A stretch of DNA of 64,000 nt, taken from contig NZ_CP009455.1 of assembly GCF_000759535.1 (NCBI RefSeq), forward strand, positions 992,001 through 1,056,000, written 5' to 3'. Positions 1-64,000 of the stretch are shown here, piece after piece (position 1 is the first letter of the stretch; the number at the start of each line of letters is the position of its first letter). Under the pieces are notes generated by a model. That model saw only the letters and a list, made by a program, of their open reading frames with translations, had not been told where the DNA came from and ran no database searches. The stretch comes from Pseudomonas cremoricolorata. GTDB lineage: Bacteria; Pseudomonadota; Gammaproteobacteria; Pseudomonadales; Pseudomonadaceae. Made by a program: the position numbers and the translations under genes.

Positions 1-999
1 CAATTCAACCAGCGCCTGACCGTAGGCAGCCAATGGATGCGTGAGTCGCTGACCAACACCCGAACCCTCGGCACCGTGCCCGTCGACTACCAGGGCCAGC
101 CGGTTTCAGGTTCCAGCTACCAACGCACCAACTGGGCCGCGTTCATCGAGAACGAGATCTTCCTGCTCGATAACCTTTCACTGACGCTGGGCAATCGCTT
201 CGATCACAACGACACCTATGGCAATCACCACAGCCCGCGGGCCTATGTGGTCTACCACCCGCACCCTGACTGGACGCTTCGCGGCGGCATTTCCAAGGGC
301 TTTCGTGCACCGAATCTGAAGGAGGGAAGCGCGGGCGCAGCCACGTTTTCGAAGGGTCGCGGCTGCACATCCTTGCGGCCGTTGGGTTATGTCACGGGCG
401 GTTGCTGGATGGCCGGCAACCCCAACCTGCGTCCGGAAACCAGCATCAGCAAGGAAATGGGCGTGGCCTATGATTTCGATGACTGGCAGGCAGGCCTGAC
501 CTACTTCCACACCGACTTCAGGAACAAGATCGACTACGCGCCCAAAGGGTTCCATGAAGGCCGGTGGTGGACCTTGCTGGAGAACGCAGAGAAGGCGCGT
601 ACTCGCGGCTGGGAAGGCTCGTTCAGCGTACCGCTGATCGCTGACCGCGTGACGTGGCGCAGCAATGCTACCTACCTGCTGGAAAGCCGCAACCTTTCCA
701 CCGGCAAGGACCTGATCAGCGCACCCAAGCTGTCGCTGTACAGCGCCCTGGACTGGCAGATCGACAGCCGTTTCAATGCTGAACTGGCCGCGCAGCATGT
801 CGGAAAACAGCGCGGCGTGGCCACTGATTTCCTGAAGTCGTACACCACGTATGACCTGACTGGCGTATGGACGGCCAGCAGTTGGCTGACGGTCAAGGCC
901 GGTATCCAGAACCTGCTCGATGAAGATGCACGAGACGACGCCACGCAGTTTTACGTACCGGGACGGGCGTATTTCGTGGGGGCAACGACCTACTTCTGA
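1..999 (+). CDS. TonB-dependent outer-membrane receptor, C-terminal part (5' end outside the window)
   Basis: The reading frame is open from base 1 and ends at 999, giving 332 residues of a beta-barrel; the plug domain and TonB box lie upstream of the window. The segment with GFRAPNLKE, the later GNPNLRPETS and the terminal aromatic residue (ATTYF) are hallmarks of TonB-dependent receptors. The barrel half most resembles the catecholate siderophore/colicin type (FepA, PfeA, CirA), including an extracellular loop with two cysteines near residues 121 and 135. It would import an iron chelate or similar ligand across the outer membrane using TonB-ExbBD energy. The exact ligand cannot be read from this fragment. 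The gene runs convergently into hisF with a strong stem-loop between them. Confidence 0.88.
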   Translation, partial: QFNQRLTVGSQWMRESLTNTRTLGTVPVDYQGQPVSGSSYQRTNWAAFIENEIFLLDNLSLTLGNRFDHNDTYGNHHSPRAYVVYHPHPDWTLRGGISKGFRAPNLKEGSAGAATFSKGRGCTSLRPLGYVTGGCWMAGNPNLRPETSISKEMGVAYDFDDWQAGLTYFHTDFRNKIDYAPKGFHEGRWWTLLENAEKARTRGWEGSFSVPLIADRVTWRSNATYLLESRNLSTGKDLISAPKLSLYSALDWQIDSRFNAELAAQHVGKQRGVATDFLKSYTTYDLTGVWTASSWLTVKAGIQNLLDEDARDDATQFYVPGRAYFVGATTYF

Positions 1000-1009
1000 A
1001 GCTGGGCAA

Positions 1010-1037
1010 CAGGCCCGTGCCAAAGGGCACGGGCCTG
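1010..1037. terminator. Stem-loop between the convergent receptor gene and hisF
   Basis: A perfect 12-bp stem (1010-1021 with 1026-1037) closes a 4-nt loop. It lies in the 64-bp gap between two convergent genes, so it is probably a shared bidirectional terminator. There is no clear T-run on either side. Confidence 0.6.
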
Positions 1038-1063
1038 AGCTGAAGCGCTGCGCGAGGGGTGGC

Positions 1064-1834
1064 TCAGCGTACGACGATGCCGCGCGAGGCCATATACGCC
1101 TTGGCCTCAGGCACGGTGTATTCGCCGAAGTGGAAAATGCTCGCCGCCAGCACCGCGCTGGCATGGCCTTCGAGGATGCCGTCGGCCAGGTGCTGCAGGT
1201 TGCCGACACCGCCCGAGGCGATCACCGGGATGCCCAGCGCATCGCTGATGGCACGGGTCACGCCAAGGTCGAAGCCGCTCTTCATGCCGTCCTGATCCAT
1301 GCTGGTCAGGAGAATCTCCCCCGCCCCCAGCGCTTCCATCTTCTTCGCCCACTCCACCGCATCGAGCCCCGTCGGCTTGCGACCACCGTGGGTGAAGATT
1401 TCCCAGCGCGGGGTTTCTCCGGCGCCACTGACCTTCTTGGCATCGATGGCCACGACGATGCACTGCGAGCCAAAGCGCTCGGCCGCCTCACCGACGAACT
1501 CGGGGTTGAACACTGCGGCGGTGTTGATCGACACCTTGTCGGCACCGGCGTTGAGCAGGTTGCGGATATCCTGCACGCTGCGCACGCCACCGCCGACGGT
1601 CAGCGGAATGAACACCTGGCTGGCCATGCGCTCGACGGTGTGCAGCGTGGTGTCACGGCCATCGACGCTGGCGGTGATGTCGAGGAAAGTGATTTCGTCG
1701 GCGCCCTGTTCGTTGTAGCGACGGGCGATTTCCACCGGGTCACCGGCATCACGGATGTTCTCGAACTTGACGCCCTTGACCACCCGGCCGTTGTCCACGT
1801 CCAGGCAAGGGATGATGCGTTTCGCTAAAGCCAT
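1064..1834 (-). CDS. hisF: Imidazole glycerol phosphate synthase, cyclase subunit HisF
   Basis: This 256-residue TIM barrel is of the usual HisF length. It begins [21 protein letters not shown], carrying the catalytic Asp in CLDVD. The second catalytic Asp lies in LTSMDQDG, and phosphate-binding glycines occur in LTVGGGVRS and VIASGGVG. With HisH it converts PRFAR plus ammonia into imidazole glycerol phosphate and AICAR in histidine synthesis. It is the last gene of the leftward block hisB-hisH-DUF2164-hisA-hisF. It is separated from hisA by about 90 bp holding a repeat element rather than by an overlap. AGGAG-like sequence precedes the ATG. Confidence 0.98.
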
Positions 1835-1857
1835 CGGGGGGCTCCTGAGGAGCAGCT

Positions 1858-1930
1858 ACAAGTTGTCAGCTACAAGCGGCAAGAAGAAGCGCTGCGGTTC
1901 GGCTTCTTCTTGCAGCTTTGCGCTTACAGC
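1858..1930. repeat. Intergenic AGCTACAAGC-type inverted repeat between hisA and hisF
   Basis: A perfect 12-bp inverted repeat (1879-1890 with 1902-1913) has an 11-nt loop. It is flanked by AGCTACAAGC-like units in opposite orientation, extending the dyad imperfectly into the hisA 3' end. Related AGCTGCAAGC units occur again upstream of hisA at about 2684-2720. It lies inside the transcribed his block and could modulate hisF expression or mRNA decay. Confidence 0.6.
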
Positions 1931-2673
1931 TCGCGGCTGCCTTGGAATTGGTCGCAGAAGGCCTGGGCTTCGGCGACGTCGAGGGTGCCTTCGTAGATCG
2001 CACGGCCGGTGATGGCGCCGATGATGCCGGGGGCCTTGGCGTCCAGCAGGGCCTTGATGTCGCCCAGGTTATGGATGCCGCCCGAGGCGATCACTGGAAT
2101 GCGCGTAGCTTCGGCCAGGGCCTTGGTGAAGGGCACGTTGCAGCCCTGCATCATGCCGTCCTTGGCGATGTCGGTGTAGACGATGGCCGAGACGCCATCG
2201 GCCTCGAAGCGCTTGGCCAGGTCGATCACCTGCACCGTGCTGACTTCGGCCCAGCCGTCAGTGGCGACGAAACCGTCCTTGGCATCCAGGCCGACGATGA
2301 CCTTGCCCGGGAAAGCCTTGCACGCTTCGGCGACGAACTCGGGCTGCTTGACCGCCTTGGTGCCGATGATCACATAGCTGACGCCGGCCTTGACGTAGTG
2401 CTCGATGGTTTCCAGCGAGCGGATGCCGCCGCCGATCTGGATCGGCAGGCTCGGGTAGCGTTGGGCAATCGCCGTGACCACTTCACCGTTGACCGGCTGG
2501 CCTTCGAAGGCTCCGTTGAGGTCGACCAGGTGCAGGCGACGGCACCCCCCCTCGACCCACTTGGCGGCCATGCTCACCGGGTCATCGGAGAACACCGTGG
2601 AATCTTCCATACGGCCCTGGCGCAGACGCACGCATGCGCCGTCCTTCAAATCGATAGCGGGAATAATCAGCAT
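1924..2673 (-). CDS. hisA: Phosphoribosylformimino-5-aminoimidazole carboxamide ribotide isomerase HisA
   Basis: HisA isomerises ProFAR to PRFAR, the fourth step of histidine synthesis. The frame is open to 2727, but homology starts at [12 protein letters not shown], so the ATG at 2673 is chosen; GGAAAG sits just upstream of it. That gives 249 residues, normal for the family. The catalytic Asp of AIDLKDG, the half-barrel glycine loops IGGGIRS and VIASGGI, and the second catalytic Asp of YTDIAKDG are visible. Its fold resembles HisF, which lies downstream. The preceding gene is the DUF2164 gene, about 100 bp away across a repeat-containing spacer. Confidence 0.98.
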
Positions 2674-2683
2674 GCTCTTTCCT

Positions 2684-2776
2684 TTGGAGCGGCAAGCTGC
2701 AAGCGACAAGCTGCAAGCAGTGCGCACTGTATTTCAGATCAGTGATCGAGCTTCGGCTTCAAGCGTGCAGCTCTCA
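2684..2776. repeat. AGCTGCAAGC-type repeat units upstream of hisA
   Basis: Tandem units of the form CAAGCTGCAAGC occur near 2692-2720, with an inverted counterpart (GGCTTCAAGCGTGCAGCTCTC) near 2755-2776. It is the same kind of element as the one between hisA and hisF. It fills the spacer between hisA and the DUF2164 gene. Confidence 0.5.
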
Positions 2777-3034
2777 GTTCTTTTCCAACGCCCATACGTC
2801 GCTTTCGATGCTCTCGAAGCGCTCCTTCAAGTGCAACTGAACATCGGCGATGGCGCGGTTGTAGTAATGCGGCGCGATGTCCTTGCTGAACACCTCGAGC
2901 AGCTCGGCAACCTCGAACGAACCCAGTTGCAACTCGAACCGATCTTCGACGAAGCGCTTGAGCGTATCGAGCGCTTCACGCTCCTGCTCGGGCGCCAAGG
3001 TGAGGATCGGAGCCTTGTTGCGCGCGCCAGCCAT
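2774..3034 (-). CDS. DUF2164 family protein
   Basis: This small 86-residue soluble protein has an acidic, helix-rich sequence with no signal peptide or membrane segment. The central part (residues about 20-60, including FVEDRFELQLGSFEVAELL and DIAPHYYNRAI) matches the DUF2164 family as I recognise it; no biochemical role is known to me. Its ATG overlaps the hisH stop codon by one base (TAATG), so translation is coupled to hisH. It is thus a co-expressed passenger inside the histidine block. A direct role in histidine synthesis is not supported by sequence. Confidence 0.8.
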   Translation of the reverse strand: MAGARNKAPILTLAPEQEREALDTLKRFVEDRFELQLGSFEVAELLEVFSKDIAPHYYNRAIADVQLHLKERFESIESDVWALEKN

Positions 3035-3672
3035 TACCAGCGCCCATCCCAGGCGATGAAGTTCTGCAGCAGTTGCAGGCCATGGGTGTGGCTTTTCTCA
3101 GGGTGGAACTGCACGGCGAAGCGCGAACCGTCGGCCAGCGCGGCGGCGAAATCGACACCGTAGTGGCCACGGCCGACCACCTGGCCTGGCTTGCCGGCAT
3201 TGATGTAATAGCTGTGCACGAAGTAGAAGCGCGCCTGGTCGGGAATGTCGTGCCACAGCGGGTGGGCCATGGCCTGGCTGACTTCGTTCCAGCCCATGTG
3301 CGGCACCTTGAGGTGCTCGCCGTGTTCCTGGGTCGACTTGTCGAACAGTTTCACCTGGCCGGGGAACAGGCCGATGCAGTCGACGCCGTGGTTCTCTTCG
3401 CTGTGTTCGAGCAGCGCCTGCATGCCCACGCAGATGCCGAGGAACGGGCGATCGACGCTGACTTCACGTACCAGGCTGTCGAAGCCCAGGCGACGGATTT
3501 CCGCCATGCAGTCGCGAATCGCACCGACGCCTGGGAACACCACGCGGTCGGCCTCGCGGATCACCGCCGCATCGCTGGTGACCAGCACCTTGCCGGCACC
3601 GACGTGCTCCAGCGCCTTGGCCACCGAGTGCAGGTTGCCCATGCCGTAGTCGATTACCGCTACCGTCTGCAT
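3034..3672 (-). CDS. hisH: Imidazole glycerol phosphate synthase, glutamine amidotransferase subunit HisH
   Basis: This 212-residue class I glutaminase supplies ammonia to HisF. The nucleophile Cys lies in FLGICVGMQ near residue 82. The His-Glu pair of the triad is in VQFHPEKSH near residue 188. The start [16 protein letters not shown] is typical. It directly follows hisB with no spacer (stop and start codons abut) and overlaps the DUF2164 start by one base. The enzyme works in the cytoplasm as a HisH-HisF dimer; the partner gene lies two genes downstream. Confidence 0.98.
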
Positions 3673-4269
3673 TTACAGGCATCCCTTGGTCGATGGCATT
3701 TGTCCGGCCATGCGCGCGTCCTGCTCGACGGCCATGCGCAGCGCGCGGCCGAAGGCCTTGAACACGGTTTCGATCTGGTGGTGGGTGTTGTGCCCGCGCA
3801 GGTTGTCGATGTGCAGGGTCACCAGGGCGTGGTTGACGAAGCCCTGGAAGAATTCCTGGAACAGGTCGACATCGAAGCCGCCAACGCTGGCGCGGGTATA
3901 GGGCACGTTCATCTGCAGGCCGGGACGGCCGGAGAAGTCGATGACCACGCGCGACAGCGCTTCATCCAACGGCACGTAGGCATGGCCGTAGCGGAAGATG
4001 CCTTTCTTGTCGCCGATGGCCTTGGCGAAGGCCTGGCCGAGGGTGATGCCGACGTCTTCGACGGTGTGGTGATCGTCGATATGCAGGTCGCCCTTGCACT
4101 CGATGTCGAGGTCGATCAGCCCATGGCGGGCGATCTGGTCGAGCATGTGTTCAAGGAACGGCACGCCGATATCGAATCGGGCCTTGCCCGTACCATCCAG
4201 GTTGATCGAGGCCTTGACCTGGGTTTCCAGGGTGTTGCGCTCGACCGAAGCGATACGTTCAACCATCAC
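3673..4269 (-). CDS. hisB: Imidazoleglycerol-phosphate dehydratase HisB (monofunctional)
   Basis: HisB removes water from imidazole glycerol phosphate to give imidazole acetol phosphate. At 197-198 residues it is the monofunctional form, without the N-terminal histidinol-phosphatase domain of enteric HisB. Metal-binding motifs are visible: the His-rich [10 protein letters not shown] near residues 70-80 and a second one after FQGFVNHAL. Two tandem ATG codons start the frame (4269 and 4266). It is the first gene of the leftward his block, and its promoter must lie in the short gap 4270-4360. Confidence 0.97.
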
Positions 4270-4362
4270 CAGCTCCGCAAAATCATTGGGCGAAAGGGCG
4301 CCATTATAGGCCCAGATCGTGCTGGCTTGGAACGCGAATGACAGAGGGTACGTCGTGTATCG

Positions 4363-4387
4363 GTGGGGGCGGACGGCCCGCCCCCAC
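4363..4387. terminator. GC-rich stem-loop downstream of the OFA transporter gene
   Basis: A perfect 10-bp GC stem (4363-4372 with 4378-4387) closes a 5-nt loop. It lies 14 bases beyond the stop codon of the leftward transporter gene and before hisB, fitting transcription termination. No T-run follows, so Rho-independent action is uncertain. Confidence 0.55.
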
Positions 4388-4400
4388 GCTCAGACGACGA

Positions 4401-6062
4401 TCAGTGGAACAGCACCGCCGTTTTCTGCAGGGTGATCCACACGCCCCAGGCCAGTGGAATCACCACCACGGCCCAGGCCAGGATCACCAGCGGCGCGCTG
4501 CCGGACGCGGCTTTCCATTCCAGCGACTGCGCGCCATCGGCGCCTTTGTCGTGGCTCAGGGCGCGCTCGGCGGCAAGCTCGGCGTCGGTCATGAAGTGCT
4601 TGTCGGCCACCGGGCGAATCAGCGCGTTGCAGAAGAAGCCCAGCACCAGCAGCCCGGCGAGGATGTACAGGGTCATGTCATAGGCCGCAGCCCGCTCGAC
4701 ACCGGCCGCCAGCTGCGACTCACGCAGGTAGGTGATCAGCACCGGGCCCAACACCCCGGCAGCCGCCCAGGCGGTCAGCAGACGCCCGTGGATCGCACCG
4801 ACCATCTGTGTGCCGAACAGGTCGGCCAGGTACGCCGGCACGGTGGCAAAACCGCCGCCGTACATCGACAGGATGATGCAGAACGCCGCCACGAACAGCG
4901 CAACGTTGCCGATGTGGCCCATGTTCGGCACCAGGCTGTACAGCGCAACGCCCAGGGCGAAGAAGGCGAAGTAGGTGTTCTTGCGGCCGATGTAGTCAGA
5001 GAACGACGCCCAGAAGAAGCGCCCGCCGATGTTGAACAGGCTGAGCAGGCCGGTGAAGCCTGCGGCAATCGCGGCGATCTGTGCCAGTTGCCCGGCGTCC
5101 AGCTCGCTGAAGCTCAGGCCGTTGCCCAGCAGCTTGCCGGCGAACACTTCCTGCAACAGCGGCGAGGCCATGCCGATGATGCCGATACCGGCCGACACGT
5201 TCAGGCACAGCACCAGCCACACCAGGGCGAACTGCGGGGTTTTCCACGCCACGCTGACATGCACGTGACGGTCGGTGACCATGGTGTTGCCGGCTTTTTT
5301 CGCAGGGGGCACCCAGCCCTCGGGTTTCCAGCCGGTCGGCGGTACGCGGTAGGTCAGCGCGCCGGCGACCATGAACACGAAGTAGATCGCCGCCATGACC
5401 ATGAAGCTCTGCCAGACACCGACGTCCTGACCGTTGGCAAAATGCCCCATCAGCGCAGTGGCCAGAGGCGCACCGACCATCGCACCGCCGCCAAAGCCCA
5501 TGATCGCCATGCCGGTGGCCATGCCGCGTTTGTCCGGGAACCACTTGATCAGGGTCGAGACCGGCGAAATGTAGCCCAGGCCAAGACCGATACCGCCGAT
5601 CACCCCCGAGCCCAGCCACATCAGCCACAGTTGGTGGGTCTTCACGCCGATCGCCGAGATCAGCATGCCGCCGCACCAGCACAGCGCCGACACCAGGCCA
5701 GCCTTGCGCGGGCCGGCGTGTTCCAGCCAGCCGCCAAGCACGGCGGCCGAGCAGCCGAGGAAGACGAAGAACAGGGTGTAGATCCAGCTGAGCATCGAGA
5801 TCGGCCAGTCACACTCGGTGGTGAACAGCTTGGCGACGAAGCTCATGTCCGGCGAGCAGGCGATCGGCGCGGTAATGCCCAGCGACTGCGACAGCGGCAG
5901 CCAGAACACCGAGAAGCCGTAGGCCATGCCGATACACAGGTGGATGGCCAAGGCTGCTGGCGGTACCAGCCAGCGGTTGAAGCCGGGGCGCGCGATGATG
6001 CGCTCCTTGGACAGGAAGCTCGGCGCAGAGGCCGGGCGTCCCGCAGTCGTGCTGCTAGACAT
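4401..6062 (-). CDS. MFS transporter of the oxalate:formate antiporter (OFA) type
   Basis: This 553-residue protein has about 12 membrane segments. The N-terminal part has an OFA-like opening (GMAYGFSVFWLPLSQSLG), and the loop after helix 2 (LGGWLEHAGPRKAG) corresponds to the MFS motif. KWFPDKRGMATGMAIMGFG is strongly characteristic of OFA transporters. The protein is somewhat longer than OxlT, with an extended loop around residues 60-80 and a charged C-terminal stretch (about residues 490-530) before a last hydrophobic segment. Members exchange or import small carboxylates such as oxalate, formate or pyruvate; the substrate here is unknown. It is divergent from asmA across a 349-bp gap containing a strong hairpin. 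Confidence 0.85.
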   Translation of the reverse strand: MSSSTTAGRPASAPSFLSKERIIARPGFNRWLVPPAALAIHLCIGMAYGFSVFWLPLSQSLGITAPIACSPDMSFVAKLFTTECDWPISMLSWIYTLFFVFLGCSAAVLGGWLEHAGPRKAGLVSALCWCGGMLISAIGVKTHQLWLMWLGSGVIGGIGLGLGYISPVSTLIKWFPDKRGMATGMAIMGFGGGAMVGAPLATALMGHFANGQDVGVWQSFMVMAAIYFVFMVAGALTYRVPPTGWKPEGWVPPAKKAGNTMVTDRHVHVSVAWKTPQFALVWLVLCLNVSAGIGIIGMASPLLQEVFAGKLLGNGLSFSELDAGQLAQIAAIAAGFTGLLSLFNIGGRFFWASFSDYIGRKNTYFAFFALGVALYSLVPNMGHIGNVALFVAAFCIILSMYGGGFATVPAYLADLFGTQMVGAIHGRLLTAWAAAGVLGPVLITYLRESQLAAGVERAAAYDMTLYILAGLLVLGFFCNALIRPVADKHFMTDAELAAERALSHDKGADGAQSLEWKAASGSAPLVILAWAVVVIPLAWGVWITLQKTAVLFH

Positions 6063-6411
6063 AGGTCGTTCCTTTTATAGTTGGCTGCATTCGCCGATTG
6101 AATGCCCGGCTCTGGGTGGCTGCACGCGGGGTGCCACCGGCCGTTTAAGGCAACGCCCGCGACAAAGGGTCGCGGGCGCTACGAACACGCTGCAAGGGTA
6201 GCAGTTGCAGAGGCCGATGAGATCATCCTGCCATCGTTATTTCTGGCCGATCTGCACCGCGACTGAACTGCACCGGGGCAGACTGTCGAACTGGGCAGGG
6301 GAAAAACATCCTGACAATGGATCGCTTTCGCGCCGGACAGACAGGGAGGCCCACCACGGCGCTATACTCTGCGGTTCGAATTTTCCAACACTGAACTACA
6401 AGGACTTGCCC
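6063..6411. other. Divergent intergenic region between the OFA transporter and asmA
   Basis: No gene is seen here. It holds a perfect 10-bp stem-loop (6154-6163 with 6169-6178) about 90 bases upstream of the transporter start. A plausible asmA -10 element TATACT lies at 6363-6368, without a convincing -35. The hairpin would be transcribed if the transporter promoter lies to its right. Confidence 0.5.
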
Positions 6412-8664
6412 ATGAAAGCGTTCGGCAAAATCCTGGGACTGGGGCTTCTCGGGTTGCTGCTGATCATCGTGGCGCTGGGCTTCGCCCTGACCCACCTGTT
6501 CGATCCCAACGACTACAAGGACGAAATTCGCCAGCTGGCCCGGGACAAGGCGCACATCGAGCTGACCCTCAACGGCGATATCGGCTGGAGCCTGTTCCCC
6601 TGGCTGGGCCTTGAGCTGCACGACGCCAGCATCGCCACCCTGAACGCACCGAAAGCACCGTTCGCCGACCTGCAGATGCTCGGCCTGTCGGTGCGCGTGC
6701 TGCCGCTGCTGCGCAAGGAAGTGCAGATGAGCGACGTGCGCGTCGAGGGCCTGAACCTGACCCTGACCCGCGATGCCGACGGCCATGGCAACTGGGAAGA
6801 CTTCGGCAAGCCGCTGCCGAGCGATCAAACGGACGCCAGCACCACGCCCGGCGACTCGAACGCCGGCAAGCCCGAAACTTCTGGCACCGAAGACGGCAAC
6901 GAGCGTCCGGTGAAACTGGATATCGACAGCCTCACGGTGAACAACGCCCGCGTGCAGTACAGCGACGCCAAGAGCGGCCAGACCCTCAACGCCGAGAGCA
7001 TTCAACTGAGCACCGGTGCCGTGCACCAGGGCGCGACCATCCCACTCAAGGCGAGCGGCTTCGTCAGCATCGGCCAGCCGAACCTGAAAGTGCGCAGCGA
7101 ACTGGCCGGCGACCTGCGCTTCGACCGCCAGGCCAAGCGCTACAACCTCGATGACATGCGCCTGTCGGGTGAGGCCTCGGGCGAACCGCTGGGTGGCAAG
7201 ACCCTGACCTACGCCGCTCAAGGCCAGGTCATGGTCGATCTGGCGAAGAACGTCGCCGAATGGACGGGCCTTAAGATTTCCGCCAACCAGCTGCGCGCCC
7301 TGGGCGAGCTGAGCGCACGGGATCTGCACAGCACACCGCAGGTGTCTGGCGGGCTGTCCATCGCCCAATTCGACCTGCGCACCTTCCTCGACGGTATCGG
7401 CCACCCGCTGCCGGCCACTGCCGACCCTGCGGTGTTCGCCAAGCTGGAAGTGGTCAGCCGTCTGCAGGCCAGTCCGAGCAGCCTGAGCCTGGACGATCTG
7501 ACGATCAAACTCGACGACAGCACCTTCAGCGGCCGCGTGGCTGTGGAAGACTTCGCCCGCCAGGCCCTGCGCCTGAACCTCAAGGCCGACACCTTCGACG
7601 CCGACCGCTACCTGCCGGCCAAGAGCGACGAGGCCAAGGGGGCCAAGGCCGCCCGCCAGGCCGAGGTGAAACAGGAAGAAGACGGCGCGGTGGCTGGCGC
7701 CGGCACCACGCCACTGCCCAACGCCCCGAGCCAGGTGGCCTGGAGCAACGACAAACTGCTGCCGGTCGACCGCCTGCGCGCCCTCGACATACAGGCCGAA
7801 CTGGCCTTCGACGCCCTGACCCTCGACAAACTGCCAATCAAGCAGGCGCAACTGCAAGCCCAGGGCCAAGGCGGCATGCTCACCCTGCAAACCCTGCGCG
7901 GCGCGCTGTACAACGGCAGCTTCGAAGCCCGCGGCAACCTCGACGTGCGGCCTGCGGTGCCGCAACTGGGCATCAACACCAAGATCACCCGCGTGCCGGT
8001 CGAGCACTTCATCAAGACGCAAAGCCCTGACAAGGCGCCACCGGTCAAAGGCCTGCTGACCCTGAGCAGCGACCTTACCGCCACCGGTAATAGCCAGAAG
8101 GCGCTGATCGATACCCTCAACGGCACGGCCAACTTCACCATCAACGACGGTGTGCTGGTCAACGCCAACATCGAACAGCAGCTGTGCCAGGCCATCGCCA
8201 CCCTCAACCGCAAGCAACTGAGCGGTGAGCCGCGCGGCAAGGACACCCCGTTCCAGGAACTGCACGGCAGCCTGGTGGTGCGCAATGGCGTGGCCAGCAA
8301 CCCTGACCTGAAAGTGCGCATTCCCGGCCTGACCCTCAACGGCAATGGCGACCTCGACCTACGCGTGCTGGGCATGGATTACCGCGTCGGCGTGATCGTC
8401 GAAGGCGACCAGCGCGCCATGCCCGACCCGGCCTGCCAGGTCAACGAGCGCTACGTGGGCGTGGAACTGCCATTGCGCTGCCGCGGCCCGCTGGAGCTGG
8501 GCGCCAAGGCCTGCCGCCTCGACCAGGATGGCCTGGGCCAGGTCGCGGCCAAGCTTGCCGGCAACCGCATCAAAGACAAGCTGGACGAAAAACTCGATGA
8601 AAAACTGGGAGACAAAGTGAGTCCTGAACTCAAAGACGCGCTCAAGGGGCTGTTCAAGCGATGA
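6412..8664 (+). CDS. AsmA family protein
   Basis: This 750-residue protein has one N-terminal membrane anchor (residues about 7-28, GLGLLGLLLIIVALGFAL) followed by a large periplasmic region. AsmA features include LTHLFDPNDYKDEI just after the anchor, LTLNGDIGWSLFPWLGLEL, and a C-terminal AsmA domain with LNGTANFTINDGVLVNANIEQ and a cysteine-containing tail. AsmA-like proteins are repetitive beta-groove proteins implicated in lipid transport or outer-membrane homeostasis. The open frame extends upstream to 6205, but the ATG at 6412 precedes the membrane anchor. Its stop overlaps the mutY start (ATGA), so the two are co-translated. Confidence 0.92.
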   Translation: MKAFGKILGLGLLGLLLIIVALGFALTHLFDPNDYKDEIRQLARDKAHIELTLNGDIGWSLFPWLGLELHDASIATLNAPKAPFADLQMLGLSVRVLPLLRKEVQMSDVRVEGLNLTLTRDADGHGNWEDFGKPLPSDQTDASTTPGDSNAGKPETSGTEDGNERPVKLDIDSLTVNNARVQYSDAKSGQTLNAESIQLSTGAVHQGATIPLKASGFVSIGQPNLKVRSELAGDLRFDRQAKRYNLDDMRLSGEASGEPLGGKTLTYAAQGQVMVDLAKNVAEWTGLKISANQLRALGELSARDLHSTPQVSGGLSIAQFDLRTFLDGIGHPLPATADPAVFAKLEVVSRLQASPSSLSLDDLTIKLDDSTFSGRVAVEDFARQALRLNLKADTFDADRYLPAKSDEAKGAKAARQAEVKQEEDGAVAGAGTTPLPNAPSQVAWSNDKLLPVDRLRALDIQAELAFDALTLDKLPIKQAQLQAQGQGGMLTLQTLRGALYNGSFEARGNLDVRPAVPQLGINTKITRVPVEHFIKTQSPDKAPPVKGLLTLSSDLTATGNSQKALIDTLNGTANFTINDGVLVNANIEQQLCQAIATLNRKQLSGEPRGKDTPFQELHGSLVVRNGVASNPDLKVRIPGLTLNGNGDLDLRVLGMDYRVGVIVEGDQRAMPDPACQVNERYVGVELPLRCRGPLELGAKACRLDQDGLGQVAAKLAGNRIKDKLDEKLDEKLGDKVSPELKDALKGLFKR

Positions 8665-9728
8665 CCCCCGCGCAGTTCTCCAGCGCCGTGCTGGACTGGT
8701 TCGACCGCCACGGTCGGCATGATCTGCCCTGGCAACAGGGCATCAACCCGTACCGGGTATGGGTCTCGGAAATCATGCTGCAGCAGACCCAGGTGAGCAC
8801 CGTGCTCAATTACTTCGAGCGCTTCATGCAGGCGCTGCCCACCGTGCAGGCGCTGGCCGAGGCGCCCGAAGACGAAGTGCTGCACCTGTGGACCGGGCTG
8901 GGTTATTACACCCGTGCGCGCAACCTGCAAAAAGCCGCGAAGATCGTCGTCGAGCAGCACGGCGGCGAATTTCCGCGCAGCGTCGAGCAGCTCACCGAGC
9001 TGCCCGGCATCGGTCGCTCCACCGCCGGTGCCATCGCCAGTATCAGCATGAACATCCGCGCGCCGATTCTCGATGGCAACGTCAAGCGCGTGCTGGCCCG
9101 CTACACCGCCCAGGCCGGCTACCCCGGCGAGCCGAAGGTGGCCAACGCGCTGTGGGCCACCGCCGAGCGCTACACGCCGATGACCCGGGTCAACCACTAC
9201 ACCCAGGCGATGATGGACCTGGGCGCCACGCTGTGTACCCGCAGCAAGCCCAGTTGCCTGATCTGCCCGCTGCAACGCGGCTGCGAAGCGCACCTGCTCG
9301 GCCAGGAAACGCACTACCCCGAACCCAAGCCACGCAAGACCCTGCCCCAGCGACGCACGCTGATGCCGATGCTGGCCAACGAGGACGGCGCCATCCTGCT
9401 TTACCGGCGCCCCTCCACGGGCCTGTGGGGCGGTTTGTGGAGCCTGCCGCAGCTGGATGATCTGACCCAGCTCGACGACCTCGCCGCGCAGCACGGCCTG
9501 CGCCTGACCGAGCGCCACGCCCTGGACGGCCTGACCCACACCTTCAGCCACTTTCAGCTGGCGATCGAGCCCTGGCTGATCCGCGTCGAGCCGCTGGGTG
9601 CCCACGTGGCCGAGGCCGACTGGCTCTGGTATAACCTCGCCACCCCGCCGCGCCTGGGCCTTGCCGCCCCGGTGAAGAAACTGCTCAAACGCGCGGCCGA
9701 CGAACTGACCGCAGGAGATGCCCCATGA
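8661..9728 (+). CDS. mutY: A/G-specific adenine DNA glycosylase MutY
   Basis: MutY removes adenine mispaired with 8-oxoguanine. This 355-residue protein has all key parts. The catalytic Glu37 is in [11 protein letters not shown], the helix-hairpin-helix is [15 protein letters not shown], and the catalytic Asp is in [13 protein letters not shown]. The four [4Fe-4S] cysteines follow with the usual C-x6-C-x2-C-x5-C spacing (residues about 193-209). A C-terminal NUDIX-like 8-oxoG recognition domain spans roughly residues 230-350. It overlaps asmA by four bases upstream and yggX by four bases downstream. Together with mutM at 55 kb, the window carries two parts of the GO repair pathway. Confidence 0.97.
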
Positions 9729-9997
9729 CCCGCACCGTGAAGTGCCGCAAGCTCAATCAGGAACTGCCCGGCCTCGACCGCCCGCCCTACCCCGGCGCCA
9801 AGGGCCAGGACATCTTCGACAACATCTCGCGTCAGGCCTGGGAAGACTGGCAAAAGCACCAGACCATGCTGATCAACGAAAAGCGCCTGAACATGATGAA
9901 CGCCGACGACCGCAAGTTCCTGCAAACGGAAATGGACAAGTTCTTCGCCGGCGAAGACTACGCCCAGGCCGAAGGCTACGTTCCGCCCAGCGCGTGA
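9725..9997 (+). CDS. yggX: Probable Fe(2+)-trafficking protein YggX
   Basis: This 90-residue cytoplasmic protein has the standard family length. It carries the conserved N-terminal cysteine ([10 protein letters not shown], Cys7) and the motif [15 protein letters not shown]. The family protects iron-sulfur proteins from oxidation and may shuttle iron. The ATG overlaps the mutY stop. Pairing with mutY, itself an Fe-S enzyme, is the usual arrangement in gammaproteobacteria. Confidence 0.96.
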
Positions 9998-10047
9998 CGG
10001 AAAAATCGTAAGCGACGGAATTAATTTAAAAAATTTTCAAAAAGTCG

Positions 10048-10076
10048 TTGACGCAAGGTCTGAAAACCTTTTTAAT
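10048..10076 (+). promoter_or_regulatory. Sigma-70 promoter of tRNA-Phe
   Basis: TTGACG at 10048-10053 is followed after 17 bp by TTTAAT at 10071-10076, then a GC-rich discriminator just before the tRNA. This is the expected layout of a growth-rate and stringent-controlled tRNA promoter. The upstream flank (10021-10040) is an A/T tract resembling an UP element. Confidence 0.8.
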
Positions 10077-10086
10077 TCGCCCCGTC

Positions 10087-10162
10087 GCCCAGATAGCTCA
10101 GTCGGTAGAGCAGAGGATTGAAAATCCTCGTGTCGGCGGTTCGACTCCGTCTCTGGGCACCA
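10087..10162 (+). tRNA. tRNA-Phe (GAA)
   Basis: This 76-nt cloverleaf has an encoded CCA end. The acceptor stem pairs GCCCAGA with TCTGGGC. The anticodon stem GAGGA/TCCTC encloses the loop TTGAAAA, giving anticodon GAA. The T-arm contains GGTTCGACTCC. It is a single-gene unit with its own promoter and terminator. Confidence 0.97.
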
Positions 10163-10206
10163 CCTTCAGCTTCTGGTGGTTGCAAAGTTACCCGAAGCGA
10201 CACAAG

Positions 10207-10230
10207 AAACCCGCCCAGTGCGGGTTTTTT
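10207..10230 (+). terminator. Rho-independent terminator of tRNA-Phe
   Basis: An 8-bp stem (AAACCCGC with GCGGGTTT) around a 5-nt loop ends in a run of T. It lies 45 bases after the tRNA. Confidence 0.85.
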
Positions 10231-10311
10231 GTTGTCTGCGATTTACTTGAACACCCGCAGACGCCCGCGCTTCAATACGCCTCTCAGCCCGCCCCCAAGG
10301 ACTCGCACCCA

Positions 10312-10755
10312 ATGGCCACCAGCAGCAAACAACAGAAACGCGCCAAGCGCGCCGCCAGCAAGGCCAAGCAGAACCGCATGGTGCGCAGCGGCCAGGCGGT
10401 CAAAGCCAGCGCCGGAGACAGCGCCAGCGTCGAGCAGGTGTACACCAAGGCCATGGACTCGGGCAGCTATGACGCGCTGTTCGCGAAAATGAAAGAAGCC
10501 CAGGAAGGCGGGCTGGTGCCGATGATCTCGGTGTTCCTGGTCGACCCGCTGCTGGCGCTGGTGCTCAAGGGCCACAAGGAAGAGCACGCCACCGACTACA
10601 TCGTCATGGTCTTCACCGCCTACCGCGACTGGCTCGACGGCACCGACGCCGACACCACCATGGCCTGGCTGGAAAGCGACGAATTCCAGAACGCCTATAT
10701 CGAAGCCTCCGAAGTGGTGGCGCGTCAGCAGCAACAGCAGAAGCAGTACGGCTGA
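10312..10755 (+). CDS. Conserved hypothetical protein, 147 residues
   Basis: I do not recognise a named family. The ATG at 10312 is chosen because the upstream extension of the frame runs through the tRNA and its terminator. The N-terminal 40 residues are very basic and Lys/Arg/Ala-rich (SKQQKRAKRAASKAKQNR), suggesting nucleic-acid or ribosome contact. The rest is acidic and helical, with a hydrophobic centre (GLVPMISVFLVDPLLALVLKG), and the C-terminus is glutamine-rich (RQQQQQKQYG). There is no signal peptide. It lies between tRNA-Phe and gabP and is convergent with gabP across a strong terminator. Codon use matches the surrounding core genes, so it is probably a resident gene. Confidence 0.75.
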   Translation: MATSSKQQKRAKRAASKAKQNRMVRSGQAVKASAGDSASVEQVYTKAMDSGSYDALFAKMKEAQEGGLVPMISVFLVDPLLALVLKGHKEEHATDYIVMVFTAYRDWLDGTDADTTMAWLESDEFQNAYIEASEVVARQQQQQKQYG

Positions 10756-10776
10756 CGCCCGGCTTCACCGCCCAAC

Positions 10777-10812
10777 AAAAAAGGCCGCGCCCCTCACAGG
10801 GCGCGGCCTTCG
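10777..10812. terminator. Bidirectional terminator between the 147-residue protein gene and gabP
   Basis: A perfect 12-bp stem (10781-10792 with 10799-10810) closes a 6-nt loop, with an A-run on its left side. That gives a T-run for leftward transcription of gabP; it also blocks rightward reading from 10312. Confidence 0.8.
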
Positions 10813-10829
10813 TCATCCAGCTAGCTCAA

Positions 10830-12218
10830 TCAATGATCGAGCACAGCCTTGCCCGCAGCACCACGCTTGCGCTGCACCAGCAAACCAGCCGCCACCACCG
10901 CGATGCTCAGCAGCGCCGTAGCGAGGATTTCTACGCGGTGATCTTCGCGCAGCGCCATCACCGTCAACACCGCGATGATGAAACCGATGGTCAGCCAGGT
11001 CAGACCCGGGAACAGCCACATCTTGAAGGCGATCTGCTCACCGCGGGCCTCACGCTGGCTGCGCATGCGCAGTTGCGAAACCGCGATCACCAGGTACACC
11101 AACAGGGCGATGGCGCCAGAGCTTGCCAGCAGGAACTCGAACACCGCAGCCGGGGCGACGAAGTTGGCGAACACGGTGAGGAACGCCGCAGCGGTCGACA
11201 GCAGCACGGCCCAGTACGGCGTACCGGCCTTGGAGGTGCGCTGCGCCACTGCCGGGGCATCACCGCGCTTGCTCAGCGAGAACAGCATGCGCGACGAGGT
11301 GTACAGCGCCGAGTTCAGGCAGCTGGTAACCGCGATCAACACCACGATGTCGACGATCAGCTTGGCGTTCGGTACACCGATACGCGCCAGCACGGTCTGG
11401 TAGGAACCGATTTCCGCCAGCGCCGGGTCGTTCCACGGCACCAGGGCCACGACCAGGAAGATCGACACCAGGTAGAACAGGCAGATCCGCCAGATCACCG
11501 AATTGGTAGCGCGGGTGATCTGCTTGCCTGGGTCTTTCGATTCCGCCGCCGCGATGGTGACGATTTCCGTGCCCATGAACGAGAACATGGTGGTCAGCAT
11601 CGCCGCCAGCACCGCGCCCAAACCATTGGGCATGAAGCCCTGGGTGTCGAACAGGTGGCTGGCACCGCTGACCTGGCTGCCCGGCACCAGGCCGAACATG
11701 GCCACGCAGGCCACGACGATGAAGGCGATGATCGCCAGCACCTTGAGCAGCGCGAACCAGAACTCGAACTCACCGTAGTTCTTCACGCTGAACAGGTTGG
11801 TGCCGGTCAGCGCCAGGGTGATCAACAGGGAAAACGCCCACAGATCGACGGCCGGGAACCAGGCATGCAGGATCGCCGCAGCCGCGTTGGCCTCGAGCGG
11901 AATCACCAGTACCCAGAACCACCAGTACAGCCAGCCGATGGTAAAGCCCGCCCAACGACCAATGGCGCGGTCGGCATAGGTGGAGAACGACCCGGTGTCA
12001 GGCGAGGCGATGGCCATCTCGCCGAGCATACGCATCACCAGAATCACCAGCGTGCCGGCGGCGGCATAGGCCAGCAGCACCGCCGGTCCAGCGGCGGCGA
12101 TGGCGTGGCCTGAGCCAACGAACAGGCCGGCACCGATGACGCCAGCGATGGACAGCATGGTGACATGCCGTTGTTTGAGCCCCTGAGCGAGGTCATTGGA
12201 ATTGTGCTTACCGCTCAT
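10830..12218 (-). CDS. gabP: Amino acid permease, GABA permease type (GabP)
   Basis: This 462-residue, 12-TM member of the APC superfamily belongs to the amino acid transporter family with AroP, LysP and GabP. The first helix carries the substrate-binding loop VIGAGLFVGSGHAI. The segment LGEMAIASPDTGSFSTYADRAIG and the later FSFMGTEIVTIAAAESKDPGKQI are family hallmarks. The sequence looks closest to GabP (4-aminobutyrate:proton symport), but specificity among APC permeases is hard to read by eye. It is transcribed leftward from the 603-bp intergenic region shared with the ABC importer operon. Confidence 0.85.
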   Translation of the reverse strand: MSGKHNSNDLAQGLKQRHVTMLSIAGVIGAGLFVGSGHAIAAAGPAVLLAYAAAGTLVILVMRMLGEMAIASPDTGSFSTYADRAIGRWAGFTIGWLYWWFWVLVIPLEANAAAAILHAWFPAVDLWAFSLLITLALTGTNLFSVKNYGEFEFWFALLKVLAIIAFIVVACVAMFGLVPGSQVSGASHLFDTQGFMPNGLGAVLAAMLTTMFSFMGTEIVTIAAAESKDPGKQITRATNSVIWRICLFYLVSIFLVVALVPWNDPALAEIGSYQTVLARIGVPNAKLIVDIVVLIAVTSCLNSALYTSSRMLFSLSKRGDAPAVAQRTSKAGTPYWAVLLSTAAAFLTVFANFVAPAAVFEFLLASSGAIALLVYLVIAVSQLRMRSQREARGEQIAFKMWLFPGLTWLTIGFIIAVLTVMALREDHRVEILATALLSIAVVAAGLLVQRKRGAAGKAVLDH

Positions 12219-12821
12219 AAACCTACCTTTGTAAGGAGTGGACCAACTCGAACCCCATGAACGTCATGCGTTCTGCGATGTTTAGCCGCAAGCGGGTCCG
12301 GTGTGGTGCATAGGGCAATAAGCGGGCCAGATGAGAATGGGCGCATCATGAAACATCTGGAAATCAATGCCGACGCGGGGTGCCGGCCTTCGGCCACGGA
12401 CTGACCGAAAGGTCATTAAATCCCTGCGATTTCGCTGGATTACAGAAATACTCACTTACATGTGTCCCGAGGGTGCGTCCAGATAACACCGCGCACGAAA
12501 ATAGGGCATAAAAGGAGCAACCGTAAGTTGCACCTATTTCAGCCAAGCTCTGCAACCTTGGTAGCACCTGGGCATAAACGGCTTCCCTCGGCGGGGTAAA
12601 ACTGGCACCATCGCGCCTTTTTTTCATCAAGGCTCAGGCGCCGGCCGCCCCCATGCGGTCATCCTCGCGACAGTCCACTGCATCGATGCGACAAACTGTC
12701 CCGGCAACGCGCCATGTCCCCTGCATCCTGGTTGGCTGTCATAGCGCCACATGCTAGCGTTGCGCAGGCCCGGAAGGCCGCCAAACAGCTGGGAATGCAC
12801 CCGAATACATGAGGACCGCAC
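12219..12821. other. Divergent regulatory region between gabP and the amino acid ABC operon
   Basis: This 603-bp gene-free interval must hold promoters for gabP (leftward) and the ABC operon (rightward). A GAGGA ribosome binding site precedes the ABC start at 12822, and an AAGG precedes gabP. I found no convincing -35/-10 pair and no sigma-54 (-24/-12) match. An 88-codon leftward frame at 12364-12630 lacks a ribosome binding site and is not called. Confidence 0.5.
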
Positions 12822-13595
12822 ATGGCTCAGGCCACGCCCGCGCTGGAAATCCGCAATTTGCACAAACGCTACGGTGAGCAAGAGATCCTCAAAGGCATCT
12901 CGCTGACCGCCCGCGATGGCGACGTGATCTCGATTCTCGGCTCGTCCGGTTCCGGCAAGTCGACGCTGCTACGCTGCATCAACCTGCTCGAGCACCCGCA
13001 CAAGGGTGAAATCCTCCTGGCCGGTGAATCGCTCAAGCTCAAGCCCGCCAAGAACGGCGATCTGATCGCCGCCGACAACCGCCAGATCAACCGTCTGCGC
13101 AGCGAAATCGGCTTCGTCTTCCAGAATTTCAACCTGTGGCCGCACATGTCGGTGCTCGACAACATCATCGAGGCACCGCGCCGCGTGCTCGGCCAGAGCA
13201 AGGCTGAAGCCATCGAAGCCGCCGAAGCCCTGCTCAACAAGGTCGGCATCTACGACAAGCGCCACGCCTACCCGGCGCAGCTCTCCGGTGGCCAGCAGCA
13301 GCGCGCCGCCATCGCCCGCACCCTGGCGATGAAGCCCAAAGTCATCCTGTTCGATGAACCGACTTCGGCGCTCGACCCGGAAATGGTCCAGGAAGTGCTT
13401 AATGTCATCCGCGCCCTGGCCGAGGAAGGCCGCACCATGCTGCTGGTGACCCACGAAATGAATTTTGCCCGCCAGGTGTCCAGCGAAGTGATCTTCCTGC
13501 ACCAGGGCCTGGTAGAAGAGCAAGGATCGCCGCAGCAGGTCTTCGAAAACCCGACCTCGGCGCGTTGCAAGCAATTCATGTCCAGCCACCGCTAA
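12822..13595 (+). CDS. Polar amino acid ABC importer, ATP-binding subunit (HisP/AotP type)
   Basis: This 257-residue ATPase has Walker A GSSGSGKST near residue 40, a Q-loop (FVFQNFNLWPHMSVLDNI), signature LSGGQQQRAAIARTLAM, Walker B VILFDEPTSALDPEMV and an H-loop His in LLVTHEMNFA. The wording of the Q-loop region and length match the HisP/GlnQ/AotP group. It energises uptake of a basic or polar amino acid through the two permeases downstream. It is first in a four-gene operon: ATPase, binding protein, permease, permease. Confidence 0.93.
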   Translation: MAQATPALEIRNLHKRYGEQEILKGISLTARDGDVISILGSSGSGKSTLLRCINLLEHPHKGEILLAGESLKLKPAKNGDLIAADNRQINRLRSEIGFVFQNFNLWPHMSVLDNIIEAPRRVLGQSKAEAIEAAEALLNKVGIYDKRHAYPAQLSGGQQQRAAIARTLAMKPKVILFDEPTSALDPEMVQEVLNVIRALAEEGRTMLLVTHEMNFARQVSSEVIFLHQGLVEEQGSPQQVFENPTSARCKQFMSSHR

Positions 13596-13606
13596 CGGAG
13601 CAACAC

Positions 13607-14362
13607 ATGCAGACCTACAAGAAATTCCTCCTGGCAGCTGCCGCCACGCTGGTCTTCTCCGCCAACGCCCTGGCCGCAGAAAAACTGCGCATGGGTATCG
13701 AAGCGGCCTACCCGCCGTTCAACAACAAGGACGCCAGCGGCAACGTGGTGGGCTTCGACAAGGACATCGGCGACGCCCTGTGCGCCAAGATGAAGGTCGA
13801 GTGCTCGGTCGTCACCTCCGACTGGGACGGCATCATCCCGGCCCTGAACGCCAAGAAGTTCGACTTCCTGGTGTCGTCGCTGTCGATCACCGACGAGCGC
13901 AAGCAGGCGGTCGACTTCACCGACCCCTACTACTCCAACAAGCTGCAGTTCATCGCCAAGAAAGGCACCGAGTTCAAGACCGACAAAGACTCGCTCAAAG
14001 GCAAGGTGATCGGCACCCAGCGCGCCACCCTGGCCGGTAGCTGGCTGGAAGACCACTACGGCAGCGATGTCGACGTGAAGCTCTATGACACCCAGGAAAA
14101 CGCCTACCTTGACCTGGTCGCCGGGCGCATCGACGGCATCCTCGCCGACAAGTACGTGCAGTACGAGTGGCTCAAGAGCAAGGAAGGCCAGGACTTCGAG
14201 TTCAAGGGCGAACCTGTCGAGGAAAGCGACAAGATCGGCATCGCCGTGCGCAAGGGTGACGACAAACTGCGCAACGACCTGAACGCCGCGCTGAAGGAAA
14301 TCAAGGCCGACGGCACCTACAAGAAGATCAACGACAAGTACTTCCCGTTCAGCATCGAATGA
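13607..14362 (+). CDS. Periplasmic amino acid-binding protein of the ABC importer
   Basis: This 251-residue solute-binding protein is of family 3 (HisJ/ArgT/AotJ). A signal peptide occupies about residues 1-23 (KKFLLAAAATLVFSANALAA), with cleavage expected after ALA. The mature start EKLRMGIEAAYPPFNN, the GFDKDIGDALC motif and DWDGIIPALNAKKFD are typical of this family. ATG 13607 is chosen because it starts the signal peptide and follows AACGGAG. Ligand is probably a cationic amino acid such as arginine, ornithine, lysine or histidine; this cannot be fixed from sequence alone. Confidence 0.93.
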   Translation: MQTYKKFLLAAAATLVFSANALAAEKLRMGIEAAYPPFNNKDASGNVVGFDKDIGDALCAKMKVECSVVTSDWDGIIPALNAKKFDFLVSSLSITDERKQAVDFTDPYYSNKLQFIAKKGTEFKTDKDSLKGKVIGTQRATLAGSWLEDHYGSDVDVKLYDTQENAYLDLVAGRIDGILADKYVQYEWLKSKEGQDFEFKGEPVEESDKIGIAVRKGDDKLRNDLNAALKEIKADGTYKKINDKYFPFSIE

Positions 14363-14416
14363 TCCGCCCCGACTTGCGCGCCTGAGGGCGCGCAGGTTCC
14401 TGGAACGCACCTGCCC

Positions 14417-15112
14417 ATGACTATCGACCTCCACGGATTCGGCCCGGCGCTGCTCGCCGGCATGCTGATGACCGTCAAACTCGCGCTGTGCGCGCTGCTG
14501 CTGGGCCTGGTGCTCGGGCTGCTCGGCGCACTGGCCAAGACCTCGCCGAACAAGCCTCTGCAATGGCTGGGCGGCACCTATTCGACCCTGGTTCGCGGCG
14601 TGCCCGAACTGCTCTGGGTGCTGCTGATCTACTTCGGCACCGTCAACCTGGTCAACCGCCTCGGCGAAGCCCTGAACATCCCGGGTCTCGAGCTGAGCGC
14701 CTTCGCCGCCGGGGTCATCGCCCTGGGGCTGTGCTTCGGCGCCTACGCCACCGAGGTGTTCCGCGGCGCCATTCTGGCGATTCCCAAAGGCCACCGCGAA
14801 GCGGGCCTGGCGCTGGGGCTGTCGCGCGGGCGCATTCTTTCGCGGATCATCCTGCCGCAGATGTGGCGCATCGCCCTGCCGGGCCTGGGCAACCTGTTCA
14901 TGATTCTGATGAAGGACACCGCCCTGGTGTCGGTGATCGGCCTCGAGGAAATCATGCGCCACGCGCAGATCGGCGTGACCGTGACCAAGCAACCGTTCAC
15001 CTTCTACATGGTCGCCGCCATCATGTACCTGGCCCTGACCGTGATCGCCATGACCGGCATGTACTTTCTGGAACGACGCGCCGCACGCGGCTTCGTGAGG
15101 GCCGGGGAATGA
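14417..15112 (+). CDS. Amino acid ABC importer permease (HisQ/AotQ type)
   Basis: This 231-residue inner-membrane permease has about five helices. The N-terminal segment GPALLAGMLMTVKLALCALLLG and the EAA cytoplasmic loop (GHREAGLALGLSRGRILSRIILPQ) match the polar amino acid permease family. It follows the binding protein after 54 bp and overlaps the next permease by four bases (ATGA). It forms a heterodimeric channel with that partner. Confidence 0.93.
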   Translation: MTIDLHGFGPALLAGMLMTVKLALCALLLGLVLGLLGALAKTSPNKPLQWLGGTYSTLVRGVPELLWVLLIYFGTVNLVNRLGEALNIPGLELSAFAAGVIALGLCFGAYATEVFRGAILAIPKGHREAGLALGLSRGRILSRIILPQMWRIALPGLGNLFMILMKDTALVSVIGLEEIMRHAQIGVTVTKQPFTFYMVAAIMYLALTVIAMTGMYFLERRAARGFVRAGE

Positions 15113-15798
15113 ACTGGGACGTCATCATCAAGTACCTGCCGCGGCTCGCCGACGGCGCCATCCTCACCCTGGAGCTGGTAGCCATCGCGGTGATCGCCGG
15201 GCTGATTCTGGCGATCCCCATGGGCATCGCCCGCGCCTCGCGCAACCCCTGGCTGCGCGCCGTGCCCTATGGCTACATCTTCTTCTTCCGGGGCACGCCG
15301 CTGCTGGTGCAGCTGTTTCTGGTGTACTACGGCCTGGCCCAGTTCGATGCCGTGCGCAACAGCAGCCTGTGGCCGTACCTGCGCGATCCGTTCTGGTGCA
15401 CCGTGCTGACCATGACCCTGCACACCGCCGCCTACATCGCCGAGATCCTGCGCGGCGCCCTGCAAGCCATCCCCCGTGGCGAAGTGGAAGCGGCGCGGGC
15501 GCTGGGCATGTCCAAGGGCAAGGCGCTGTACTACATCCTGCTGCCGCGCGCCGCACGTATCGGCCTGCCGGCCTACAGCAACGAAGTGATCCTGATGCTC
15601 AAGGCCAGCGCCCTGGCCAGCACCGTGACCCTGCTGGAGCTCACCGGCATGGCCCGCACGATCATCGCCCGCACCTACCTGCCCGTGGAAATCTTCTTCG
15701 CCGCCGGCGTGTTCTACCTGCTGATCTCGTTTGTGCTGGTGCAAGGCTTCAAACTGCTGGAACGCTGGTTGCGGGTGGATGCGTGTCAGGGCCGCTAA
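15109..15798 (+). CDS. Amino acid ABC importer permease (HisM/AotM type)
   Basis: This 229-residue permease starts MNWDVIIKYLPRLADGAILTLELV. The EAA loop is visible (GEVEAARALGMSKGKALYYILLPRAARI), as is the FFFRGTPLLVQLFLVYYGL segment typical of HisM. The start overlaps the stop of the preceding permease, so the two subunits are made together. It is the last gene of the operon; a REP-like hairpin follows within 60 bases. Confidence 0.93.
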   Translation: MNWDVIIKYLPRLADGAILTLELVAIAVIAGLILAIPMGIARASRNPWLRAVPYGYIFFFRGTPLLVQLFLVYYGLAQFDAVRNSSLWPYLRDPFWCTVLTMTLHTAAYIAEILRGALQAIPRGEVEAARALGMSKGKALYYILLPRAARIGLPAYSNEVILMLKASALASTVTLLELTGMARTIIARTYLPVEIFFAAGVFYLLISFVLVQGFKLLERWLRVDACQGR

Positions 15799-15830
15799 GG
15801 CGGTACGTCTTCTCCTTATAGCAGCGCGTC

Positions 15831-15866
15831 TTACTCGCGAAGGGCCGCACCGCGGCCCCTTACCCC
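15831..15866. repeat. REP-like palindrome after the ABC importer operon
   Basis: CTCGCG followed by an inverted repeat AGGGCCGC/GCGGCCCCT (15841-15848 with 15852-15860) resembles a degenerate half of the short palindromes common between genes of P. putida. It may stabilise the operon's 3' end. Confidence 0.5.
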
Positions 15867-15885
15867 TGATAACGCTGACCAGCCG

Positions 15886-17121
15886 ATGACTCACCAAGAA
15901 CCCCTCCAAGGCCCCCACCTCCTGACCCGCTTCCAGGCCCTGGACCACTTCCTCACCCACCACCAACCCCTCTGGCGCCCCCGCCCCTTCCACCACCTGC
16001 ACCTGCCCTGGGAAACCGACCACCCAGCGCTGTCCACCTGGCTGCGCCAACAAACCCTGGAACAGGCAGAAGCCGCCGAGCACAGCGACGAAGCCCAGGC
16101 CCCACCCGAGCCCTTCCCCACCTGGGCCACCCAGGCCCAACATCTGGCCCACACCCAGGAACTGCCCACCATCGACCTGCACCCCGCCGCCCGACGCCTC
16201 GACGTCAACGTCCCCGGCCGCAAGTGGCAGCAGATCGAAGCCTTCGGCCGCCGCCTCGACTTCCAGGCCCCGCCCCGGCACTGGATCGACTGGTGCGCCG
16301 GCAAAGGCCACCTCGGCCGCCGCCTGCTGCAACCCGGCCAGCAACTGACCTGCCTGGAATACGACCCCGCCCTGGTCGACGCCGGCGCCGCCCTCAGCCA
16401 GCATCACCACCTGCCAGCCCAGCACCTGTGCCAGGACGTGCTGGAAAGCGACTGCGAGCGCCACCTCGATGCTCACAGCAGCGTGGTCGCCCTGCACGCC
16501 TGCGGCGACCTGCACGCACGCCTGCTGCAGCTGGCCAGCAGCAAAGCCTGCGCGCACATCGCCCTCGCCCCCTGCTGCTACAACCGCATTGCCGGCCAGC
16601 ACTATCAGCCACTCTCGGCCGCCGCCAAGGCAAGCCCCTTGCGGTTGTCACTCGACGACCTCGGCCTGCCACTGAGCGAAACCGTCACCGCCAGCGCCCG
16701 CACCCGCCGCCAGCGCGACCTGTCGATGAGCCGCCGCCTGGCCTTCGACCTGCTGCAACGCCAACAACGGCACACCGACGACTACCTGCCCACGCCTTCG
16801 CTGCCCGTCGACTGGCTGCACAAACCCTTCGCCGACTACTGCCAGGACCTCGCCACCCTCAAAGGCCTGACCCTCAGCGGCACCCTCGACTGGAGCGAGT
16901 GGGAAGCCCGCGGCTGGCAGCGCCTGGCCGAAGTGCGCAACCTCGAACGGGTACGCAACCTGTTCCGCCGCCCACTGGAACTGTGGCTGGTGTTGGACCG
17001 AGCACTGTTCCTCCAGCAACACGACTACGACGTGCGCCTTGGACATTTCTGCGAACACACACTGACTCCACGCAACCTACTGTTGCTGGCCGAACACAAC
17101 AGTGGAAAACCCTGTGGATAA
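15886..17121 (+). CDS. SAM-dependent methyltransferase of the PCCYNR-motif family (Methyltransf_32-like)
   Basis: This 411-residue cytoplasmic protein has a Rossmann methyltransferase core in the middle. Motif I is WIDWCAGKGHLGRRLL near residue 130, the acidic ribose-binding end of strand 2 is LTCLEYDP, and VVALHACGDLH and IALAPCCYNRI follow. The HACGD and PCCYNR motifs recall the METTL25/GSTCD-type methyltransferase group rather than common rRNA enzymes. The His/Gln/Pro-rich N-terminus (residues 1-90) is unassigned. The substrate is unknown. The gene stands alone after the ABC operon; its final codons overlap a perfect DnaA-box-like 9-mer. Confidence 0.8.
   Translation: MTHQEPLQGPHLLTRFQALDHFLTHHQPLWRPRPFHHLHLPWETDHPALSTWLRQQTLEQAEAAEHSDEAQAPPEPFPTWATQAQHLAHTQELPTIDLHPAARRLDVNVPGRKWQQIEAFGRRLDFQAPPRHWIDWCAGKGHLGRRLLQPGQQLTCLEYDPALVDAGAALSQHHHLPAQHLCQDVLESDCERHLDAHSSVVALHACGDLHARLLQLASSKACAHIALAPCCYNRIAGQHYQPLSAAAKASPLRLSLDDLGLPLSETVTASARTRRQRDLSMSRRLAFDLLQRQQRHTDDYLPTPSLPVDWLHKPFADYCQDLATLKGLTLSGTLDWSEWEARGWQRLAEVRNLERVRNLFRRPLELWLVLDRALFLQQHDYDVRLGHFCEHTLTPRNLLLLAEHNSGKPCG
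17113..17121 (-). promoter_or_regulatory. DnaA-box-like 9-mer
   Basis: TTATCCACA on the minus strand, overlapping the methyltransferase stop codon. It is a single site, so functional meaning is uncertain; two more copies lie at 29.5-29.6 kb. Confidence 0.4.
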
Positions 17122-17456
17122 GTCTGTGAACAAGCTTGTGATGAAATGCGCCAGACGTCCCTGAAATGCCGCCCTTGAGCCCCCTAGCACCCCTTCAGGC
17201 AAATGCGCAAGCCAGCAAAATCAGGCATTTGCAGCAAGCCTCCACACCGCGACCAACGGTCGCGCCTGTGCGTAAGGTTGGCATGCCCGTTGTGCATAAC
17301 GACTTTGCGCAATAGCACTAAAGCATCGTATAGGCGGCCAAAATACCCCCGGAAAATACACAAATAGCCTCACACTTTGGCACGCCAGCGCTTCAGCCCA
17401 ACCCTCACACCCGGTAGAATCCCCGCCCCGCCCAGCACCGCTCACAAGACCCGAAC
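17122..17456. other. Gene-free stretch upstream of a small lipoprotein
   Basis: This 335-bp interval shows no gene. A weak promoter candidate TTGCGC (17305-17310), 18 bp, TATAGG (17329-17334) could drive the lipoprotein at 17457. Confidence 0.4.
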
Positions 17457-17693
17457 ATGACCACCGTCCATCGCCTGACCCTGCTCCTCTGCGCCGCCCT
17501 GCTCACCGCCTGCAGCCACAGCCCAAGCACCTCATCCAGCAGCTGGCCAATCCCAGCCATGGAACTGGGCAGCGAACGCGGTCTGCCCATGGGCACCAGC
17601 CCCTGCCCAGCCAGCGGCTGCAGCCAGCAAAGCGTCTTCTTCAAGACCGCCCAGCACCAACCCGGCAACCCCCGCACCTACCGCGGCTGGTAA
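17457..17693 (+). CDS. Small putative lipoprotein, 78 residues
   Basis: A short signal sequence (residues 1-19) ends in the lipobox LLTAC, so Cys20 would be lipidated. The mature part is only about 58 residues, Ser/Pro-rich, with a second cysteine pair (PCPASGC) and a C-terminal RTYRGW. I do not recognise the family. The lipobox and the position of the ATG support a real gene. It lies upstream of tRNA-Thr in a lipoprotein-rich accessory zone. Confidence 0.65.
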   Translation: MTTVHRLTLLLCAALLTACSHSPSTSSSSWPIPAMELGSERGLPMGTSPCPASGCSQQSVFFKTAQHQPGNPRTYRGW

Positions 17694-17752
17694 GGAAATT
17701 CTCCTTTCGTCACGGGGATTTAGCTTTATCGCAGGCTAAAGCAACTAAGAGG

Positions 17753-17780
17753 TTTACAGCCGCCCCGCGATAGCTATAAT
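17753..17780 (+). promoter_or_regulatory. Promoter of tRNA-Thr
   Basis: TTTACA (17753-17758), 16 bp, then a perfect TATAAT (17775-17780), followed by a GC-rich discriminator 12 bp before the tRNA. Confidence 0.8.
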
Positions 17781-17791
17781 GACGCCCCATT

Positions 17792-17867
<76 letters not shown>

Positions 17868-17882
17868 TACGCAGTACTCAAG

Positions 17883-17909
17883 AGGCTCACCGGAAGGTGG
17901 GCCTTTTTT
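17883..17909 (+). terminator. Terminator of tRNA-Thr
   Basis: AGGCTCACC pairs with GGTGGGCCT around a GGAA tetraloop (one G-T wobble), followed by six T residues. Confidence 0.85.
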
Positions 17910-17964
17910 GTGTGTGCCGTATTCTGCCCAGCTTCATCGACTCATCACGGAACGGATAAGCCCT

Positions 17965-18597
17965 ATGCTACGGAAAGCCAGCAAACGATTGTTCCTCTTC
18001 GCGTCCATCGCCCTCTCCCTCAGCCTGTTGAGCGGTTGCTACGCCTCACGCTACTACGGCAAAACCCCACCCGATCCGGGCAAGGCCATCATCGTCGGCG
18101 CGATCACCGAAGCCTTCCTCAGCCAGCCCCACGGCCTGATAGTCGACATCGAACAGCAAGGCGAGCCAGAGACGCACCTGCGCCTGACCACCTTGGCCAA
18201 CGAAGACGACCAGCCCTCGCCCAACTTGCTGGGCCACCTCTACATGTATGAAGTACCGCCCGGAAACTACGCGTTCACCACCTGGAAGTACGAGTATTTC
18301 GCCGGCCACTCCATGGCACGGGCAACACCCGTGGTCTTCACCGTGCAGGCCGGAGAAGTCGCCTACATCGGAGACCAACGCGCCGACGACCTCAACCTCT
18401 GCCTGTCCAATCTAGACAAGGCCGAAGGCACCTTGCAGGCGCTCAAGCGCAAGTATCCCGTACTCAATGGCCGCACGATCGTCAACCTGACCGACAAAAC
18501 CGCGTTCCAGGACTGGCCAAGCTCGGACGCCAAAGACAACGGTAAAGGCCTCTGCGCCTTCTGGGCCAGCCTGCCCGCTGCTCCATCGAAGCAGTAA
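17965..18597 (+). CDS. Putative lipoprotein, 210 residues
   Basis: The ATG at 17965 starts a signal peptide ending in the lipobox LLSGC near residue 23. The mature domain contains LYMYEVPPGNYAFTTWKYE and a later TVQAGEVAYIGDQ, the pattern of small beta-sandwich surface lipoproteins related to DUF2846. No precise family is recognised. It is followed after 35 bp by a second lipoprotein in the same orientation, so the two are probably co-transcribed. A similar protein occurs at 25272 on the far side of the AT-rich defence segment. Confidence 0.75.
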   Translation: MLRKASKRLFLFASIALSLSLLSGCYASRYYGKTPPDPGKAIIVGAITEAFLSQPHGLIVDIEQQGEPETHLRLTTLANEDDQPSPNLLGHLYMYEVPPGNYAFTTWKYEYFAGHSMARATPVVFTVQAGEVAYIGDQRADDLNLCLSNLDKAEGTLQALKRKYPVLNGRTIVNLTDKTAFQDWPSSDAKDNGKGLCAFWASLPAAPSKQ

Positions 18598-18632
18598 CCA
18601 CCCCGCTTCAACGCGCGCAAGGAATCACCCCC

Positions 18633-19154
18633 ATGAAACGCCCCGCCGTACTCTGGCTATCCCTGCTAACAATCCTCACCCTGCTGACCGCCTGCACCAG
18701 CGGCCCCGACCTCAAAGGCCAACCCTTCTTCACCCCCCCAGCAGAATCCAGCCCCAACCAAGCCACCCTCTACTTCTACCGCACCGCCGCCAGCATCGGC
18801 GCCGGAGTTGCGCCAACCATCAAGATCGACGGCACCGCCGTCAGCAGCTTGCCATCCGGTGGCTACTTCAAAGTCACCCTTCCCGCCGGCACACACACCA
18901 TCGAATCGACTTCACCACCGTTTATTAGCGGCAAAGTGAGCAAACGATTCGACCTCGCGGTGGAGAACGGGAAGGTGTATTTCATTGCCGATCAGGTTAG
19001 CGATTCCGACTTTAAGGACGGGCAGACCTTGGATGGGGTGGACGAGGCCAGCTTTGGGCTTATGCCGTTTTACTTCAGGTATGCGCTGGTGCCGACGGAA
19101 GAGGCGTTGCGGGCGATTAAGTGGTGTCAGCGGGTGCCGGTTGGGGGGAAGTGA
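18633..19154 (+). CDS. DUF2846-type lipoprotein, 173 residues
   Basis: The signal peptide (residues 1-20) ends in LLTAC. The mature domain has the DUF2846 pattern: ATLYFYRTAASIGAG, then KIDGTAVSSLPSGGYFKVTLPAGTHTIES, and later VYFIADQV. The family is predicted to be an outer-membrane or periplasmic lipoprotein of unknown role. Codon use becomes poorer in C toward the 3' end (after about 18950) as the AT-rich segment approaches. It is the last gene before the composition shift. Confidence 0.82.
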   Translation: MKRPAVLWLSLLTILTLLTACTSGPDLKGQPFFTPPAESSPNQATLYFYRTAASIGAGVAPTIKIDGTAVSSLPSGGYFKVTLPAGTHTIESTSPPFISGKVSKRFDLAVENGKVYFIADQVSDSDFKDGQTLDGVDEASFGLMPFYFRYALVPTEEALRAIKWCQRVPVGGK

Positions 19155-19388
19155 TGGTGTGGGGTTGATCTGAACAGACGCCCCAGCTTAAGTGATGCGC
19201 ACCGGTTGCCGAGAGGCGTCCTGACGCGCCGATATGAGGGTTCTTGTGAGCGCTGAGCAGTGATCGTCGCTATCACTTGGCCTTCGCCACGCATAGGGCG
19301 CTCAAGGCGCGATGTCAAATGCTTAATGGCATCTTCGGCATGGATCCTGTGCTCAGCTGCCAACTACTTTGGTTATTGAGCATGTCCA

Positions 19389-19409
19389 CGATATGCGATA
19401 TGCGATATG
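19389..19409. repeat. Tandem repeat (CGATATG)x3
   Basis: Three perfect head-to-tail copies of a 7-mer, at the left edge of the AT-rich segment. Confidence 0.85.
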
Positions 19410-19549
19410 AACCACTTGCTAGCCGGCACCCCGACCAGCTCGCATAGCGCGCGGCAATGTCCCTCTACGCCACGACGAATGCGTTTCTAAGAGCGTTCGC
19501 TAAGCACTGGCATCGATAAAATCATTGGACATGGCAGAAACCACATTAT

Positions 19550-19581
19550 GTATTTTCTGGATACGAAAATACAGTACTGTA
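19550..19581. repeat. Paired dyads downstream of the helicase gene
   Basis: A perfect 8-bp inverted repeat GTATTTTC/GAAAATAC (19550-19557, 19565-19572, 7-nt loop) overlaps a 12-bp palindrome TACAGTACTGTA (19570-19581). It lies 150 bp beyond the stop codon of the leftward helicase gene. It could be a protein-binding or recombination site; it lacks the U-tract of a classic terminator. Confidence 0.55.
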
Positions 19582-19727
19582 CCGTTTACACGCTTTAACG
19601 AAAAATGACAACCGAACTTATTAAGCCATTACTTAGTAAAATACTTGTCTACCAGATGCACACCCATACTTAGTTACTATTGCCTGACGCGACCTCATAG
19701 CCCCAGGCACAGCTTTGATTTAGAAAC

Positions 19728-21653
19728 TCAATCTAGACTTGTAACATTTTCATCTCCAAACCAAACCTTCGCCTTCTGAATAACGGCTTCAGATGGCGAA
19801 TGATAAAACAATGCTAAATTTGACTTCGCACGGGTGCAACAAACATACAGAATTTTTCGCGTACGGCTTACCACACTCTCTTTATCCGCACGATCAGTGA
19901 ACAGATAGTCAAAATTATAGGAATTCCACCGACCATTATTGAGAACAACTAGAACATCGGAAAACTCTCTACCTTTGGTTTTATGCTGAGTAGAAAAGGG
20001 TGTAAACCCCTCAAGATATTCAAATAGCTTTTGAAATTGTGCAAATGGAAGCGCGGCAACTTGATTATAAATATAGCGTTTTGATTCAACAAATAACTTA
20101 AGACGATCATCAATTCTAACGATTCCCCCAGCATTAGCTTCATCGATGACTTGCTGGACCGTTTTGCCGTCGACCCTAGATAACCTTACAATCTCCTCTT
20201 TCAACCTAACTTTATCTTTTTTCGACGTAATGGCATGCTCAGTTATCCGAACAAACTCGTTGAATCTCCCCTCCAAGTACAACTGAACATTGTTTTGTAT
20301 TTTAAATAAATGCTTTATAAGATCATCTCTGTTACCACCGCCACGCCCCAACTCCCCTCTATCTGATTTCTGATCATCTATTAGCTGGTCCTTATTCACA
20401 TATAGAGAAGCAAGCTCAGTATATTGGTAGCCCAGCGCTTCATCATATACGGCTCGATGCTCCGCGATATAATCCGCCATGCCATCAGTGGGCTCAATGT
20501 TTTTTAAGGTTTTACCTACCTTCCCACTCTTCAAACCGACTAAAACTTCTCCAAATGTTTTCCCATCACAGATGAAATCAGGCTCACTCCTCTTAATATA
20601 GTTTTTTACTCTACGGACATACTCTAAAATCTTGTCACCATCATAAATTCTCATTAACTCACTGAAGCCTGCCTTTGCAGCGATTAGGTTATGGGTAAGA
20701 TTCAGCTCTTTCGCGCTTGAAGGTTCGGAAAAGTCCCAGCCAAGAAATCTCTTTACAACATTAACATCATCATTCGAAGAGTATATAAACTGTATGCATC
20801 CGTTCTTTACACTTCCGTCCTCGGCCATATTGGGAGCATTCAAGTCTTTAGAAGGAACTTGAAAAATCCCATCATTTCTAAGTTTGTTTGCCAAATCGAT
20901 TATATTTTTTGGGTTCCTCCTGTTTTCTTCTTTCTTTATTTCCCTTACCTGCCCAACACCCTCCCCTTTGTATAAATCTAAATCCCCTATACCTTCCTCA
21001 TAAATTGCTTGCATTGCATCGCCGAAAAACCCAACAACATTTGGGCATCCGACTCTAGTCAGCTGTGTGAGAAGTATGTCCACAACCTCAGCCTGAGTGT
21101 CCTGATATTCATCCACAAGAATATATGGATAGCAATCTTTCAGAATTCTACATAATTTGTCATATCGTTTAAACATCTCATTAGCAAGAACGATAACCTC
21201 ACTATGAGAAATAATCCCCTCCCTAAATTTTACGTACTCCTTATACCTAACATCCCCATCAATTTCAGCCAAGCTTGTCGGTTCGCCGTTAGCATCCAAA
21301 ATTTTGAAATTTGATATATCACTGTCATTAATCAGCGATAACAGAACTTCTTTTAGCTCAATTTGGAAGTGCTTAATTACTCCCCAAAGAAAGTCATGTA
21401 TCGTAGAAACGTGTAGATTTGGATGACTGGCTCTACTCTCAATCTCCCGGACCGCCGCGTTGGTGTAGGTTATACACGCTACGCGCGCTAAAGGCTTGAG
21501 GGTAACCAAGCTCGTTATAACCTCTACCAAAGAATATGTTTTTCCACTTCCAGCACCACCACTCAGTAAAAAACTCTTGCCCTCATTGATAGCATCTAAA
21601 ATCTTTCTAGTCTCTTCACTAACGCCCTCTAAATTTTTCATTTGCGCAACCAT
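19728..21653 (-). CDS. UvrD/PcrA-like SF1 helicase, Gabija GajB-like, long form
   Basis: This 641-residue helicase is the second gene of a two-gene defence-type module. Motif I GGAGSGKT is at residues 32-39, Ia TYTNAAVREI near 62-71, and II VDEYQDTQ at 180-187. III is GFFGDAMQAIYE and IV-like ENRRNPKNI. Motif V is TQHKTKGREFSDVLVV and VI LYVCCTRAK near the C-terminus. It is longer than archetypal GajB (about 490 residues). The extra length lies mainly in a charged region around residues 330-530 without recognisable motifs. The frame is open to 21689, but ATG 21653 has a strong AGGAGG seven bases upstream, inside the 3' end of the nuclease gene. The 16-bp overlap implies coupled translation. 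AT-rich codon use marks it as acquired. Confidence 0.8.
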   Translation of the reverse strand: MVAQMKNLEGVSEETRKILDAINEGKSFLLSGGAGSGKTYSLVEVITSLVTLKPLARVACITYTNAAVREIESRASHPNLHVSTIHDFLWGVIKHFQIELKEVLLSLINDSDISNFKILDANGEPTSLAEIDGDVRYKEYVKFREGIISHSEVIVLANEMFKRYDKLCRILKDCYPYILVDEYQDTQAEVVDILLTQLTRVGCPNVVGFFGDAMQAIYEEGIGDLDLYKGEGVGQVREIKKEENRRNPKNIIDLANKLRNDGIFQVPSKDLNAPNMAEDGSVKNGCIQFIYSSNDDVNVVKRFLGWDFSEPSSAKELNLTHNLIAAKAGFSELMRIYDGDKILEYVRRVKNYIKRSEPDFICDGKTFGEVLVGLKSGKVGKTLKNIEPTDGMADYIAEHRAVYDEALGYQYTELASLYVNKDQLIDDQKSDRGELGRGGGNRDDLIKHLFKIQNNVQLYLEGRFNEFVRITEHAITSKKDKVRLKEEIVRLSRVDGKTVQQVIDEANAGGIVRIDDRLKLFVESKRYIYNQVAALPFAQFQKLFEYLEGFTPFSTQHKTKGREFSDVLVVLNNGRWNSYNFDYLFTDRADKESVVSRTRKILYVCCTRAKSNLALFYHSPSEAVIQKAKVWFGDENVTSLD

Positions 21654-23776
21654 TCCAACCCCTCCTGGATATAGTGAGGTGTTTTCCAATTGGAAAATTC
21701 AGATTTATCATCCGGTATACTATTAAGCAAAATCTCAATCGCTAACGAAGGCTTTTTGCCAACTGCCTTCTCTGCAAATTCGAATGCACAGCACTCGTTA
21801 TTTACGTATTTATTAAACCACTTAGGCGTTAGAGAGGGAAACTTCTCGTGGTCCGTTCCAAGGAGTGCTTTGTTAATTGAAAAAAAAGCATCCTCGAAGC
21901 TTCTTCCATGATAGCCGTTATCTTCAGTTTGATATGCCAAGAAAACAGACCCAGCGACATCAACTTTCCACTCACCTCCGACTTTAGATAAAGCCTTACT
22001 TTCAGCACCAAGTGAAGTAAAGTAGCCCAAGTCCTCTCTAACCTTGCCGTGATAAAATATCAACGATCCATTCGCTGTGTGGTCTGCCGCAGGGTCATCA
22101 GGACGACATTTTCTGGTCTCTATTTTTTGATTACCATTTTTATACCGTTGCGGAGTAACCCCATCCCTTTCAAAAAGTAGCTCTTTAATGCCGCTATCTA
22201 TGTCGGTCAGGACTAGAGCTTTAATGCCAATGAAATGAATAAACTTCTCAAAAATCTGCGCATGCGCTCCTACCTCCACAATCGAGACATTCTGAGAAAG
22301 TAGCGGCATGACACCAGTATCTGGGAACTCTTTATCAAGTTTTCGCATCATTGCTGGCAAAAGAATCTTTTCAGTGTCACCCTCAACCAGTATTGCTTTG
22401 TCAGCAAAAAACAGCTCAGCACGATTCAATGTAAGATATTGCTTGAGAAATCTATAGCAAAGTTCACCTTGAGCATTATCATCCGCACCATCAGACGAAT
22501 ACTCAGACTTGAGAGACTTGAGATTTTTTGCGTCTACGCTGTTAGAAAAAGGCGACTTTCTCAAATACTTAATATCATCAAAATCACACTCCGCCACTAT
22601 ATGAGAAGAATGCGTACTTATAATCGTTTGAAGATGAATTTCTATACCATCCTCTCTCACCCTACTTTCTTCTAACAACGACTTAATATTCTTAATAAAA
22701 GTATATTGCATTTGAGGATGCGTATGCGCTTCCGGCTCCTCAATAAAGAGCAAATTAATAGTAGCAGGACTTTCCTTGCTAGGCCGCCTGAAAGAGCTCA
22801 TCAGCATCTCTATCTCAAAAATCATACTAATTAAGTTCATATACCCGAGACCATTAAAGTGCTCTGGCAGATCATGCGAACCATGGGTATACATTACTGT
22901 TGTATTCCCATCCAGCAACTCTCGATGCTGCAAGGTAGATGCAATTTTTATATGCGTCTCCGACAATCTTGAACCCCCAAACTTTGCCACCTTACTCAAC
23001 AATCCAGAAAACATGTTCTGATAGATTTCACTCAGCTCTGTGTCGGTTGACCGTAACTGCTTCTTGAAACCTTCAACAGCTTCCTGCTGCTCTTGGTTCT
23101 CAGATGTCTTTTTATAGATAATTGCAGTCTGAGTGGAAAGTGTCTTATCATTGTCTCTATTCGTAACACTCCGCTTCGCACCGATAGACCTGAATGAGAT
23201 GACATTAGCCAGGCTAATATTTTCCTTATTTAAATCCGTGAACACTTCCGGATCACTATAGGAAAAGCTTTTTTTCCGAATCTGGTCAAAATAAATGTGC
23301 TGGTTTTCTTTAAGGAACAAACTAGGGTCGTTGTCATATTTGTCTTTTATAGCACTGAAGTCATTCCGCATTGCCGTCAACTGGGAGTAGCTAATCAAAT
23401 ACTCAAATCCGAGCACAATATGATTGTCATCAGGATCCAAACTCATTATCAACTGACTTACCGCTGACAAATCATCTAAATCATCATACTCAATGCACAA
23501 CTTTAAAGTTATACCTAAGGGTAAATAGTCACTCTCCAAACCTATGGGCTTGACTCCGCTAACCAAGTCACTTAGAGCTGCTTTTAGATCAACGTTAAAA
23601 TCGTCAAAAACTATTTTATTCTTATCAGATGAGTTTATAAATTTTTCTAATGCGGAAAGCAGCGAAGTTTTTCCGCTATTGTTTTTACCCAGCACCAGAG
23701 AAAGATTACTCTCAAGATCAAGAGAAAAATTCTTCAACAAACGAAAATTGCCGACTTCAATCCTTACTATTTTCAT
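21638..23776 (-). CDS. OLD-family ATPase with TOPRIM nuclease domain, Gabija GajA-like, long form
   Basis: This 712-residue protein has an ABC-type ATPase half: Walker A GKNNSGKT at residues 30-37, Walker B NLLFIEEPEAHTHPQM, and the H-loop ISTHSSHIV. A TOPRIM domain follows, with the catalytic Glu in ILVEGDTEKILLP and the acidic pair in VLTDIDSG. An ATPase-TOPRIM protein followed by a UvrD-like helicase is the class 2 OLD arrangement known as Gabija. There GajA cuts DNA and is held off by normal nucleotide levels. Archetypal GajA is near 580 residues; this one is larger, with extra length in the ATPase insertion and the C-terminus. ATG 23776 is chosen because AAGG lies six bases upstream; a TTG two codons earlier is the alternative. 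Base composition is far more AT-rich than that of the neighbours. Confidence 0.8.
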   Translation of the reverse strand: MKIVRIEVGNFRLLKNFSLDLESNLSLVLGKNNSGKTSLLSALEKFINSSDKNKIVFDDFNVDLKAALSDLVSGVKPIGLESDYLPLGITLKLCIEYDDLDDLSAVSQLIMSLDPDDNHIVLGFEYLISYSQLTAMRNDFSAIKDKYDNDPSLFLKENQHIYFDQIRKKSFSYSDPEVFTDLNKENISLANVISFRSIGAKRSVTNRDNDKTLSTQTAIIYKKTSENQEQQEAVEGFKKQLRSTDTELSEIYQNMFSGLLSKVAKFGGSRLSETHIKIASTLQHRELLDGNTTVMYTHGSHDLPEHFNGLGYMNLISMIFEIEMLMSSFRRPSKESPATINLLFIEEPEAHTHPQMQYTFIKNIKSLLEESRVREDGIEIHLQTIISTHSSHIVAECDFDDIKYLRKSPFSNSVDAKNLKSLKSEYSSDGADDNAQGELCYRFLKQYLTLNRAELFFADKAILVEGDTEKILLPAMMRKLDKEFPDTGVMPLLSQNVSIVEVGAHAQIFEKFIHFIGIKALVLTDIDSGIKELLFERDGVTPQRYKNGNQKIETRKCRPDDPAADHTANGSLIFYHGKVREDLGYFTSLGAESKALSKVGGEWKVDVAGSVFLAYQTEDNGYHGRSFEDAFFSINKALLGTDHEKFPSLTPKWFNKYVNNECCAFEFAEKAVGKKPSLAIEILLNSIPDDKSEFSNWKTPHYIQEGLEWLRK

Positions 23777-24556
23777 AACCAACCTTAAATTAGAAAAATA
23801 CTACATTGCATTTATATACCAGACGCATCTCATCCTTGGCATAGAAAGACCGATAGTTAATCAACAAAAGTATATCTATCGGCGTGCCTCGTGCTGATAT
23901 GAATTAGCTTAAGCGTTTAAGCGGCTTCTCTGCATTCATGCTAACCAAACCTATTGCTGCCAAGTTTTGTAAAAACCACGGGTGCTGGCCACTTGCCAGA
24001 CAGTAACTAAAGCTTGGGGCAGTCGGCAAGAGGCTTCAACACGGACAGCGGGGATCACACTCGTAAATACGGAGGCTGTAGTGGATAGCAGGATAGATAT
24101 GTAGAGACAGCTTTTTATTAATTGCTAAAACACCAATAAAAACATGTAGTTAGAGAAGATCTTGAGTCTTGGGGCCGCGACCCACACAAGCACAGCCCCT
24201 CTCGCCCGATACATCCGGTCCCGCCCCCTCCCACTTCCCACATCCCTTTCCGAAACATCTGACTCTTACCCCATATCAATCCCCCGTCCTAGGAAATACC
24301 CTACACCCCCTGTCGATCCGCGTCTGATTGCGCTGGGAAATCCACCCTCCTACCCTCGCTGGGTCGCTGAAAACTTCAGTGATCGGGGTGTGGAAACCTT
24401 GGCAATCATCGATCGACCTGCCGTTATGGCAGCTGTGCGCGGGAGGCCTTTGGCCTACCGGGTTTCTCGATGTCCGGTTTTCCACCCCGCGTACAGCTGC
24501 CACCCTTCGTGTGGAAACGATGGTTGGTAGCTTTCATTACCTCATCGAGCCTACTT
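23777..24556. other. Gene-free interval: defence-module promoter side, composition switch and structured leader
   Basis: These 780 bp hold no convincing gene. The left 350-400 bp are AT-rich and must contain the leftward promoter for the nuclease-helicase pair; a TATAAA-like -10 lies near 23812 but no -35 is clear. Near 24160 the composition switches back to high GC, marking the right edge of the acquired segment. The right part contains a strong paired element (24404-24525), listed separately. Confidence 0.55.
24404..24525 (+). ncRNA. Candidate structured RNA leader (multi-branched stem) upstream of the small gene at 24557
   Basis: The core is a 16-bp helix, 24428-24443 with 24486-24501, having a single G-T wobble. 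Inside it sit two hairpins: AGGCC/GGCCT with a 3-nt loop (24444-24456) and ACCGG/CCGGT (24457-24477). Outside, AATCATCG (24404-24411) pairs with CGATGGTT (24518-24525), leaving two matching 16-nt unpaired arms. The whole ends 31 bases before the start codon of a small gene that has no obvious ribosome binding site. It could be a cis-regulatory RNA or an interspersed palindromic element. No promoter was identified, so transcription is inferred. Confidence 0.5.
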
Positions 24557-24799
24557 ATGAAAAAGATCGTCCCAGATCCACCGCACCTGACCCTGATCCA
24601 GACCTCATCCCTACCCGCCGACCTCATCCCACCCGACGCGCTCGCCGTCGCCAACGACCTTCTCCTCTCCATTCACCAAGCGCTCAACGACTACTGCCAC
24701 ACCCACCCTACCGCTCCTGCCCTGAATAAGCTGCGAAACGCAGCCCACAGCGCCAACACCGCAAGCGCCCTCATCACCCACGCGCTCACCGGCATGTGA
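24557..24799 (+). CDS. Small DUF6124-like protein paired with a DUF3077 gene
   Basis: This predicted 80-residue acidic-to-neutral helical protein starts MKKIVPDPPHLTLIQ. The layout is a KKIVPDPP head followed by an Ala-rich helix (LRNAAHSANTASALITHAL). It is typical of small Pseudomonas proteins of unknown function that sit before DUF3077 genes. The upstream frame is open to 24470, but ATG 24557 begins the recognisable head. No clear Shine-Dalgarno precedes it, and a strong RNA-like structure lies just upstream. It precedes the DUF3077 gene by 25 bases and is probably co-transcribed with it. Confidence 0.65.
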   Translation: MKKIVPDPPHLTLIQTSSLPADLIPPDALAVANDLLLSIHQALNDYCHTHPTAPALNKLRNAAHSANTASALITHALTGM

Positions 24800-24824
24800 T
24801 ACGGCCATGGAGGGAGGTTCAGCC

Positions 24825-25097
24825 ATGAACGAAAAACACCAACCAAACGTAACCGTCGGCATCCAACCTTTCTGCGAACTCGACGAAAACCCAGCGCATC
24901 TGTTCCGGGTCATGCCCGGCATTCCCTTCGAACAGGCGTACGAGCAGGTCTCGGTGCTGCTGGGCTATATCCGCCATCTGCTTCATGAGGGGGATCTGGC
25001 GGATGATCATAAGTTGCTGGGGGCTGCGGGCTACTTGAGCAGCTTGGCCAAGGCGGTCATGGATGACATCGAGGTTGCCCGAGCAGGCCACCCTTAA
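24825..25097 (+). CDS. DUF3077 family protein, 90 residues
   Basis: The motif HLFRVMPGIPFEQAYEQVSVLLGYIRHLL and the C-terminal LLGAAGYLSSLAKAVMDDIE match the DUF3077 pattern: a short beta part (FxVxPGI) and two helices. Function is unknown; these genes are abundant in multiple copies in P. putida-group genomes. ATG 24825 is chosen over the frame-opening codon at 24807 because GGAGGGAGG lies about 6-7 bases upstream. A terminator-like hairpin follows at 25106. Confidence 0.78.
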   Translation: MNEKHQPNVTVGIQPFCELDENPAHLFRVMPGIPFEQAYEQVSVLLGYIRHLLHEGDLADDHKLLGAAGYLSSLAKAVMDDIEVARAGHP

Positions 25098-25105
25098 GGC
25101 TCACG

Positions 25106-25129
25106 AGCCCCTACTAAAATAGGGGCATT
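25106..25129 (+). terminator. Terminator-like hairpin after the DUF3077 gene
   Basis: GCCCCTA pairs with TAGGGGC around a 6-nt loop (25106-25125), followed by ATTTC. Confidence 0.6.
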
Positions 25130-25271
25130 TCACCATCTAAGGCATCACTGTCCCCCGGCATCGTTTTACTACCGAAATCCGGCCCTGGCATAATGCCGCT
25201 CAGTTAAGCCTTTGAAGGACAGGCTTTTCGACCAATTCGATCGCTTCAATAACAGCACAGGAATGGACTCT

Positions 25272-25796
25272 ATGGCTTTTCGGCTGCTAGGCCTCACGGC
25301 AATACTTCTAATGACATCGGCTTGTTCGAACCATCAGTACAAGACCTATGTCGGCAGCCTGGACGACCCGGCGATTCAGGTTCTGGATTTATCCGAGGGC
25401 GCAGCTAATGCGCCAATTCTCTACTTCGACACGCGGCAGTTCCGAGAGCTAGGCGTGCCCTTTCACCGTCTGCTGCTCGCCGTGCGCGTGGATGGCAAAC
25501 AGCTCCCTGATGCGGGCAAGCATTCCATTCTCAATTACTCGGGCTACCAGGCACTGCGTCTAGCGCCAGGCGAACACTCGGTGGAGTGGTGCTGGGTGTC
25601 GATGAACAAGCTGGGCACGGGCGGTGGCAAGTGCGGCTTTGGTGCTCCGGCTCTCAACTTGGAAGCCGGTAAGCACTATCTTGCGACGTGGTCTTCATCT
25701 ACCTCGGTCACCGGACTCAGGGGCCGTGAGCAGATGGAGATCAGCGTCTCCTCTTATGTGCTGGAGCAAGGGACTAATAAGCAGGTATTTCCCTGA
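25272..25796 (+). CDS. Putative lipoprotein, 174 residues (DUF2846-like fold)
   Basis: The signal peptide MAFRLLGLTAILLMTSAC ends in a lipobox. The second ATG (25272) is preferred over 25263 because AGGA at 25259-25262 is well spaced only for the second. The mature domain contains LLLAVRVDGKQLP, then YQALRLAPGEHSVEWCW and HYLATWSSS. This is the same strand pattern (DGK, then aliphatic-PGxH) as the lipoprotein at 18633. A disulfide-capable Cys pair (CWVS and GKCGFG) is present. Function is unknown. It stands alone on the right side of the defence segment. Confidence 0.78.
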   Translation: MAFRLLGLTAILLMTSACSNHQYKTYVGSLDDPAIQVLDLSEGAANAPILYFDTRQFRELGVPFHRLLLAVRVDGKQLPDAGKHSILNYSGYQALRLAPGEHSVEWCWVSMNKLGTGGGKCGFGAPALNLEAGKHYLATWSSSTSVTGLRGREQMEISVSSYVLEQGTNKQVFP

Positions 25797-26170
25797 TCAC
25801 CCGGTAGTCGAATCACTGGCAAACCTTGTTGGCAAAGGCCCAACGCGACACGCGGGTCGAGGCTGGGGTGACGCGGACAGTTCAACTTTCCACAGCGCAT
25901 TCCAGCATCAATCAATCGGCACCTTTTTATCCCTGATTGGAGATACATCAAAAGGGAGCTGATCTATTAGATTCGCGTGTGCAACTCTCGAGTTAATAGA
26001 TCTCTCCCCTTTTCCCCGCGATCTGCGCAACGCAGCCCACAGAGCTCACTTTCTCGCTACACACCAACGCGGCCGCAGAACGGTCGAGGTCGTTTGCGGG
26101 AGTCGCGGCTGTCACGGGGTAGCCGCTATGCTTGGCGAAGTCCTGAAGTTGGGCGGTCTAGCGGCGAGAC
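25797..26170. other. Gene-free stretch with a long hairpin
   Basis: These 374 bp hold no gene. The main content is the large imperfect hairpin at 25950-26013; the rest shows nothing recognisable, and no promoter for the following cyclase gene could be fixed. Confidence 0.5.
25950..26013. repeat. Long imperfect hairpin
   Basis: Two stacked arms pair: AAAAGGGAG (25950-25958) with CTCCCCTTTT (26004-26013, one bulged C), and GATCTATTA (25961-25969) with TAATAGATC (25994-26002). The loop is 24 nt. The right arm ends in TTTT, so it could terminate rightward transcription of the lipoprotein. The arms also allow a remnant of a small inverted-repeat element. Confidence 0.6.
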
Positions 26171-26176
26171 GTGCGT

Positions 26177-27589
26177 ATGAAGTGTTTTCCTCAGTCAAGT
26201 CGTTGGATGCGCTGGGGCCTGCCGGCGCTGGCGTCGGGTGTGTTCTTTGCCGTTGCGTGGGGTCTGTTGCAGCGCTTCGATGAGGATGCGCGGCATATCG
26301 AGCGGGTGCGCACCGGTGAGGTGGCGATGTCGTTCGCGGTGTCGGTGGAGAAGGTGCTGGAGCGGGCGCTGACGGCCAATCGCACGTTGGCGGTGATGGT
26401 CTATCAGGGCCATGGCGAGGTGCCAGACTTCACGGCGTTGGCGAGTTTTCTGTTGCCGCTGTACAAGGGCGCGTATGCGTTGTCGCTGGCGCCGCAGGGC
26501 ATCATTCGGCAGATCGAGCCGTTGGATCGCAATCTGCTGGTGCGTGACCACGATCTGCTCGAGGATCTGGACCGCGCCGAGGTGCTCGGCGCGCTCGATC
26601 CGGCCGAGACGGTCATTCAGTTTTCCGGGCCGTTCGAGCTGATCCAGGGGCCGATCGGTGGCATCGGCATGCTGCCGGTGTTTCTGCCAGACGCTGAGGG
26701 CACGCCGCGTTTCTGGGGGTACACCGTGGTCACGCTGATGCTGCCCGAGGCCCTGGAAGACGCCAACCTGCCGGCCATCGAGGCGCAGGGCTATGCCTAT
26801 GCGCTGGTCGGTGACGATGCAGAGACGGGTGAGCCGCGGGTGTTGCAGCGCTCGCAGGCGGCGCTGGCCGATGAGCTGTGCCGTGATGTGCAGGTGGGGC
26901 AGACGCGCTGGAAGCTGTGCGTGGCGCCGCTCAAGCCGTGGCGCAGTCAGGCCCGGCACTATTTCGAGATCGGCCTGACCTTGCTCGGCAGCGGCCTGAT
27001 GGGCTGGCTGGTGTATGCGCTGTTGAGCCTGCGCCAGCGCCGCGAAGAACTGCTGCAGCAGGCGTTGATCGACCCGCTGACGGGCCTGGCCAATCGCCGC
27101 CTGATGCTGCAGCGACTAACCCAGGCGCAGGAGCGCGCTCGCCGCAAGGGCACGCGCTTCGCTCTGGCATTGCTCGACCTGGATGGTTTCAAGGGGGTCA
27201 ACGATCGCTTTGGCCATGCCCACGGCGATGAGGTGCTGATCAATACGGCCCAGCGCGTACTGGCCACCATCCGCGTGTCAGACACGCTGGCACGGCTGGG
27301 CGGTGATGAGTTCGTGCTGATCATGGAGGACGTCAGCGGGCGCGAGGAGTGCCAGTGGGTGCTCGACCGAATCGTCAGCGCCGTGCGTGAGCCGCACCGC
27401 TTCGCCACCGGCACCGCGCAGGTGCAGGCCAGTGTCGGTGTGGTGATCAGCGATGGTGGCGCGGCCAGCGACAGCGACCGCCTGCTGCGTCTGGCCGATG
27501 CCGCCATGTACGAGGCCAAGGCGCTGGGCAAGAACCGTTATGTGTTCGCCGAAGACGGCCTGTTGCGCGAGCCGCTCATCACCTCTTGA
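26177..27589 (+). CDS. Membrane diguanylate cyclase with CHASE sensor and GGDEF domain
   Basis: This 470-residue inner-membrane protein makes cyclic di-GMP. An N-terminal helix (residues about 12-30) is followed by a periplasmic CHASE domain, with YALSLAPQGIIRQIEPLDRN and FSGPFELIQGPIGGIGMLPVFLP. A second helix (about residues 258-280) leads to the GGDEF domain. The active site is intact, GGDEF at about residues 375-379. The inhibitory I-site RVSD lies five residues before it, so product feedback is expected. DPLTGLANR marks the domain start. No EAL domain is present. A GTG six bases upstream of the ATG is the alternative start. CHASE domains bind small extracellular ligands such as cytokinin-like molecules or peptides; the ligand here is unknown. 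Confidence 0.93.
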   Translation: MKCFPQSSRWMRWGLPALASGVFFAVAWGLLQRFDEDARHIERVRTGEVAMSFAVSVEKVLERALTANRTLAVMVYQGHGEVPDFTALASFLLPLYKGAYALSLAPQGIIRQIEPLDRNLLVRDHDLLEDLDRAEVLGALDPAETVIQFSGPFELIQGPIGGIGMLPVFLPDAEGTPRFWGYTVVTLMLPEALEDANLPAIEAQGYAYALVGDDAETGEPRVLQRSQAALADELCRDVQVGQTRWKLCVAPLKPWRSQARHYFEIGLTLLGSGLMGWLVYALLSLRQRREELLQQALIDPLTGLANRRLMLQRLTQAQERARRKGTRFALALLDLDGFKGVNDRFGHAHGDEVLINTAQRVLATIRVSDTLARLGGDEFVLIMEDVSGREECQWVLDRIVSAVREPHRFATGTAQVQASVGVVISDGGAASDSDRLLRLADAAMYEAKALGKNRYVFAEDGLLREPLITS

Positions 27590-27823
27590 TTGAACGCCGG
27601 TAAGCCACTCAGTACTTCCAGATCACCGAACCCATCATTGACTTGATCGGCCTACAGAGCACGCATCAGATGCCCGGTTTTCTGAAATCACTGGGTTCTT
27701 CTGCTTTTTAGGGCGCTGATGCCTACCGCCCCTGGATCCTCACGAGCAGGGGCTTGGCATGAAGGGACGGAAACGAGTGAATTCCCAGATTCGACAACGC
27801 TTGACGGGCGTCCGGAGCAATAC

Positions 27824-28639
27824 TCATTTCATCGGGATATTCGGCCGTTCACCTGCTATCAGCGTCTTTTCCAGCTTCTTGTTATCGCGGGTAATGACCA
27901 ATTTCAGCGCCTGGCCGGGTACGTAGGGATAATCCTCGAACACGTAAGGGCTGGTGACGGTTTTGCCATCTACCGATTCGATGATGTCGTTTTCCCGCAG
28001 ATCCGCCCGGTCAGCCGGGCTGTCATAGATCACCATGTCGATCCGCGCACCATTCGCTGTTTCAGGAGTCTTCGCCAGCGTTGGCGAAAGCCTCGTGAGT
28101 TGAACACCTAGGCCTGTATTGGTGCGTATCCAGTAGAAGGCACCGTAGTCATAAATGTCGACCGTGCTGGATACGTATCGAGTCTCGTACAGCACCGTCC
28201 TGGTGGTCGCGGTCTCGCCCGTAGCGCGGCCCTTTTCGTCTCTGACCGTCGTAACGGACTCGCTATTGCCTACGGGCTCCGACACCTCTCGGGTTCTCGT
28301 ATAGCTACGGGCAAGCTCATGATCGATGATCACCACGAGATCGGCACCGATGCTTTTCGCCTGCTCGACGGCCATCGAGTCTGCTGCATCATCTTCAGTT
28401 TTGAATGATGAGTAGCCCAGCGATTGAAAACCTCTACGGCGCAGACTTTCATTGGTCGATTCCAGTTCGGAGTAGACTATCCGACTGATATCTGGCTGTT
28501 CTGGCGCAGGTGCCACGCGATTGGTGCGAATGTCGTAGCCATAGTTGTTCGCTACATAAGATCGCGAATACGGGTTCACAGTGCAGCCCGAAAGCGCAAT
28601 CAACGCCAGCACACCCGCCAGACCTGACCTGAAATCCAT
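27824..28639 (-). CDS. Lipoprotein with C-terminal PDZ domain
   Basis: This 271-residue protein starts at ATG 28639, preceded by GGAG, with a signal peptide ending in the lipobox LSGC. The middle (residues about 60-130) has a region similar to small proteins that report on protein identity or stress (SLRRRGFQSLGYSSF, then AKSIGADLVVIIDHEL). The C-terminal 90 residues form a PDZ-like domain: LGVQLTRLSP, then IYDSPADRADLRENDIIESVDGKTV. PDZ domains bind peptide C-termini, so a role in envelope quality control is possible. No protease motif is seen. It is convergent with the diguanylate cyclase. Confidence 0.78.
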   Translation of the reverse strand: MDFRSGLAGVLALIALSGCTVNPYSRSYVANNYGYDIRTNRVAPAPEQPDISRIVYSELESTNESLRRRGFQSLGYSSFKTEDDAADSMAVEQAKSIGADLVVIIDHELARSYTRTREVSEPVGNSESVTTVRDEKGRATGETATTRTVLYETRYVSSTVDIYDYGAFYWIRTNTGLGVQLTRLSPTLAKTPETANGARIDMVIYDSPADRADLRENDIIESVDGKTVTSPYVFEDYPYVPGQALKLVITRDNKKLEKTLIAGERPNIPMK

Positions 28640-28737
28640 TCCACTTGCTCCTTGGGCGATGTGTGGGTCCGATGATAGGTAGCACTCTAACATCATCACC
28701 GAGGGTGTAGACCTTTCGCCCCATCACTCGCCCCTCC

Positions 28738-29379
28738 TTACACTCCCACCCCAGCCATCACCTCCTGAGCGAACTCCGGCCACAACACCCACAGTCCCAG
28801 GCCAATCAGCGCCGAGCCGATCACCCGGTCGAGCATGCGCTGGCGCGCCAGCAATCGCTGCCGTACCCCCGGCGCTGAGATGAACACCGCCACCAGGCTG
28901 AACCACAGCCAGTGCGCCGCAGACATGAACAGCCCATAACCAAGGCTGCTCGCCCAACTGCTGCCGGCCTGCACCACCTGGCTGTACACCGCGACGACGA
29001 AGAGCATGGTCTTGGGGTTCAGGGCGTTGGTGAGAAAACCTTGGGCGAAGGCCTGGCGGTTGGACAGTGCCGGACCGCTGGCGGCATCGATGCTGAGGGC
29101 CGAGGTGCTGGTCAGGGATTTGTAGCCCAGGTAGAGCAGATACCCGGCGCCGAGCAGTTTCATGGCCAGGAACAGCAGCGGCGAGTGGGTGATGATCAGC
29201 GCGATGCCGAACACGGCGTAGCACACATGCACCTGTACGCCGCAGGCGATGCCGAGGGCGGCCAGCAGTCCGTGACGGCGGCCGTAGGCGTAGCTGGTGC
29301 GGGTGACCATGGCAAAATCAGGGCCGGGGCTGATGACGGCGAGCACGGTGATGGCGGCGACAGCGATGAGTTCGTTCAT
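28738..29379 (-). CDS. LysE/RhtB family amino acid exporter
   Basis: This 213-residue protein has six hydrophobic segments and a typical LysE start, ITVLAVISPGPDFAMVTRTS. AFAQGFLTNALNPKTMLFVVAVYSQ is the other family signature. Members export amino acids such as threonine, homoserine, lysine or arginine. ATG 29379 is chosen over an upstream codon (29409) because the family homology starts there. It is divergent from a LysR regulator across 276 bp, which suggests control by it. Confidence 0.92.
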   Translation of the reverse strand: MNELIAVAAITVLAVISPGPDFAMVTRTSYAYGRRHGLLAALGIACGVQVHVCYAVFGIALIITHSPLLFLAMKLLGAGYLLYLGYKSLTSTSALSIDAASGPALSNRQAFAQGFLTNALNPKTMLFVVAVYSQVVQAGSSWASSLGYGLFMSAAHWLWFSLVAVFISAPGVRQRLLARQRMLDRVIGSALIGLGLWVLWPEFAQEVMAGVGV

Positions 29380-29530
29380 TGGCTGTATCCATCGACGATG
29401 CTTTTGCACAGATGATTCGCAATATCACACTGAGCACGCTGCCGCTGTGGGGATTTTCGCAATTCAACGTGAAACATTGGGCAGCCAGGCAGTGCGCCGG
29501 CTGATGCCGCTATAGATGGGCCGAACATGG

Positions 29531-29612
29531 TTATCCACAACCTCGTCATCCTTCCGTAGACTCACCGCAAGCCCCGGTCGCGACACAGCATGCCGAGCCA
29601 CCCTGTGGATAA
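29531..29612. promoter_or_regulatory. Two perfect DnaA-box-like sites in inverted orientation
   Basis: TTATCCACA at 29531-29539 (plus) and TGTGGATAA at 29604-29612 (minus) lie 64 bp apart in the lysE-lysR spacer. Both match the strict 9-mer consensus. No AT-rich unwinding element or dnaA/dnaN genes are near, so this is not oriC; a DnaA titration or regulatory role is possible. Confidence 0.45.
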
Positions 29613-29655
29613 AAATCGATTTCTCGTCGCGCGTATCTGTGAGTAATCATCGCCC

Positions 29656-30540
29656 ATGAAGCTTCCACCGCTTGCCGCCCTACAGTTCTTCAATGTCGCC
29701 GCCCAAACCGAGAGCTTCGTCCAGGCCGGGCGCTTGCTGCATATCACCCACGGCGCGGTGAGTCGCCAGGTGCGTCAGTTGGAAGAGAGCCTCGGCGTGA
29801 CGCTGTTCGAGCGGCGTAATCGGGCGATCTTTCTCAATGAGTCCGGGCGCAGGCTGTATCAGCTGACCGCGCCGTTCTTCGAGGACTTGCGCCAGACCGT
29901 GCTCGACCTGCAACAGCCGAGTCGTGACGAGGTGCTGGTGGTGTCGTGCGAACCGACCATCGCGATGAAATGGCTGATCCCGCGCCTGGCGGATTTCCAC
30001 AGCCAGCACCCTGGCATTCAGGTGCAACTGCTCACCGCAGGCGGGGCAGTGAACTTTGCGCGAACGGGGGTCGATGTGGCGGTGCGGCGCGATGACTTCT
30101 ACTGGGGCGAGGGCATTCACAGCGCCACTCTGTGCGAAGAGTGGGTCGGCCCGCTGTGCACGCCTGGGCTGTGGCACGGCCAAGAAGCGCTGGATGGCCT
30201 GTGCCTGCTGCACAGCCGCACCCGCCCACAGGCCTGGGACCACTGGCTGCGCCTGCGCGGCATCACGCTGGCCCAGTCAACGCGCCAGGACTTCGAGCAC
30301 TTCTACCTCTCGACCCAGGCAGCCGCTGCCGGGCTGGGCGTGTGCCTGGCTTCGGCGTTGATGGTGGAAGATGAATTGCGCGCTGGGCAGTTGCTCGCGC
30401 CGCTGGGTTTCGCCAAGGATGGCTCGCGCTATTGCCTGCTGGCTGCCCAGCCGTTTGCCGACAGCAGCAAAGCGACGGCCTTCCTGCACTGGATCACGGC
30501 GCAGATGCAGGCCAGTACCGAGCGCTTGCCGCTACTGTGA
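29656..30540 (+). CDS. LysR-type transcriptional regulator, GcvA-like
   Basis: This 294-residue regulator has an N-terminal winged helix-turn-helix (residues about 1-65: PPLAALQFFNVAAQTESFVQAG, then HITHGAVSRQVRQLEESLGVTLFERR). A periplasmic-binding-like effector domain follows. The PPLAAL opening and AVSRQVRQLE are characteristic of the GcvA/AmpR subgroup. It probably regulates the divergent LysE exporter and itself; its effector is unknown. The DnaA-box-like sites lie in the shared control region. Confidence 0.9.
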   Translation: MKLPPLAALQFFNVAAQTESFVQAGRLLHITHGAVSRQVRQLEESLGVTLFERRNRAIFLNESGRRLYQLTAPFFEDLRQTVLDLQQPSRDEVLVVSCEPTIAMKWLIPRLADFHSQHPGIQVQLLTAGGAVNFARTGVDVAVRRDDFYWGEGIHSATLCEEWVGPLCTPGLWHGQEALDGLCLLHSRTRPQAWDHWLRLRGITLAQSTRQDFEHFYLSTQAAAAGLGVCLASALMVEDELRAGQLLAPLGFAKDGSRYCLLAAQPFADSSKATAFLHWITAQMQASTERLPLL

Positions 30541-30549
30541 ACGCGCGCC

Positions 30550-31554
30550 CTACCCCACAGGCTCATCGAGCAACCCCTGGCTGCGCAGCGCCTGCAAGGC
30601 AGCCTCCAGTGTCTGCATGCCGGCGGCGGCGCTGGTTTGAAGGGTCGAGTGCAGCTGCGCCAGGCGCCCTTCGCGAATCAGGTTCTGCACTGCAGGCGTA
30701 CCCACCAGCACTTCGCGCGCCGCTACCCGGCCGCCGCCCTTGCGCTTGACCAGCACCTGCACCAACACCAGGCGCAGCGACTGCGCGAGCATGGCCCGTA
30801 CCAACGGTTTTTCCTCGGCGGCGAACACCTCCACCAGCCGCTCGATGCTGCTCACCGCCGAACGGGTGTGCACGGTGCCCAGCACCAGGTGCCCGGTTTC
30901 CGCGGCGCGCAGGGCCAGGCGGATGGTCTCGAGATCGCGCAGTTCGCCGAGCATGATGATGTCCGGGTCTTGCCGCAGGGCGCTGCGCAGGGCCTGGGCG
31001 AAGTCGCGGCTGTGGCGGCCGATTTCGCGCTGGTTGATCAGGCTGCGCTGGCTGCAATGAAGGATTTCCACTGGGTCTTCGAGGGTGATGATGTGCAGGG
31101 CGCGGTCGCGGTTGAGCTGGTCGAGCAAGGCCGCGAGGGTGCTGGACTTGCCACTGCCGGTCGGCCCGCCGACCAGCACTAGGCCGTCGCGCAGCCCTGC
31201 CAGCAGCGGGTAGATCGGCTGCAAGCCAAGCGCCTCGACGCTCGGTACATCGTCTGCCAGCAAGCGCAGGCTGGCTGCAGGGCCCTGCTGTTGGCGGAAC
31301 AGGTTGAGGCGCACCCGGCCACGCTCGGGAACGGCCAAGGCCAAGTCGAGTTCATCGCTGCTGGCCCACTGCCGTTGCTGCTCGGCGTCAAGGAACTGGC
31401 CAAGGCCGGTGAACAGTGCGTCGGCGCTCAGCACCGGTAAATCCAGGCGCTGCAGCTCGCCATCGATGCGCAGCAGCGGCGCTTCACCTGCTGCCAGGTG
31501 CAGGTCGGAGGCCCGCGCGTGGAGGGCGCGGGCCAGCAGGTCGGTCACGTCCAT
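30550..31554 (-). CDS. pilT: PilT/PilU-like type II/IV secretion ATPase
   Basis: This 334-residue protein is a retraction-type ATPase of the type IV pilus. The N-terminal domain starts MDVTDLLARALHARASDLHLAAG, a PilT signature. Walker A is GGPTGSGKSSTLA near residue 130, the Asp box IITLEDPVEILH, Walker B DIIMLGELRD, and the His box GHLVLGTVHT. The open frame runs to 31731, but ATG 31554 fits the family start. It is divergent from yggS, the common pseudomonad arrangement. No other pilus gene is in the window, and PilU rather than PilT cannot be excluded. Confidence 0.9.
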   Translation of the reverse strand: MDVTDLLARALHARASDLHLAAGEAPLLRIDGELQRLDLPVLSADALFTGLGQFLDAEQQRQWASSDELDLALAVPERGRVRLNLFRQQQGPAASLRLLADDVPSVEALGLQPIYPLLAGLRDGLVLVGGPTGSGKSSTLAALLDQLNRDRALHIITLEDPVEILHCSQRSLINQREIGRHSRDFAQALRSALRQDPDIIMLGELRDLETIRLALRAAETGHLVLGTVHTRSAVSSIERLVEVFAAEEKPLVRAMLAQSLRLVLVQVLVKRKGGGRVAAREVLVGTPAVQNLIREGRLAQLHSTLQTSAAAGMQTLEAALQALRSQGLLDEPVG

Positions 31555-31618
31555 GAGACTCCCCAAAGGCCATAGAGCAGGTAGAATGCCGCGACCACTG
31601 AGCCGCCGGCGATCAACC

Positions 31619-32305
31619 ATGTCCACAGTAGCAGCCAACTTGCAGGCCCTCGCCGTCCGTATCCACAGTGCCGCTGAGGCAGCCGGACGCGCGCCGTCCA
31701 GCGTGCGCCTGCTGGCGGTGAGCAAAACCAAGCCGGCCAGCGCCGTGCGTGAGTTGTACGCCGCCGGGGTCAGCGATGTGGGGGAAAATTACCTACAGGA
31801 AGCGCTGAACAAACAGCAGGAACTTGCCGACCTGCCCTTGACCTGGCACTTCATCGGCCCCATCCAGTCGAACAAGACCCGCGCCATTGCCGAGCACTTC
31901 GATTGGGTACATTCCGTAGACCGCCTGAAAATCGCCCAGCGTTTGTCCGAGCAGCGTCCGGCCGGGCTGGCCCCGCTCAACGTCTGCCTGCAAGTGAACG
32001 TCAGCGGCGAGGGCAGCAAGTCGGGCTGCGCGCCGGCCGACCTGCCGGCGCTGGCCGCCGCGGTGGCGGCCCTGCCCGGGCTGCGCCTGCGTGGGCTGAT
32101 GGCGATTCCCGCGCCGAGCGACGAACGCGCCGCGCAGGAACGCCCGTTCGCCCAGTTGCGCGAACTGCTGGGCCAGCTCGAACCTGGCCTCGATACCTTG
32201 TCGATGGGCATGAGTCACGACCTCGAGGCGGCCATCGCCCAGGGCGCGACCTGGGTGCGCATCGGCACCGCCCTGTTCGGCGCGCGTGACTATGGCGCCG
32301 TCTGA
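31619..32305 (+). CDS. yggS: PLP homeostasis protein YggS (PROSC/PLPBP family)
   Basis: This 228-residue single-domain TIM-barrel protein binds pyridoxal phosphate. The Lys that forms the Schiff base is in LLAVSKTKPA (near residue 36). ENYLQEALNKQQ, WHFIGPIQSNKT, LMAIPAP and the phosphate-binding SMGMSHDLEAAI are the family signatures. It buffers free PLP and affects amino acid pools. It starts a rightward operon with proC and yggT and lies divergent from pilT. Confidence 0.95.
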   Translation: MSTVAANLQALAVRIHSAAEAAGRAPSSVRLLAVSKTKPASAVRELYAAGVSDVGENYLQEALNKQQELADLPLTWHFIGPIQSNKTRAIAEHFDWVHSVDRLKIAQRLSEQRPAGLAPLNVCLQVNVSGEGSKSGCAPADLPALAAAVAALPGLRLRGLMAIPAPSDERAAQERPFAQLRELLGQLEPGLDTLSMGMSHDLEAAIAQGATWVRIGTALFGARDYGAV

Positions 32306-32343
32306 ATCCATGTTTCACTCACCCTTTCCCGCAAGGACCTGAC

Positions 32344-33162
32344 ATGAGCAAGACACGTATTGCCTTCATCGGCGCCGGCAACATGGCCGCCAGCCTGATC
32401 GGCGGTCTGCGCGCCCAGGGCCTGGACGCCGCGCAGATCCGCGCCAGCGACCCCGGTGCCGAGACCCGCAGCCGCGTCCAGGCCGAGCACGGCATCGAGG
32501 TGTTCGAAGACAACGCCCAGGCCGTGGCCGATGCCGACGTGGTGGTGCTGTCGGTCAAGCCGCAAGTGATGAAAGCGGTGTGCGAGGCCCTGGCGCCGTC
32601 GCTTGCACCGGGCCAATTGGTGGTGTCCATCGCCGCCGGCATCACCTGCGCCAGCCTGCAAAGCTGGCTGGGCGAGCGCCCGCTGGTGCGCTGCATGCCC
32701 AACACCCCGGCGCTGCTGCGCAAGGGCGCCAGCGGCCTGTACGCCAATGCCCAGGTCTCGGCCGAACAGCACCAGCAGGCCGAAACCCTGCTGGGCGCGG
32801 TCGGCACCGTGCTGTGGCTCGATCAAGAGCAACAGATCGATGCCGTCACTGCGGTGTCGGGCAGCGGCCCGGCGTATTTCTTCCTGCTGATCGAGGCCAT
32901 GACCGCCGCCGGCGAGAAACTCGGCCTGCCGCGCGAAACCGCTTCGCAACTGACCTTGCAGACCGCCCTGGGCGCTGCGCACATGGCTGCGGCCAGCGAC
33001 GTCGACGCCGCCGAGCTGCGCCGCCGCGTCACCTCGCCGGGCGGCACCACCGAGGCGGCCATCACCTCATTCCAGAACAATGGTTTCCAGACACTGGTCG
33101 AGCACGCCCTGGAGGCTGCCGCGCAGCGCTCCGCCGCGCTGGCCGAACAACTGGGCAAATAA
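32344..33162 (+). CDS. proC: Pyrroline-5-carboxylate reductase ProC
   Basis: ProC reduces pyrroline-5-carboxylate to proline, the last step of proline synthesis. The 272-residue protein has an N-terminal NAD(P)-binding loop FIGAGNMAASLIGG, then VLSVKPQVM and MPNTPALLRKGASG. The C-terminal signature is RRVTSPGGTTEAAI. It lies 38 bp after yggS and 10 bp before yggT, a conserved cluster. Confidence 0.97.
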   Translation: MSKTRIAFIGAGNMAASLIGGLRAQGLDAAQIRASDPGAETRSRVQAEHGIEVFEDNAQAVADADVVVLSVKPQVMKAVCEALAPSLAPGQLVVSIAAGITCASLQSWLGERPLVRCMPNTPALLRKGASGLYANAQVSAEQHQQAETLLGAVGTVLWLDQEQQIDAVTAVSGSGPAYFFLLIEAMTAAGEKLGLPRETASQLTLQTALGAAHMAAASDVDAAELRRRVTSPGGTTEAAITSFQNNGFQTLVEHALEAAAQRSAALAEQLGK

Positions 33163-33172
33163 GGAGCTGTCG

Positions 33173-33763
33173 ATGAATGCACTGTCCGGCGCCGCGATTT
33201 TCGTGGTGCAAACCCTGGTCAGCCTGTACCTGGTGATCGTCCTGCTGCGCTTCGTGCTGCAACTGGTAAAGGCCGACTTCTACAACCCGCTATGCCAGTT
33301 CGCGGTGCGCGCCACGCAACCGCTGCTCAAGCCGATCCGTCGCATCATCCCCAGCATCGGTGGCATGGACACCTCGTCCCTGCTGCTGGCCGTGGTGTTG
33401 CAGGCGCTGCTGATGGCCTTCGTGCTGATGGTCACCTACGGCACCTTCGGCGACATCCTGCACCTGCTGATGTGGGCGCTGCTGGGCGTGGCGTCGTTGT
33501 TCCTGAAGATCTTCTGGGTGGCGATGATCGTCATGGTGATCGTCTCGTGGATCGCGCCGAACAGCCACAACCCGGCCGCCGAGCTGGCCTACCAGATTGC
33601 CGAGCCCGTGCTGGCACCGTTCCGCCGCATCGTGCCGAACCTCGGCGGGCTGGATATTTCGCCGATCTTCGCCTTCATCGCCATCCAGGTGATCCAGTCG
33701 TTCGTGCTGCCACCGATTGCCGCGCAAATCGGCATGCCGCAAGAACTGTTCCGCATGATCTGA
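33173..33763 (+). CDS. yggT: YggT family membrane protein
   Basis: This 196-residue protein has two YGGT repeats, each a pair of hydrophobic helices with a short basic link. LLRFVLQLVKADFYNPLCQF and, in the second repeat, VSWIAPNSHNPAAELAYQIAE with RRIVPNLGGLDISP are characteristic. The family has been linked to osmotic and cation tolerance and to membrane or division-related processes. ATG 33173 follows AAGGAG. It is the last gene of yggS-proC-yggT; a strong hairpin follows. Confidence 0.93.
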   Translation: MNALSGAAIFVVQTLVSLYLVIVLLRFVLQLVKADFYNPLCQFAVRATQPLLKPIRRIIPSIGGMDTSSLLLAVVLQALLMAFVLMVTYGTFGDILHLLMWALLGVASLFLKIFWVAMIVMVIVSWIAPNSHNPAAELAYQIAEPVLAPFRRIVPNLGGLDISPIFAFIAIQVIQSFVLPPIAAQIGMPQELFRMI

Positions 33764-33773
33764 CCCCTCGCCG

Positions 33774-33806
33774 CCCCCAGCGGTAGCTGTTGCTTGCCGC
33801 TGGGGG
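33774..33806 (+). terminator. Terminator-like stem-loop after yggT
   Basis: A perfect 10-bp stem CCCCCAGCGG/CCGCTGGGGG (33774-33783 with 33797-33806) closes a 13-nt loop and separates yggT from metX. A weak T-rich segment follows (CTCTTTAG). Confidence 0.65.
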
Positions 33807-33851
33807 TAGCGCTCTTTAGACTTACGCCTCATTCACGCGTGAGCTGGGTCG

Positions 33852-34991
33852 ATGTCCACTGTCTTTGCCGAAGATTCCGTCGGTCTGGTAACCCCTGTGG
33901 TTGCCCGATTCGATGAGCCGCTGCCGCTGGCCTGTGGCCGTTCGCTGGCCAGCTATGAACTGATCTACGAAACCTATGGCACGCTCAACGCCACGGCCAG
34001 CAATGCCGTGCTGATCTGCCATGCGCTGTCGGGCCACCACCATGCGGCGGGCTTTCACAGCGCCGAAGACCGCAAGCCCGGCTGGTGGGACAGCTGCATC
34101 GGCCCGGGCAAGCCGATCGACACCAACCGCTTCTTCGTGGTCAGCCTGAACAACCTGGGTGGCTGCAATGGCAGTACCGGCCCGAGCAGCCTCAACCCCG
34201 CCACCGGCAAGCCCTACGGCGCCGACTTCCCGATTCTCACCGTCGAAGACTGGGTGCACAGCCAGGCGCGCCTGGCCGACCGCCTGGGCATCGCTCAGTG
34301 GGCGGCAGTGGTCGGTGGCAGTCTGGGCGGCATGCAGGCGCTGCAATGGTCGATCACCTACCCCGAGCGCATCCGCCACTGTGTCGACATCGCCTCGGCG
34401 CCCAAGCTGTCGGCGCAGAACATCGCCTTCAACGAGGTCGCCCGCCAGGCGATTCTCACCGACCCGGAATTTCACGGGGGCTCGTTCCAGGACCAGGGCG
34501 TGATCCCCAAGCGCGGCCTGATGCTGGCGCGCATGGTCGGCCATATCACCTACCTGTCGGATGACTCGATGGGCGAGAAGTTCGGCCGTGAACTCAAGAG
34601 CGACAAGCTCAACTACGACTTCCACAGCGTCGAGTTTCAGGTCGAAAGCTATCTGCGCTACCAGGGCGAAGAGTTCTCCGGGCGCTTCGACGCCAATACC
34701 TACCTGCTGATGACCAAGGCGCTGGACTACTTCGATCCGGCCGCCGCGCACAATGGCGACCTGGCCGCGACCCTGGCCGGCGCGAAGGCTGATTTCTGCA
34801 TCATGTCGTTCACCACCGACTGGCGCTTTTCCCCGGCCCGCTCGCGGGAAATGGTCGATGCCCTGCTGGCGGCGCGCAAGAACGTCTGCTACCTGGACAT
34901 CGACTCGCCTTACGGCCACGACGCCTTCCTCATCCCTACACCGCGCTACATGCAGGGGTTTACCAACTACATGAACCGCATCGCGATCTGA
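33852..34991 (+). CDS. metX: Homoserine O-acyltransferase MetX (probably O-succinyltransferase)
   Basis: This 379-residue alpha/beta-hydrolase-fold enzyme activates homoserine for methionine synthesis. The nucleophile Ser is in [13 protein letters not shown], the oxyanion-region motif is [14 protein letters not shown], and the Asp/His end of the triad is [15 protein letters not shown]. MetX of pseudomonads is reported to use succinyl-CoA rather than acetyl-CoA, so the label is inferred from the group. It is followed by metW after 7 bp. Confidence 0.96.
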
Positions 34992-34998
34992 GGACAGC

Positions 34999-35619
34999 AT
35001 GAGAGCCGACCTGGAAATCATCCACGACTGGATCCCCGCCGGTAGCCGCGTGCTCGACCTGGGCTGCGGCAACGGTGAACTGCTGGCCTCGCTGCGCGAT
35101 CGCAAGCAGGTGCACGGCTATGGCCTGGAAATCGACCCCGACAACATTGCCGAATGCGTGGCAAGGGGCGTCAACGTCATCGAACAAGACCTCGACAAGG
35201 GCCTGGGCAACTTCGCCAGCGACAGCTTCGACATCGTGGTCATGACCCAGGCCCTGCAGGCAGTGGAATACCCCGACCGCATCCTCGAAGAGATGCTGCG
35301 GGTGGGCCGCGAATGCATCATCACCTTCCCCAACTTCGGTCACTGGCGCTGCCGCTGGTACCTGGCGACCAAAGGCCGCATGCCGGTATCGGACTTCATG
35401 CCCTATACCTGGTACAACACGCCGAACATCCACTTCTGTACCTTCGCTGACTTCGAGCAACTGTGCCACGAGCGCCATGCCAAGGTGCTCGATCGTCTGG
35501 CGGTCGACCGTCTGCACCGCAACGGACTGGGTGGCCGGTTGTGGCCGAACCTGCTCGGGGAAATCGGCATTTACCGGGTCAGCAGCCCGAGCCTGGCCGA
35601 ACACCAGGTCGCGGTCTGA
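34999..35619 (+). CDS. metW: Methionine biosynthesis protein MetW
   Basis: This 206-residue methyltransferase-fold protein has a SAM loop, VLDLGCGNGELL, near residue 22. Its length and the motif VMTQALQAVEYPDRILEEMLRVGRECIITFPNFGHW are typical of MetW. It acts with MetX in homoserine acylation; whether it methylates anything is unclear. It is coupled to metX. Confidence 0.95.
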   Translation: MRADLEIIHDWIPAGSRVLDLGCGNGELLASLRDRKQVHGYGLEIDPDNIAECVARGVNVIEQDLDKGLGNFASDSFDIVVMTQALQAVEYPDRILEEMLRVGRECIITFPNFGHWRCRWYLATKGRMPVSDFMPYTWYNTPNIHFCTFADFEQLCHERHAKVLDRLAVDRLHRNGLGGRLWPNLLGEIGIYRVSSPSLAEHQVAV

Positions 35620-35670
35620 ACCCAGGCGCCACTGCCGGTGGCGCGCATCGTCATAGGGAGTCACTGTTCC

Positions 35671-36105
35671 ATGCGTGGTTTCGCCGCGTTTCTGCTCAGC
35701 CTGTGCCTGGCGCTGCCGGCACTGGCTGCCGATGCCGCCCGTCCTGAACGTCAGCAGACCTTCGACGACGTCACCGTGCATTACAACGCCTTCTCGTCCA
35801 GCAGCCTGCCGCCTGCGGTGGCCGCCTCGACCGGCCTGCTGCGCAGCAAAGAGCTGGGCGTGCTGACCGTGGCGGTACGCCAGGCCGATGCCCCAGGCCT
35901 GGCGACGGTCAAGGGTTCGGTCAAGGACCTCACCGGGCGCAGCAGCCCGCTGAGCTTCAAGGCCATCAGCAGTCAGGGCGCGGTGTCGTACGTGGCGCAG
36001 TTCAAGGTCGAGCAGGCGCAACTGCTGACCTTCACCCTCGACATCGACACCGGCGGCGTCAGCCATACTCTCAGCTTCAACCAGGAAGTCTTCCCAGGCC
36101 AATGA
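35671..36105 (+). CDS. DUF4426 family exported protein
   Basis: This 144-residue protein has a signal peptide ending ALPALAA. The mature part carries [21 protein letters not shown] and ends in a beta-rich region, [14 protein letters not shown]. The DUF4426 assignment rests on this pattern and its place between metW and rdgB. It is probably periplasmic; function unknown. Its stop overlaps the rdgB start by four bases. Confidence 0.85.
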
Positions 36106-36698
36106 TGAATCTCCAGCAGCTCGTCCTCGCCAGCCACAACGCCGGCAAACTCAAAGAACTCCAGGCCATGCTCGGCGAATCGGTCCACCTGCGTTCGATC
36201 GGTGAATTCAGCCAGGTCGAACCGGAAGAAACCGGTCTGTCGTTCGTCGAAAACGCCATCCTCAAGGCGCGCAACGCCGCACGTATTTCCGGCCTGCCGG
36301 CGCTGGCCGACGATTCCGGGCTGGCGGTGGATGTTCTCGGCGGTGCGCCGGGTATCTACTCGGCGCGCTATGCCGATGGCCAAGGCGATGCGGCGAACAA
36401 CGCCAAGCTGCTCAAGGCCCTCAAGGACGTGCCGGCCGAGCAACGCGGCGCGCAGTTCGTCTGCGTGCTGGCGCTGGTGCGGCACGCCGATGATCCGCTG
36501 CCGATTCTGTGTGAAGGGCTGTGGCACGGGCGCATCCTCACCGCCGCCAGCGGCGAGCATGGCTTTGGCTACGATCCGCTGTTCTGGGTGCCTGAGCGCG
36601 ATTGCTCGAGCGCCGAGCTGGCGCCGCTGGAAAAAAACCAGCTGAGCCACCGCGCCCGCGCCATGGCCTTGCTGCGCCAACGTCTGGGCCTGGCATGA
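36102..36698 (+). CDS. rdgB: dITP/XTP pyrophosphatase RdgB
   Basis: This 198-residue HAM1-family enzyme hydrolyses non-canonical purine triphosphates. The N-terminal [14 protein letters not shown], the [18 protein letters not shown] segment, [23 protein letters not shown] and the C-terminal [12 protein letters not shown] match the family. A second ATG lies directly after the first. It overlaps hemW downstream by four bases, in a coupled run DUF4426-rdgB-hemW. Confidence 0.97.
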
Positions 36699-37888
36699 CC
36701 GACCAGCCGTCCTCGACGTTGCTCTACCCCACAGCGACGGTCATCGCCCTGCCGCAATTGCCGCCGCTGGCGCTGTACATCCACATCCCCTGGTGCGTGC
36801 GCAAATGCCCTTACTGCGACTTCAACTCGCACCAGGCTGGCCCGGACCTGCCTGAGGCCGAGTACGTCGATGCATTGCTCGCCGACCTCGACCAGGACCT
36901 GTTCGCCGTGCAGGGTCGGGTGTTGAGTTCGATCTTCTTCGGCGGCGGCACGCCGAGCCTGTTCAGCGCCGAGCAGTTGGGTCGCCTGTTGCGTGGCGTC
37001 GAGCAGCGTATCCCCTTCGCCAGCGACATCGAGATCACCCTGGAAGCCAACCCCGGCACCTTCGAGCAGGACAAATTCAAGGCGTACCGCCAGCAGGGCA
37101 TCAATCGCCTTTCGATTGGCGTGCAGAGCTTCCAGCCGGCCAAGCTGGAGCGCCTGGGGCGCATCCACAACGGCGATGAAGCGGTGCGCGCTGCGGCCAT
37201 GGCACGCAACGCAGGCTTCGACAACTTCAACATGGACCTGATGCACGGCCTGCCCGAGCAGTCGCTGGACGATGCCCTGGGCGATCTGCGCCAGGCCATC
37301 GAGCTGGGGCCGACGCACCTGTCGTGGTACCAGCTCACCGTCGAGCCGAACACGGTGTTCTGGAACCAGCCGCCGGAGCTACCCGAAGACGACATCCTCT
37401 GGGATATTCAGGAAGCCGGCCAGGCGCTGCTCGCCCAGCAGGGTTTCGCCCAGTACGAGGTGTCGGCCTATGCCCAGCCGGGCCGCGCCGCGCGGCATAA
37501 CCTCAACTACTGGCGCTTCGGTGACTTCATCGGCATCGGCGCCGGCGCCCACGGCAAGCTGTCGCTGCCTGATGGGCGCATCGTACGCACCTGGAAGACC
37601 CGCCTGCCGAAGGACTACCTCAACCCGAGCAAGCCCTTCAAGGCCGGGGAAAAGGCCCTGCCGCTGGATGAGCTGCCGTTCGAATTTCTCATCAATGCCC
37701 TGCGCCTGACCGAAGGCGTGGAGGCCGAGCTGTTCACCCAACGTACCGGCCAGCCCCTGGCACAGCTGGCCCAGGCCCGTCGCACGGCCGAACAAAAGGG
37801 CCTTTTGCGGGTCGAACCGGATCGACTGGCCGCCACTGCGCGCGGCCAACTGTTCCTCAATGACCTGCTGCAGTACTTCTTGACCTGA
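36695..37888 (+). CDS. hemW: Radical SAM heme chaperone HemW
   Basis: This 397-residue radical SAM protein was once annotated as oxygen-independent coproporphyrinogen oxidase. The cluster motif [14 protein letters not shown] (CX3CX2C) is near residues 34-41. [19 protein letters not shown] and RLSIGVQSF follow, and the C-terminal HemW domain ends the protein. It delivers heme to target proteins rather than making it. ATG 36695 is the start within the rdgB end; a longer frame upstream is a shadow of rdgB. Confidence 0.95.
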
Positions 37889-37897
37889 GGATGAAGC

Positions 37898-38224
37898 ATG
37901 GACGTGGTACTTGACCTGCTGGCCACCGTTTCGCGCTGGAGCCGGAGCCACCTTTCGGAAATTTCGTTGGCCTTCGTCGGCTGTCTGCTGGTGCTGTTCG
38001 GCACCGACATCAAGGCCTGGGCCGAGCAGCGCCTGGGCAGCGTAGCCGGCGCCCTGCGCGTACCGGCCATGGCCTTGCTGGTGATGATCGGCAGCGGCGC
38101 TGCACTGATCTATGCCACGCCATGGGTGATGAAGGGGCTGAGCCAGTTCAACAACTACGCGCTGGCGCCGGTGTTGCTGGTGGTGATCGCGTTGATCGGG
38201 GTGGTGGCGGATCGGCGGGGGTGA
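37898..38224 (+). CDS. DUF3392 small membrane protein
   Basis: This 108-residue protein has three hydrophobic segments (around residues 20-35, 50-75 and 85-104). The LVLFGTDIKAWAEQRLG motif lies between the first and second. It matches the DUF3392 family found after hemW. Function unknown. It lies 9 bp after hemW, so it is likely the last gene of that operon, and is convergent with trmB. Confidence 0.85.
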   Translation: MDVVLDLLATVSRWSRSHLSEISLAFVGCLLVLFGTDIKAWAEQRLGSVAGALRVPAMALLVMIGSGAALIYATPWVMKGLSQFNNYALAPVLLVVIALIGVVADRRG

Positions 38225-38273
38225 GGCTCTGTCACACGTGTAGCGTAATCGTTGCGGCCCATCGCCCCCGAAC

Positions 38274-38996
38274 TCACCCCAACTTTTCGAACTTCAAATC
38301 CCAAACCCCATGCCCCAAACGCTCACCGCGGCGTTCGAACTTGGTGATCGGGCGTTCTTCCGGGCGCGGCACGTAAGTGCCATCGGCGGCTTGGTTGCGG
38401 TAGCCGGGGGCTGCGCTCATCACTTCCAGCATGTATTCGGCATAGGGCTGCCAGTCGGTGGCCATGTGGAACACGCCGCCGGGCTTGAGCTTGCGCCGTA
38501 CCAGCTCGGCGAACTCCAGCTGGACGATGCGGCGCTTGTGGTGGCGCGCCTTGTGCCAGGGGTCGGGGAAGAACAGCATCAGGCGGTCGAGGCTGTTATC
38601 GGCGACGCAGCGGTTGAGCACCTCGATGGCATCGCAGTCATACACCCGCAGGTTCTTCAGGCCTTCAGTCAGCACCCCATTGAGCAGCGCACCGACACCT
38701 GGGCGGTGCACTTCCACGCCGATGAAGTCCTGCTCAGGCGCGGCGGCAGCCATTTCCAAGAGGGAATGACCCATGCCGAAGCCGATCTCCAGGGTGCGCG
38801 GGGCGCTGCGACCGAATACCTGGTCGTAGTCCACCGGCTCACCGGCCAGCGGCAGGATGAACTGCGGGCCACCCACCTCCAGGCCACGTTGCTGGCCTTC
38901 GGTCATGCGTCCGGCGCGCATCACGAAGCTCTTGATGCGGCGGTGTGGGCGCTCTTCGCCCTCGGGGGTCACGGGCGTTTCTTGCGATTCAGTCAT
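38274..38996 (-). CDS. trmB: tRNA (guanine-N7-)-methyltransferase TrmB
   Basis: TrmB makes m7G46 in tRNA variable loops. The 240-residue protein has motif [32 protein letters not shown], and the characteristic [19 protein letters not shown]. The C-terminal [22 protein letters not shown] is also family-typical. It lies downstream of thiG in the leftward thiS-thiG-trmB set, 9 bp from thiG. Confidence 0.97.
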
Positions 38997-39005
38997 CAGG
39001 GGCTC

Positions 39006-39800
39006 TTACTTGATCAGACCATCCAGCGGCGACGAGGCGCTGGCGTAGAGTTTTTTCGGCATGCGCCCGGCCAGATAGGCCAGGCGACCGGCGACGATGG
39101 CGTGTTTCATGGCCTCGGCCATCATCACCGGCTGCTGGGCGTGGGCGATGGCTGAGTTCATCAGCACCGCTTCGCAGCCCATTTCCATGGCGATGGTGGC
39201 ATCGGATGCAGTGCCGACACCGGCATCGACCAGCACCGGCACTTTCGATTCTTCGAGGATGATCTGCAGGTTGTAGGGGTTGCAGATGCCCAGCCCGGTG
39301 CCGATCAGGCCAGCCAGCGGCATGACCGCGATGCAGCCGATTTCCGCGAGCTGGCGGGCGATGATCGGGTCATCGCTGGTGTAGACCATGACGTCGAAGC
39401 CTTCCTTGACCAGCACTTCTGCGGCCTTGAGGGTTTCGATGACATTGGGGAACAGGGTTTTCTGGTCGGCCAGCACTTCCAGCTTCACCAGGTTATGGCC
39501 GTTGAGCAGCTCACGGGCCAGGCGGCAGGTACGCACGGCCTCGACCGCGTCATAGCAGCCGGCGGTGTTGGGCAGAATGGTGTAGCGGTCGGGCGGCAGC
39601 ACGTCGAGCAGGTTCGGCTCGCCCGGGTTCTGTCCCAGGTTGGTGCGGCGCACGGCGACGGTGACGATCTCGGCACCCGAGGCCTCGATGGCCTGGCGGG
39701 TTTCTTCCATGTCACGGTACTTGCCAGTGCCCACCAGCAGACGCGACTGGAAGGTGCGGCCGGCCAGGGTGAAGGGCTTGTCACTGCGAACGTTGCTCAT
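39006..39800 (-). CDS. thiG: Thiazole synthase ThiG
   Basis: ThiG builds the thiazole phosphate ring of thiamine from deoxyxylulose phosphate, dehydroglycine and the ThiS thiocarboxylate. The protein is 264 residues. The Schiff-base Lys lies in [16 protein letters not shown], and phosphate-binding motifs are [20 protein letters not shown] and [13 protein letters not shown] 39800 matches the family start; the frame opens further upstream at 39872. It follows thiS, its substrate carrier. Confidence 0.97.
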
Positions 39801-39852
39801 CGGGATTCCTCGGGACAGGGTTACGGGAAGTGCGGGTGAAATGCCGGGGCGG

Positions 39853-40053
39853 CTAGCCGCCACCGATGGCATGCACCACCTCCACCTGGTCGCCGTCGTT
39901 GAGCAGCGTGCTGTCGTGCAGGCTGCGCGGCACGATATCCAGGTTCAGTTCCACGGCAACGCGGCGCCCGGCCAGCTCAAGGCGAGTCAGCAAGGCCGCG
40001 ACGCTTTCGCCAGCGGGCAATTCGTAAGGTTCACCGTTCAGTTGAATGCGCAT
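39853..40053 (-). CDS. thiS: Sulfur carrier protein ThiS
   Basis: This 66-residue ubiquitin-like protein ends in Gly-Gly-Gly (HAIGGG), whose terminal glycine is adenylated and thiocarboxylated. [13 protein letters not shown] is the family start; the frame opens five codons earlier. It lies 52 bp upstream of thiG on the same strand. Confidence 0.95.
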
Positions 40054-40154
40054 GCGCACGGCCACCATTGTGCGTTGGGGGCCCGCATTCTAGCCCCTGT
40101 AGGGCGCATTTCCCAAGTCTGGCGACCTGGGTTCAGCCCAATGGCGGCCGCTAT

Positions 40155-40526
40155 TCAACCCAGGCGCCAGGCGGCGATACCCAGGCACAGCCAGCCTGCA
40201 AGGAAGCACACACCACCGATCGGGGTGATGATCCCCAGCTTGCCCAGGCCGCTCAGGGTCAACGCATAGAGGCTGCCGGAGAACAACACGATGCCCAGCG
40301 CGAACAGCCCGCCGGCCCAGCCGACCAACCGCCCGGGCAGGTGCACCGCCAGTACCGCAACGCCCAGAATCGCCAGGGCATGCACCAGTTGATAGGTGAC
40401 GCCAGTGTGGAAAATCGCCAGGTATTCGGCGCTCAGGCGGCTCTTCAGACCATGGGCGGCGAAGGCACCGAGGGCAACACCGGTGAAGCCGAAAAAGGCG
40501 GCGAGCATCAGGAAGCTGCGAAGCAT
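40155..40526 (-). CDS. DUF423 family membrane protein
   Basis: This 123-residue protein has four hydrophobic helices. Motifs GVALGAFAAHGLKSRLS and YQLVHALAILGV, together with the C-terminal TPIGGVCFLAGWLCLGIAAWRL, match DUF423 (YgdD-like). Function unknown. ATG 40526 is used because the upstream part of the frame runs into mtgA DNA. It is divergent from mtgA with a 64-bp gap. Confidence 0.9.
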   Translation of the reverse strand: MLRSFLMLAAFFGFTGVALGAFAAHGLKSRLSAEYLAIFHTGVTYQLVHALAILGVAVLAVHLPGRLVGWAGGLFALGIVLFSGSLYALTLSGLGKLGIITPIGGVCFLAGWLCLGIAAWRLG

Positions 40527-40590
40527 GGGACGACTCCTGGAAATGGCTCTGTATAATGGCCGCTTCCCTCGGTCCGGCCAAGCCATCGTC

Positions 40591-41301
40591 ATGCTGTCAT
40601 CGCTCATCCGCCGCCTTACCCGTGCTCTGTTGTGGTTCATCGCTGGCAGCATCGTGCTGGTGCTGATCTTTCGCTGGATACCGCCGCCCGGCACCGCGCT
40701 GATGGTCGAGCGCAAGGTGCAGTCCTGGGTCAACGGCGAACCTATCGACCTGCAACGTGAATGGCAGCCCTGGGAGCGCATCTCGAACGACCTCAAGCTG
40801 GCGGTCATTGCCGGTGAAGATCAAAAGTTCGCCAGCCACTGGGGCTTCGACGTTCCCGCCATCCAGGCCGCTTTCGCCAACAACGAGCGCGGTGGCAACC
40901 TGCGCGGCGCCAGCACGCTGACCCAGCAGGTGGCGAAGAACCTGTTCCTGTGGTCGGGGCGCAGTTGGCTGCGTAAAGGCCTGGAGGCCTGGTTCACCGG
41001 GCTGATGGAGCTGTTCTGGTCGAAAGAACGAATTCTCGAGGTATACCTCAACAGCGCCGAATGGGGTGAAGGGGTGTTTGGCGCCCAGGCCGCAGCGCGC
41101 TACCACTTCGGCGTCGACGCCAGCCAACTGAGCCGCCAGCAGGCCGCACAACTGGCCGCTGTGCTGCCCAGCCCGCTGAAATGGAGCGCAGGGCATCCGA
41201 GCACATACGTGGCAGGCCGTGCCAGCTGGATCAGCCGGCAGATCAGCCAACTGGGCGGCAACGCTTATCTGCGTCAGCTCGAGGGCGGCGAACGCTTCTA
41301 A
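40591..41301 (+). CDS. mtgA: Monofunctional peptidoglycan glycosyltransferase MtgA
   Basis: This 236-residue inner-membrane enzyme polymerises lipid II. After one N-terminal helix (about residues 12-31) comes the GT51 domain. Its motifs are AGEDQKFASHWGFD (catalytic Glu), RGASTLTQQVAKNLFLW, KERILEVYLNSAEWGEGVFGAQAAARYHF and AAVLPSPLKWS. ATG 40591 places the membrane anchor at the start. It is transcribed alone toward rpoH, with a bidirectional terminator between them. Confidence 0.96.
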   Translation: MLSSLIRRLTRALLWFIAGSIVLVLIFRWIPPPGTALMVERKVQSWVNGEPIDLQREWQPWERISNDLKLAVIAGEDQKFASHWGFDVPAIQAAFANNERGGNLRGASTLTQQVAKNLFLWSGRSWLRKGLEAWFTGLMELFWSKERILEVYLNSAEWGEGVFGAQAAARYHFGVDASQLSRQQAAQLAAVLPSPLKWSAGHPSTYVAGRASWISRQISQLGGNAYLRQLEGGERF

Positions 41302-41313
41302 ATCGCGGACATG

Positions 41314-41347
41314 AAAAAGCCGCTGACCCAACGGGCAGCGGCTTTTT
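41314..41347. terminator. Bidirectional terminator between mtgA and rpoH
   Basis: AAAAAGCCGCTG pairs with CAGCGGCTTTTT around a short loop, with A and T runs at both ends. It suits two convergent genes. Confidence 0.9.
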
Positions 41348-41364
41348 CGTGGGCGGTGAGGTGA

Positions 41365-42219
<855 letters not shown>

Positions 42220-42329
42220 TCAAGAACCTCCAGCTTTCGAGATGTGTGCCTTGTGAGCACTGCCAACATTGACCGGAAAACCCGTACGCAAGTTCCAGGA
42301 TGAAGAAAATGCAATGTTGGCGATTAACG

Positions 42330-43352
42330 CTAGCGCGGTGCCAACTCTCGCAAATGGCGAGCGACCGCAATCCACGCACCGATATACCCTAACAGTACAG
42401 CACCGATCAAGAGCGAAAGTCCATCCGACCCTGGTACCCCTGCGAGGGCGAAATCGCTGCCGTACAGACCGGAAAGCCCGACTACCGCATCGTTCAGCCA
42501 GTTCAGGCCGAAGGCCAGAATACCCCATGCCAGCACCCCCGCGCCCAGGCCGTAGAGGGCGCCCATGTAGAGGAAGGGCCGCCGTACATAGCTGTCGGTG
42601 CCGCCCACCAGCTTGATCACTTCGATCTCGGTACGGCGGTTCTCGATATGTAGACGAATTGTGTTACCGATTACTAACAACAAGGCTGAAATCAGCATCA
42701 CCGCCATGCCGAAGACGAAGCGGTCGCCCAGCTTGAGGATCGCCGCCAGGCGCTCGACCCAGAGCAAGTCGAGCTGCGCCACTTCGACCTTGGGCAGCTC
42801 GGACAGACGCTGACGCAGGGCCTCCAGCGCAGGCTTGTCGACCTCGGTCGGGGTCACCACCACCACACCCGGCAGCGGGTTTTCCGGCAGTTCGCGAATC
42901 GCCTCCCCTAGCCCGGACTGCTTCTTGAACTCTTCCAGCGCCTGCTCACGGCTGACGTACTGCGCCTGGGCCACGCCGGGCATGTCCATGATTTCGTCAC
43001 GCAGGGCCTCGCCCTCGCGGCTGCTGGCGTCCATTTTCAGGTACAGGGAGATCTGCGCCGCGCGCTGCCATGAGCCGCCGAGCACTTCGACATTCTTCAG
43101 CAGCAGCGACAGGCCCATGGGCATGCTCAGCGCCACGGCCATCACCAGGCAGGTAAAGAAGCTGCCGATGGGCTGTTTGCCCAGACGGCGCAGGCTGTCC
43201 GCGAGGCTGGCGCGGTGGCTTTCCAGCCAGGCGCGCATCAGCGTGCGCAGGTCTGGGCCGTCGTCGTCGTGATTGCCGGGCTTTTTCTTGACCTGCTCGG
43301 CCGCCTTCGGCGCCACGCGCTCGGAGACTTTGGATGTACGGTTGTTGCTCAT
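42330..43352 (-). CDS. ftsX: Cell division protein FtsX
   Basis: This 340-residue inner-membrane protein has four helices, with a large periplasmic loop between the first two (residues about 80-200). IGSFFTCLVMAVALSMPMGL is helix 1. The C-terminal half holds three helices with RRTEIEVIKLVGGTDSYVRRPFLYMG between them. With FtsE it activates septal peptidoglycan hydrolases. The N-terminus carries an extra basic cytoplasmic tail of about 55 residues. Its start overlaps the ftsE stop by four bases. Confidence 0.96.
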   Translation of the reverse strand: MSNNRTSKVSERVAPKAAEQVKKKPGNHDDDGPDLRTLMRAWLESHRASLADSLRRLGKQPIGSFFTCLVMAVALSMPMGLSLLLKNVEVLGGSWQRAAQISLYLKMDASSREGEALRDEIMDMPGVAQAQYVSREQALEEFKKQSGLGEAIRELPENPLPGVVVVTPTEVDKPALEALRQRLSELPKVEVAQLDLLWVERLAAILKLGDRFVFGMAVMLISALLLVIGNTIRLHIENRRTEIEVIKLVGGTDSYVRRPFLYMGALYGLGAGVLAWGILAFGLNWLNDAVVGLSGLYGSDFALAGVPGSDGLSLLIGAVLLGYIGAWIAVARHLRELAPR

Positions 43353-44020
43353 TGCCCGGCCTCCCCATCGCCGATCAGTCGCCCACGCTGCAAGGTCAGC
43401 ATGCGGTGGCGCATGCGCGCGATCAGCGCCAGGTCGTGACTGGCGATCAGCACGGTGGTGCCGAGGCGGTTGATGTCTTCGAATACGCCCATGATCTCGG
43501 CGGCCAGCCGTGGGTCGAGGTTACCGGTCGGTTCGTCCGCCAGCAGCAGGGCCGGCTGGTGAACGATGGCGCGGGCGATGCCGACGCGCTGCTGCTGACC
43601 GGTGGAGAGGTCGGCGGGGAACAGTTCGCCCTTGTCGGACAACGAGACACGCTCCAGCGCCGAGTCGACGCGCTTGGCGATCTCGGGCTTGGACAGGCCG
43701 AGAATCTGCAGCGGCAAGGCGATGTTGTTGAACACGGTGCGGTCGAACAGCAACTGGTGGTTCTGGAACACCACACCGATCTGCCGACGCAGGAACGGAA
43801 TCTGCGCGGTGCTGATCTGCCCCAGGTCCTGCCCGGCCAGCAGCAACTTGCCGCTGGTCGGTCGTTCCATGGCCAGCAGCAGGCGCAGCAAGGTGCTCTT
43901 GCCGGCGCCCGAGTGGCCGGTCACGAACAGGAATTCGCCCCGGCGTGCCCGGAAACTCAACTCGTGCAGGCCGATATGGCCGTTGGGGTAGCGCTTGGCG
44001 ACCTGTTCGAAGCGGATCAT
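43349..44020 (-). CDS. ftsE: Cell division ATP-binding protein FtsE
   Basis: This 223-residue ABC ATPase has Walker A GHSGAGKSTLL, signature LSTGQQQRVGIARAIV, Walker B LLLADEPTGNLDP and an H-loop His in IASHDLALI. It powers FtsX at the divisome. Four-base overlaps with ftsY upstream and ftsX downstream make the three genes one coupled unit. Confidence 0.97.
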   Translation of the reverse strand: MIRFEQVAKRYPNGHIGLHELSFRARRGEFLFVTGHSGAGKSTLLRLLLAMERPTSGKLLLAGQDLGQISTAQIPFLRRQIGVVFQNHQLLFDRTVFNNIALPLQILGLSKPEIAKRVDSALERVSLSDKGELFPADLSTGQQQRVGIARAIVHQPALLLADEPTGNLDPRLAAEIMGVFEDINRLGTTVLIASHDLALIARMRHRMLTLQRGRLIGDGEAGQ

Positions 44021-45495
44021 GGGGCGTCCCGTTCGGCAAACAGGGCTTTGACGAACGGCTCGGCCTCGAAGGTGCGCAGGTCGTCTATGCCCTCACCGAC
44101 CCCGACGAAGCGGATCGGCAGGTTGAATTGCTTGGCCAGGGCGAAGATGACCCCGCCTTTGGCGGTGCCGTCGAGCTTGGTCAGCGCAAGGCCGGTCAGC
44201 TCGACGCTCTGGTGGAAGTACTTGGCCTGGCTGATGGCGTTCTGCCCGGTGCCGGCATCGAGCACCAGCAACACCTCGTGGGGGGCGTCGGCATCGAGCT
44301 TGCCGATCACCCGGCGCACCTTCTTCAGCTCTTCCATGAGGTTGTCTTTGGTGTGCAGGCGCCCTGCCGTATCGGCGATCAGCACGTCGGCGCCACGGGC
44401 CTTGGCTGCCTGGACGGCGTCGAAGATCACCGAGGCCGAGTCTGCGCCAGTGTGCTGGGCGATCACTGGAATGTGGTTACGCTCGCCCCAGACCTGCAAC
44501 TGCTCGACGGCCGCTGCGCGGAAGGTATCGCCGGCTGCCAGCATCACCTTCTTGCCTTCGAGTTGCAGCTTCTTGGCCAGCTTGCCGATGGTGGTGGTCT
44601 TGCCGGCGCCGTTCACGCCCACCACGAGAATGACGTAGGGCTTGCTCTGGGAGACGATCTTCAGCGGCTGCTCGACCGGGCGCAGCATGGCGGCCAGTTC
44701 ATCCTGCAGCGACTTGTACAAGGCCTCGGCGTCGGTCAGCTGCTTGCGCGCGACCTTCTGCGTGAGGTTCTGCACGATGGTGGAGGTGGCTTCGACACCG
44801 ACGTCGGCGGTGAGCAGGCGGGTTTCGATTTCATCGAGCAGGTCATCGTCGATGACCTTCTTGCCGAGGAACAGGCTGGCCATGCCCTCGCCGATGCTGG
44901 CGCTGGTCTTCGACAGCCCCTGCTTGAGACGGGCGAAGAAGCCGGGCCTGGACGGCTCGGCAGAGACGGCCACGGGTTGTGGCTCGGGCTCAGGCGCGGC
45001 TTTGGGCTCGACGACCACGACCGGCTCGACGATGGCCGGCGGTGCGGCGGCAGGGGTCAATGCCACGGGCACGGGCGTGGATTCAGGTTCGACCGCAGGT
45101 GCTACCTCTACCTGCTCGACCGGCGCGCGCTCGGGGATGACCGGCGGCGCCTTCGGTTGCAGGTCGGGCACCAGCGCAACGGGTTCTTCGGCCACCGGCA
45201 AGACCAGGTTGCTGACCGGGGTTTCGGCGCTGGGCGTGAGCGGTGCAGCTGGCGCTGGCGGGATCGGTGCCGGGTCCACGAGCTGCGGCGCTTCAGCGGG
45301 CGCCGGAGCCGGTTGCTCAGCCTCGAGGGCAGGCTGCTCGGGCGTTACCGCAGGCAGCTGCGGCTCGACGGCAGGCTGCTCAGGGACCGGTTGCTCGGGA
45401 GCCGGTTGCTGTGGCTTCTTGCGAAACCAGCTGAACAGGCCTTTCTTCTCACCAGCATCGGCCGGCGCTTTCTTGTCGTCGTTGGAACCAAACAT
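44017..45495 (-). CDS. ftsY: Signal recognition particle receptor FtsY
   Basis: This 492-residue GTPase docks SRP-ribosome complexes at the membrane. The C-terminal NG domain (about residues 190-490) shows G1 VVGVNGAGKTTTIGKLA, the insertion box, G3 DTAGRLHTKDNL and G4 TKLDG. The first 25 residues are basic with hydrophobic patches (GLFSWFRKK). Between them lies a long, low-complexity, Pro/Glu/Ala/Val-rich acidic stretch (residues about 30-185), longer than usual for FtsY. This tail is the membrane-targeting A domain. Confidence 0.97.
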   Translation of the reverse strand: MFGSNDDKKAPADAGEKKGLFSWFRKKPQQPAPEQPVPEQPAVEPQLPAVTPEQPALEAEQPAPAPAEAPQLVDPAPIPPAPAAPLTPSAETPVSNLVLPVAEEPVALVPDLQPKAPPVIPERAPVEQVEVAPAVEPESTPVPVALTPAAAPPAIVEPVVVVEPKAAPEPEPQPVAVSAEPSRPGFFARLKQGLSKTSASIGEGMASLFLGKKVIDDDLLDEIETRLLTADVGVEATSTIVQNLTQKVARKQLTDAEALYKSLQDELAAMLRPVEQPLKIVSQSKPYVILVVGVNGAGKTTTIGKLAKKLQLEGKKVMLAAGDTFRAAAVEQLQVWGERNHIPVIAQHTGADSASVIFDAVQAAKARGADVLIADTAGRLHTKDNLMEELKKVRRVIGKLDADAPHEVLLVLDAGTGQNAISQAKYFHQSVELTGLALTKLDGTAKGGVIFALAKQFNLPIRFVGVGEGIDDLRTFEAEPFVKALFAERDAP

Positions 45496-45728
45496 GGAGA
45501 CGGCTATCTCAAGGCAGCGATGGGCCAGCAGTGGCGCATCTGGAATTCAATAGACGCAGAACAGACTCTCATCGATGCGACTGGTTCATGCGTAACGTTT
45601 TGTCTTAAGGGCCCGCGGGCCAGAACGGCGACAGGCATGGCCGCCAGGCGACCGGATCAGTATCCTAGCACCTCCAGGCCCGCCGACGCTAAACCCAAGC
45701 GGGCCGCCGAACAGGTTGAACCCCCTTT

Positions 45729-47084
45729 ATGAAAGCTCTCGCCCGCCGCGCTGCCGGCCTGCTGCTCGGCACCTTGTGTCTGCCACTGGCCGCCATCGCC
45801 GCCGATACCCAACCGACCCATGAATTCACCCTCGACAACGGCCTGAAAGTGGTCGTGCGCGAAGACCACCGCGCGCCCGTGGTGGTGTCGCAGATCTGGT
45901 ACAAGGTCGGCTCCAGTTACGAGACCCCAGGCCAGACCGGCCTGTCCCATGCCCTTGAACACATGATGTTCAAAGGCAGCGCCAAGGTCGGTCCAGGCGA
46001 AGGTTCGCGCATCCTGCGCGACCTCGGCGCCGAGGAAAACGCCTTCACCAGCGATGATTACACCGCGTACTACCAGGTGCTGGCCCGCGACCGTCTGCCG
46101 GTCGCCTTCGAACTCGAGGCCGACCGCATGGCCAGCCTGCGCCTGCCGCCCGAGGAGTTCGCCCGGGAAATCGAAGTCATCAAGGAAGAGCGCCGCCTGC
46201 GCACCGATGACAAGCCCAACGCCAAGGCCTTCGAGCTGTTCAGCGCCATGGCCTACCCGGCCAGCGGCTACCACACCCCGACCATCGGCTGGATGGCCGA
46301 CCTCGAACGCATGAAGGTCGAGGAACTGCGCCACTGGTACGAGGCCTGGTACACACCGAACAACGCCACTCTGGTGGTGGTCGGTGATGTCACGGTCGAT
46401 GAGGTCAAAGGCCTGGCGCAGAAGTACTTCGGCGCCATCCCAAAGCGCGACACCCCGCCGGCCAAACTGCCGCTCGAACTGGCCGAGCCTGGCCAGCGTC
46501 AGTTGACCTTGCATGTCGCCACGCAACTGCCCAGCCTGATCTACGGCTTCAACGTGCCGGGTCTGGCGACTGCGCAAAACCCACGTAGCGTGCACGCCCT
46601 GCGACTGATTTCGGCCCTGCTCGACGGCGGCTACAGCGCGCGTTTGCCATCGCGTCTGGAGCGCGGCCAGGAGTTGGTGGCCGGTGCATCGTCCGGCTAC
46701 AACGCTTTCACCCGAGGCGACAGCCTGTTCCTGATTTCCGCCACCCCCAACGTGCAGCAGCACAAGACCCTGGCCGACGTGGAAAAAGGCCTGTGGGAAC
46801 AGCTCGACGAGCTCAAGACCACCCCGCCGAGCGCTGCGGAACTGGAACGCGTGCGCGCCCAGGTCATCGCCGGCCTGGTGTACGACCGCGACTCCATCAG
46901 CAGCCAGGCCACCACCATCGGCCAGCTGGAAACCGTCGGCCTTTCCTGGAAGCTGATCGACCGCGAGCTGGACGAACTCAAGCAAGTGACGCCCAAGGAC
47001 ATCCAGGACGCCGCCCGCACCTATTTCACCCGTGAACGCCTGAGCGTTGCCCACGTACTGCCCGAGGAGTCCGCTCATGAGTGA
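45729..47084 (+). CDS. M16 family zinc metallopeptidase, catalytic subunit
   Basis: This 451-residue protein has a signal peptide ending AAIAA. The inverted zinc motif is LSHALEHMMFKG (HxxEH), and the third ligand Glu lies in VIKEERR. Two M16 domains follow in sequence. It is probably exported to the periplasm and degrades peptides, paired with the inactive-looking subunit downstream. It is divergent from ftsY and overlaps the next M16 gene by eight bases. Confidence 0.92.
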   Translation: MKALARRAAGLLLGTLCLPLAAIAADTQPTHEFTLDNGLKVVVREDHRAPVVVSQIWYKVGSSYETPGQTGLSHALEHMMFKGSAKVGPGEGSRILRDLGAEENAFTSDDYTAYYQVLARDRLPVAFELEADRMASLRLPPEEFAREIEVIKEERRLRTDDKPNAKAFELFSAMAYPASGYHTPTIGWMADLERMKVEELRHWYEAWYTPNNATLVVVGDVTVDEVKGLAQKYFGAIPKRDTPPAKLPLELAEPGQRQLTLHVATQLPSLIYGFNVPGLATAQNPRSVHALRLISALLDGGYSARLPSRLERGQELVAGASSGYNAFTRGDSLFLISATPNVQQHKTLADVEKGLWEQLDELKTTPPSAAELERVRAQVIAGLVYDRDSISSQATTIGQLETVGLSWKLIDRELDELKQVTPKDIQDAARTYFTRERLSVAHVLPEESAHE

Positions 47085-48552
47085 TCGCCGCGCACCGCGC
47101 CAGACCTTCGTCGGCGCCGGCCTGTTCGCCCTGGCCCTGTCGGCCTGCACGCTGCTGTCGGCGCCGGCGCATGCCGCAGACGCCGCCAAGCCCGCCAACG
47201 GTCTGCAATCGCTGGCCGAACTCGATGGCAAGGCACCCAGCCGCCGCCAACTGAACGTGCAGAACTGGAAAACCGCCGAAGGCGCCCGGGTGCTGTTCGT
47301 CGAGGCCCACGAACTGCCGATGTTCGACCTGCGCCTGACCTTCGCCGCCGGCAGCAGCCAGGATGCTGGCACCGAGGGCCTGGCCACCCTGACCAACGCC
47401 ATGCTCAACGAAGGCGTGGCCGGCAAGGACGTCACTGCCATCGCCCAGGGCTTCGAGGGCCTGGGGGCTGACTTTGGCAACGGCGCCTACCGCGACATGG
47501 CGGTCGCCAGCCTGCGCAGCCTGAGTGCGGCGGACAAACGCCAGCCGGCGCTCAAGCTGTTCGCCGATGTGGTCGGCAAGCCCACCTTCCCCGAGGACTC
47601 GCTCAAACGCATCAAGAATCAGATGCTCGCAGGTTTTGAGTACGACAAGCAGAACCCGGCCAAGCTGGGTGCCAATGCCTTGTCCAGCAAGCTGTATGGC
47701 ACTCACCCCTACGCCTTCCCCAGCGACGGCAACGCCAAGAGCATTCCAGGCATCACCCAGGCGCAACTGCGCGCCTTCCATGCCAAGGCCTACGCCGCCG
47801 GGAACGCGGTCATCGCCCTGGTCGGCGACCTCAGCCGCAGCGAGGCCGAAGCCATCGCCGCGCAGGTCTCGGCCGCACTGCCCAAAGGCCCGGCGCTGCC
47901 GGCCCCGGCGCAGCCGAGCGAGCCCAAGCCTGGCATCACCCACATCGACTACGCCTCCAAGCAGACCCACCTGATGCTGGCCGAGCTGGGCATCGACCGT
48001 AACGACCCGGACTGGGCCGCGCTGTCGCTAGGCAACCAGATTCTCGGCGGTGGTGCCTTCGGCACCCGGCTGATGAGCGAGGTGCGGGAAAAACGCGGCC
48101 TGACCTACGGCGTGTATTCCTCGTTCACCCCCATGCAGGTGCGCGGCCCCTTCACCATCAACCTGCAGACCCGTGCCGAACTCAGCGAGGGCACCTTGAA
48201 GCTGGTGCAGGACCTGCTGGCCGATTATCTCAAGACCGGCCCGACCCAGCAGGAACTGGACGACGCCAAGCGTGAGCTGGCCGGCAGCTTCCCGCTGTCG
48301 ACCGCCAGCAACGCCAGCATCGTCGGCCAACTGGGCGCCATCGGCTTCTACAACCTGCCGCTGACCTGGCTGGAAGACTTCATGCAGCAGTCGCAGGCGC
48401 TGACCGTCGAGCAGGTCAAGACCGCGATGAACAAGCACCTGGCAGCAGACAAACTGGTGATCGTCACGGTCGGCCCGAAAGTGCCGCAGAAACCGCTGCC
48501 GCCGCCCACTGAAAAACCCGCCGACCAGCCGCTTGGCGTACCGGAGCATTGA
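47077..48552 (+). CDS. M16 family peptidase-like subunit lacking the zinc motif
   Basis: This 491-residue protein has a signal peptide (ALALSACTLLSAPAHA). It is homologous to M16 peptidases (FAAGSSQDAGTEGLATLTNAMLNEG), but HxxEH is absent at the expected place, so it should be the non-catalytic partner. The substrate-binding C-terminal motif LTYGVYSSFTPM is retained. ATG 47077 lies inside the previous gene's end. A TGATG overlap leads into rsmD. Confidence 0.9.
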   Translation: MSDRRAPRQTFVGAGLFALALSACTLLSAPAHAADAAKPANGLQSLAELDGKAPSRRQLNVQNWKTAEGARVLFVEAHELPMFDLRLTFAAGSSQDAGTEGLATLTNAMLNEGVAGKDVTAIAQGFEGLGADFGNGAYRDMAVASLRSLSAADKRQPALKLFADVVGKPTFPEDSLKRIKNQMLAGFEYDKQNPAKLGANALSSKLYGTHPYAFPSDGNAKSIPGITQAQLRAFHAKAYAAGNAVIALVGDLSRSEAEAIAAQVSAALPKGPALPAPAQPSEPKPGITHIDYASKQTHLMLAELGIDRNDPDWAALSLGNQILGGGAFGTRLMSEVREKRGLTYGVYSSFTPMQVRGPFTINLQTRAELSEGTLKLVQDLLADYLKTGPTQQELDDAKRELAGSFPLSTASNASIVGQLGAIGFYNLPLTWLEDFMQQSQALTVEQVKTAMNKHLAADKLVIVTVGPKVPQKPLPPPTEKPADQPLGVPEH

Positions 48553-49148
48553 TGGCCAGAGCAACCTCCTCCCCCCGTCCCGCCGCCAGCAAGGGCCAGG
48601 GCCACCTGCGCATCATCGCCGGCGAATGGCGCAGCCGGCGTTTGCCAGTGCCCGAGGGTGATGGCTTGCGACCTACGCCAGACCGGGTGCGGGAAACCGT
48701 GTTCAACTGGCTGGCGCCGTACATCGAAGGCGCCCAGGTGCTGGACGCCTTCACCGGCAGCGGCGCGCTGATACTCGAAGCGCTGTCGCGTGGCGCGCAG
48801 AACGCAGTGGCGCTGGACAGCAATCCGGCGGCCATCGCCAACCTGAAGAACAACCTCGAACTGCTGCGCTGCCCGCGCGGGCAGATTCTGCAAACCGACG
48901 CCTTGCGCTACTTGCAGGGGCCGGCCAAGCAGCAGTTCGACCTGGTATTCCTCGACCCGCCGTTCCATCAGGACCTGCTCGCCAACACCTGCCAACTGCT
49001 CGAGCAGCAGCAATGGTTGGGTGAACGCGCCTGGATCTACACGGAAAGCGAAGCGCTACCTTCGAGCCTGGGCATGCCCGCCAACTGGCGCCTGCACCGC
49101 GAGAAGAAAACCGGCCAGGTGCATTACGCGCTGTGGCAACGGGAATAA
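48552..49148 (+). CDS. rsmD: 16S rRNA (guanine(966)-N(2))-methyltransferase RsmD
   Basis: This 198-residue methyltransferase has an N-terminal RIIAGEWRSRRLPVPEGDGLRPTPDRVRETVFNWL and motif I VLDAFTGSGALILEALSRGA. The catalytic motif LVFLDPPF is present. ATG 48552 overlaps the stop of the M16 partner; a TTG one codon earlier is not needed. It sits between two pairs of M16 genes. Confidence 0.96.
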   Translation: MARATSSPRPAASKGQGHLRIIAGEWRSRRLPVPEGDGLRPTPDRVRETVFNWLAPYIEGAQVLDAFTGSGALILEALSRGAQNAVALDSNPAAIANLKNNLELLRCPRGQILQTDALRYLQGPAKQQFDLVFLDPPFHQDLLANTCQLLEQQQWLGERAWIYTESEALPSSLGMPANWRLHREKKTGQVHYALWQRE

Positions 49149-49241
49149 TCGGCTACCACCTGCTGATTTAGTTAACGCAGTCGCAGGGCTGCATTGACCG
49201 AAGCTGCTCCGGCCACCGCCATTCAAGGAGCCTCTTCGATC

Positions 49242-50555
49242 ATGCAGCCCTCACTTCAGACCAGCAGCCGCCTGCGGCGCTCGTCCTCGCCGCTCGCCCA
49301 CTTCACCCTCGCCAACGGCCTCAGGGTCATCCTCCTGCAAGACCACCGCGTGCCGCTGGTCACTGCCCAGCTGTGGTTTCACGTCGGCGCCAGCCATGAG
49401 CCGCACGGGCAAAGTGGCCTGTCTCACGCACTTGAACACTGGGTGTTCGAGGGCAGCAGCAAACTCGCGCCCGGCCAGTACGCCAAGGTGCTCGCCCGTC
49501 TGGGTGGCAAGCCGCTGGCCTTTACCCTCGACGAAGCCACGCTGTACGTCGCCAGCGTGCCGGTCAATCGCCTCGAGATCGTACTGGAAGCCCAGGCCGA
49601 CATCATGTCCAGCGCAACCCTCGCCGAGCAGCATTTCGTCAGTTGCCGCGATGCGCTGATCAACGAGCATCGCTTGCGTGTTGAAAGCTCAGCGGATGAA
49701 CAGGCCAACCGCCTGCACCTGCAGCTGGCCCATGGCGCCAGTCCCTACGCCCATTCACGCTATGACCACCTCGATGACCTGCAAGGCCTTGGCGCGGAGG
49801 CGGTGAGGGCCTGGTACGCCAAGCATTACCACCCCGGCAACGCCACTCTGGTGGTGGCCGGCGACATCCTCATGCCCGCGTTGCGCGAACAGGTCGAGCG
49901 CCATTTCGATGCGCTGCCGACACAGCCGCAGCACACCTACTCTGGCTTCAGGCAAACCGACACCCTGTTCGGACGCGAGCAGACGGTGCGCCTCCCGGCG
50001 CTGCGCCAAGGCGTGATTCTCAGCTTCAACACGCCCAGCCTGGGCAGTACTCAATCGCCCGCCGAGGTCATTGCCCTGCAAGTGGCTGCAGCCCTGCTCA
50101 GTAACGGTGCCAGCTCGCGACTTTACGCAGAACTGGTGCGAGACGAGCCCTTGCTGCGCGGCATTCGCAGCGAGTTCGACGTTCATCTGCGTGGCGACAC
50201 ACTGATGACCTGGCATAGCTTGCTCAGCCCCGGGCCAACCAGTGCGCAGCAGGCCAGCGCACGCATGCTGGCAGTGATCGATACGCTGTCCCATACACCG
50301 GTATCGGGCGTTGAATTGCAACGGGCCAAGACCAAGCTGCTGGCGCAGCTGATCTATCAACGCGACGCGTTGCAGGACCACGCGTATCACATCGGGCGCC
50401 ATGCGCTCAGCGGCGCCGACCTCGACCTGCTCGAACGAACCCCTGAGCTGATCCAGGCGGTCACCGCCGATGCGGTACAGGAGGTTGCCAGACGCTACCT
50501 CACCGCGAACCGCCTGACCGTGACCTACACCCAGCCTGAGGAGGCCGCGCAATGA
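49242..50555 (+). CDS. M16 family zinc metallopeptidase, second catalytic subunit
   Basis: This 437-residue protein has the zinc motif LSHALEHWVFEG and the downstream Glu in LINEHRLRVE. The start is preceded by AAGGAG (49225-49230); the alternative TTG at 49194 is less likely. No classical signal peptide is seen, unlike the first catalytic copy, so it may be cytoplasmic. It overlaps its inactive partner by four bases. The pair looks like a paralogue of the pair at 45.7-48.5 kb. Confidence 0.88.
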   Translation: MQPSLQTSSRLRRSSSPLAHFTLANGLRVILLQDHRVPLVTAQLWFHVGASHEPHGQSGLSHALEHWVFEGSSKLAPGQYAKVLARLGGKPLAFTLDEATLYVASVPVNRLEIVLEAQADIMSSATLAEQHFVSCRDALINEHRLRVESSADEQANRLHLQLAHGASPYAHSRYDHLDDLQGLGAEAVRAWYAKHYHPGNATLVVAGDILMPALREQVERHFDALPTQPQHTYSGFRQTDTLFGREQTVRLPALRQGVILSFNTPSLGSTQSPAEVIALQVAAALLSNGASSRLYAELVRDEPLLRGIRSEFDVHLRGDTLMTWHSLLSPGPTSAQQASARMLAVIDTLSHTPVSGVELQRAKTKLLAQLIYQRDALQDHAYHIGRHALSGADLDLLERTPELIQAVTADAVQEVARRYLTANRLTVTYTQPEEAAQ

Positions 50556-51946
50556 TCCACTCGTCTCTCAATGCCGGACCGCACTGCGCCGATTTCGCTG
50601 CGGGCGAAGTCTCGTTCGACTTCGGCGGGCTGACCAGCGCCACTGACCTTGACCTGAACGACCTGCCGACCGTGCAGCGCGCGCCGCTGGACTGGCACAC
50701 CGCCCAGGGCAGCCGAGTGCGTTTCATCGAATCCCGCGAGCTGGCGGTCGTCGACATCGTGCTGCGCTTCGCTGCCGGCAGCAGCCTGGACGGTAACCTG
50801 GCGGGCCTGGCGGCGACCACCCTGTACATGCTTGACCAAGGCGCCGACGACCTCGACGCACAAGGCCTTGCCACCGCGCTGGAGGACCTGGGGGCCGAGC
50901 TGGGCAAGCAGCTCGATGTCGATCACGCGAGCCTGTCGCTGCGCTGTCTGAGCGCTGCCAGCGTGCGCGCTCAGGCGCTGCATCTGTTCATGGCAGTGGC
51001 AGCGCGCCCACGCTTCGAAGCCGCGGCCCTGGATAAGATCAAACGCCGCCTGCTCAGCCACCTGGCCTTGGTCGAGCAGAGCCCCGACCGCCTGTTGCAA
51101 CGCGCCGTGCTCAACGAGCTGTTCGTCGATCATCCCTACGGTGACTACGTCAACGGCAGCGAGGCGGGCGTTAGCGCACTGAGCGTCGAGCATCTGCGCG
51201 ACTTCCACCAGCGTGCCTACAGTGCCAACAATCTCGAGATCGCCATCGTCGGCGACCTGTCGAGCAATGAGGCCCGGGCACTGGCCGACGCCATCAGCAG
51301 CGCCCTGCCTCAGCACTGGGCGGCCGCAGCACTGCCACCGGCGCCGGCACCAGGAGCGACTCGCCGTGAACTGACGTTTCCCAGTGCCGGTACCAGTATC
51401 GCCCTGGCGCTGCCCTTACACCTCACCCCGCAACACGAGGACTACCCGGCCGTACTGCTGGGCTGCACGGTACTGGGCTCGGGAGCCAGTTCGCGGTTGA
51501 TGGAGCACTTGCGCCAGCGGCGCAATCTGACCTACGACATCCGCGTCACGCCCACCCTGTGGCAAGCAGGCGGGTTGCTCACGGTGCGCTGGGAAATCGC
51601 CGCTCACTACGCCGAAGCCTCACGCCAATTGGTGCTAGCGATCATCGCTTGCTTTCTGGAGCACGGCCCCACCCAGGCGGAGCTGGAGCGAGCGGTGAAT
51701 CAACGTGCAGGCGCATTGCTGCTGGAGGCTGCACGCAACGATCAGGCAGCGGTGCTGCTGGCTCAGCACAGCCAGCACGGTCTGCCCGCAGGTTACCTCA
51801 CCGACTTCATTGAGCAGTTGCGCCAAGTGACGCCACAGCAGGTACGCCAGGCATTGCAGCGCTGGATCGATGTTCGCGGCATCAGCTTCTTCAGCATTGG
51901 CCCGAGACAAGCGCAACAGCATCTGCCCGATCGGCCAGAAGTGTGA
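50552..51946 (+). CDS. M16 family peptidase-like subunit lacking the zinc motif, second copy
   Basis: This 464-residue protein has the M16 fold (IVLRFAAGSSLDGNLAGLAATTLYMLDQG) but no HxxEH, so it is predicted non-catalytic. The C-terminal RRNLTYDIRVTPTLW corresponds to the substrate-binding region of the domain. The four-base overlap with the catalytic subunit suggests a 1:1 complex. No signal peptide is evident. Confidence 0.88.
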   Translation: MIHSSLNAGPHCADFAAGEVSFDFGGLTSATDLDLNDLPTVQRAPLDWHTAQGSRVRFIESRELAVVDIVLRFAAGSSLDGNLAGLAATTLYMLDQGADDLDAQGLATALEDLGAELGKQLDVDHASLSLRCLSAASVRAQALHLFMAVAARPRFEAAALDKIKRRLLSHLALVEQSPDRLLQRAVLNELFVDHPYGDYVNGSEAGVSALSVEHLRDFHQRAYSANNLEIAIVGDLSSNEARALADAISSALPQHWAAAALPPAPAPGATRRELTFPSAGTSIALALPLHLTPQHEDYPAVLLGCTVLGSGASSRLMEHLRQRRNLTYDIRVTPTLWQAGGLLTVRWEIAAHYAEASRQLVLAIIACFLEHGPTQAELERAVNQRAGALLLEAARNDQAAVLLAQHSQHGLPAGYLTDFIEQLRQVTPQQVRQALQRWIDVRGISFFSIGPRQAQQHLPDRPEV

Positions 51947-52038
51947 GGGCAAGGGGCAGCGCTGAATCGGCAAGCGCTGCCCCTCCCTGGGCACGCCGTT
52001 CCGTGGCAAGCTGTGCCGGCTTACCGGAGCCCTCGTTC

Positions 52039-53025
52039 ATGCCCACACCCGCTTTCCACCCCGCTCGGGGCCTGTCCAATCCGCACCTGCAAACCTTGTG
52101 GGGGCCGCTGTGGCGCAAGCTGGCGCCGCTTTCGCGGCAGCGCGAGCGGATGTGGCTGGCCGATGGCGACTTCATCGACCTCGACTGGTTCGGCCCGCAC
52201 GAGGCGGATGCGCCGCTGGTGCTGGTGCTGCACGGGCTGACGGGTTCATCCGATTCGCCCTACGTGAAGGGTCTGCAACTGGCCCTGCGCGAGCAGGGCT
52301 GGGCCAGTGTCGCGGTGAACTGGCGCGGCTGCTCGGGCGAGCCTAACCTGCTGCCGCGCAGCTACCATTCCGGTGCCAGCGAAGACCTGGCCGAAACCAT
52401 CGCCCACTTGCGGGCGCAGCGGCCGTTGGCGCCGCTGTATGCGGTGGGCTATTCGCTGGGCGGTAATGTGCTGCTCAAGTATCTGGGCGAAAGCGGCCAG
52501 GACAGCCATCTTCAGGCCGCCGTGGCAGTGTCGGTGCCGTTTCGCCTCGACCAGTGCGCCGACCGCATCGGCCTGGGCTTTTCCAAGGTGTATCAGGCGC
52601 ATTTCATGCGTGAAATGCTCGCCTATGTGCAGAACAAACAGCGCCACTTCAGCGCAGGCGGTCAGCAGGATGCCGTCGACACCCTCGAGCGCCTGGGCTC
52701 GCTGCGCAACCTGCGCACCTTCTGGGATTTCGACGGCAAGGTGACCGCTCCGCTCAACGGTTTTCGCGATGTCCACGACTATTACCGCCAGTCATCCAGC
52801 CGCTACTACCTGGGGCAGAACCAAACCCCGACGCTGATCATCCACGCCGAAGATGACCCGTTCGTGTTCAGGCACAGCCTGCCGGATGCCGCCGAGCTGC
52901 CGGCGCAGACCCACTTCGAGCTGCACCGGCGTGGCGGTCATGTGGGTTTCGTCGAAGGCAGCGTGCGGGCGCCGCGCTATTACCTCGAGCGGCGCATCCC
53001 GCAGTGGCTGATCAGCGGCCAGTGA
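52039..53025 (+). CDS. YheT-like alpha/beta hydrolase
   Basis: This 328-residue cytoplasmic protein begins with the family pattern FHPARGLSNPHLQTLWGPLWRK. It has LVLHGLTGSSDSPYVKGL (oxyanion), the nucleophile Ser in AVGYSLGGNVLLKYLGE, the acidic residue in LIIHAEDDPF, and the His in HRRGGHVGFVEG. Members of this family (ABHD1/3-like) act on lipids or esters; the substrate is unknown. Convergent with sseA with a 15-bp gap. Confidence 0.9.
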   Translation: MPTPAFHPARGLSNPHLQTLWGPLWRKLAPLSRQRERMWLADGDFIDLDWFGPHEADAPLVLVLHGLTGSSDSPYVKGLQLALREQGWASVAVNWRGCSGEPNLLPRSYHSGASEDLAETIAHLRAQRPLAPLYAVGYSLGGNVLLKYLGESGQDSHLQAAVAVSVPFRLDQCADRIGLGFSKVYQAHFMREMLAYVQNKQRHFSAGGQQDAVDTLERLGSLRNLRTFWDFDGKVTAPLNGFRDVHDYYRQSSSRYYLGQNQTPTLIIHAEDDPFVFRHSLPDAAELPAQTHFELHRRGGHVGFVEGSVRAPRYYLERRIPQWLISGQ

Positions 53026-53040
53026 TGGCCGCCGGGAGAG

Positions 53041-53895
53041 TCAGTCGCCAGTGGCGACTTCATGGCTCGGGTCGGTGATCCACTCACTCCACGAACCTGG
53101 GTACAGACGGCCCAAGGGGTAACCGGCCAGGGCCAGGGCGAACAGGTTGTGGCAGGCGGTCACGCCCGAGCCGCAGTAGGAAACCAACTGCTGGGCCGAG
53201 CGCTCGCCCAGCACCTGGGCGAAGCGCTGACGCAGTTGCTCGGGCGGCAGGAAACGCCCGTCCGGGCCGAGGTTTTCACTGGAGGCCAGGCACTGCGCAC
53301 CAGGAATATGCCCGGCGACCGGATCGATCGGCTCAGCCTCCCCACGAAAGCGCGGCAGCGCCCGGGCATCGATCAGCGTCAGCTCAGGGCTGTGCAGGCG
53401 CTTGAGCAATTGTTCGGCATCGACCACCAGCCGCGAATTGGCCAACCCGGTGAACGAGCCGCTGCGCTTGGCCGGTGGATCGAGGCTCAGCGGCAGGTGC
53501 GCGGCATGCCAGGCCTTCAACCCGCCATCGAGAATCGACACCCCGCTGCATTTGCCCAGCCAGGCCAGCAACCACCAGGCGCGCGCGGCAAAAGCGCCGG
53601 GGCCATCGTCGTAGAGCACGATCTGGCTGTCTGCATCCACCCCCCACTCGCGCAGACGCTCTGCCAGTTGCGCAGGCTCGGGCAGCGGATGCCGGCCTGT
53701 CTGGCCCTTGTGCACAGGACCGCTGAGGTCGCGCTCGAGGTCCGCGAAATGTGCGCCGGCAATATGCCCTTCGGCATAGCTGCGCTGGCCGTAGTCGGCA
53801 TCTTCCAGGGCGAAACGACAATCGAGGATCACCAGCCCGGGCGCATCCAGACGCTCGGCCAACTGTTGCGGGGTGATCAATTGCGCAAGGGGCAT
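53041..53895 (-). CDS. sseA: 3-mercaptopyruvate sulfurtransferase SseA
   Basis: This 284-residue protein has two rhodanese domains; the C-terminal one is catalytic. The active-site loop VSYCGSGVTACHN matches the CG[ST]GV[T] pattern of mercaptopyruvate sulfurtransferase rather than thiosulfate sulfurtransferase. ATG 53895 begins PLAQLITPQQLAERL, the expected start. A minus-strand frame upstream is a shadow. It donates sulfur to cyanide or thiols in the cytoplasm. Confidence 0.92.
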   Translation of the reverse strand: MPLAQLITPQQLAERLDAPGLVILDCRFALEDADYGQRSYAEGHIAGAHFADLERDLSGPVHKGQTGRHPLPEPAQLAERLREWGVDADSQIVLYDDGPGAFAARAWWLLAWLGKCSGVSILDGGLKAWHAAHLPLSLDPPAKRSGSFTGLANSRLVVDAEQLLKRLHSPELTLIDARALPRFRGEAEPIDPVAGHIPGAQCLASSENLGPDGRFLPPEQLRQRFAQVLGERSAQQLVSYCGSGVTACHNLFALALAGYPLGRLYPGSWSEWITDPSHEVATGD

Positions 53896-53998
53896 GACGA
53901 ACTCCTTATCGAGGGCAGTATCACTGCATCTTACGGCCATCGACCAGCCGCTGTGTAGCCGACCACGGCGCTGCTGGATGCAAGGCCGACATGGCTGA

Positions 53999-54994
<996 letters not shown>

Positions 54995-55001
54995 GCCTCG
55001 T

Positions 55002-55814
55002 TCAGCGCTGGCAGCGCAGGCAGTAGACGCTCGCCCGCTGGCCGAGCTTGACCTCGCGCAGGGTCGTTCCGCAGACCTTGCAGGGCTGACCAGCCCGACC
55101 ATACGCGAACAGTTCCTGCTGGAAATACCCCGGCTGACCATCGCCGCCGATGAAGTCGCGCAAGGTCGTGCCGCCGCGCTCGATGGCGGCAGCCAGCACC
55201 CGTTTTATCTCCACCGACAGGCGCAAGTAACGCGCCCGTGAAATACCGCCGGCCTCGCGCCGCGGGTCAATGCCAGCGGCGAACAGCGCCTCGGTGGCGT
55301 AGATGTTACCCACCCCCACCACCACCGCGTTGTCCATGATGAACGGCTTGACCGCCATGCTGCGCCCGCGCGACAGCTGGAACAGGCGTTCGCCATCGAA
55401 CAGCTCGGTCAACGGCTCAGGCCCCAGGCGCAGCAGCAGTTCATGGTTGTGCGGGTCGTGGCTCCAGAGCATCGCACCGAAACGCCGCGGGTCGGTGTAG
55501 CGCAACGCCAGCCCCGACTCCAGCTCGATATCGACATGCTCGTGCTTGCCCGGCTCCAGGCCCATCTCGACCAGACGCAGGTTGCCCGACATGCCCAGGT
55601 GGCTGATCAGCGTGCCGACTTCGGCGTTGATCAGCAGGTATTTGGCGCGCCGCTGCACGGTGACGATGCGCTGCCCGGAGAGCCGCACGTCAAGGTCTTC
55701 GGGGATCGGCCAGCGCAAGCGCCGGTCACGCACCACCACGCGGCTGACGCGCTGGCCTTCCAGGAAGGGCGCGATCCCGCGCCGGGTGGTTTCGACTTCT
55801 GGCAGTTCCGGCAT
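55002..55814 (-). CDS. mutM: Formamidopyrimidine-DNA glycosylase MutM
   Basis: MutM (Fpg) excises 8-oxoguanine paired with C. The 270-residue protein has the N-terminal catalytic Pro in MPELPEVET and the conserved Lys in RRAKYLL. The C-terminal zinc finger [26 protein letters not shown] is intact. Its ATG lies 3 bp downstream of the HDOD gene's stop, so the two are probably coupled. Confidence 0.97.
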
Positions 55815-55817
55815 GAA

Positions 55818-56690
55818 TCAGTGCCCGCTCGCTTCTCGAAGGTTTTGCTTGAGGCTCTCGAAGTCGTACTCCGACAGCCCGATGTAGTCCAGCACCAGCG
55901 GCGCGATGGCGTCCCATTCGTGGTCGACGTTCTGGTCGCCCAGCACCCGGTACGAGGCGCAGATGTGCTCGGCCATCTTGAGCACCGCCAGCAGATTCTT
56001 CAACTGCGGGTGCGCACTGTGCGACGACTCGTCGCTGAACACCGCCAGGGCGTTGTGGTGGTTGGCGATAGCCGCGCTCAGGTGCTCGGGCAGGCGCCAG
56101 GACTTGGCCGTGTAGTAACCGACCACCGAGTGGTTGGTGTTGAGCGCACGGTTTTCCGTGTCCACCACCCGCCAGCCTGGGCCGGCCTGGGCGTAGGCCT
56201 CGATCAGCACGTCCATGTAATTGGGAAAGCGCTTGAGCATAAGCGGCACGCCGCAATCGTGGAACAGGCCCAGGGTATAGGCTTCGTCCACGGCCTGGAT
56301 GCCGGTGCGCTTGGCCAGGGTCAGGCAGGTGTTGGCGACGTCCTGGGCGGTGTCCCAGAAGCGGTTGAGGGTGACGATGGTTTCGTCGCTCATCTCGCCC
56401 TTGATCGACTGCGCGTTGATCAGGTTGATGATCGAGCGGCTGCCGAGCAAATCGACCGCGCGCTGGATCGAGCCGATCTTGTTGCTCAGGCCGAACTGCG
56501 CCGAGTTGACCAGCTTGAGCAAGGCCCCGGAAAGACCGGGGTCCTGTGCGATCAGGCGGGCGATGGTGCCCAGGTCGGGGTCAGGCATGTACTGCTCGAA
56601 CTGCAAATCGACGAGGATCTGCGGTTGCGGTGGAATGGTGATGCCTTGCAAGGCTTGCCGGATCTGCTCCGGGGTGAGTTCGAGGGACAT
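55818..56690 (-). CDS. HDOD domain protein
   Basis: This 290-residue cytoplasmic protein has an HDOD domain (about residues 15-210). It carries PDLGTIARLIAQDPGLSGALLKLVNSAQFGL and SIQRAVDLLGSRSIINLI, and a region with degenerate HD motif (GLFHDCGVPLML). HDOD proteins act in signalling and surface behaviour; no catalytic site is assumed. It is divergent from rlmI. Confidence 0.9.
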   Translation of the reverse strand: MSLELTPEQIRQALQGITIPPQPQILVDLQFEQYMPDPDLGTIARLIAQDPGLSGALLKLVNSAQFGLSNKIGSIQRAVDLLGSRSIINLINAQSIKGEMSDETIVTLNRFWDTAQDVANTCLTLAKRTGIQAVDEAYTLGLFHDCGVPLMLKRFPNYMDVLIEAYAQAGPGWRVVDTENRALNTNHSVVGYYTAKSWRLPEHLSAAIANHHNALAVFSDESSHSAHPQLKNLLAVLKMAEHICASYRVLGDQNVDHEWDAIAPLVLDYIGLSEYDFESLKQNLREASGH

Positions 56691-56815
56691 GACTACATAC
56701 TCGCTGAGGACGGCAGATTCTACCTGTCTGGCGCGCGATCGTTGAGCACAACTTAGGCCGATGAAGCATCATTCATGGCGCGTAGCCAGCACCGCTTTAT
56801 GGGCAAGCCTTACGC

Positions 56816-56821
56816 TATAAT
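56816..56821 (+). promoter_or_regulatory. -10 element of the RlmI-like gene
   Basis: A perfect TATAAT lies 26 bp before the start codon; a -35 (near 56793-56800) is weak. The short 5' leader carries CCGGAGCG as ribosome binding site. Confidence 0.55.
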
Positions 56822-56847
56822 CCCGCTCTTTTTTCCGGAGCGACGTC

Positions 56848-58044
56848 ATGTCCCTGCCCAGCCTACGCCTCAAAGCCAACGCCGACCGCCGCCTGCGCGC
56901 CGGCCATCTGTGGATCTACAGCAACGAGATCGACGTGGCTGCGACCCCGCTGCAGGGCCTGGCCGCCGGTCAGCAGGCGATTCTCGAAAGCGCCAGCGGC
57001 AAGCCCCTGGGCGTGGTCGCGGTCAGCCCGAACAACCTGATCTGCGCCCGTCTGCTGTCGCGTGACGCCAAGCTGATGCTCGACAAATCCCTGCTGGTGC
57101 ACCGCCTCAACGTGGCCCTGTCGCTGCGCGAGCGCCTGTTCGACAAGCCGTGCTACCGCCTGGTGTATGGCGATTCCGACCTGCTCCCGGGGCTGGTGGT
57201 CGACCGCTTCTTCGACATCCTCGTGGTGCAACTGGCCTCGGCCACCATGGAGCAGCACAAGGATGAAGTCATCGCCGCCCTGGTGCAGGTGCTCAAGCCC
57301 AGCGGCATTTTGTTCAAGAACGACTCCGCCGCGCGCGACGCCGAGGGCCTGGGCCGTTACGTCGAGACCGTCTACGGTGAAGTGCCAGACTGGGTCGCGC
57401 TGGAAGAGAACGGCGTCAAGTTCGAAGCGCCGGTGCGCGAAGGCCAGAAGACTGGCTGGTTCTACGACCACCGCATGAACCGCGCACGCCTGGCCCCCTA
57501 TGTTGCCGGCAAGCGCGTGCTCGACCTGTTCAGCTATATCGGTGGCTGGGGCGTGCAGGCCGGGGCCTTCGGCGCCAGTGAAGTGTTCTGCGTGGACGCT
57601 TCGGGCTTCGCTCTTGACGGCGTCGAGCGTAACGCGGCGCTCAACGGCATCAGCGAAAAACTCACCTGCATCGAAGGCGATGTGTTCGAAGCGCTCAAGG
57701 AGCTGAAAGCCGCCGAAGAACGCTTCGATGTGGTCATCGCCGATCCACCCGCCTTCATCAAGCGCAAGAAAGACCTGAAGAACGGCGAAGGCGCCTACCG
57801 CCGCCTCAATGAACAGGCCATGCGCCTGCTCAACAAGGACGGCATCCTGGTCAGCGCCTCGTGCTCGATGCACCTGCCTGAAGACGACCTCAACGGCATC
57901 CTCCTGACCAGCGCCCGCCACCTGGACCGCAACCTGCAACTGCTCGAACGCGGCGGCCAGGGCCCGGACCATCCGGTTCACCCGGCTATTCCCGAGACGC
58001 GCTACATCAAGAGCATTACCTGCCGGTTGTTGCCCAACAGCTGA
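56848..58044 (+). CDS. 23S rRNA (cytosine-C5) methyltransferase, RlmI-like
   Basis: This 398-residue class I methyltransferase has an N-terminal PUA-type RNA-binding domain (residues 1-80: LRLKANADRRLRAGHLWIYSNEI). The methyltransferase core has RVLDLFSYIGGWGVQA, IADPPAFIKRKKDLKNGEGAYRRLNEQAMRLL and the catalytic-type Cys in SASCSMHL. RlmI makes m5C1962 in 23S rRNA. Related paralogues exist, so the exact site is inferred. Confidence 0.9.
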   Translation: MSLPSLRLKANADRRLRAGHLWIYSNEIDVAATPLQGLAAGQQAILESASGKPLGVVAVSPNNLICARLLSRDAKLMLDKSLLVHRLNVALSLRERLFDKPCYRLVYGDSDLLPGLVVDRFFDILVVQLASATMEQHKDEVIAALVQVLKPSGILFKNDSAARDAEGLGRYVETVYGEVPDWVALEENGVKFEAPVREGQKTGWFYDHRMNRARLAPYVAGKRVLDLFSYIGGWGVQAGAFGASEVFCVDASGFALDGVERNAALNGISEKLTCIEGDVFEALKELKAAEERFDVVIADPPAFIKRKKDLKNGEGAYRRLNEQAMRLLNKDGILVSASCSMHLPEDDLNGILLTSARHLDRNLQLLERGGQGPDHPVHPAIPETRYIKSITCRLLPNS

Positions 58045-58068
58045 TCCGGCGACCGTCGAAGTACTTCA

Positions 58069-58101
58069 AGCCGATGCCCCGAACAGGGCGTCGGCTTTTT
58101 T
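58069..58101 (+). terminator. Rho-independent terminator of the RlmI-like gene
   Basis: AGCCGATGCCC pairs with GGGCGTCGGCT (one G-T pair; 58069-58079 with 58086-58096), followed by a run of T. Confidence 0.85.
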
Positions 58102-58267
58102 ACGACTTGTTGCTGGCTTCTCCCATCCAGGACGTTGCCTACGCCACACCAGGAAGGTTCCACGACCCACATCCCTTGCCCTGATCCCGTGGCCCTCTAG
58201 CCTGTTCGACTCGCAGAAATGCGACAGGCCGAGGGCCGCTCGATGATCAGACAAGAGGATAAAAACC

Positions 58268-59461
58268 GTGGACCACGCCCTACGCAACAACGTCTGCCGG
58301 CTCTCGACAGCGTTGCTGGCTCTGATGAGCCTGCTCAGTGTATTTCCGGTGGACGTCATCCTGCCGTCCTTCCCTGCACTGTCGGAGACGTTCGCAGTTG
58401 CAGGCAAGGACATCGCCTACTCCATGAGCGCGTTCGCCGTGGGGGTGGCGTTTTCACAGTGCTTCATTGGCCCACTTTCTGACCGTGTTGGCCGGCAGAA
58501 GCTGTTGCTGATCGGCTTACTAGTGGCCATGTTCGGCGCCGCGGGCTGCAGTATGGCTTCCGATTACGTGACATTCATGGCCTTTCGCACCCTGCAGGCC
58601 CTCGGCTGCGGCTGTTTCGTGCTGTGCCAGGCGCTGGTGCAAGACCTTTACCCCGCACATCGCCGCAATGCGATGCGCATCTTGTTGACCACCAGCAGCG
58701 GACTGTTCATTTCCCTCTCGCCGCTGGCCGGCACGGCCTTGCAGCACCTCTGGGGATGGCCGGGCAGCTTCCATGTGTTCGTCTGCCTCTGCGTGCTGAC
58801 CGTTTTCCTCGTGTATGCGATGCCCAGCGAACAGCCCAGAAGGCCAAGCGCACAGGGCAGTTTGCGCAACTATGGGGTGTTACTAGGCGATGGGACATTT
58901 CTGTTGTATTCGCTGATCGCGGCGCTGGCCTTTACCTGCCACTTCACCTTCGTGGTGGTTTCGCCGCTGCTGTTCATCGACCGGCTGGGATTCTCGGCCG
59001 AAGCATTCGCCTGGGTGTTCGTCGTCTACGGCATGGCCTATCTGTTGGGCGGCTTGTTTGCCGCTCGAATCAATCGCCTGTTCAGCCCACCGGTGCAGAT
59101 CGCCCTGGGCCTGGCACTGATCGCCGCCGCGGGCGTGACCATGCTCGGCACACTGTGGCTGGTCGGACTTTCGGCCTTCGCGCTGCTGCTGCCCATGATC
59201 ATCTGCACGGCCGGCACCACGGTGGCGCGTCCGGCGGCGATGTCGTGTGCGCTGGAGCGGCATCCGGGTTGTGCGGGCACGGCGGCGGCGTTGAGCAGCA
59301 CGCTGCTGTTCACCGTGGGCGGGGTGCTCAGTGGGCTGATTGCAGTCGCGGAGCAGGACTTGCCCAAACACCTGGCGATGGCGCTGATCGCTGTTGGCGT
59401 GTGTGGTGGCCTGATGCTGAAAGTGATCAGCGCTATGAGCCGATGGCGCCAGGCGGTGTAA
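58268..59461 (+). CDS. MFS drug efflux transporter, Bcr/CflA-like
   Basis: This 397-residue protein has 12 membrane helices. The N-terminal part shows FPVDVILPSFPALSETF and the loop IGPLSDRVGRQKLLLIG, typical of the Bcr/CflA (DHA1) group. It likely exports drugs or small metabolites by proton antiport. The start is GTG at 58268 with AGAGGAT upstream; no ATG gives the first helix. Mixed codon use and isolated position suggest possible gain. Confidence 0.82.
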   Translation: MDHALRNNVCRLSTALLALMSLLSVFPVDVILPSFPALSETFAVAGKDIAYSMSAFAVGVAFSQCFIGPLSDRVGRQKLLLIGLLVAMFGAAGCSMASDYVTFMAFRTLQALGCGCFVLCQALVQDLYPAHRRNAMRILLTTSSGLFISLSPLAGTALQHLWGWPGSFHVFVCLCVLTVFLVYAMPSEQPRRPSAQGSLRNYGVLLGDGTFLLYSLIAALAFTCHFTFVVVSPLLFIDRLGFSAEAFAWVFVVYGMAYLLGGLFAARINRLFSPPVQIALGLALIAAAGVTMLGTLWLVGLSAFALLLPMIICTAGTTVARPAAMSCALERHPGCAGTAAALSSTLLFTVGGVLSGLIAVAEQDLPKHLAMALIAVGVCGGLMLKVISAMSRWRQAV

Positions 59462-59496
59462 GCGCCAGGCGCCAGCCCCATAAGGTGTGATGCCGC

Positions 59497-61173
59497 TTAA
59501 GGTTCGCGCTGAAGCATCAGCTCCTGCCCGTCGACCTCGAAGGTCTTGTAGCGGGGTGTGACCGGCTTCAGCTCACCGGCCTGAATGCGTTTGACGAAGT
59601 CGTTCACGGCAGGCCGTGCGTAGTTCCAGGTGTAGACGCCTGCGCGTTTCCAGACCCCGTCCTGCCAGGCGAACATCAGTACGCTCGGGGCGTAGCGCTG
59701 GCGTGGAATAACCAACACCTCGGCCTGCCCGTCGTCGTCCAGGTCTTGCGCCCACAGGTAGCAGCCTTGTGCGCATTCGTAGTCGTCGGTGAGCTGCGCG
59801 GTGAAGGCTTCGGCATGGTTCGGCCTGTCACCTAGCCATTCCTGCGCCGGATGTGCAGGGTTTGCGCTGGCGCCCATTTCGCGGGCGTCGTCCAGGCGCT
59901 GGCGCAGGGTTTCTCGCTCGGCTGGAGCGAGCACCGTGCCCGCCTCAACCTGTTTCGACAAAGCCTCGAAGGCTTCTCGACCCGGCTCGCCCCAACCGAA
60001 GTACAGCGTATTGGCATCGAACGAATCGACCGGCGTGCGCCCGTCGAGCAGGCGCGCCACCTGATTGCGTGCGCTGAGCCCGAGGGGATCGAGCAGCGGT
60101 GACTGGTAGGCGACGATCAGCAACGCCGTGAGCAACGCGATCCACGGGTTGCTGCGGCGCAGGCCATGTAACCACGCGCCATGCCGGGGCAGCACCGCCC
60201 AGGCCGCCGCCAGCGCGTGCACCAGCATCACACCAATCAACAGCGCCGCCTGGATACGGCTGGGGGTCAGCCCGTACTGGGCGATGCGCAGGCCACTGGC
60301 CCATGCGGCCAGGGCCACCAGGATCGGCAGGCACAGCAGGCTGGCATTGACCAGCATGCGCAGCCCTCGCGGATAGGCCTCGCCCTGTTCGCCATCCTGA
60401 AACACGCCGTTGACCAGGAACAGGTTGAAGGCGCTGAGCAGCAGCAGAATCGCGGTGGCTTGCCCGGTGGCCCAGATCGGCTGTACCCCGGTGAACGGCA
60501 GCACGCAGGTGAACACCACGGCGATCGCAGCGCTCAAGGGCAGCAGCAAACGGCACAGCGACAGCAGCATGCCGCGCAGCAGGCCTATGACTTTCTCGTT
60601 CTGCAAACCGATGCGCATGCCCAGCGCGAACACCACTGGCAGTACGACATAGAGCAATGCGTGGTTCTCCAGCACTGCCTTGATCTGGCTGATGCCCACC
60701 ACCTCGAACAGCGTGCCGCACAGCCACAGCAACCAGAAGAACACCCCCATCAGCCCCAGGGCCAGCAGGACGATGAAGACATTGTTCCACGCCTGTCGGA
60801 ACAGATCCTGGTAGCGCGGACGCAGGCCCTGCCGGGTCGGCCAGGCGAGGATGAACGCGGTGGCGATGTAGCTGAGCACCACGATCGCCAGCCAGGCGGT
60901 GTCGCGCACGGACGCATTGTCCATCGAGGAGCGGTCATAGGCACTGAGCCCGGCCACCAGCAGCCCGAGGCCGAGGGTCATGAGCAAGGTGCCGCGCTGC
61001 ACGCCCTGCGGGCCCAGCAGTTGCAGCACGACCGCCCAGACCGTCACCCCGGCGCAGGCTGCGTAGATGAACGCCGACTGCGGCGGGCCGGCCATGTCCA
61101 AGCCCATCAACAACAGGCCGTGGATCAGGCCGATGAACAGGTAGAACGGCAGCGGGCGTTGCGACTCAGGCAT
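59497..61173 (-). CDS. DUF4153 domain integral membrane protein
   Basis: This 558-residue protein has about 10 or more hydrophobic helices in the first 380 residues (for example YLFIGLIHGLLLMGLDM) and a soluble C-terminal region (about 400-558). The central part matches the DUF4153 family. The C-terminal domain carries a DLDDDGQAEVLVI segment, an EF-hand-like acidic loop, followed by WQDGVWKRAG. ATG 61173 is chosen at MPESQRPLPF. Function unknown. Confidence 0.8.
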   Translation of the reverse strand: MPESQRPLPFYLFIGLIHGLLLMGLDMAGPPQSAFIYAACAGVTVWAVVLQLLGPQGVQRGTLLMTLGLGLLVAGLSAYDRSSMDNASVRDTAWLAIVVLSYIATAFILAWPTRQGLRPRYQDLFRQAWNNVFIVLLALGLMGVFFWLLWLCGTLFEVVGISQIKAVLENHALLYVVLPVVFALGMRIGLQNEKVIGLLRGMLLSLCRLLLPLSAAIAVVFTCVLPFTGVQPIWATGQATAILLLLSAFNLFLVNGVFQDGEQGEAYPRGLRMLVNASLLCLPILVALAAWASGLRIAQYGLTPSRIQAALLIGVMLVHALAAAWAVLPRHGAWLHGLRRSNPWIALLTALLIVAYQSPLLDPLGLSARNQVARLLDGRTPVDSFDANTLYFGWGEPGREAFEALSKQVEAGTVLAPAERETLRQRLDDAREMGASANPAHPAQEWLGDRPNHAEAFTAQLTDDYECAQGCYLWAQDLDDDGQAEVLVIPRQRYAPSVLMFAWQDGVWKRAGVYTWNYARPAVNDFVKRIQAGELKPVTPRYKTFEVDGQELMLQREP

Positions 61174-61439
61174 GGGAAGTCCTTTTGGTGATGCGGCGAA
61201 GGGGGTGAAGTCTAGCGCCGTCCGGCTATGTCGGCATTCCTTCCGGGGCACAGCGGTGTAGAATCAGACGATTCATCGCCAGTCATCCCCCGGCGGGTTT
61301 ATGAGCTCTGGTCGAGCCTGCGGCGATCCCGCGCGGACTTCGTCCCAACATCCTTGCCAATGGCAACCGGCCTTCGGCGCATTAGGACACGAGAAGCTCA
61401 CTCCCTACTTTGACGTGATTTAGCCGCCAGGAGCGCTCC

Positions 61440-63281
61440 ATGCCTGATTATCGTTCCAAGACCTCCACCCACGGCCGCAACATGGCCGGCGCCCGCGCCC
61501 TGTGGCGCGCCACCGGGATGAAGGACGAAGACTTCAAGAAACCGATCATCGCCATCGCCAACTCGTTCACCCAGTTCGTCCCGGGGCATGTGCACCTGAA
61601 GGACCTGGGCCAGCTGGTCGCCCGCGAGATCGAGCGCGCCGGTGGCGTGGCCAAGGAATTCAACACCATCGCGGTCGATGACGGCATCGCCATGGGCCAC
61701 GACGGCATGCTCTATTCGCTGCCCAGCCGCGAGATCATCGCTGACGCGGTCGAATACATGGTCAACGCCCACTGCGCCGACGCCATCGTGTGCATCTCCA
61801 ACTGCGACAAGATCACCCCCGGCATGCTCATGGCCGCGCTGCGCCTGAACGTTCCGGTGATCTTCGTTTCCGGCGGGCCGATGGAAGCCGGCAAGACCAA
61901 GCTGGCCAGCCACGGCCTGGACCTGGTCGACGCCATGGTGATCGCCGCCGACAGCACGGCCTCCGACGAGAAAGTCGCCGAATACGAGCGCAGCGCCTGC
62001 CCGACGTGCGGTTCCTGCTCGGGCATGTTCACCGCCAACTCGATGAACTGCCTGACCGAAGCCCTGGGCCTGGCCCTGCCGGGCAACGGTTCGACCCTGG
62101 CCACCCACTCCGACCGCGAGCAGCTGTTCCTCACCGCCGGGCGGACCATCGTCGAGCTGTGCAAGCGCTACTACGGCGAAGGCGACGCTTCGGTACTGCC
62201 GCGCAGCATCGCCAACTTCAAGGCGTTCGAGAACGCCATGATGCTCGACATCGCCATGGGCGGCTCGACCAACACCATTCTCCACCTGCTGGCGGCGGCG
62301 CAGGAAGCCGAGGTGCAGTTCGACCTGCGTGACATCGATCGCCTGTCGCGCCGGGTGCCACAGCTGTGCAAAGTGGCGCCGAACATCCAGAAGTACCACA
62401 TGGAGGATGTACACCGCGCCGGTGGCATCTTCAGCATTCTCGGCTCGCTGGCCCGTGGCGGCCTGCTGCACACCGACCTGCCGACCGTGCACTCGCCGAG
62501 CATGGAAGAGGCCATCGCCAAGTGGGACATCACCCAGACCGACGATGAAGCCGTACACACCTTCTTCAAGGCAGGCCCGGCCGGTATCCCCACGCAAACC
62601 GCATTCAGCCAGTCGACCCGCTGGGACACCCTCGACGACGACCGCGAGAACGGCTGCATCCGCAGCTTCGAGCACGCCTACTCGCAAGAAGGCGGCCTGG
62701 CCGTGCTGTACGGCAACATCGCCCTCGATGGCTGCGTGGTGAAGACCGCTGGTGTCGATGAGTCGATTCACGTGTTCGAAGGCAACGCCAAGATCTTCGA
62801 AAGCCAGGACAGCGCCGTGCGCGGCATTCTTGCCGACGAAGTGAAGGCCGGTGATATCGTCATCATCCGCTACGAAGGTCCGAAAGGCGGCCCGGGCATG
62901 CAGGAAATGCTCTACCCGACCTCGTACCTCAAGTCCAAGGGCCTGGGCAAAGCCTGCGCCCTGCTCACCGACGGTCGCTTCTCGGGCGGCACCTCGGGCC
63001 TGTCGATCGGCCACGCCTCACCCGAGGCGGCTGCAGGTGGCGCCATCGGCCTGGTGCGCGACGGCGACAAGGTGCTGATCGACATCCCTAACCGTTCGAT
63101 CAACCTGCTGGTCAGCGACGAAGAACTGGCCCACCGCCGCATCGAGCAAGACAAGAAAGGCTGGAAGCCGGTGGAAGTACGCCCACGTAAAGTGACCACC
63201 GCCCTCAAGGCCTACGCCCTGCTGGCGACCAGTGCCGACAAGGGGGCTGTGCGCAACAAGGCGATGCTCGACGGGCTGTGA
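61440..63281 (+). CDS. ilvD: Dihydroxy-acid dehydratase IlvD
   Basis: IlvD dehydrates dihydroxy-acids in isoleucine, valine and leucine synthesis. The 613-residue protein has the Fe-S and metal motifs [11 protein letters not shown] and [24 protein letters not shown]. The C-terminal signature [17 protein letters not shown] is also present. GCCAGGAGCG lies just upstream of the ATG. The 266-bp 5' region probably holds its promoter (TAGAAT near 61259), but I see no clear attenuator peptide. Confidence 0.98.
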
Positions 63282-63300
63282 TTGTTGGCATGGGATCGCC

Positions 63301-63331
63301 TGTAGGAGCGGCCGGACCGGCCGCTTCTACA
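63301..63331. repeat. REP-type palindrome after ilvD
   Basis: A 15-bp arm (63301-63315) pairs with 63317-63331 around one base, with a single G-T mismatch. The TGTAGGAGCGGCC core is the typical intergenic palindrome of P. putida-group genomes. It separates the convergent ilvD and the HAD-type gene and could act as a bidirectional terminator. Confidence 0.8.
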
Positions 63332-63347
63332 ACAGGCCAGGTAACGA

Positions 63348-64000
63348 TCAGATATCGTCGGGCGTCACGATCACCCAGTTCTTATCGGCCGTCACCGGCA
63401 GCCCCTCCTTGGCTTGTGCCGCAGCATTCTTGGCGATCATGGCGTTGAGCTGGTCCATGTACTTGGGCTTGCGGTTGATCCACAGGTGGATGCCGCCCTT
63501 GTCGACATCCACGCCGTGGAACAGCATGAAGCCATCGCTGGTGGGGGTGTCGCCGCCGACCAGCACCGGGCGTTTCCATTCATCGATGTAGGTGAGGATG
63601 GCCGCCTGCTTGCCGGCCATCCAGGTGGCGGGGGTCCACAGGTAGGGGGTCAGTTCGAGGTTTTCATTGGCCTTGGGGTCGTAGTGCCCGGCGCTGATCT
63701 GCTTGCGCGCGGTGGTCAGTTGGCCATTGCTGCGGTCCTTGAGCAGTTGAGTGACGCCGATCACGTTCTGCGGTTTGACGTTGTAGCCGTACTTGGGATC
63801 GGAGGCCACCATGCGCACCAGCTCTTCGCCGGCCGCAGTGATGACATACACCTCGATGCCGTTCTCCATCAGCTTGTTGTACAGCTCGGTCTGGCCGACG
63901 AAGACCTTGGGCGGTTGCACCTCGGTGGTCTTGAGCTGGTCGCCCTCGAAGTAGGTCGCAGGAATCGGTTTGCCCGAGGCCATCAGCTCATCGACCTGAA
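63348..64000 (-). CDS. HAD-superfamily hydrolase, phosphorylcholine-phosphatase-like (5' end outside the window)
   Basis: The frame continues in phase through 64000, so the N-terminal part, with the DxDxT nucleophile motif, is beyond the window. The visible 216 residues include a helical cap region with QNVIGVTQLL. The HAD motif is KRPVLVGGDTPTSDGFMLFHG (acidic motif IV), followed by GIHLWINRKPKYMDQL. The pattern resembles PchP-type periplasmic phosphorylcholine phosphatase of pseudomonads. Substrate identity is inferred. Confidence 0.65.
   Translation of the reverse strand, partial: QVDELMASGKPIPATYFEGDQLKTTEVQPPKVFVGQTELYNKLMENGIEVYVITAAGEELVRMVASDPKYGYNVKPQNVIGVTQLLKDRSNGQLTTARKQISAGHYDPKANENLELTPYLWTPATWMAGKQAAILTYIDEWKRPVLVGGDTPTSDGFMLFHGVDVDKGGIHLWINRKPKYMDQLNAMIAKNAAAQAKEGLPVTADKNWVIVTPDDI

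Follow-up and report, generated by a model that had tools for sequence, protein, structure and literature searches.

The Gabija system of Bacillus cereus VD045, for which structures have been solved, pairs an ATPase-TOPRIM nuclease (GajA) with a UvrD-like helicase (GajB), and the active-site residues of its GajA are named in PMC10781630. Gabija of Providencia stuartii, whose GajA has 736 aa, is reported to block phage T4 and to have its defence weakened or abolished by the substitution E465K (PMC12935923); the Gabija system of Pseudomonas aeruginosa PA14 reportedly acts where ends of phage DNA are not covered by RecBCD (PMC12407980). In Pseudomonas, defence hotspots have been placed at tRNA-Pro, at the tmRNA and within large islands (PMC10250203, PMC12629846), and the islands described at the tmRNA site include I23, I44 and I55, of which I23 carries Gabija (PMC12595487). 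The classes of OLD nucleases are set out in PMC12796447. Here, in a window of 64 kb (the whole stretch of DNA that was analysed), we describe what is in all likelihood a complete long-form Gabija anti-phage system, located on what remains of an integrative island with tRNA-Thr as its target.

The initial annotation had recognised two overlapping leftward genes in an AT-rich segment and had read them as an acquired Gabija-like module. Both genes are where it had put them (Table 1), and both reading frames and all their motifs are unbroken. The mechanical ORF of gajB starts at a TTG and gives 653 aa, but the ATG is the likelier start, because AGGAGGGG stands just upstream of it and the resulting length is that of the closest database copies among the matches listed (best 120 of 4228 relatives); with this start the two genes overlap by 16 nt. 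The contrast in composition is marked, with a GC content of 0.398 in gajA and 0.401 in gajB against 0.574-0.679 in five flanking genes, and a GC3 of 0.407 and 0.379, respectively, against 0.689-0.837. In a profile of 250-nt steps, GC content drops near 19.5 kb and recovers near 24.0 kb.

Table 1. Features of the Gabija locus and of the island relic, in window coordinates
Feature	Position	Strand	Remarks
tRNA-Thr(TGT)	17792-17867	plus	ARAGORN; islands of relatives target its 3' end
Relic of the 90-aa ORF	19404-19640	plus	tblastn E 4.4e-6, 35% over 86 aa; ORF lies downstream of gajB in intact islands
gajB	19728-21653	minus	641 aa from ATG at 21653; UvrD-like SF1 helicase
gajA	21638-23776	minus	712 aa, ATG at 23776, stop at 21638; class 2 OLD nuclease with ABC-type ATPase head and C-terminal TOPRIM
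Leader	23777-24160	minus	intergenic, upstream of gajA; nhmmer match to close carriers
att-like repeat, decayed	24164-24181	minus	matches the tRNA-Thr 3' end at 13 of 18 positions

The assignment of the two proteins to Gabija was borne out by the PADLOC profiles, which name GajA (PDLC00079, 1009 bits, profile positions 1-701 of 702) and GajB (PDLC00135, 775 bits, positions 6-602 of 603) over nearly their full length, with scores that rule out chance. Matches to the Pfam families AAA_15 and OLD-like_TOPRIM in GajA and UvrD-helicase in GajB were all above the cut-off; NCBIfam gave no match above its cut-off. In an alignment of 71 sequences including the window's, seven of the nine positions of the GajA Walker A motif (G30-S38) are invariant, and the Walker B stretch FIEEPE (344-349), the H-loop residue H389 and the TOPRIM residues E465, G503, D525 and D527 show little or no variation. 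In GajB the same is true, across 71 sequences, of the P-loop SGGAGSGKT (31-39), DEYQ (181-184), NRR (244-246), QHKTKG (556-561), CCTR (605-608) and, A213 excepted, GDAMQ (211-215). The predicted ATPase, nuclease and SF1 helicase motifs are complete. The TOPRIM active site of GajA (Glu, Gly and DxD) likewise appears to be complete when its residues are equated by motif with those named in PMC10781630.

Both proteins had been noted to exceed the archetypes by 130-150 residues, and GajA and GajB indeed extend 138 and 147 residues, respectively, beyond the last residue numbers of the solved B. cereus chains (574 and 494). The window system shares with that of VD045 the gene pair and its order, the combination of ATPase-TOPRIM nuclease and UvrD-like helicase and the TOPRIM Glu, Gly and DxD residues; besides length, it differs in that its GajA is only remotely similar in sequence. 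In a fold comparison GajA matched Gabija GajA, and GajB matched both UvrD/PcrA/Rep and GajB, being nearer to the former, in which it also departs from the B. cereus system; neither profiles nor folds put the proteins outside class 2 OLD/GajB.

From the length of the proteins a possible distinct subtype had been suggested, which holds only in the sense of a sequence subgroup. Long-form Gabija as such is already known, from the 702-position PADLOC model of GajA and from the active 736-aa GajA of Providencia (PMC12935923). Several of the PADLOC GajA models listed have 670-752 positions, which shows that a long GajA is not unusual, and the 5988 GajA and 4228 GajB relatives kept by the protein searches (of 7997 and 7999 scored; best 120 of each listed) indicate a large family. 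A phrase search of the literature found no named Gabija subtypes. With the Providencia system (PMC12935923) the window shares the long GajA and, by a match of number that is suggestive only, a residue 465: E465 was tested there, and the invariant TOPRIM Glu of the window is also residue 465. Anti-T4 activity is reported there, whereas the anti-phage activity of the window copy is predicted.

The two genes are constant partners in the loci compared. Among genome contigs, 298 stretches encode a relative, and in all of the best 80, which were kept for the count, a gajB ORF directly follows gajA, although in four of them (L069, L074, L100 and L128) it is split over two ORFs. In the window and in one further locus (L002), both on the minus strand, gajB and gajA overlap. 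The carriers presumably include Pseudomonadota, Bacteroidota, Bacillota and others, phyla being assigned from the names in the record titles. IMG/VR contributed three loci on viral contigs, with the pair in two and a third that ends at the end of gajA; one of the viral loci, L130, has coordinates and scores identical to those of the Vibrio sp. AND4 locus L064. Pairwise identities of GajA and GajB over 74 of 82 paired loci, those left once scores had been filtered and a duplicate dropped, correlate with an r of 0.88 (maximum of 500 permutations, 0.16), showing joint inheritance of GajA and GajB, with the proviso that r does not separate joint inheritance from common descent.

Within the genus, 9 of 398 sampled genomes carry the pair, as judged by a relative at E 1e-100 or better: besides the genome of the window, three have it at 88-89% identity, two at 62% and three at 51%, a distribution as expected of acquired DNA; the pair is thus far from universal and its composition is not core-like. 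Ten relatives selected from DNA matches covering the methyltransferase-like gene, and hence not a random draw, all have the tRNA-Thr end and all lack the pair in the 18.5-19.5 kb taken. More distant GajA-like genes at eight genus or order loci are 27-48% identical over the matched parts, with open frames of 607-770 codons in seven loci and a frame broken in two (458 and 280) in one; a GajB-like ORF adjoins the gene in seven, L155 having none. A megablast of positions 17000-27000 against a plasmid collection gave only about 1% coverage, over the tRNA, among the 20 records listed of 114.

In three close Pseudomonas relatives the pair lies on an 8.6-kb integrase-encoding island between copies of the 3' end of tRNA-Thr(TGT). 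The named carriers are P. chlororaphis PCL1601 (L050), MWU13-2100 (L051), PDM04 (L052) and RIT288 (L053), and the block common to them starts about 400 bp upstream of gajA and spans about 8.6 kb among L050, L052 and L053 and about 6.3 kb with L051. At the near end, exactly where the homology starts, sits a copy of the tRNA 3' end, GGCACCAGGAGTCGAA in L050, L051 and L052 and with one base changed in L053. At the far end of L052 and L053 an intact tRNA-Thr(TGT) adjoins a 440-aa tyrosine integrase, so that these two islands have an integrase and two att copies. In L050, which has both repeats along with the integrase, the tRNA is represented by its 3' part alone, and in L051 the integrase end is absent from the stretch examined. 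A second integrase-like ORF (PF12835) lies further inside the L053 island and has relatives in L050 and L052. As possible constant third genes, the island integrase and small ORFs were sought in the loci compared for pairing. The PF12835-type ORF and two small ORFs turned up in no loci but L050-L053, and the listing for L050 lacks the 90-aa ORF; the integrase was matched also in L079 and L087.

By their description, the tmRNA-site islands have in common with these a tyrosine integrase, short direct repeats at a tRNA-like gene and defence cargo, and differ from them in site, which here is tRNA-Thr(TGT), and in size, which here is about 8.6 kb (PMC12595487). The PA14 system, likewise by its description, shares the genus and the acquisition on a mobile island, and differs in a helicase motif DESQ, against DEYQ in the window, and in its carrier PAPI-1, a large conjugative element unlike the small islands of the window's relatives (PMC12407980).

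In the window itself, tRNA-Thr(TGT) is followed by its native terminator, the one present in L133, L134, L135, L142 and L143, after which come two lipoprotein-like genes. Some 1.5 kb beyond the tRNA the similarity to the island sets in again, and from there the order is that of the 90-aa ORF relic, in which three-frame translation shows stops, gajB, gajA, the leader and the att-like repeat. At least 13 matches are reached at a rate of 1.0e-4 per position and strand, and scores of 13-14 of 18 occur at nine further places in the 64-kb window; what counts is therefore the position of the repeat, which falls within the alignment columns occupied by the att copies of L050-L053. Between 17868 and 19727 no relic of an integrase came to light: a search with short words yielded a single match, of 13 bases, and the E values of protein matches exceeded 8. 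As one gene relic and one decayed repeat are what remains, in place of an integrase and two att copies, we regard the window copy as a relic rather than an intact island. L135 is laid out comparably: fragments of an integrase lie at 4252-4672, and a copy of att is present at 8423. No clean empty site for the window copy was shown in relatives, because its left and right flanks lie in different places there (e.g. 0.33 and 0.98 Mb in G124), and the region is therefore also a point of rearrangement. The likely descent of the pair from a small integrase island at tRNA-Thr is what this analysis adds, and together with the constant pairing and the patchy distribution it supports the proposed acquisition.

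Such decay raises the question of whether the pair is a former Gabija system, now silent and stranded, that no longer protects the cell. The other island genes are lost or decayed, and in a simple scan promoter-like sites were no more frequent than expected (6 observed, 10.9 expected). We nevertheless consider this improbable, given that both frames are unbroken and no motif is damaged, while GajA is 88-89% and GajB 83-84% identical to the copies of the close carriers, which suggests selection, and that the leader upstream of gajA is kept. Across all loci compared, nhmmer matched this leader only in the window and five close Pseudomonas carriers; a conserved RNA upstream of gajA was considered and rejected, as the leader has no match beyond these carriers and the covariation term of the consensus fold is only -1.79 kcal/mol (six sequences).

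A shade less probable again is that the OLD-family nuclease and helicase chiefly serve the repair of host DNA, or act against plasmids, instead of countering phages. The helicase does fold like the repair helicases UvrD and PcrA, and a cell-cycle role is reported for Cran1, an OLD-family protein of archaea (PMC12796447). The patchiness (9 of 398) and the foreign composition (about 40% GC), however, are unlike a housekeeping gene and speak against a housekeeping operon, and closely related copies lie on islands whose site holds other defence-like genes as well, which together with the PADLOC assignment argues for Gabija. A nuclease of another OLD class, such as the effector of retron Eco8 or AriA of PARIS, with an incidental helicase neighbour, is largely refuted, as the NCBIfam Eco8 effector model scored 57.5 bits against a cut-off of 250, the AriA match covers only residues 3-396 whereas the GajA model spans the whole protein, and gajB is the partner in all of the best 80 genome loci.

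The Gabija system of the window is thus real, intact and very probably acquired, and we infer from its genes an anti-phage activity. By analogy with characterised systems, GajA and GajB would assemble into a single large complex, inactive as long as it binds nucleotide; a phage that lays bare DNA ends unoccupied by RecBCD, or depletes the nucleotides of the cell, might then trigger it, upon which the GajB helicase would engage the DNA and GajA would cut it, and the host would be protected. In itself this system is ordinary, yet as a clean long-form pair with a GajA remote in sequence from the solved one of B. cereus, it could show which Gabija properties are general.

To judge from the relatives, the tRNA-Thr(TGT), beside an RNA-methyltransferase-like gene, is a site where small integrase islands bear varied defence cargo in Pseudomonas and hence a place to seek uncharacterised systems. 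In other relatives, five of ten hand-picked ORFs at the site match PADLOC models, namely the two of a PARIS-like pair in L138, that of a protein resembling dCTP deaminase in L136 and, from candidate families, NsnB-like (L135) and DUF626_VIII (L139) proteins; the other five have no PADLOC match. No title on a tRNA-Thr defence site was found in the open-access literature, which was partly surveyed and so offers weak evidence of absence. It is conceivable, though rather doubtful as a whole, that the long form is a mechanistically distinct subtype, in which a full-size UvrD-like helicase and an enlarged GajA would sense or process DNA ends in another way than the B. cereus system does, and that in Pseudomonas it travels on one family of small islands, with integrase clades targeting tRNA-Thr(TGT), tRNA-Thr(CGT) or tRNA-Asn and with tRNA-Thr(TGT) as a defence landing site. 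An integrase of the island family occurs in 61 of 199 genus genomes (E 1e-100 or better). Among 31 integrase loci (30 fetched and the window genome's own copy), the end of a tRNA-Thr(TGT) lies 177-190 nt before the integrase start in 19; in the remaining 12, ARAGORN called tRNA-Asn(GTT) in five, tRNA-Thr(CGT) in six and none in L189. The window genome's own relative of the integrase (58%) lies elsewhere, beside a tRNA-Thr(CGT).

The defence-like cargo found at tRNA-Thr(TGT) differs among four loci of relatives (L135, L136, L138 and L139), comprising a PARIS-like pair and dCTP-deaminase-like, NsnB-like and DUF626_VIII-like proteins, and integrase genes or fragments adjoin this cargo. A single integrase family, represented by loci L164-L194, has as its neighbours tRNA-Thr(TGT), tRNA-Thr(CGT) or tRNA-Asn(GTT), as if its sub-clades had switched their target tRNA.

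In the intact gajAB-carrying islands, the 119-aa ORF beside gajB contains repeated YDY-containing units, and searches of it against Pfam and PADLOC gave no matches. The leader upstream of gajA contains, across the close carriers, an uninterrupted conserved run, CCAAGCTTTAG(C/T)TACTGTCTGGC, and a GCTTAA-TTAAGC inverted repeat is also present in the leader. These conserved elements are possibly operator or integrase arm sites.

Features in and around the gajAB module
Feature	Location	Strand	Remarks
119-aa ORF	RIT288 locus (L053) 12170-12529	-	adjoins gajB in intact islands
Leader upstream of gajA	window 23777-24160	-	kept across close carriers
Two lipoprotein-like genes	window 17908-19154	+	second is DUF2846; between tRNA-Thr and module
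C4 antisense RNA	window 24422-24507	+	Rfam RF01695, 79.4 bits vs gathering 45

The left and right flanks of window segment 17900-30600 match far-apart chromosomal positions in relatives, and a rearrangement point therefore lies inside this segment. DNA resembling the lipoprotein-like pair was observed in two sampled genomes (G079 and G072), where it is situated apart from the RNA-methyltransferase-like gene that neighbours tRNA-Thr(TGT). On the other side, the C4 antisense RNA lies immediately right of the gajAB module, with a DUF3077 gene downstream of the RNA.
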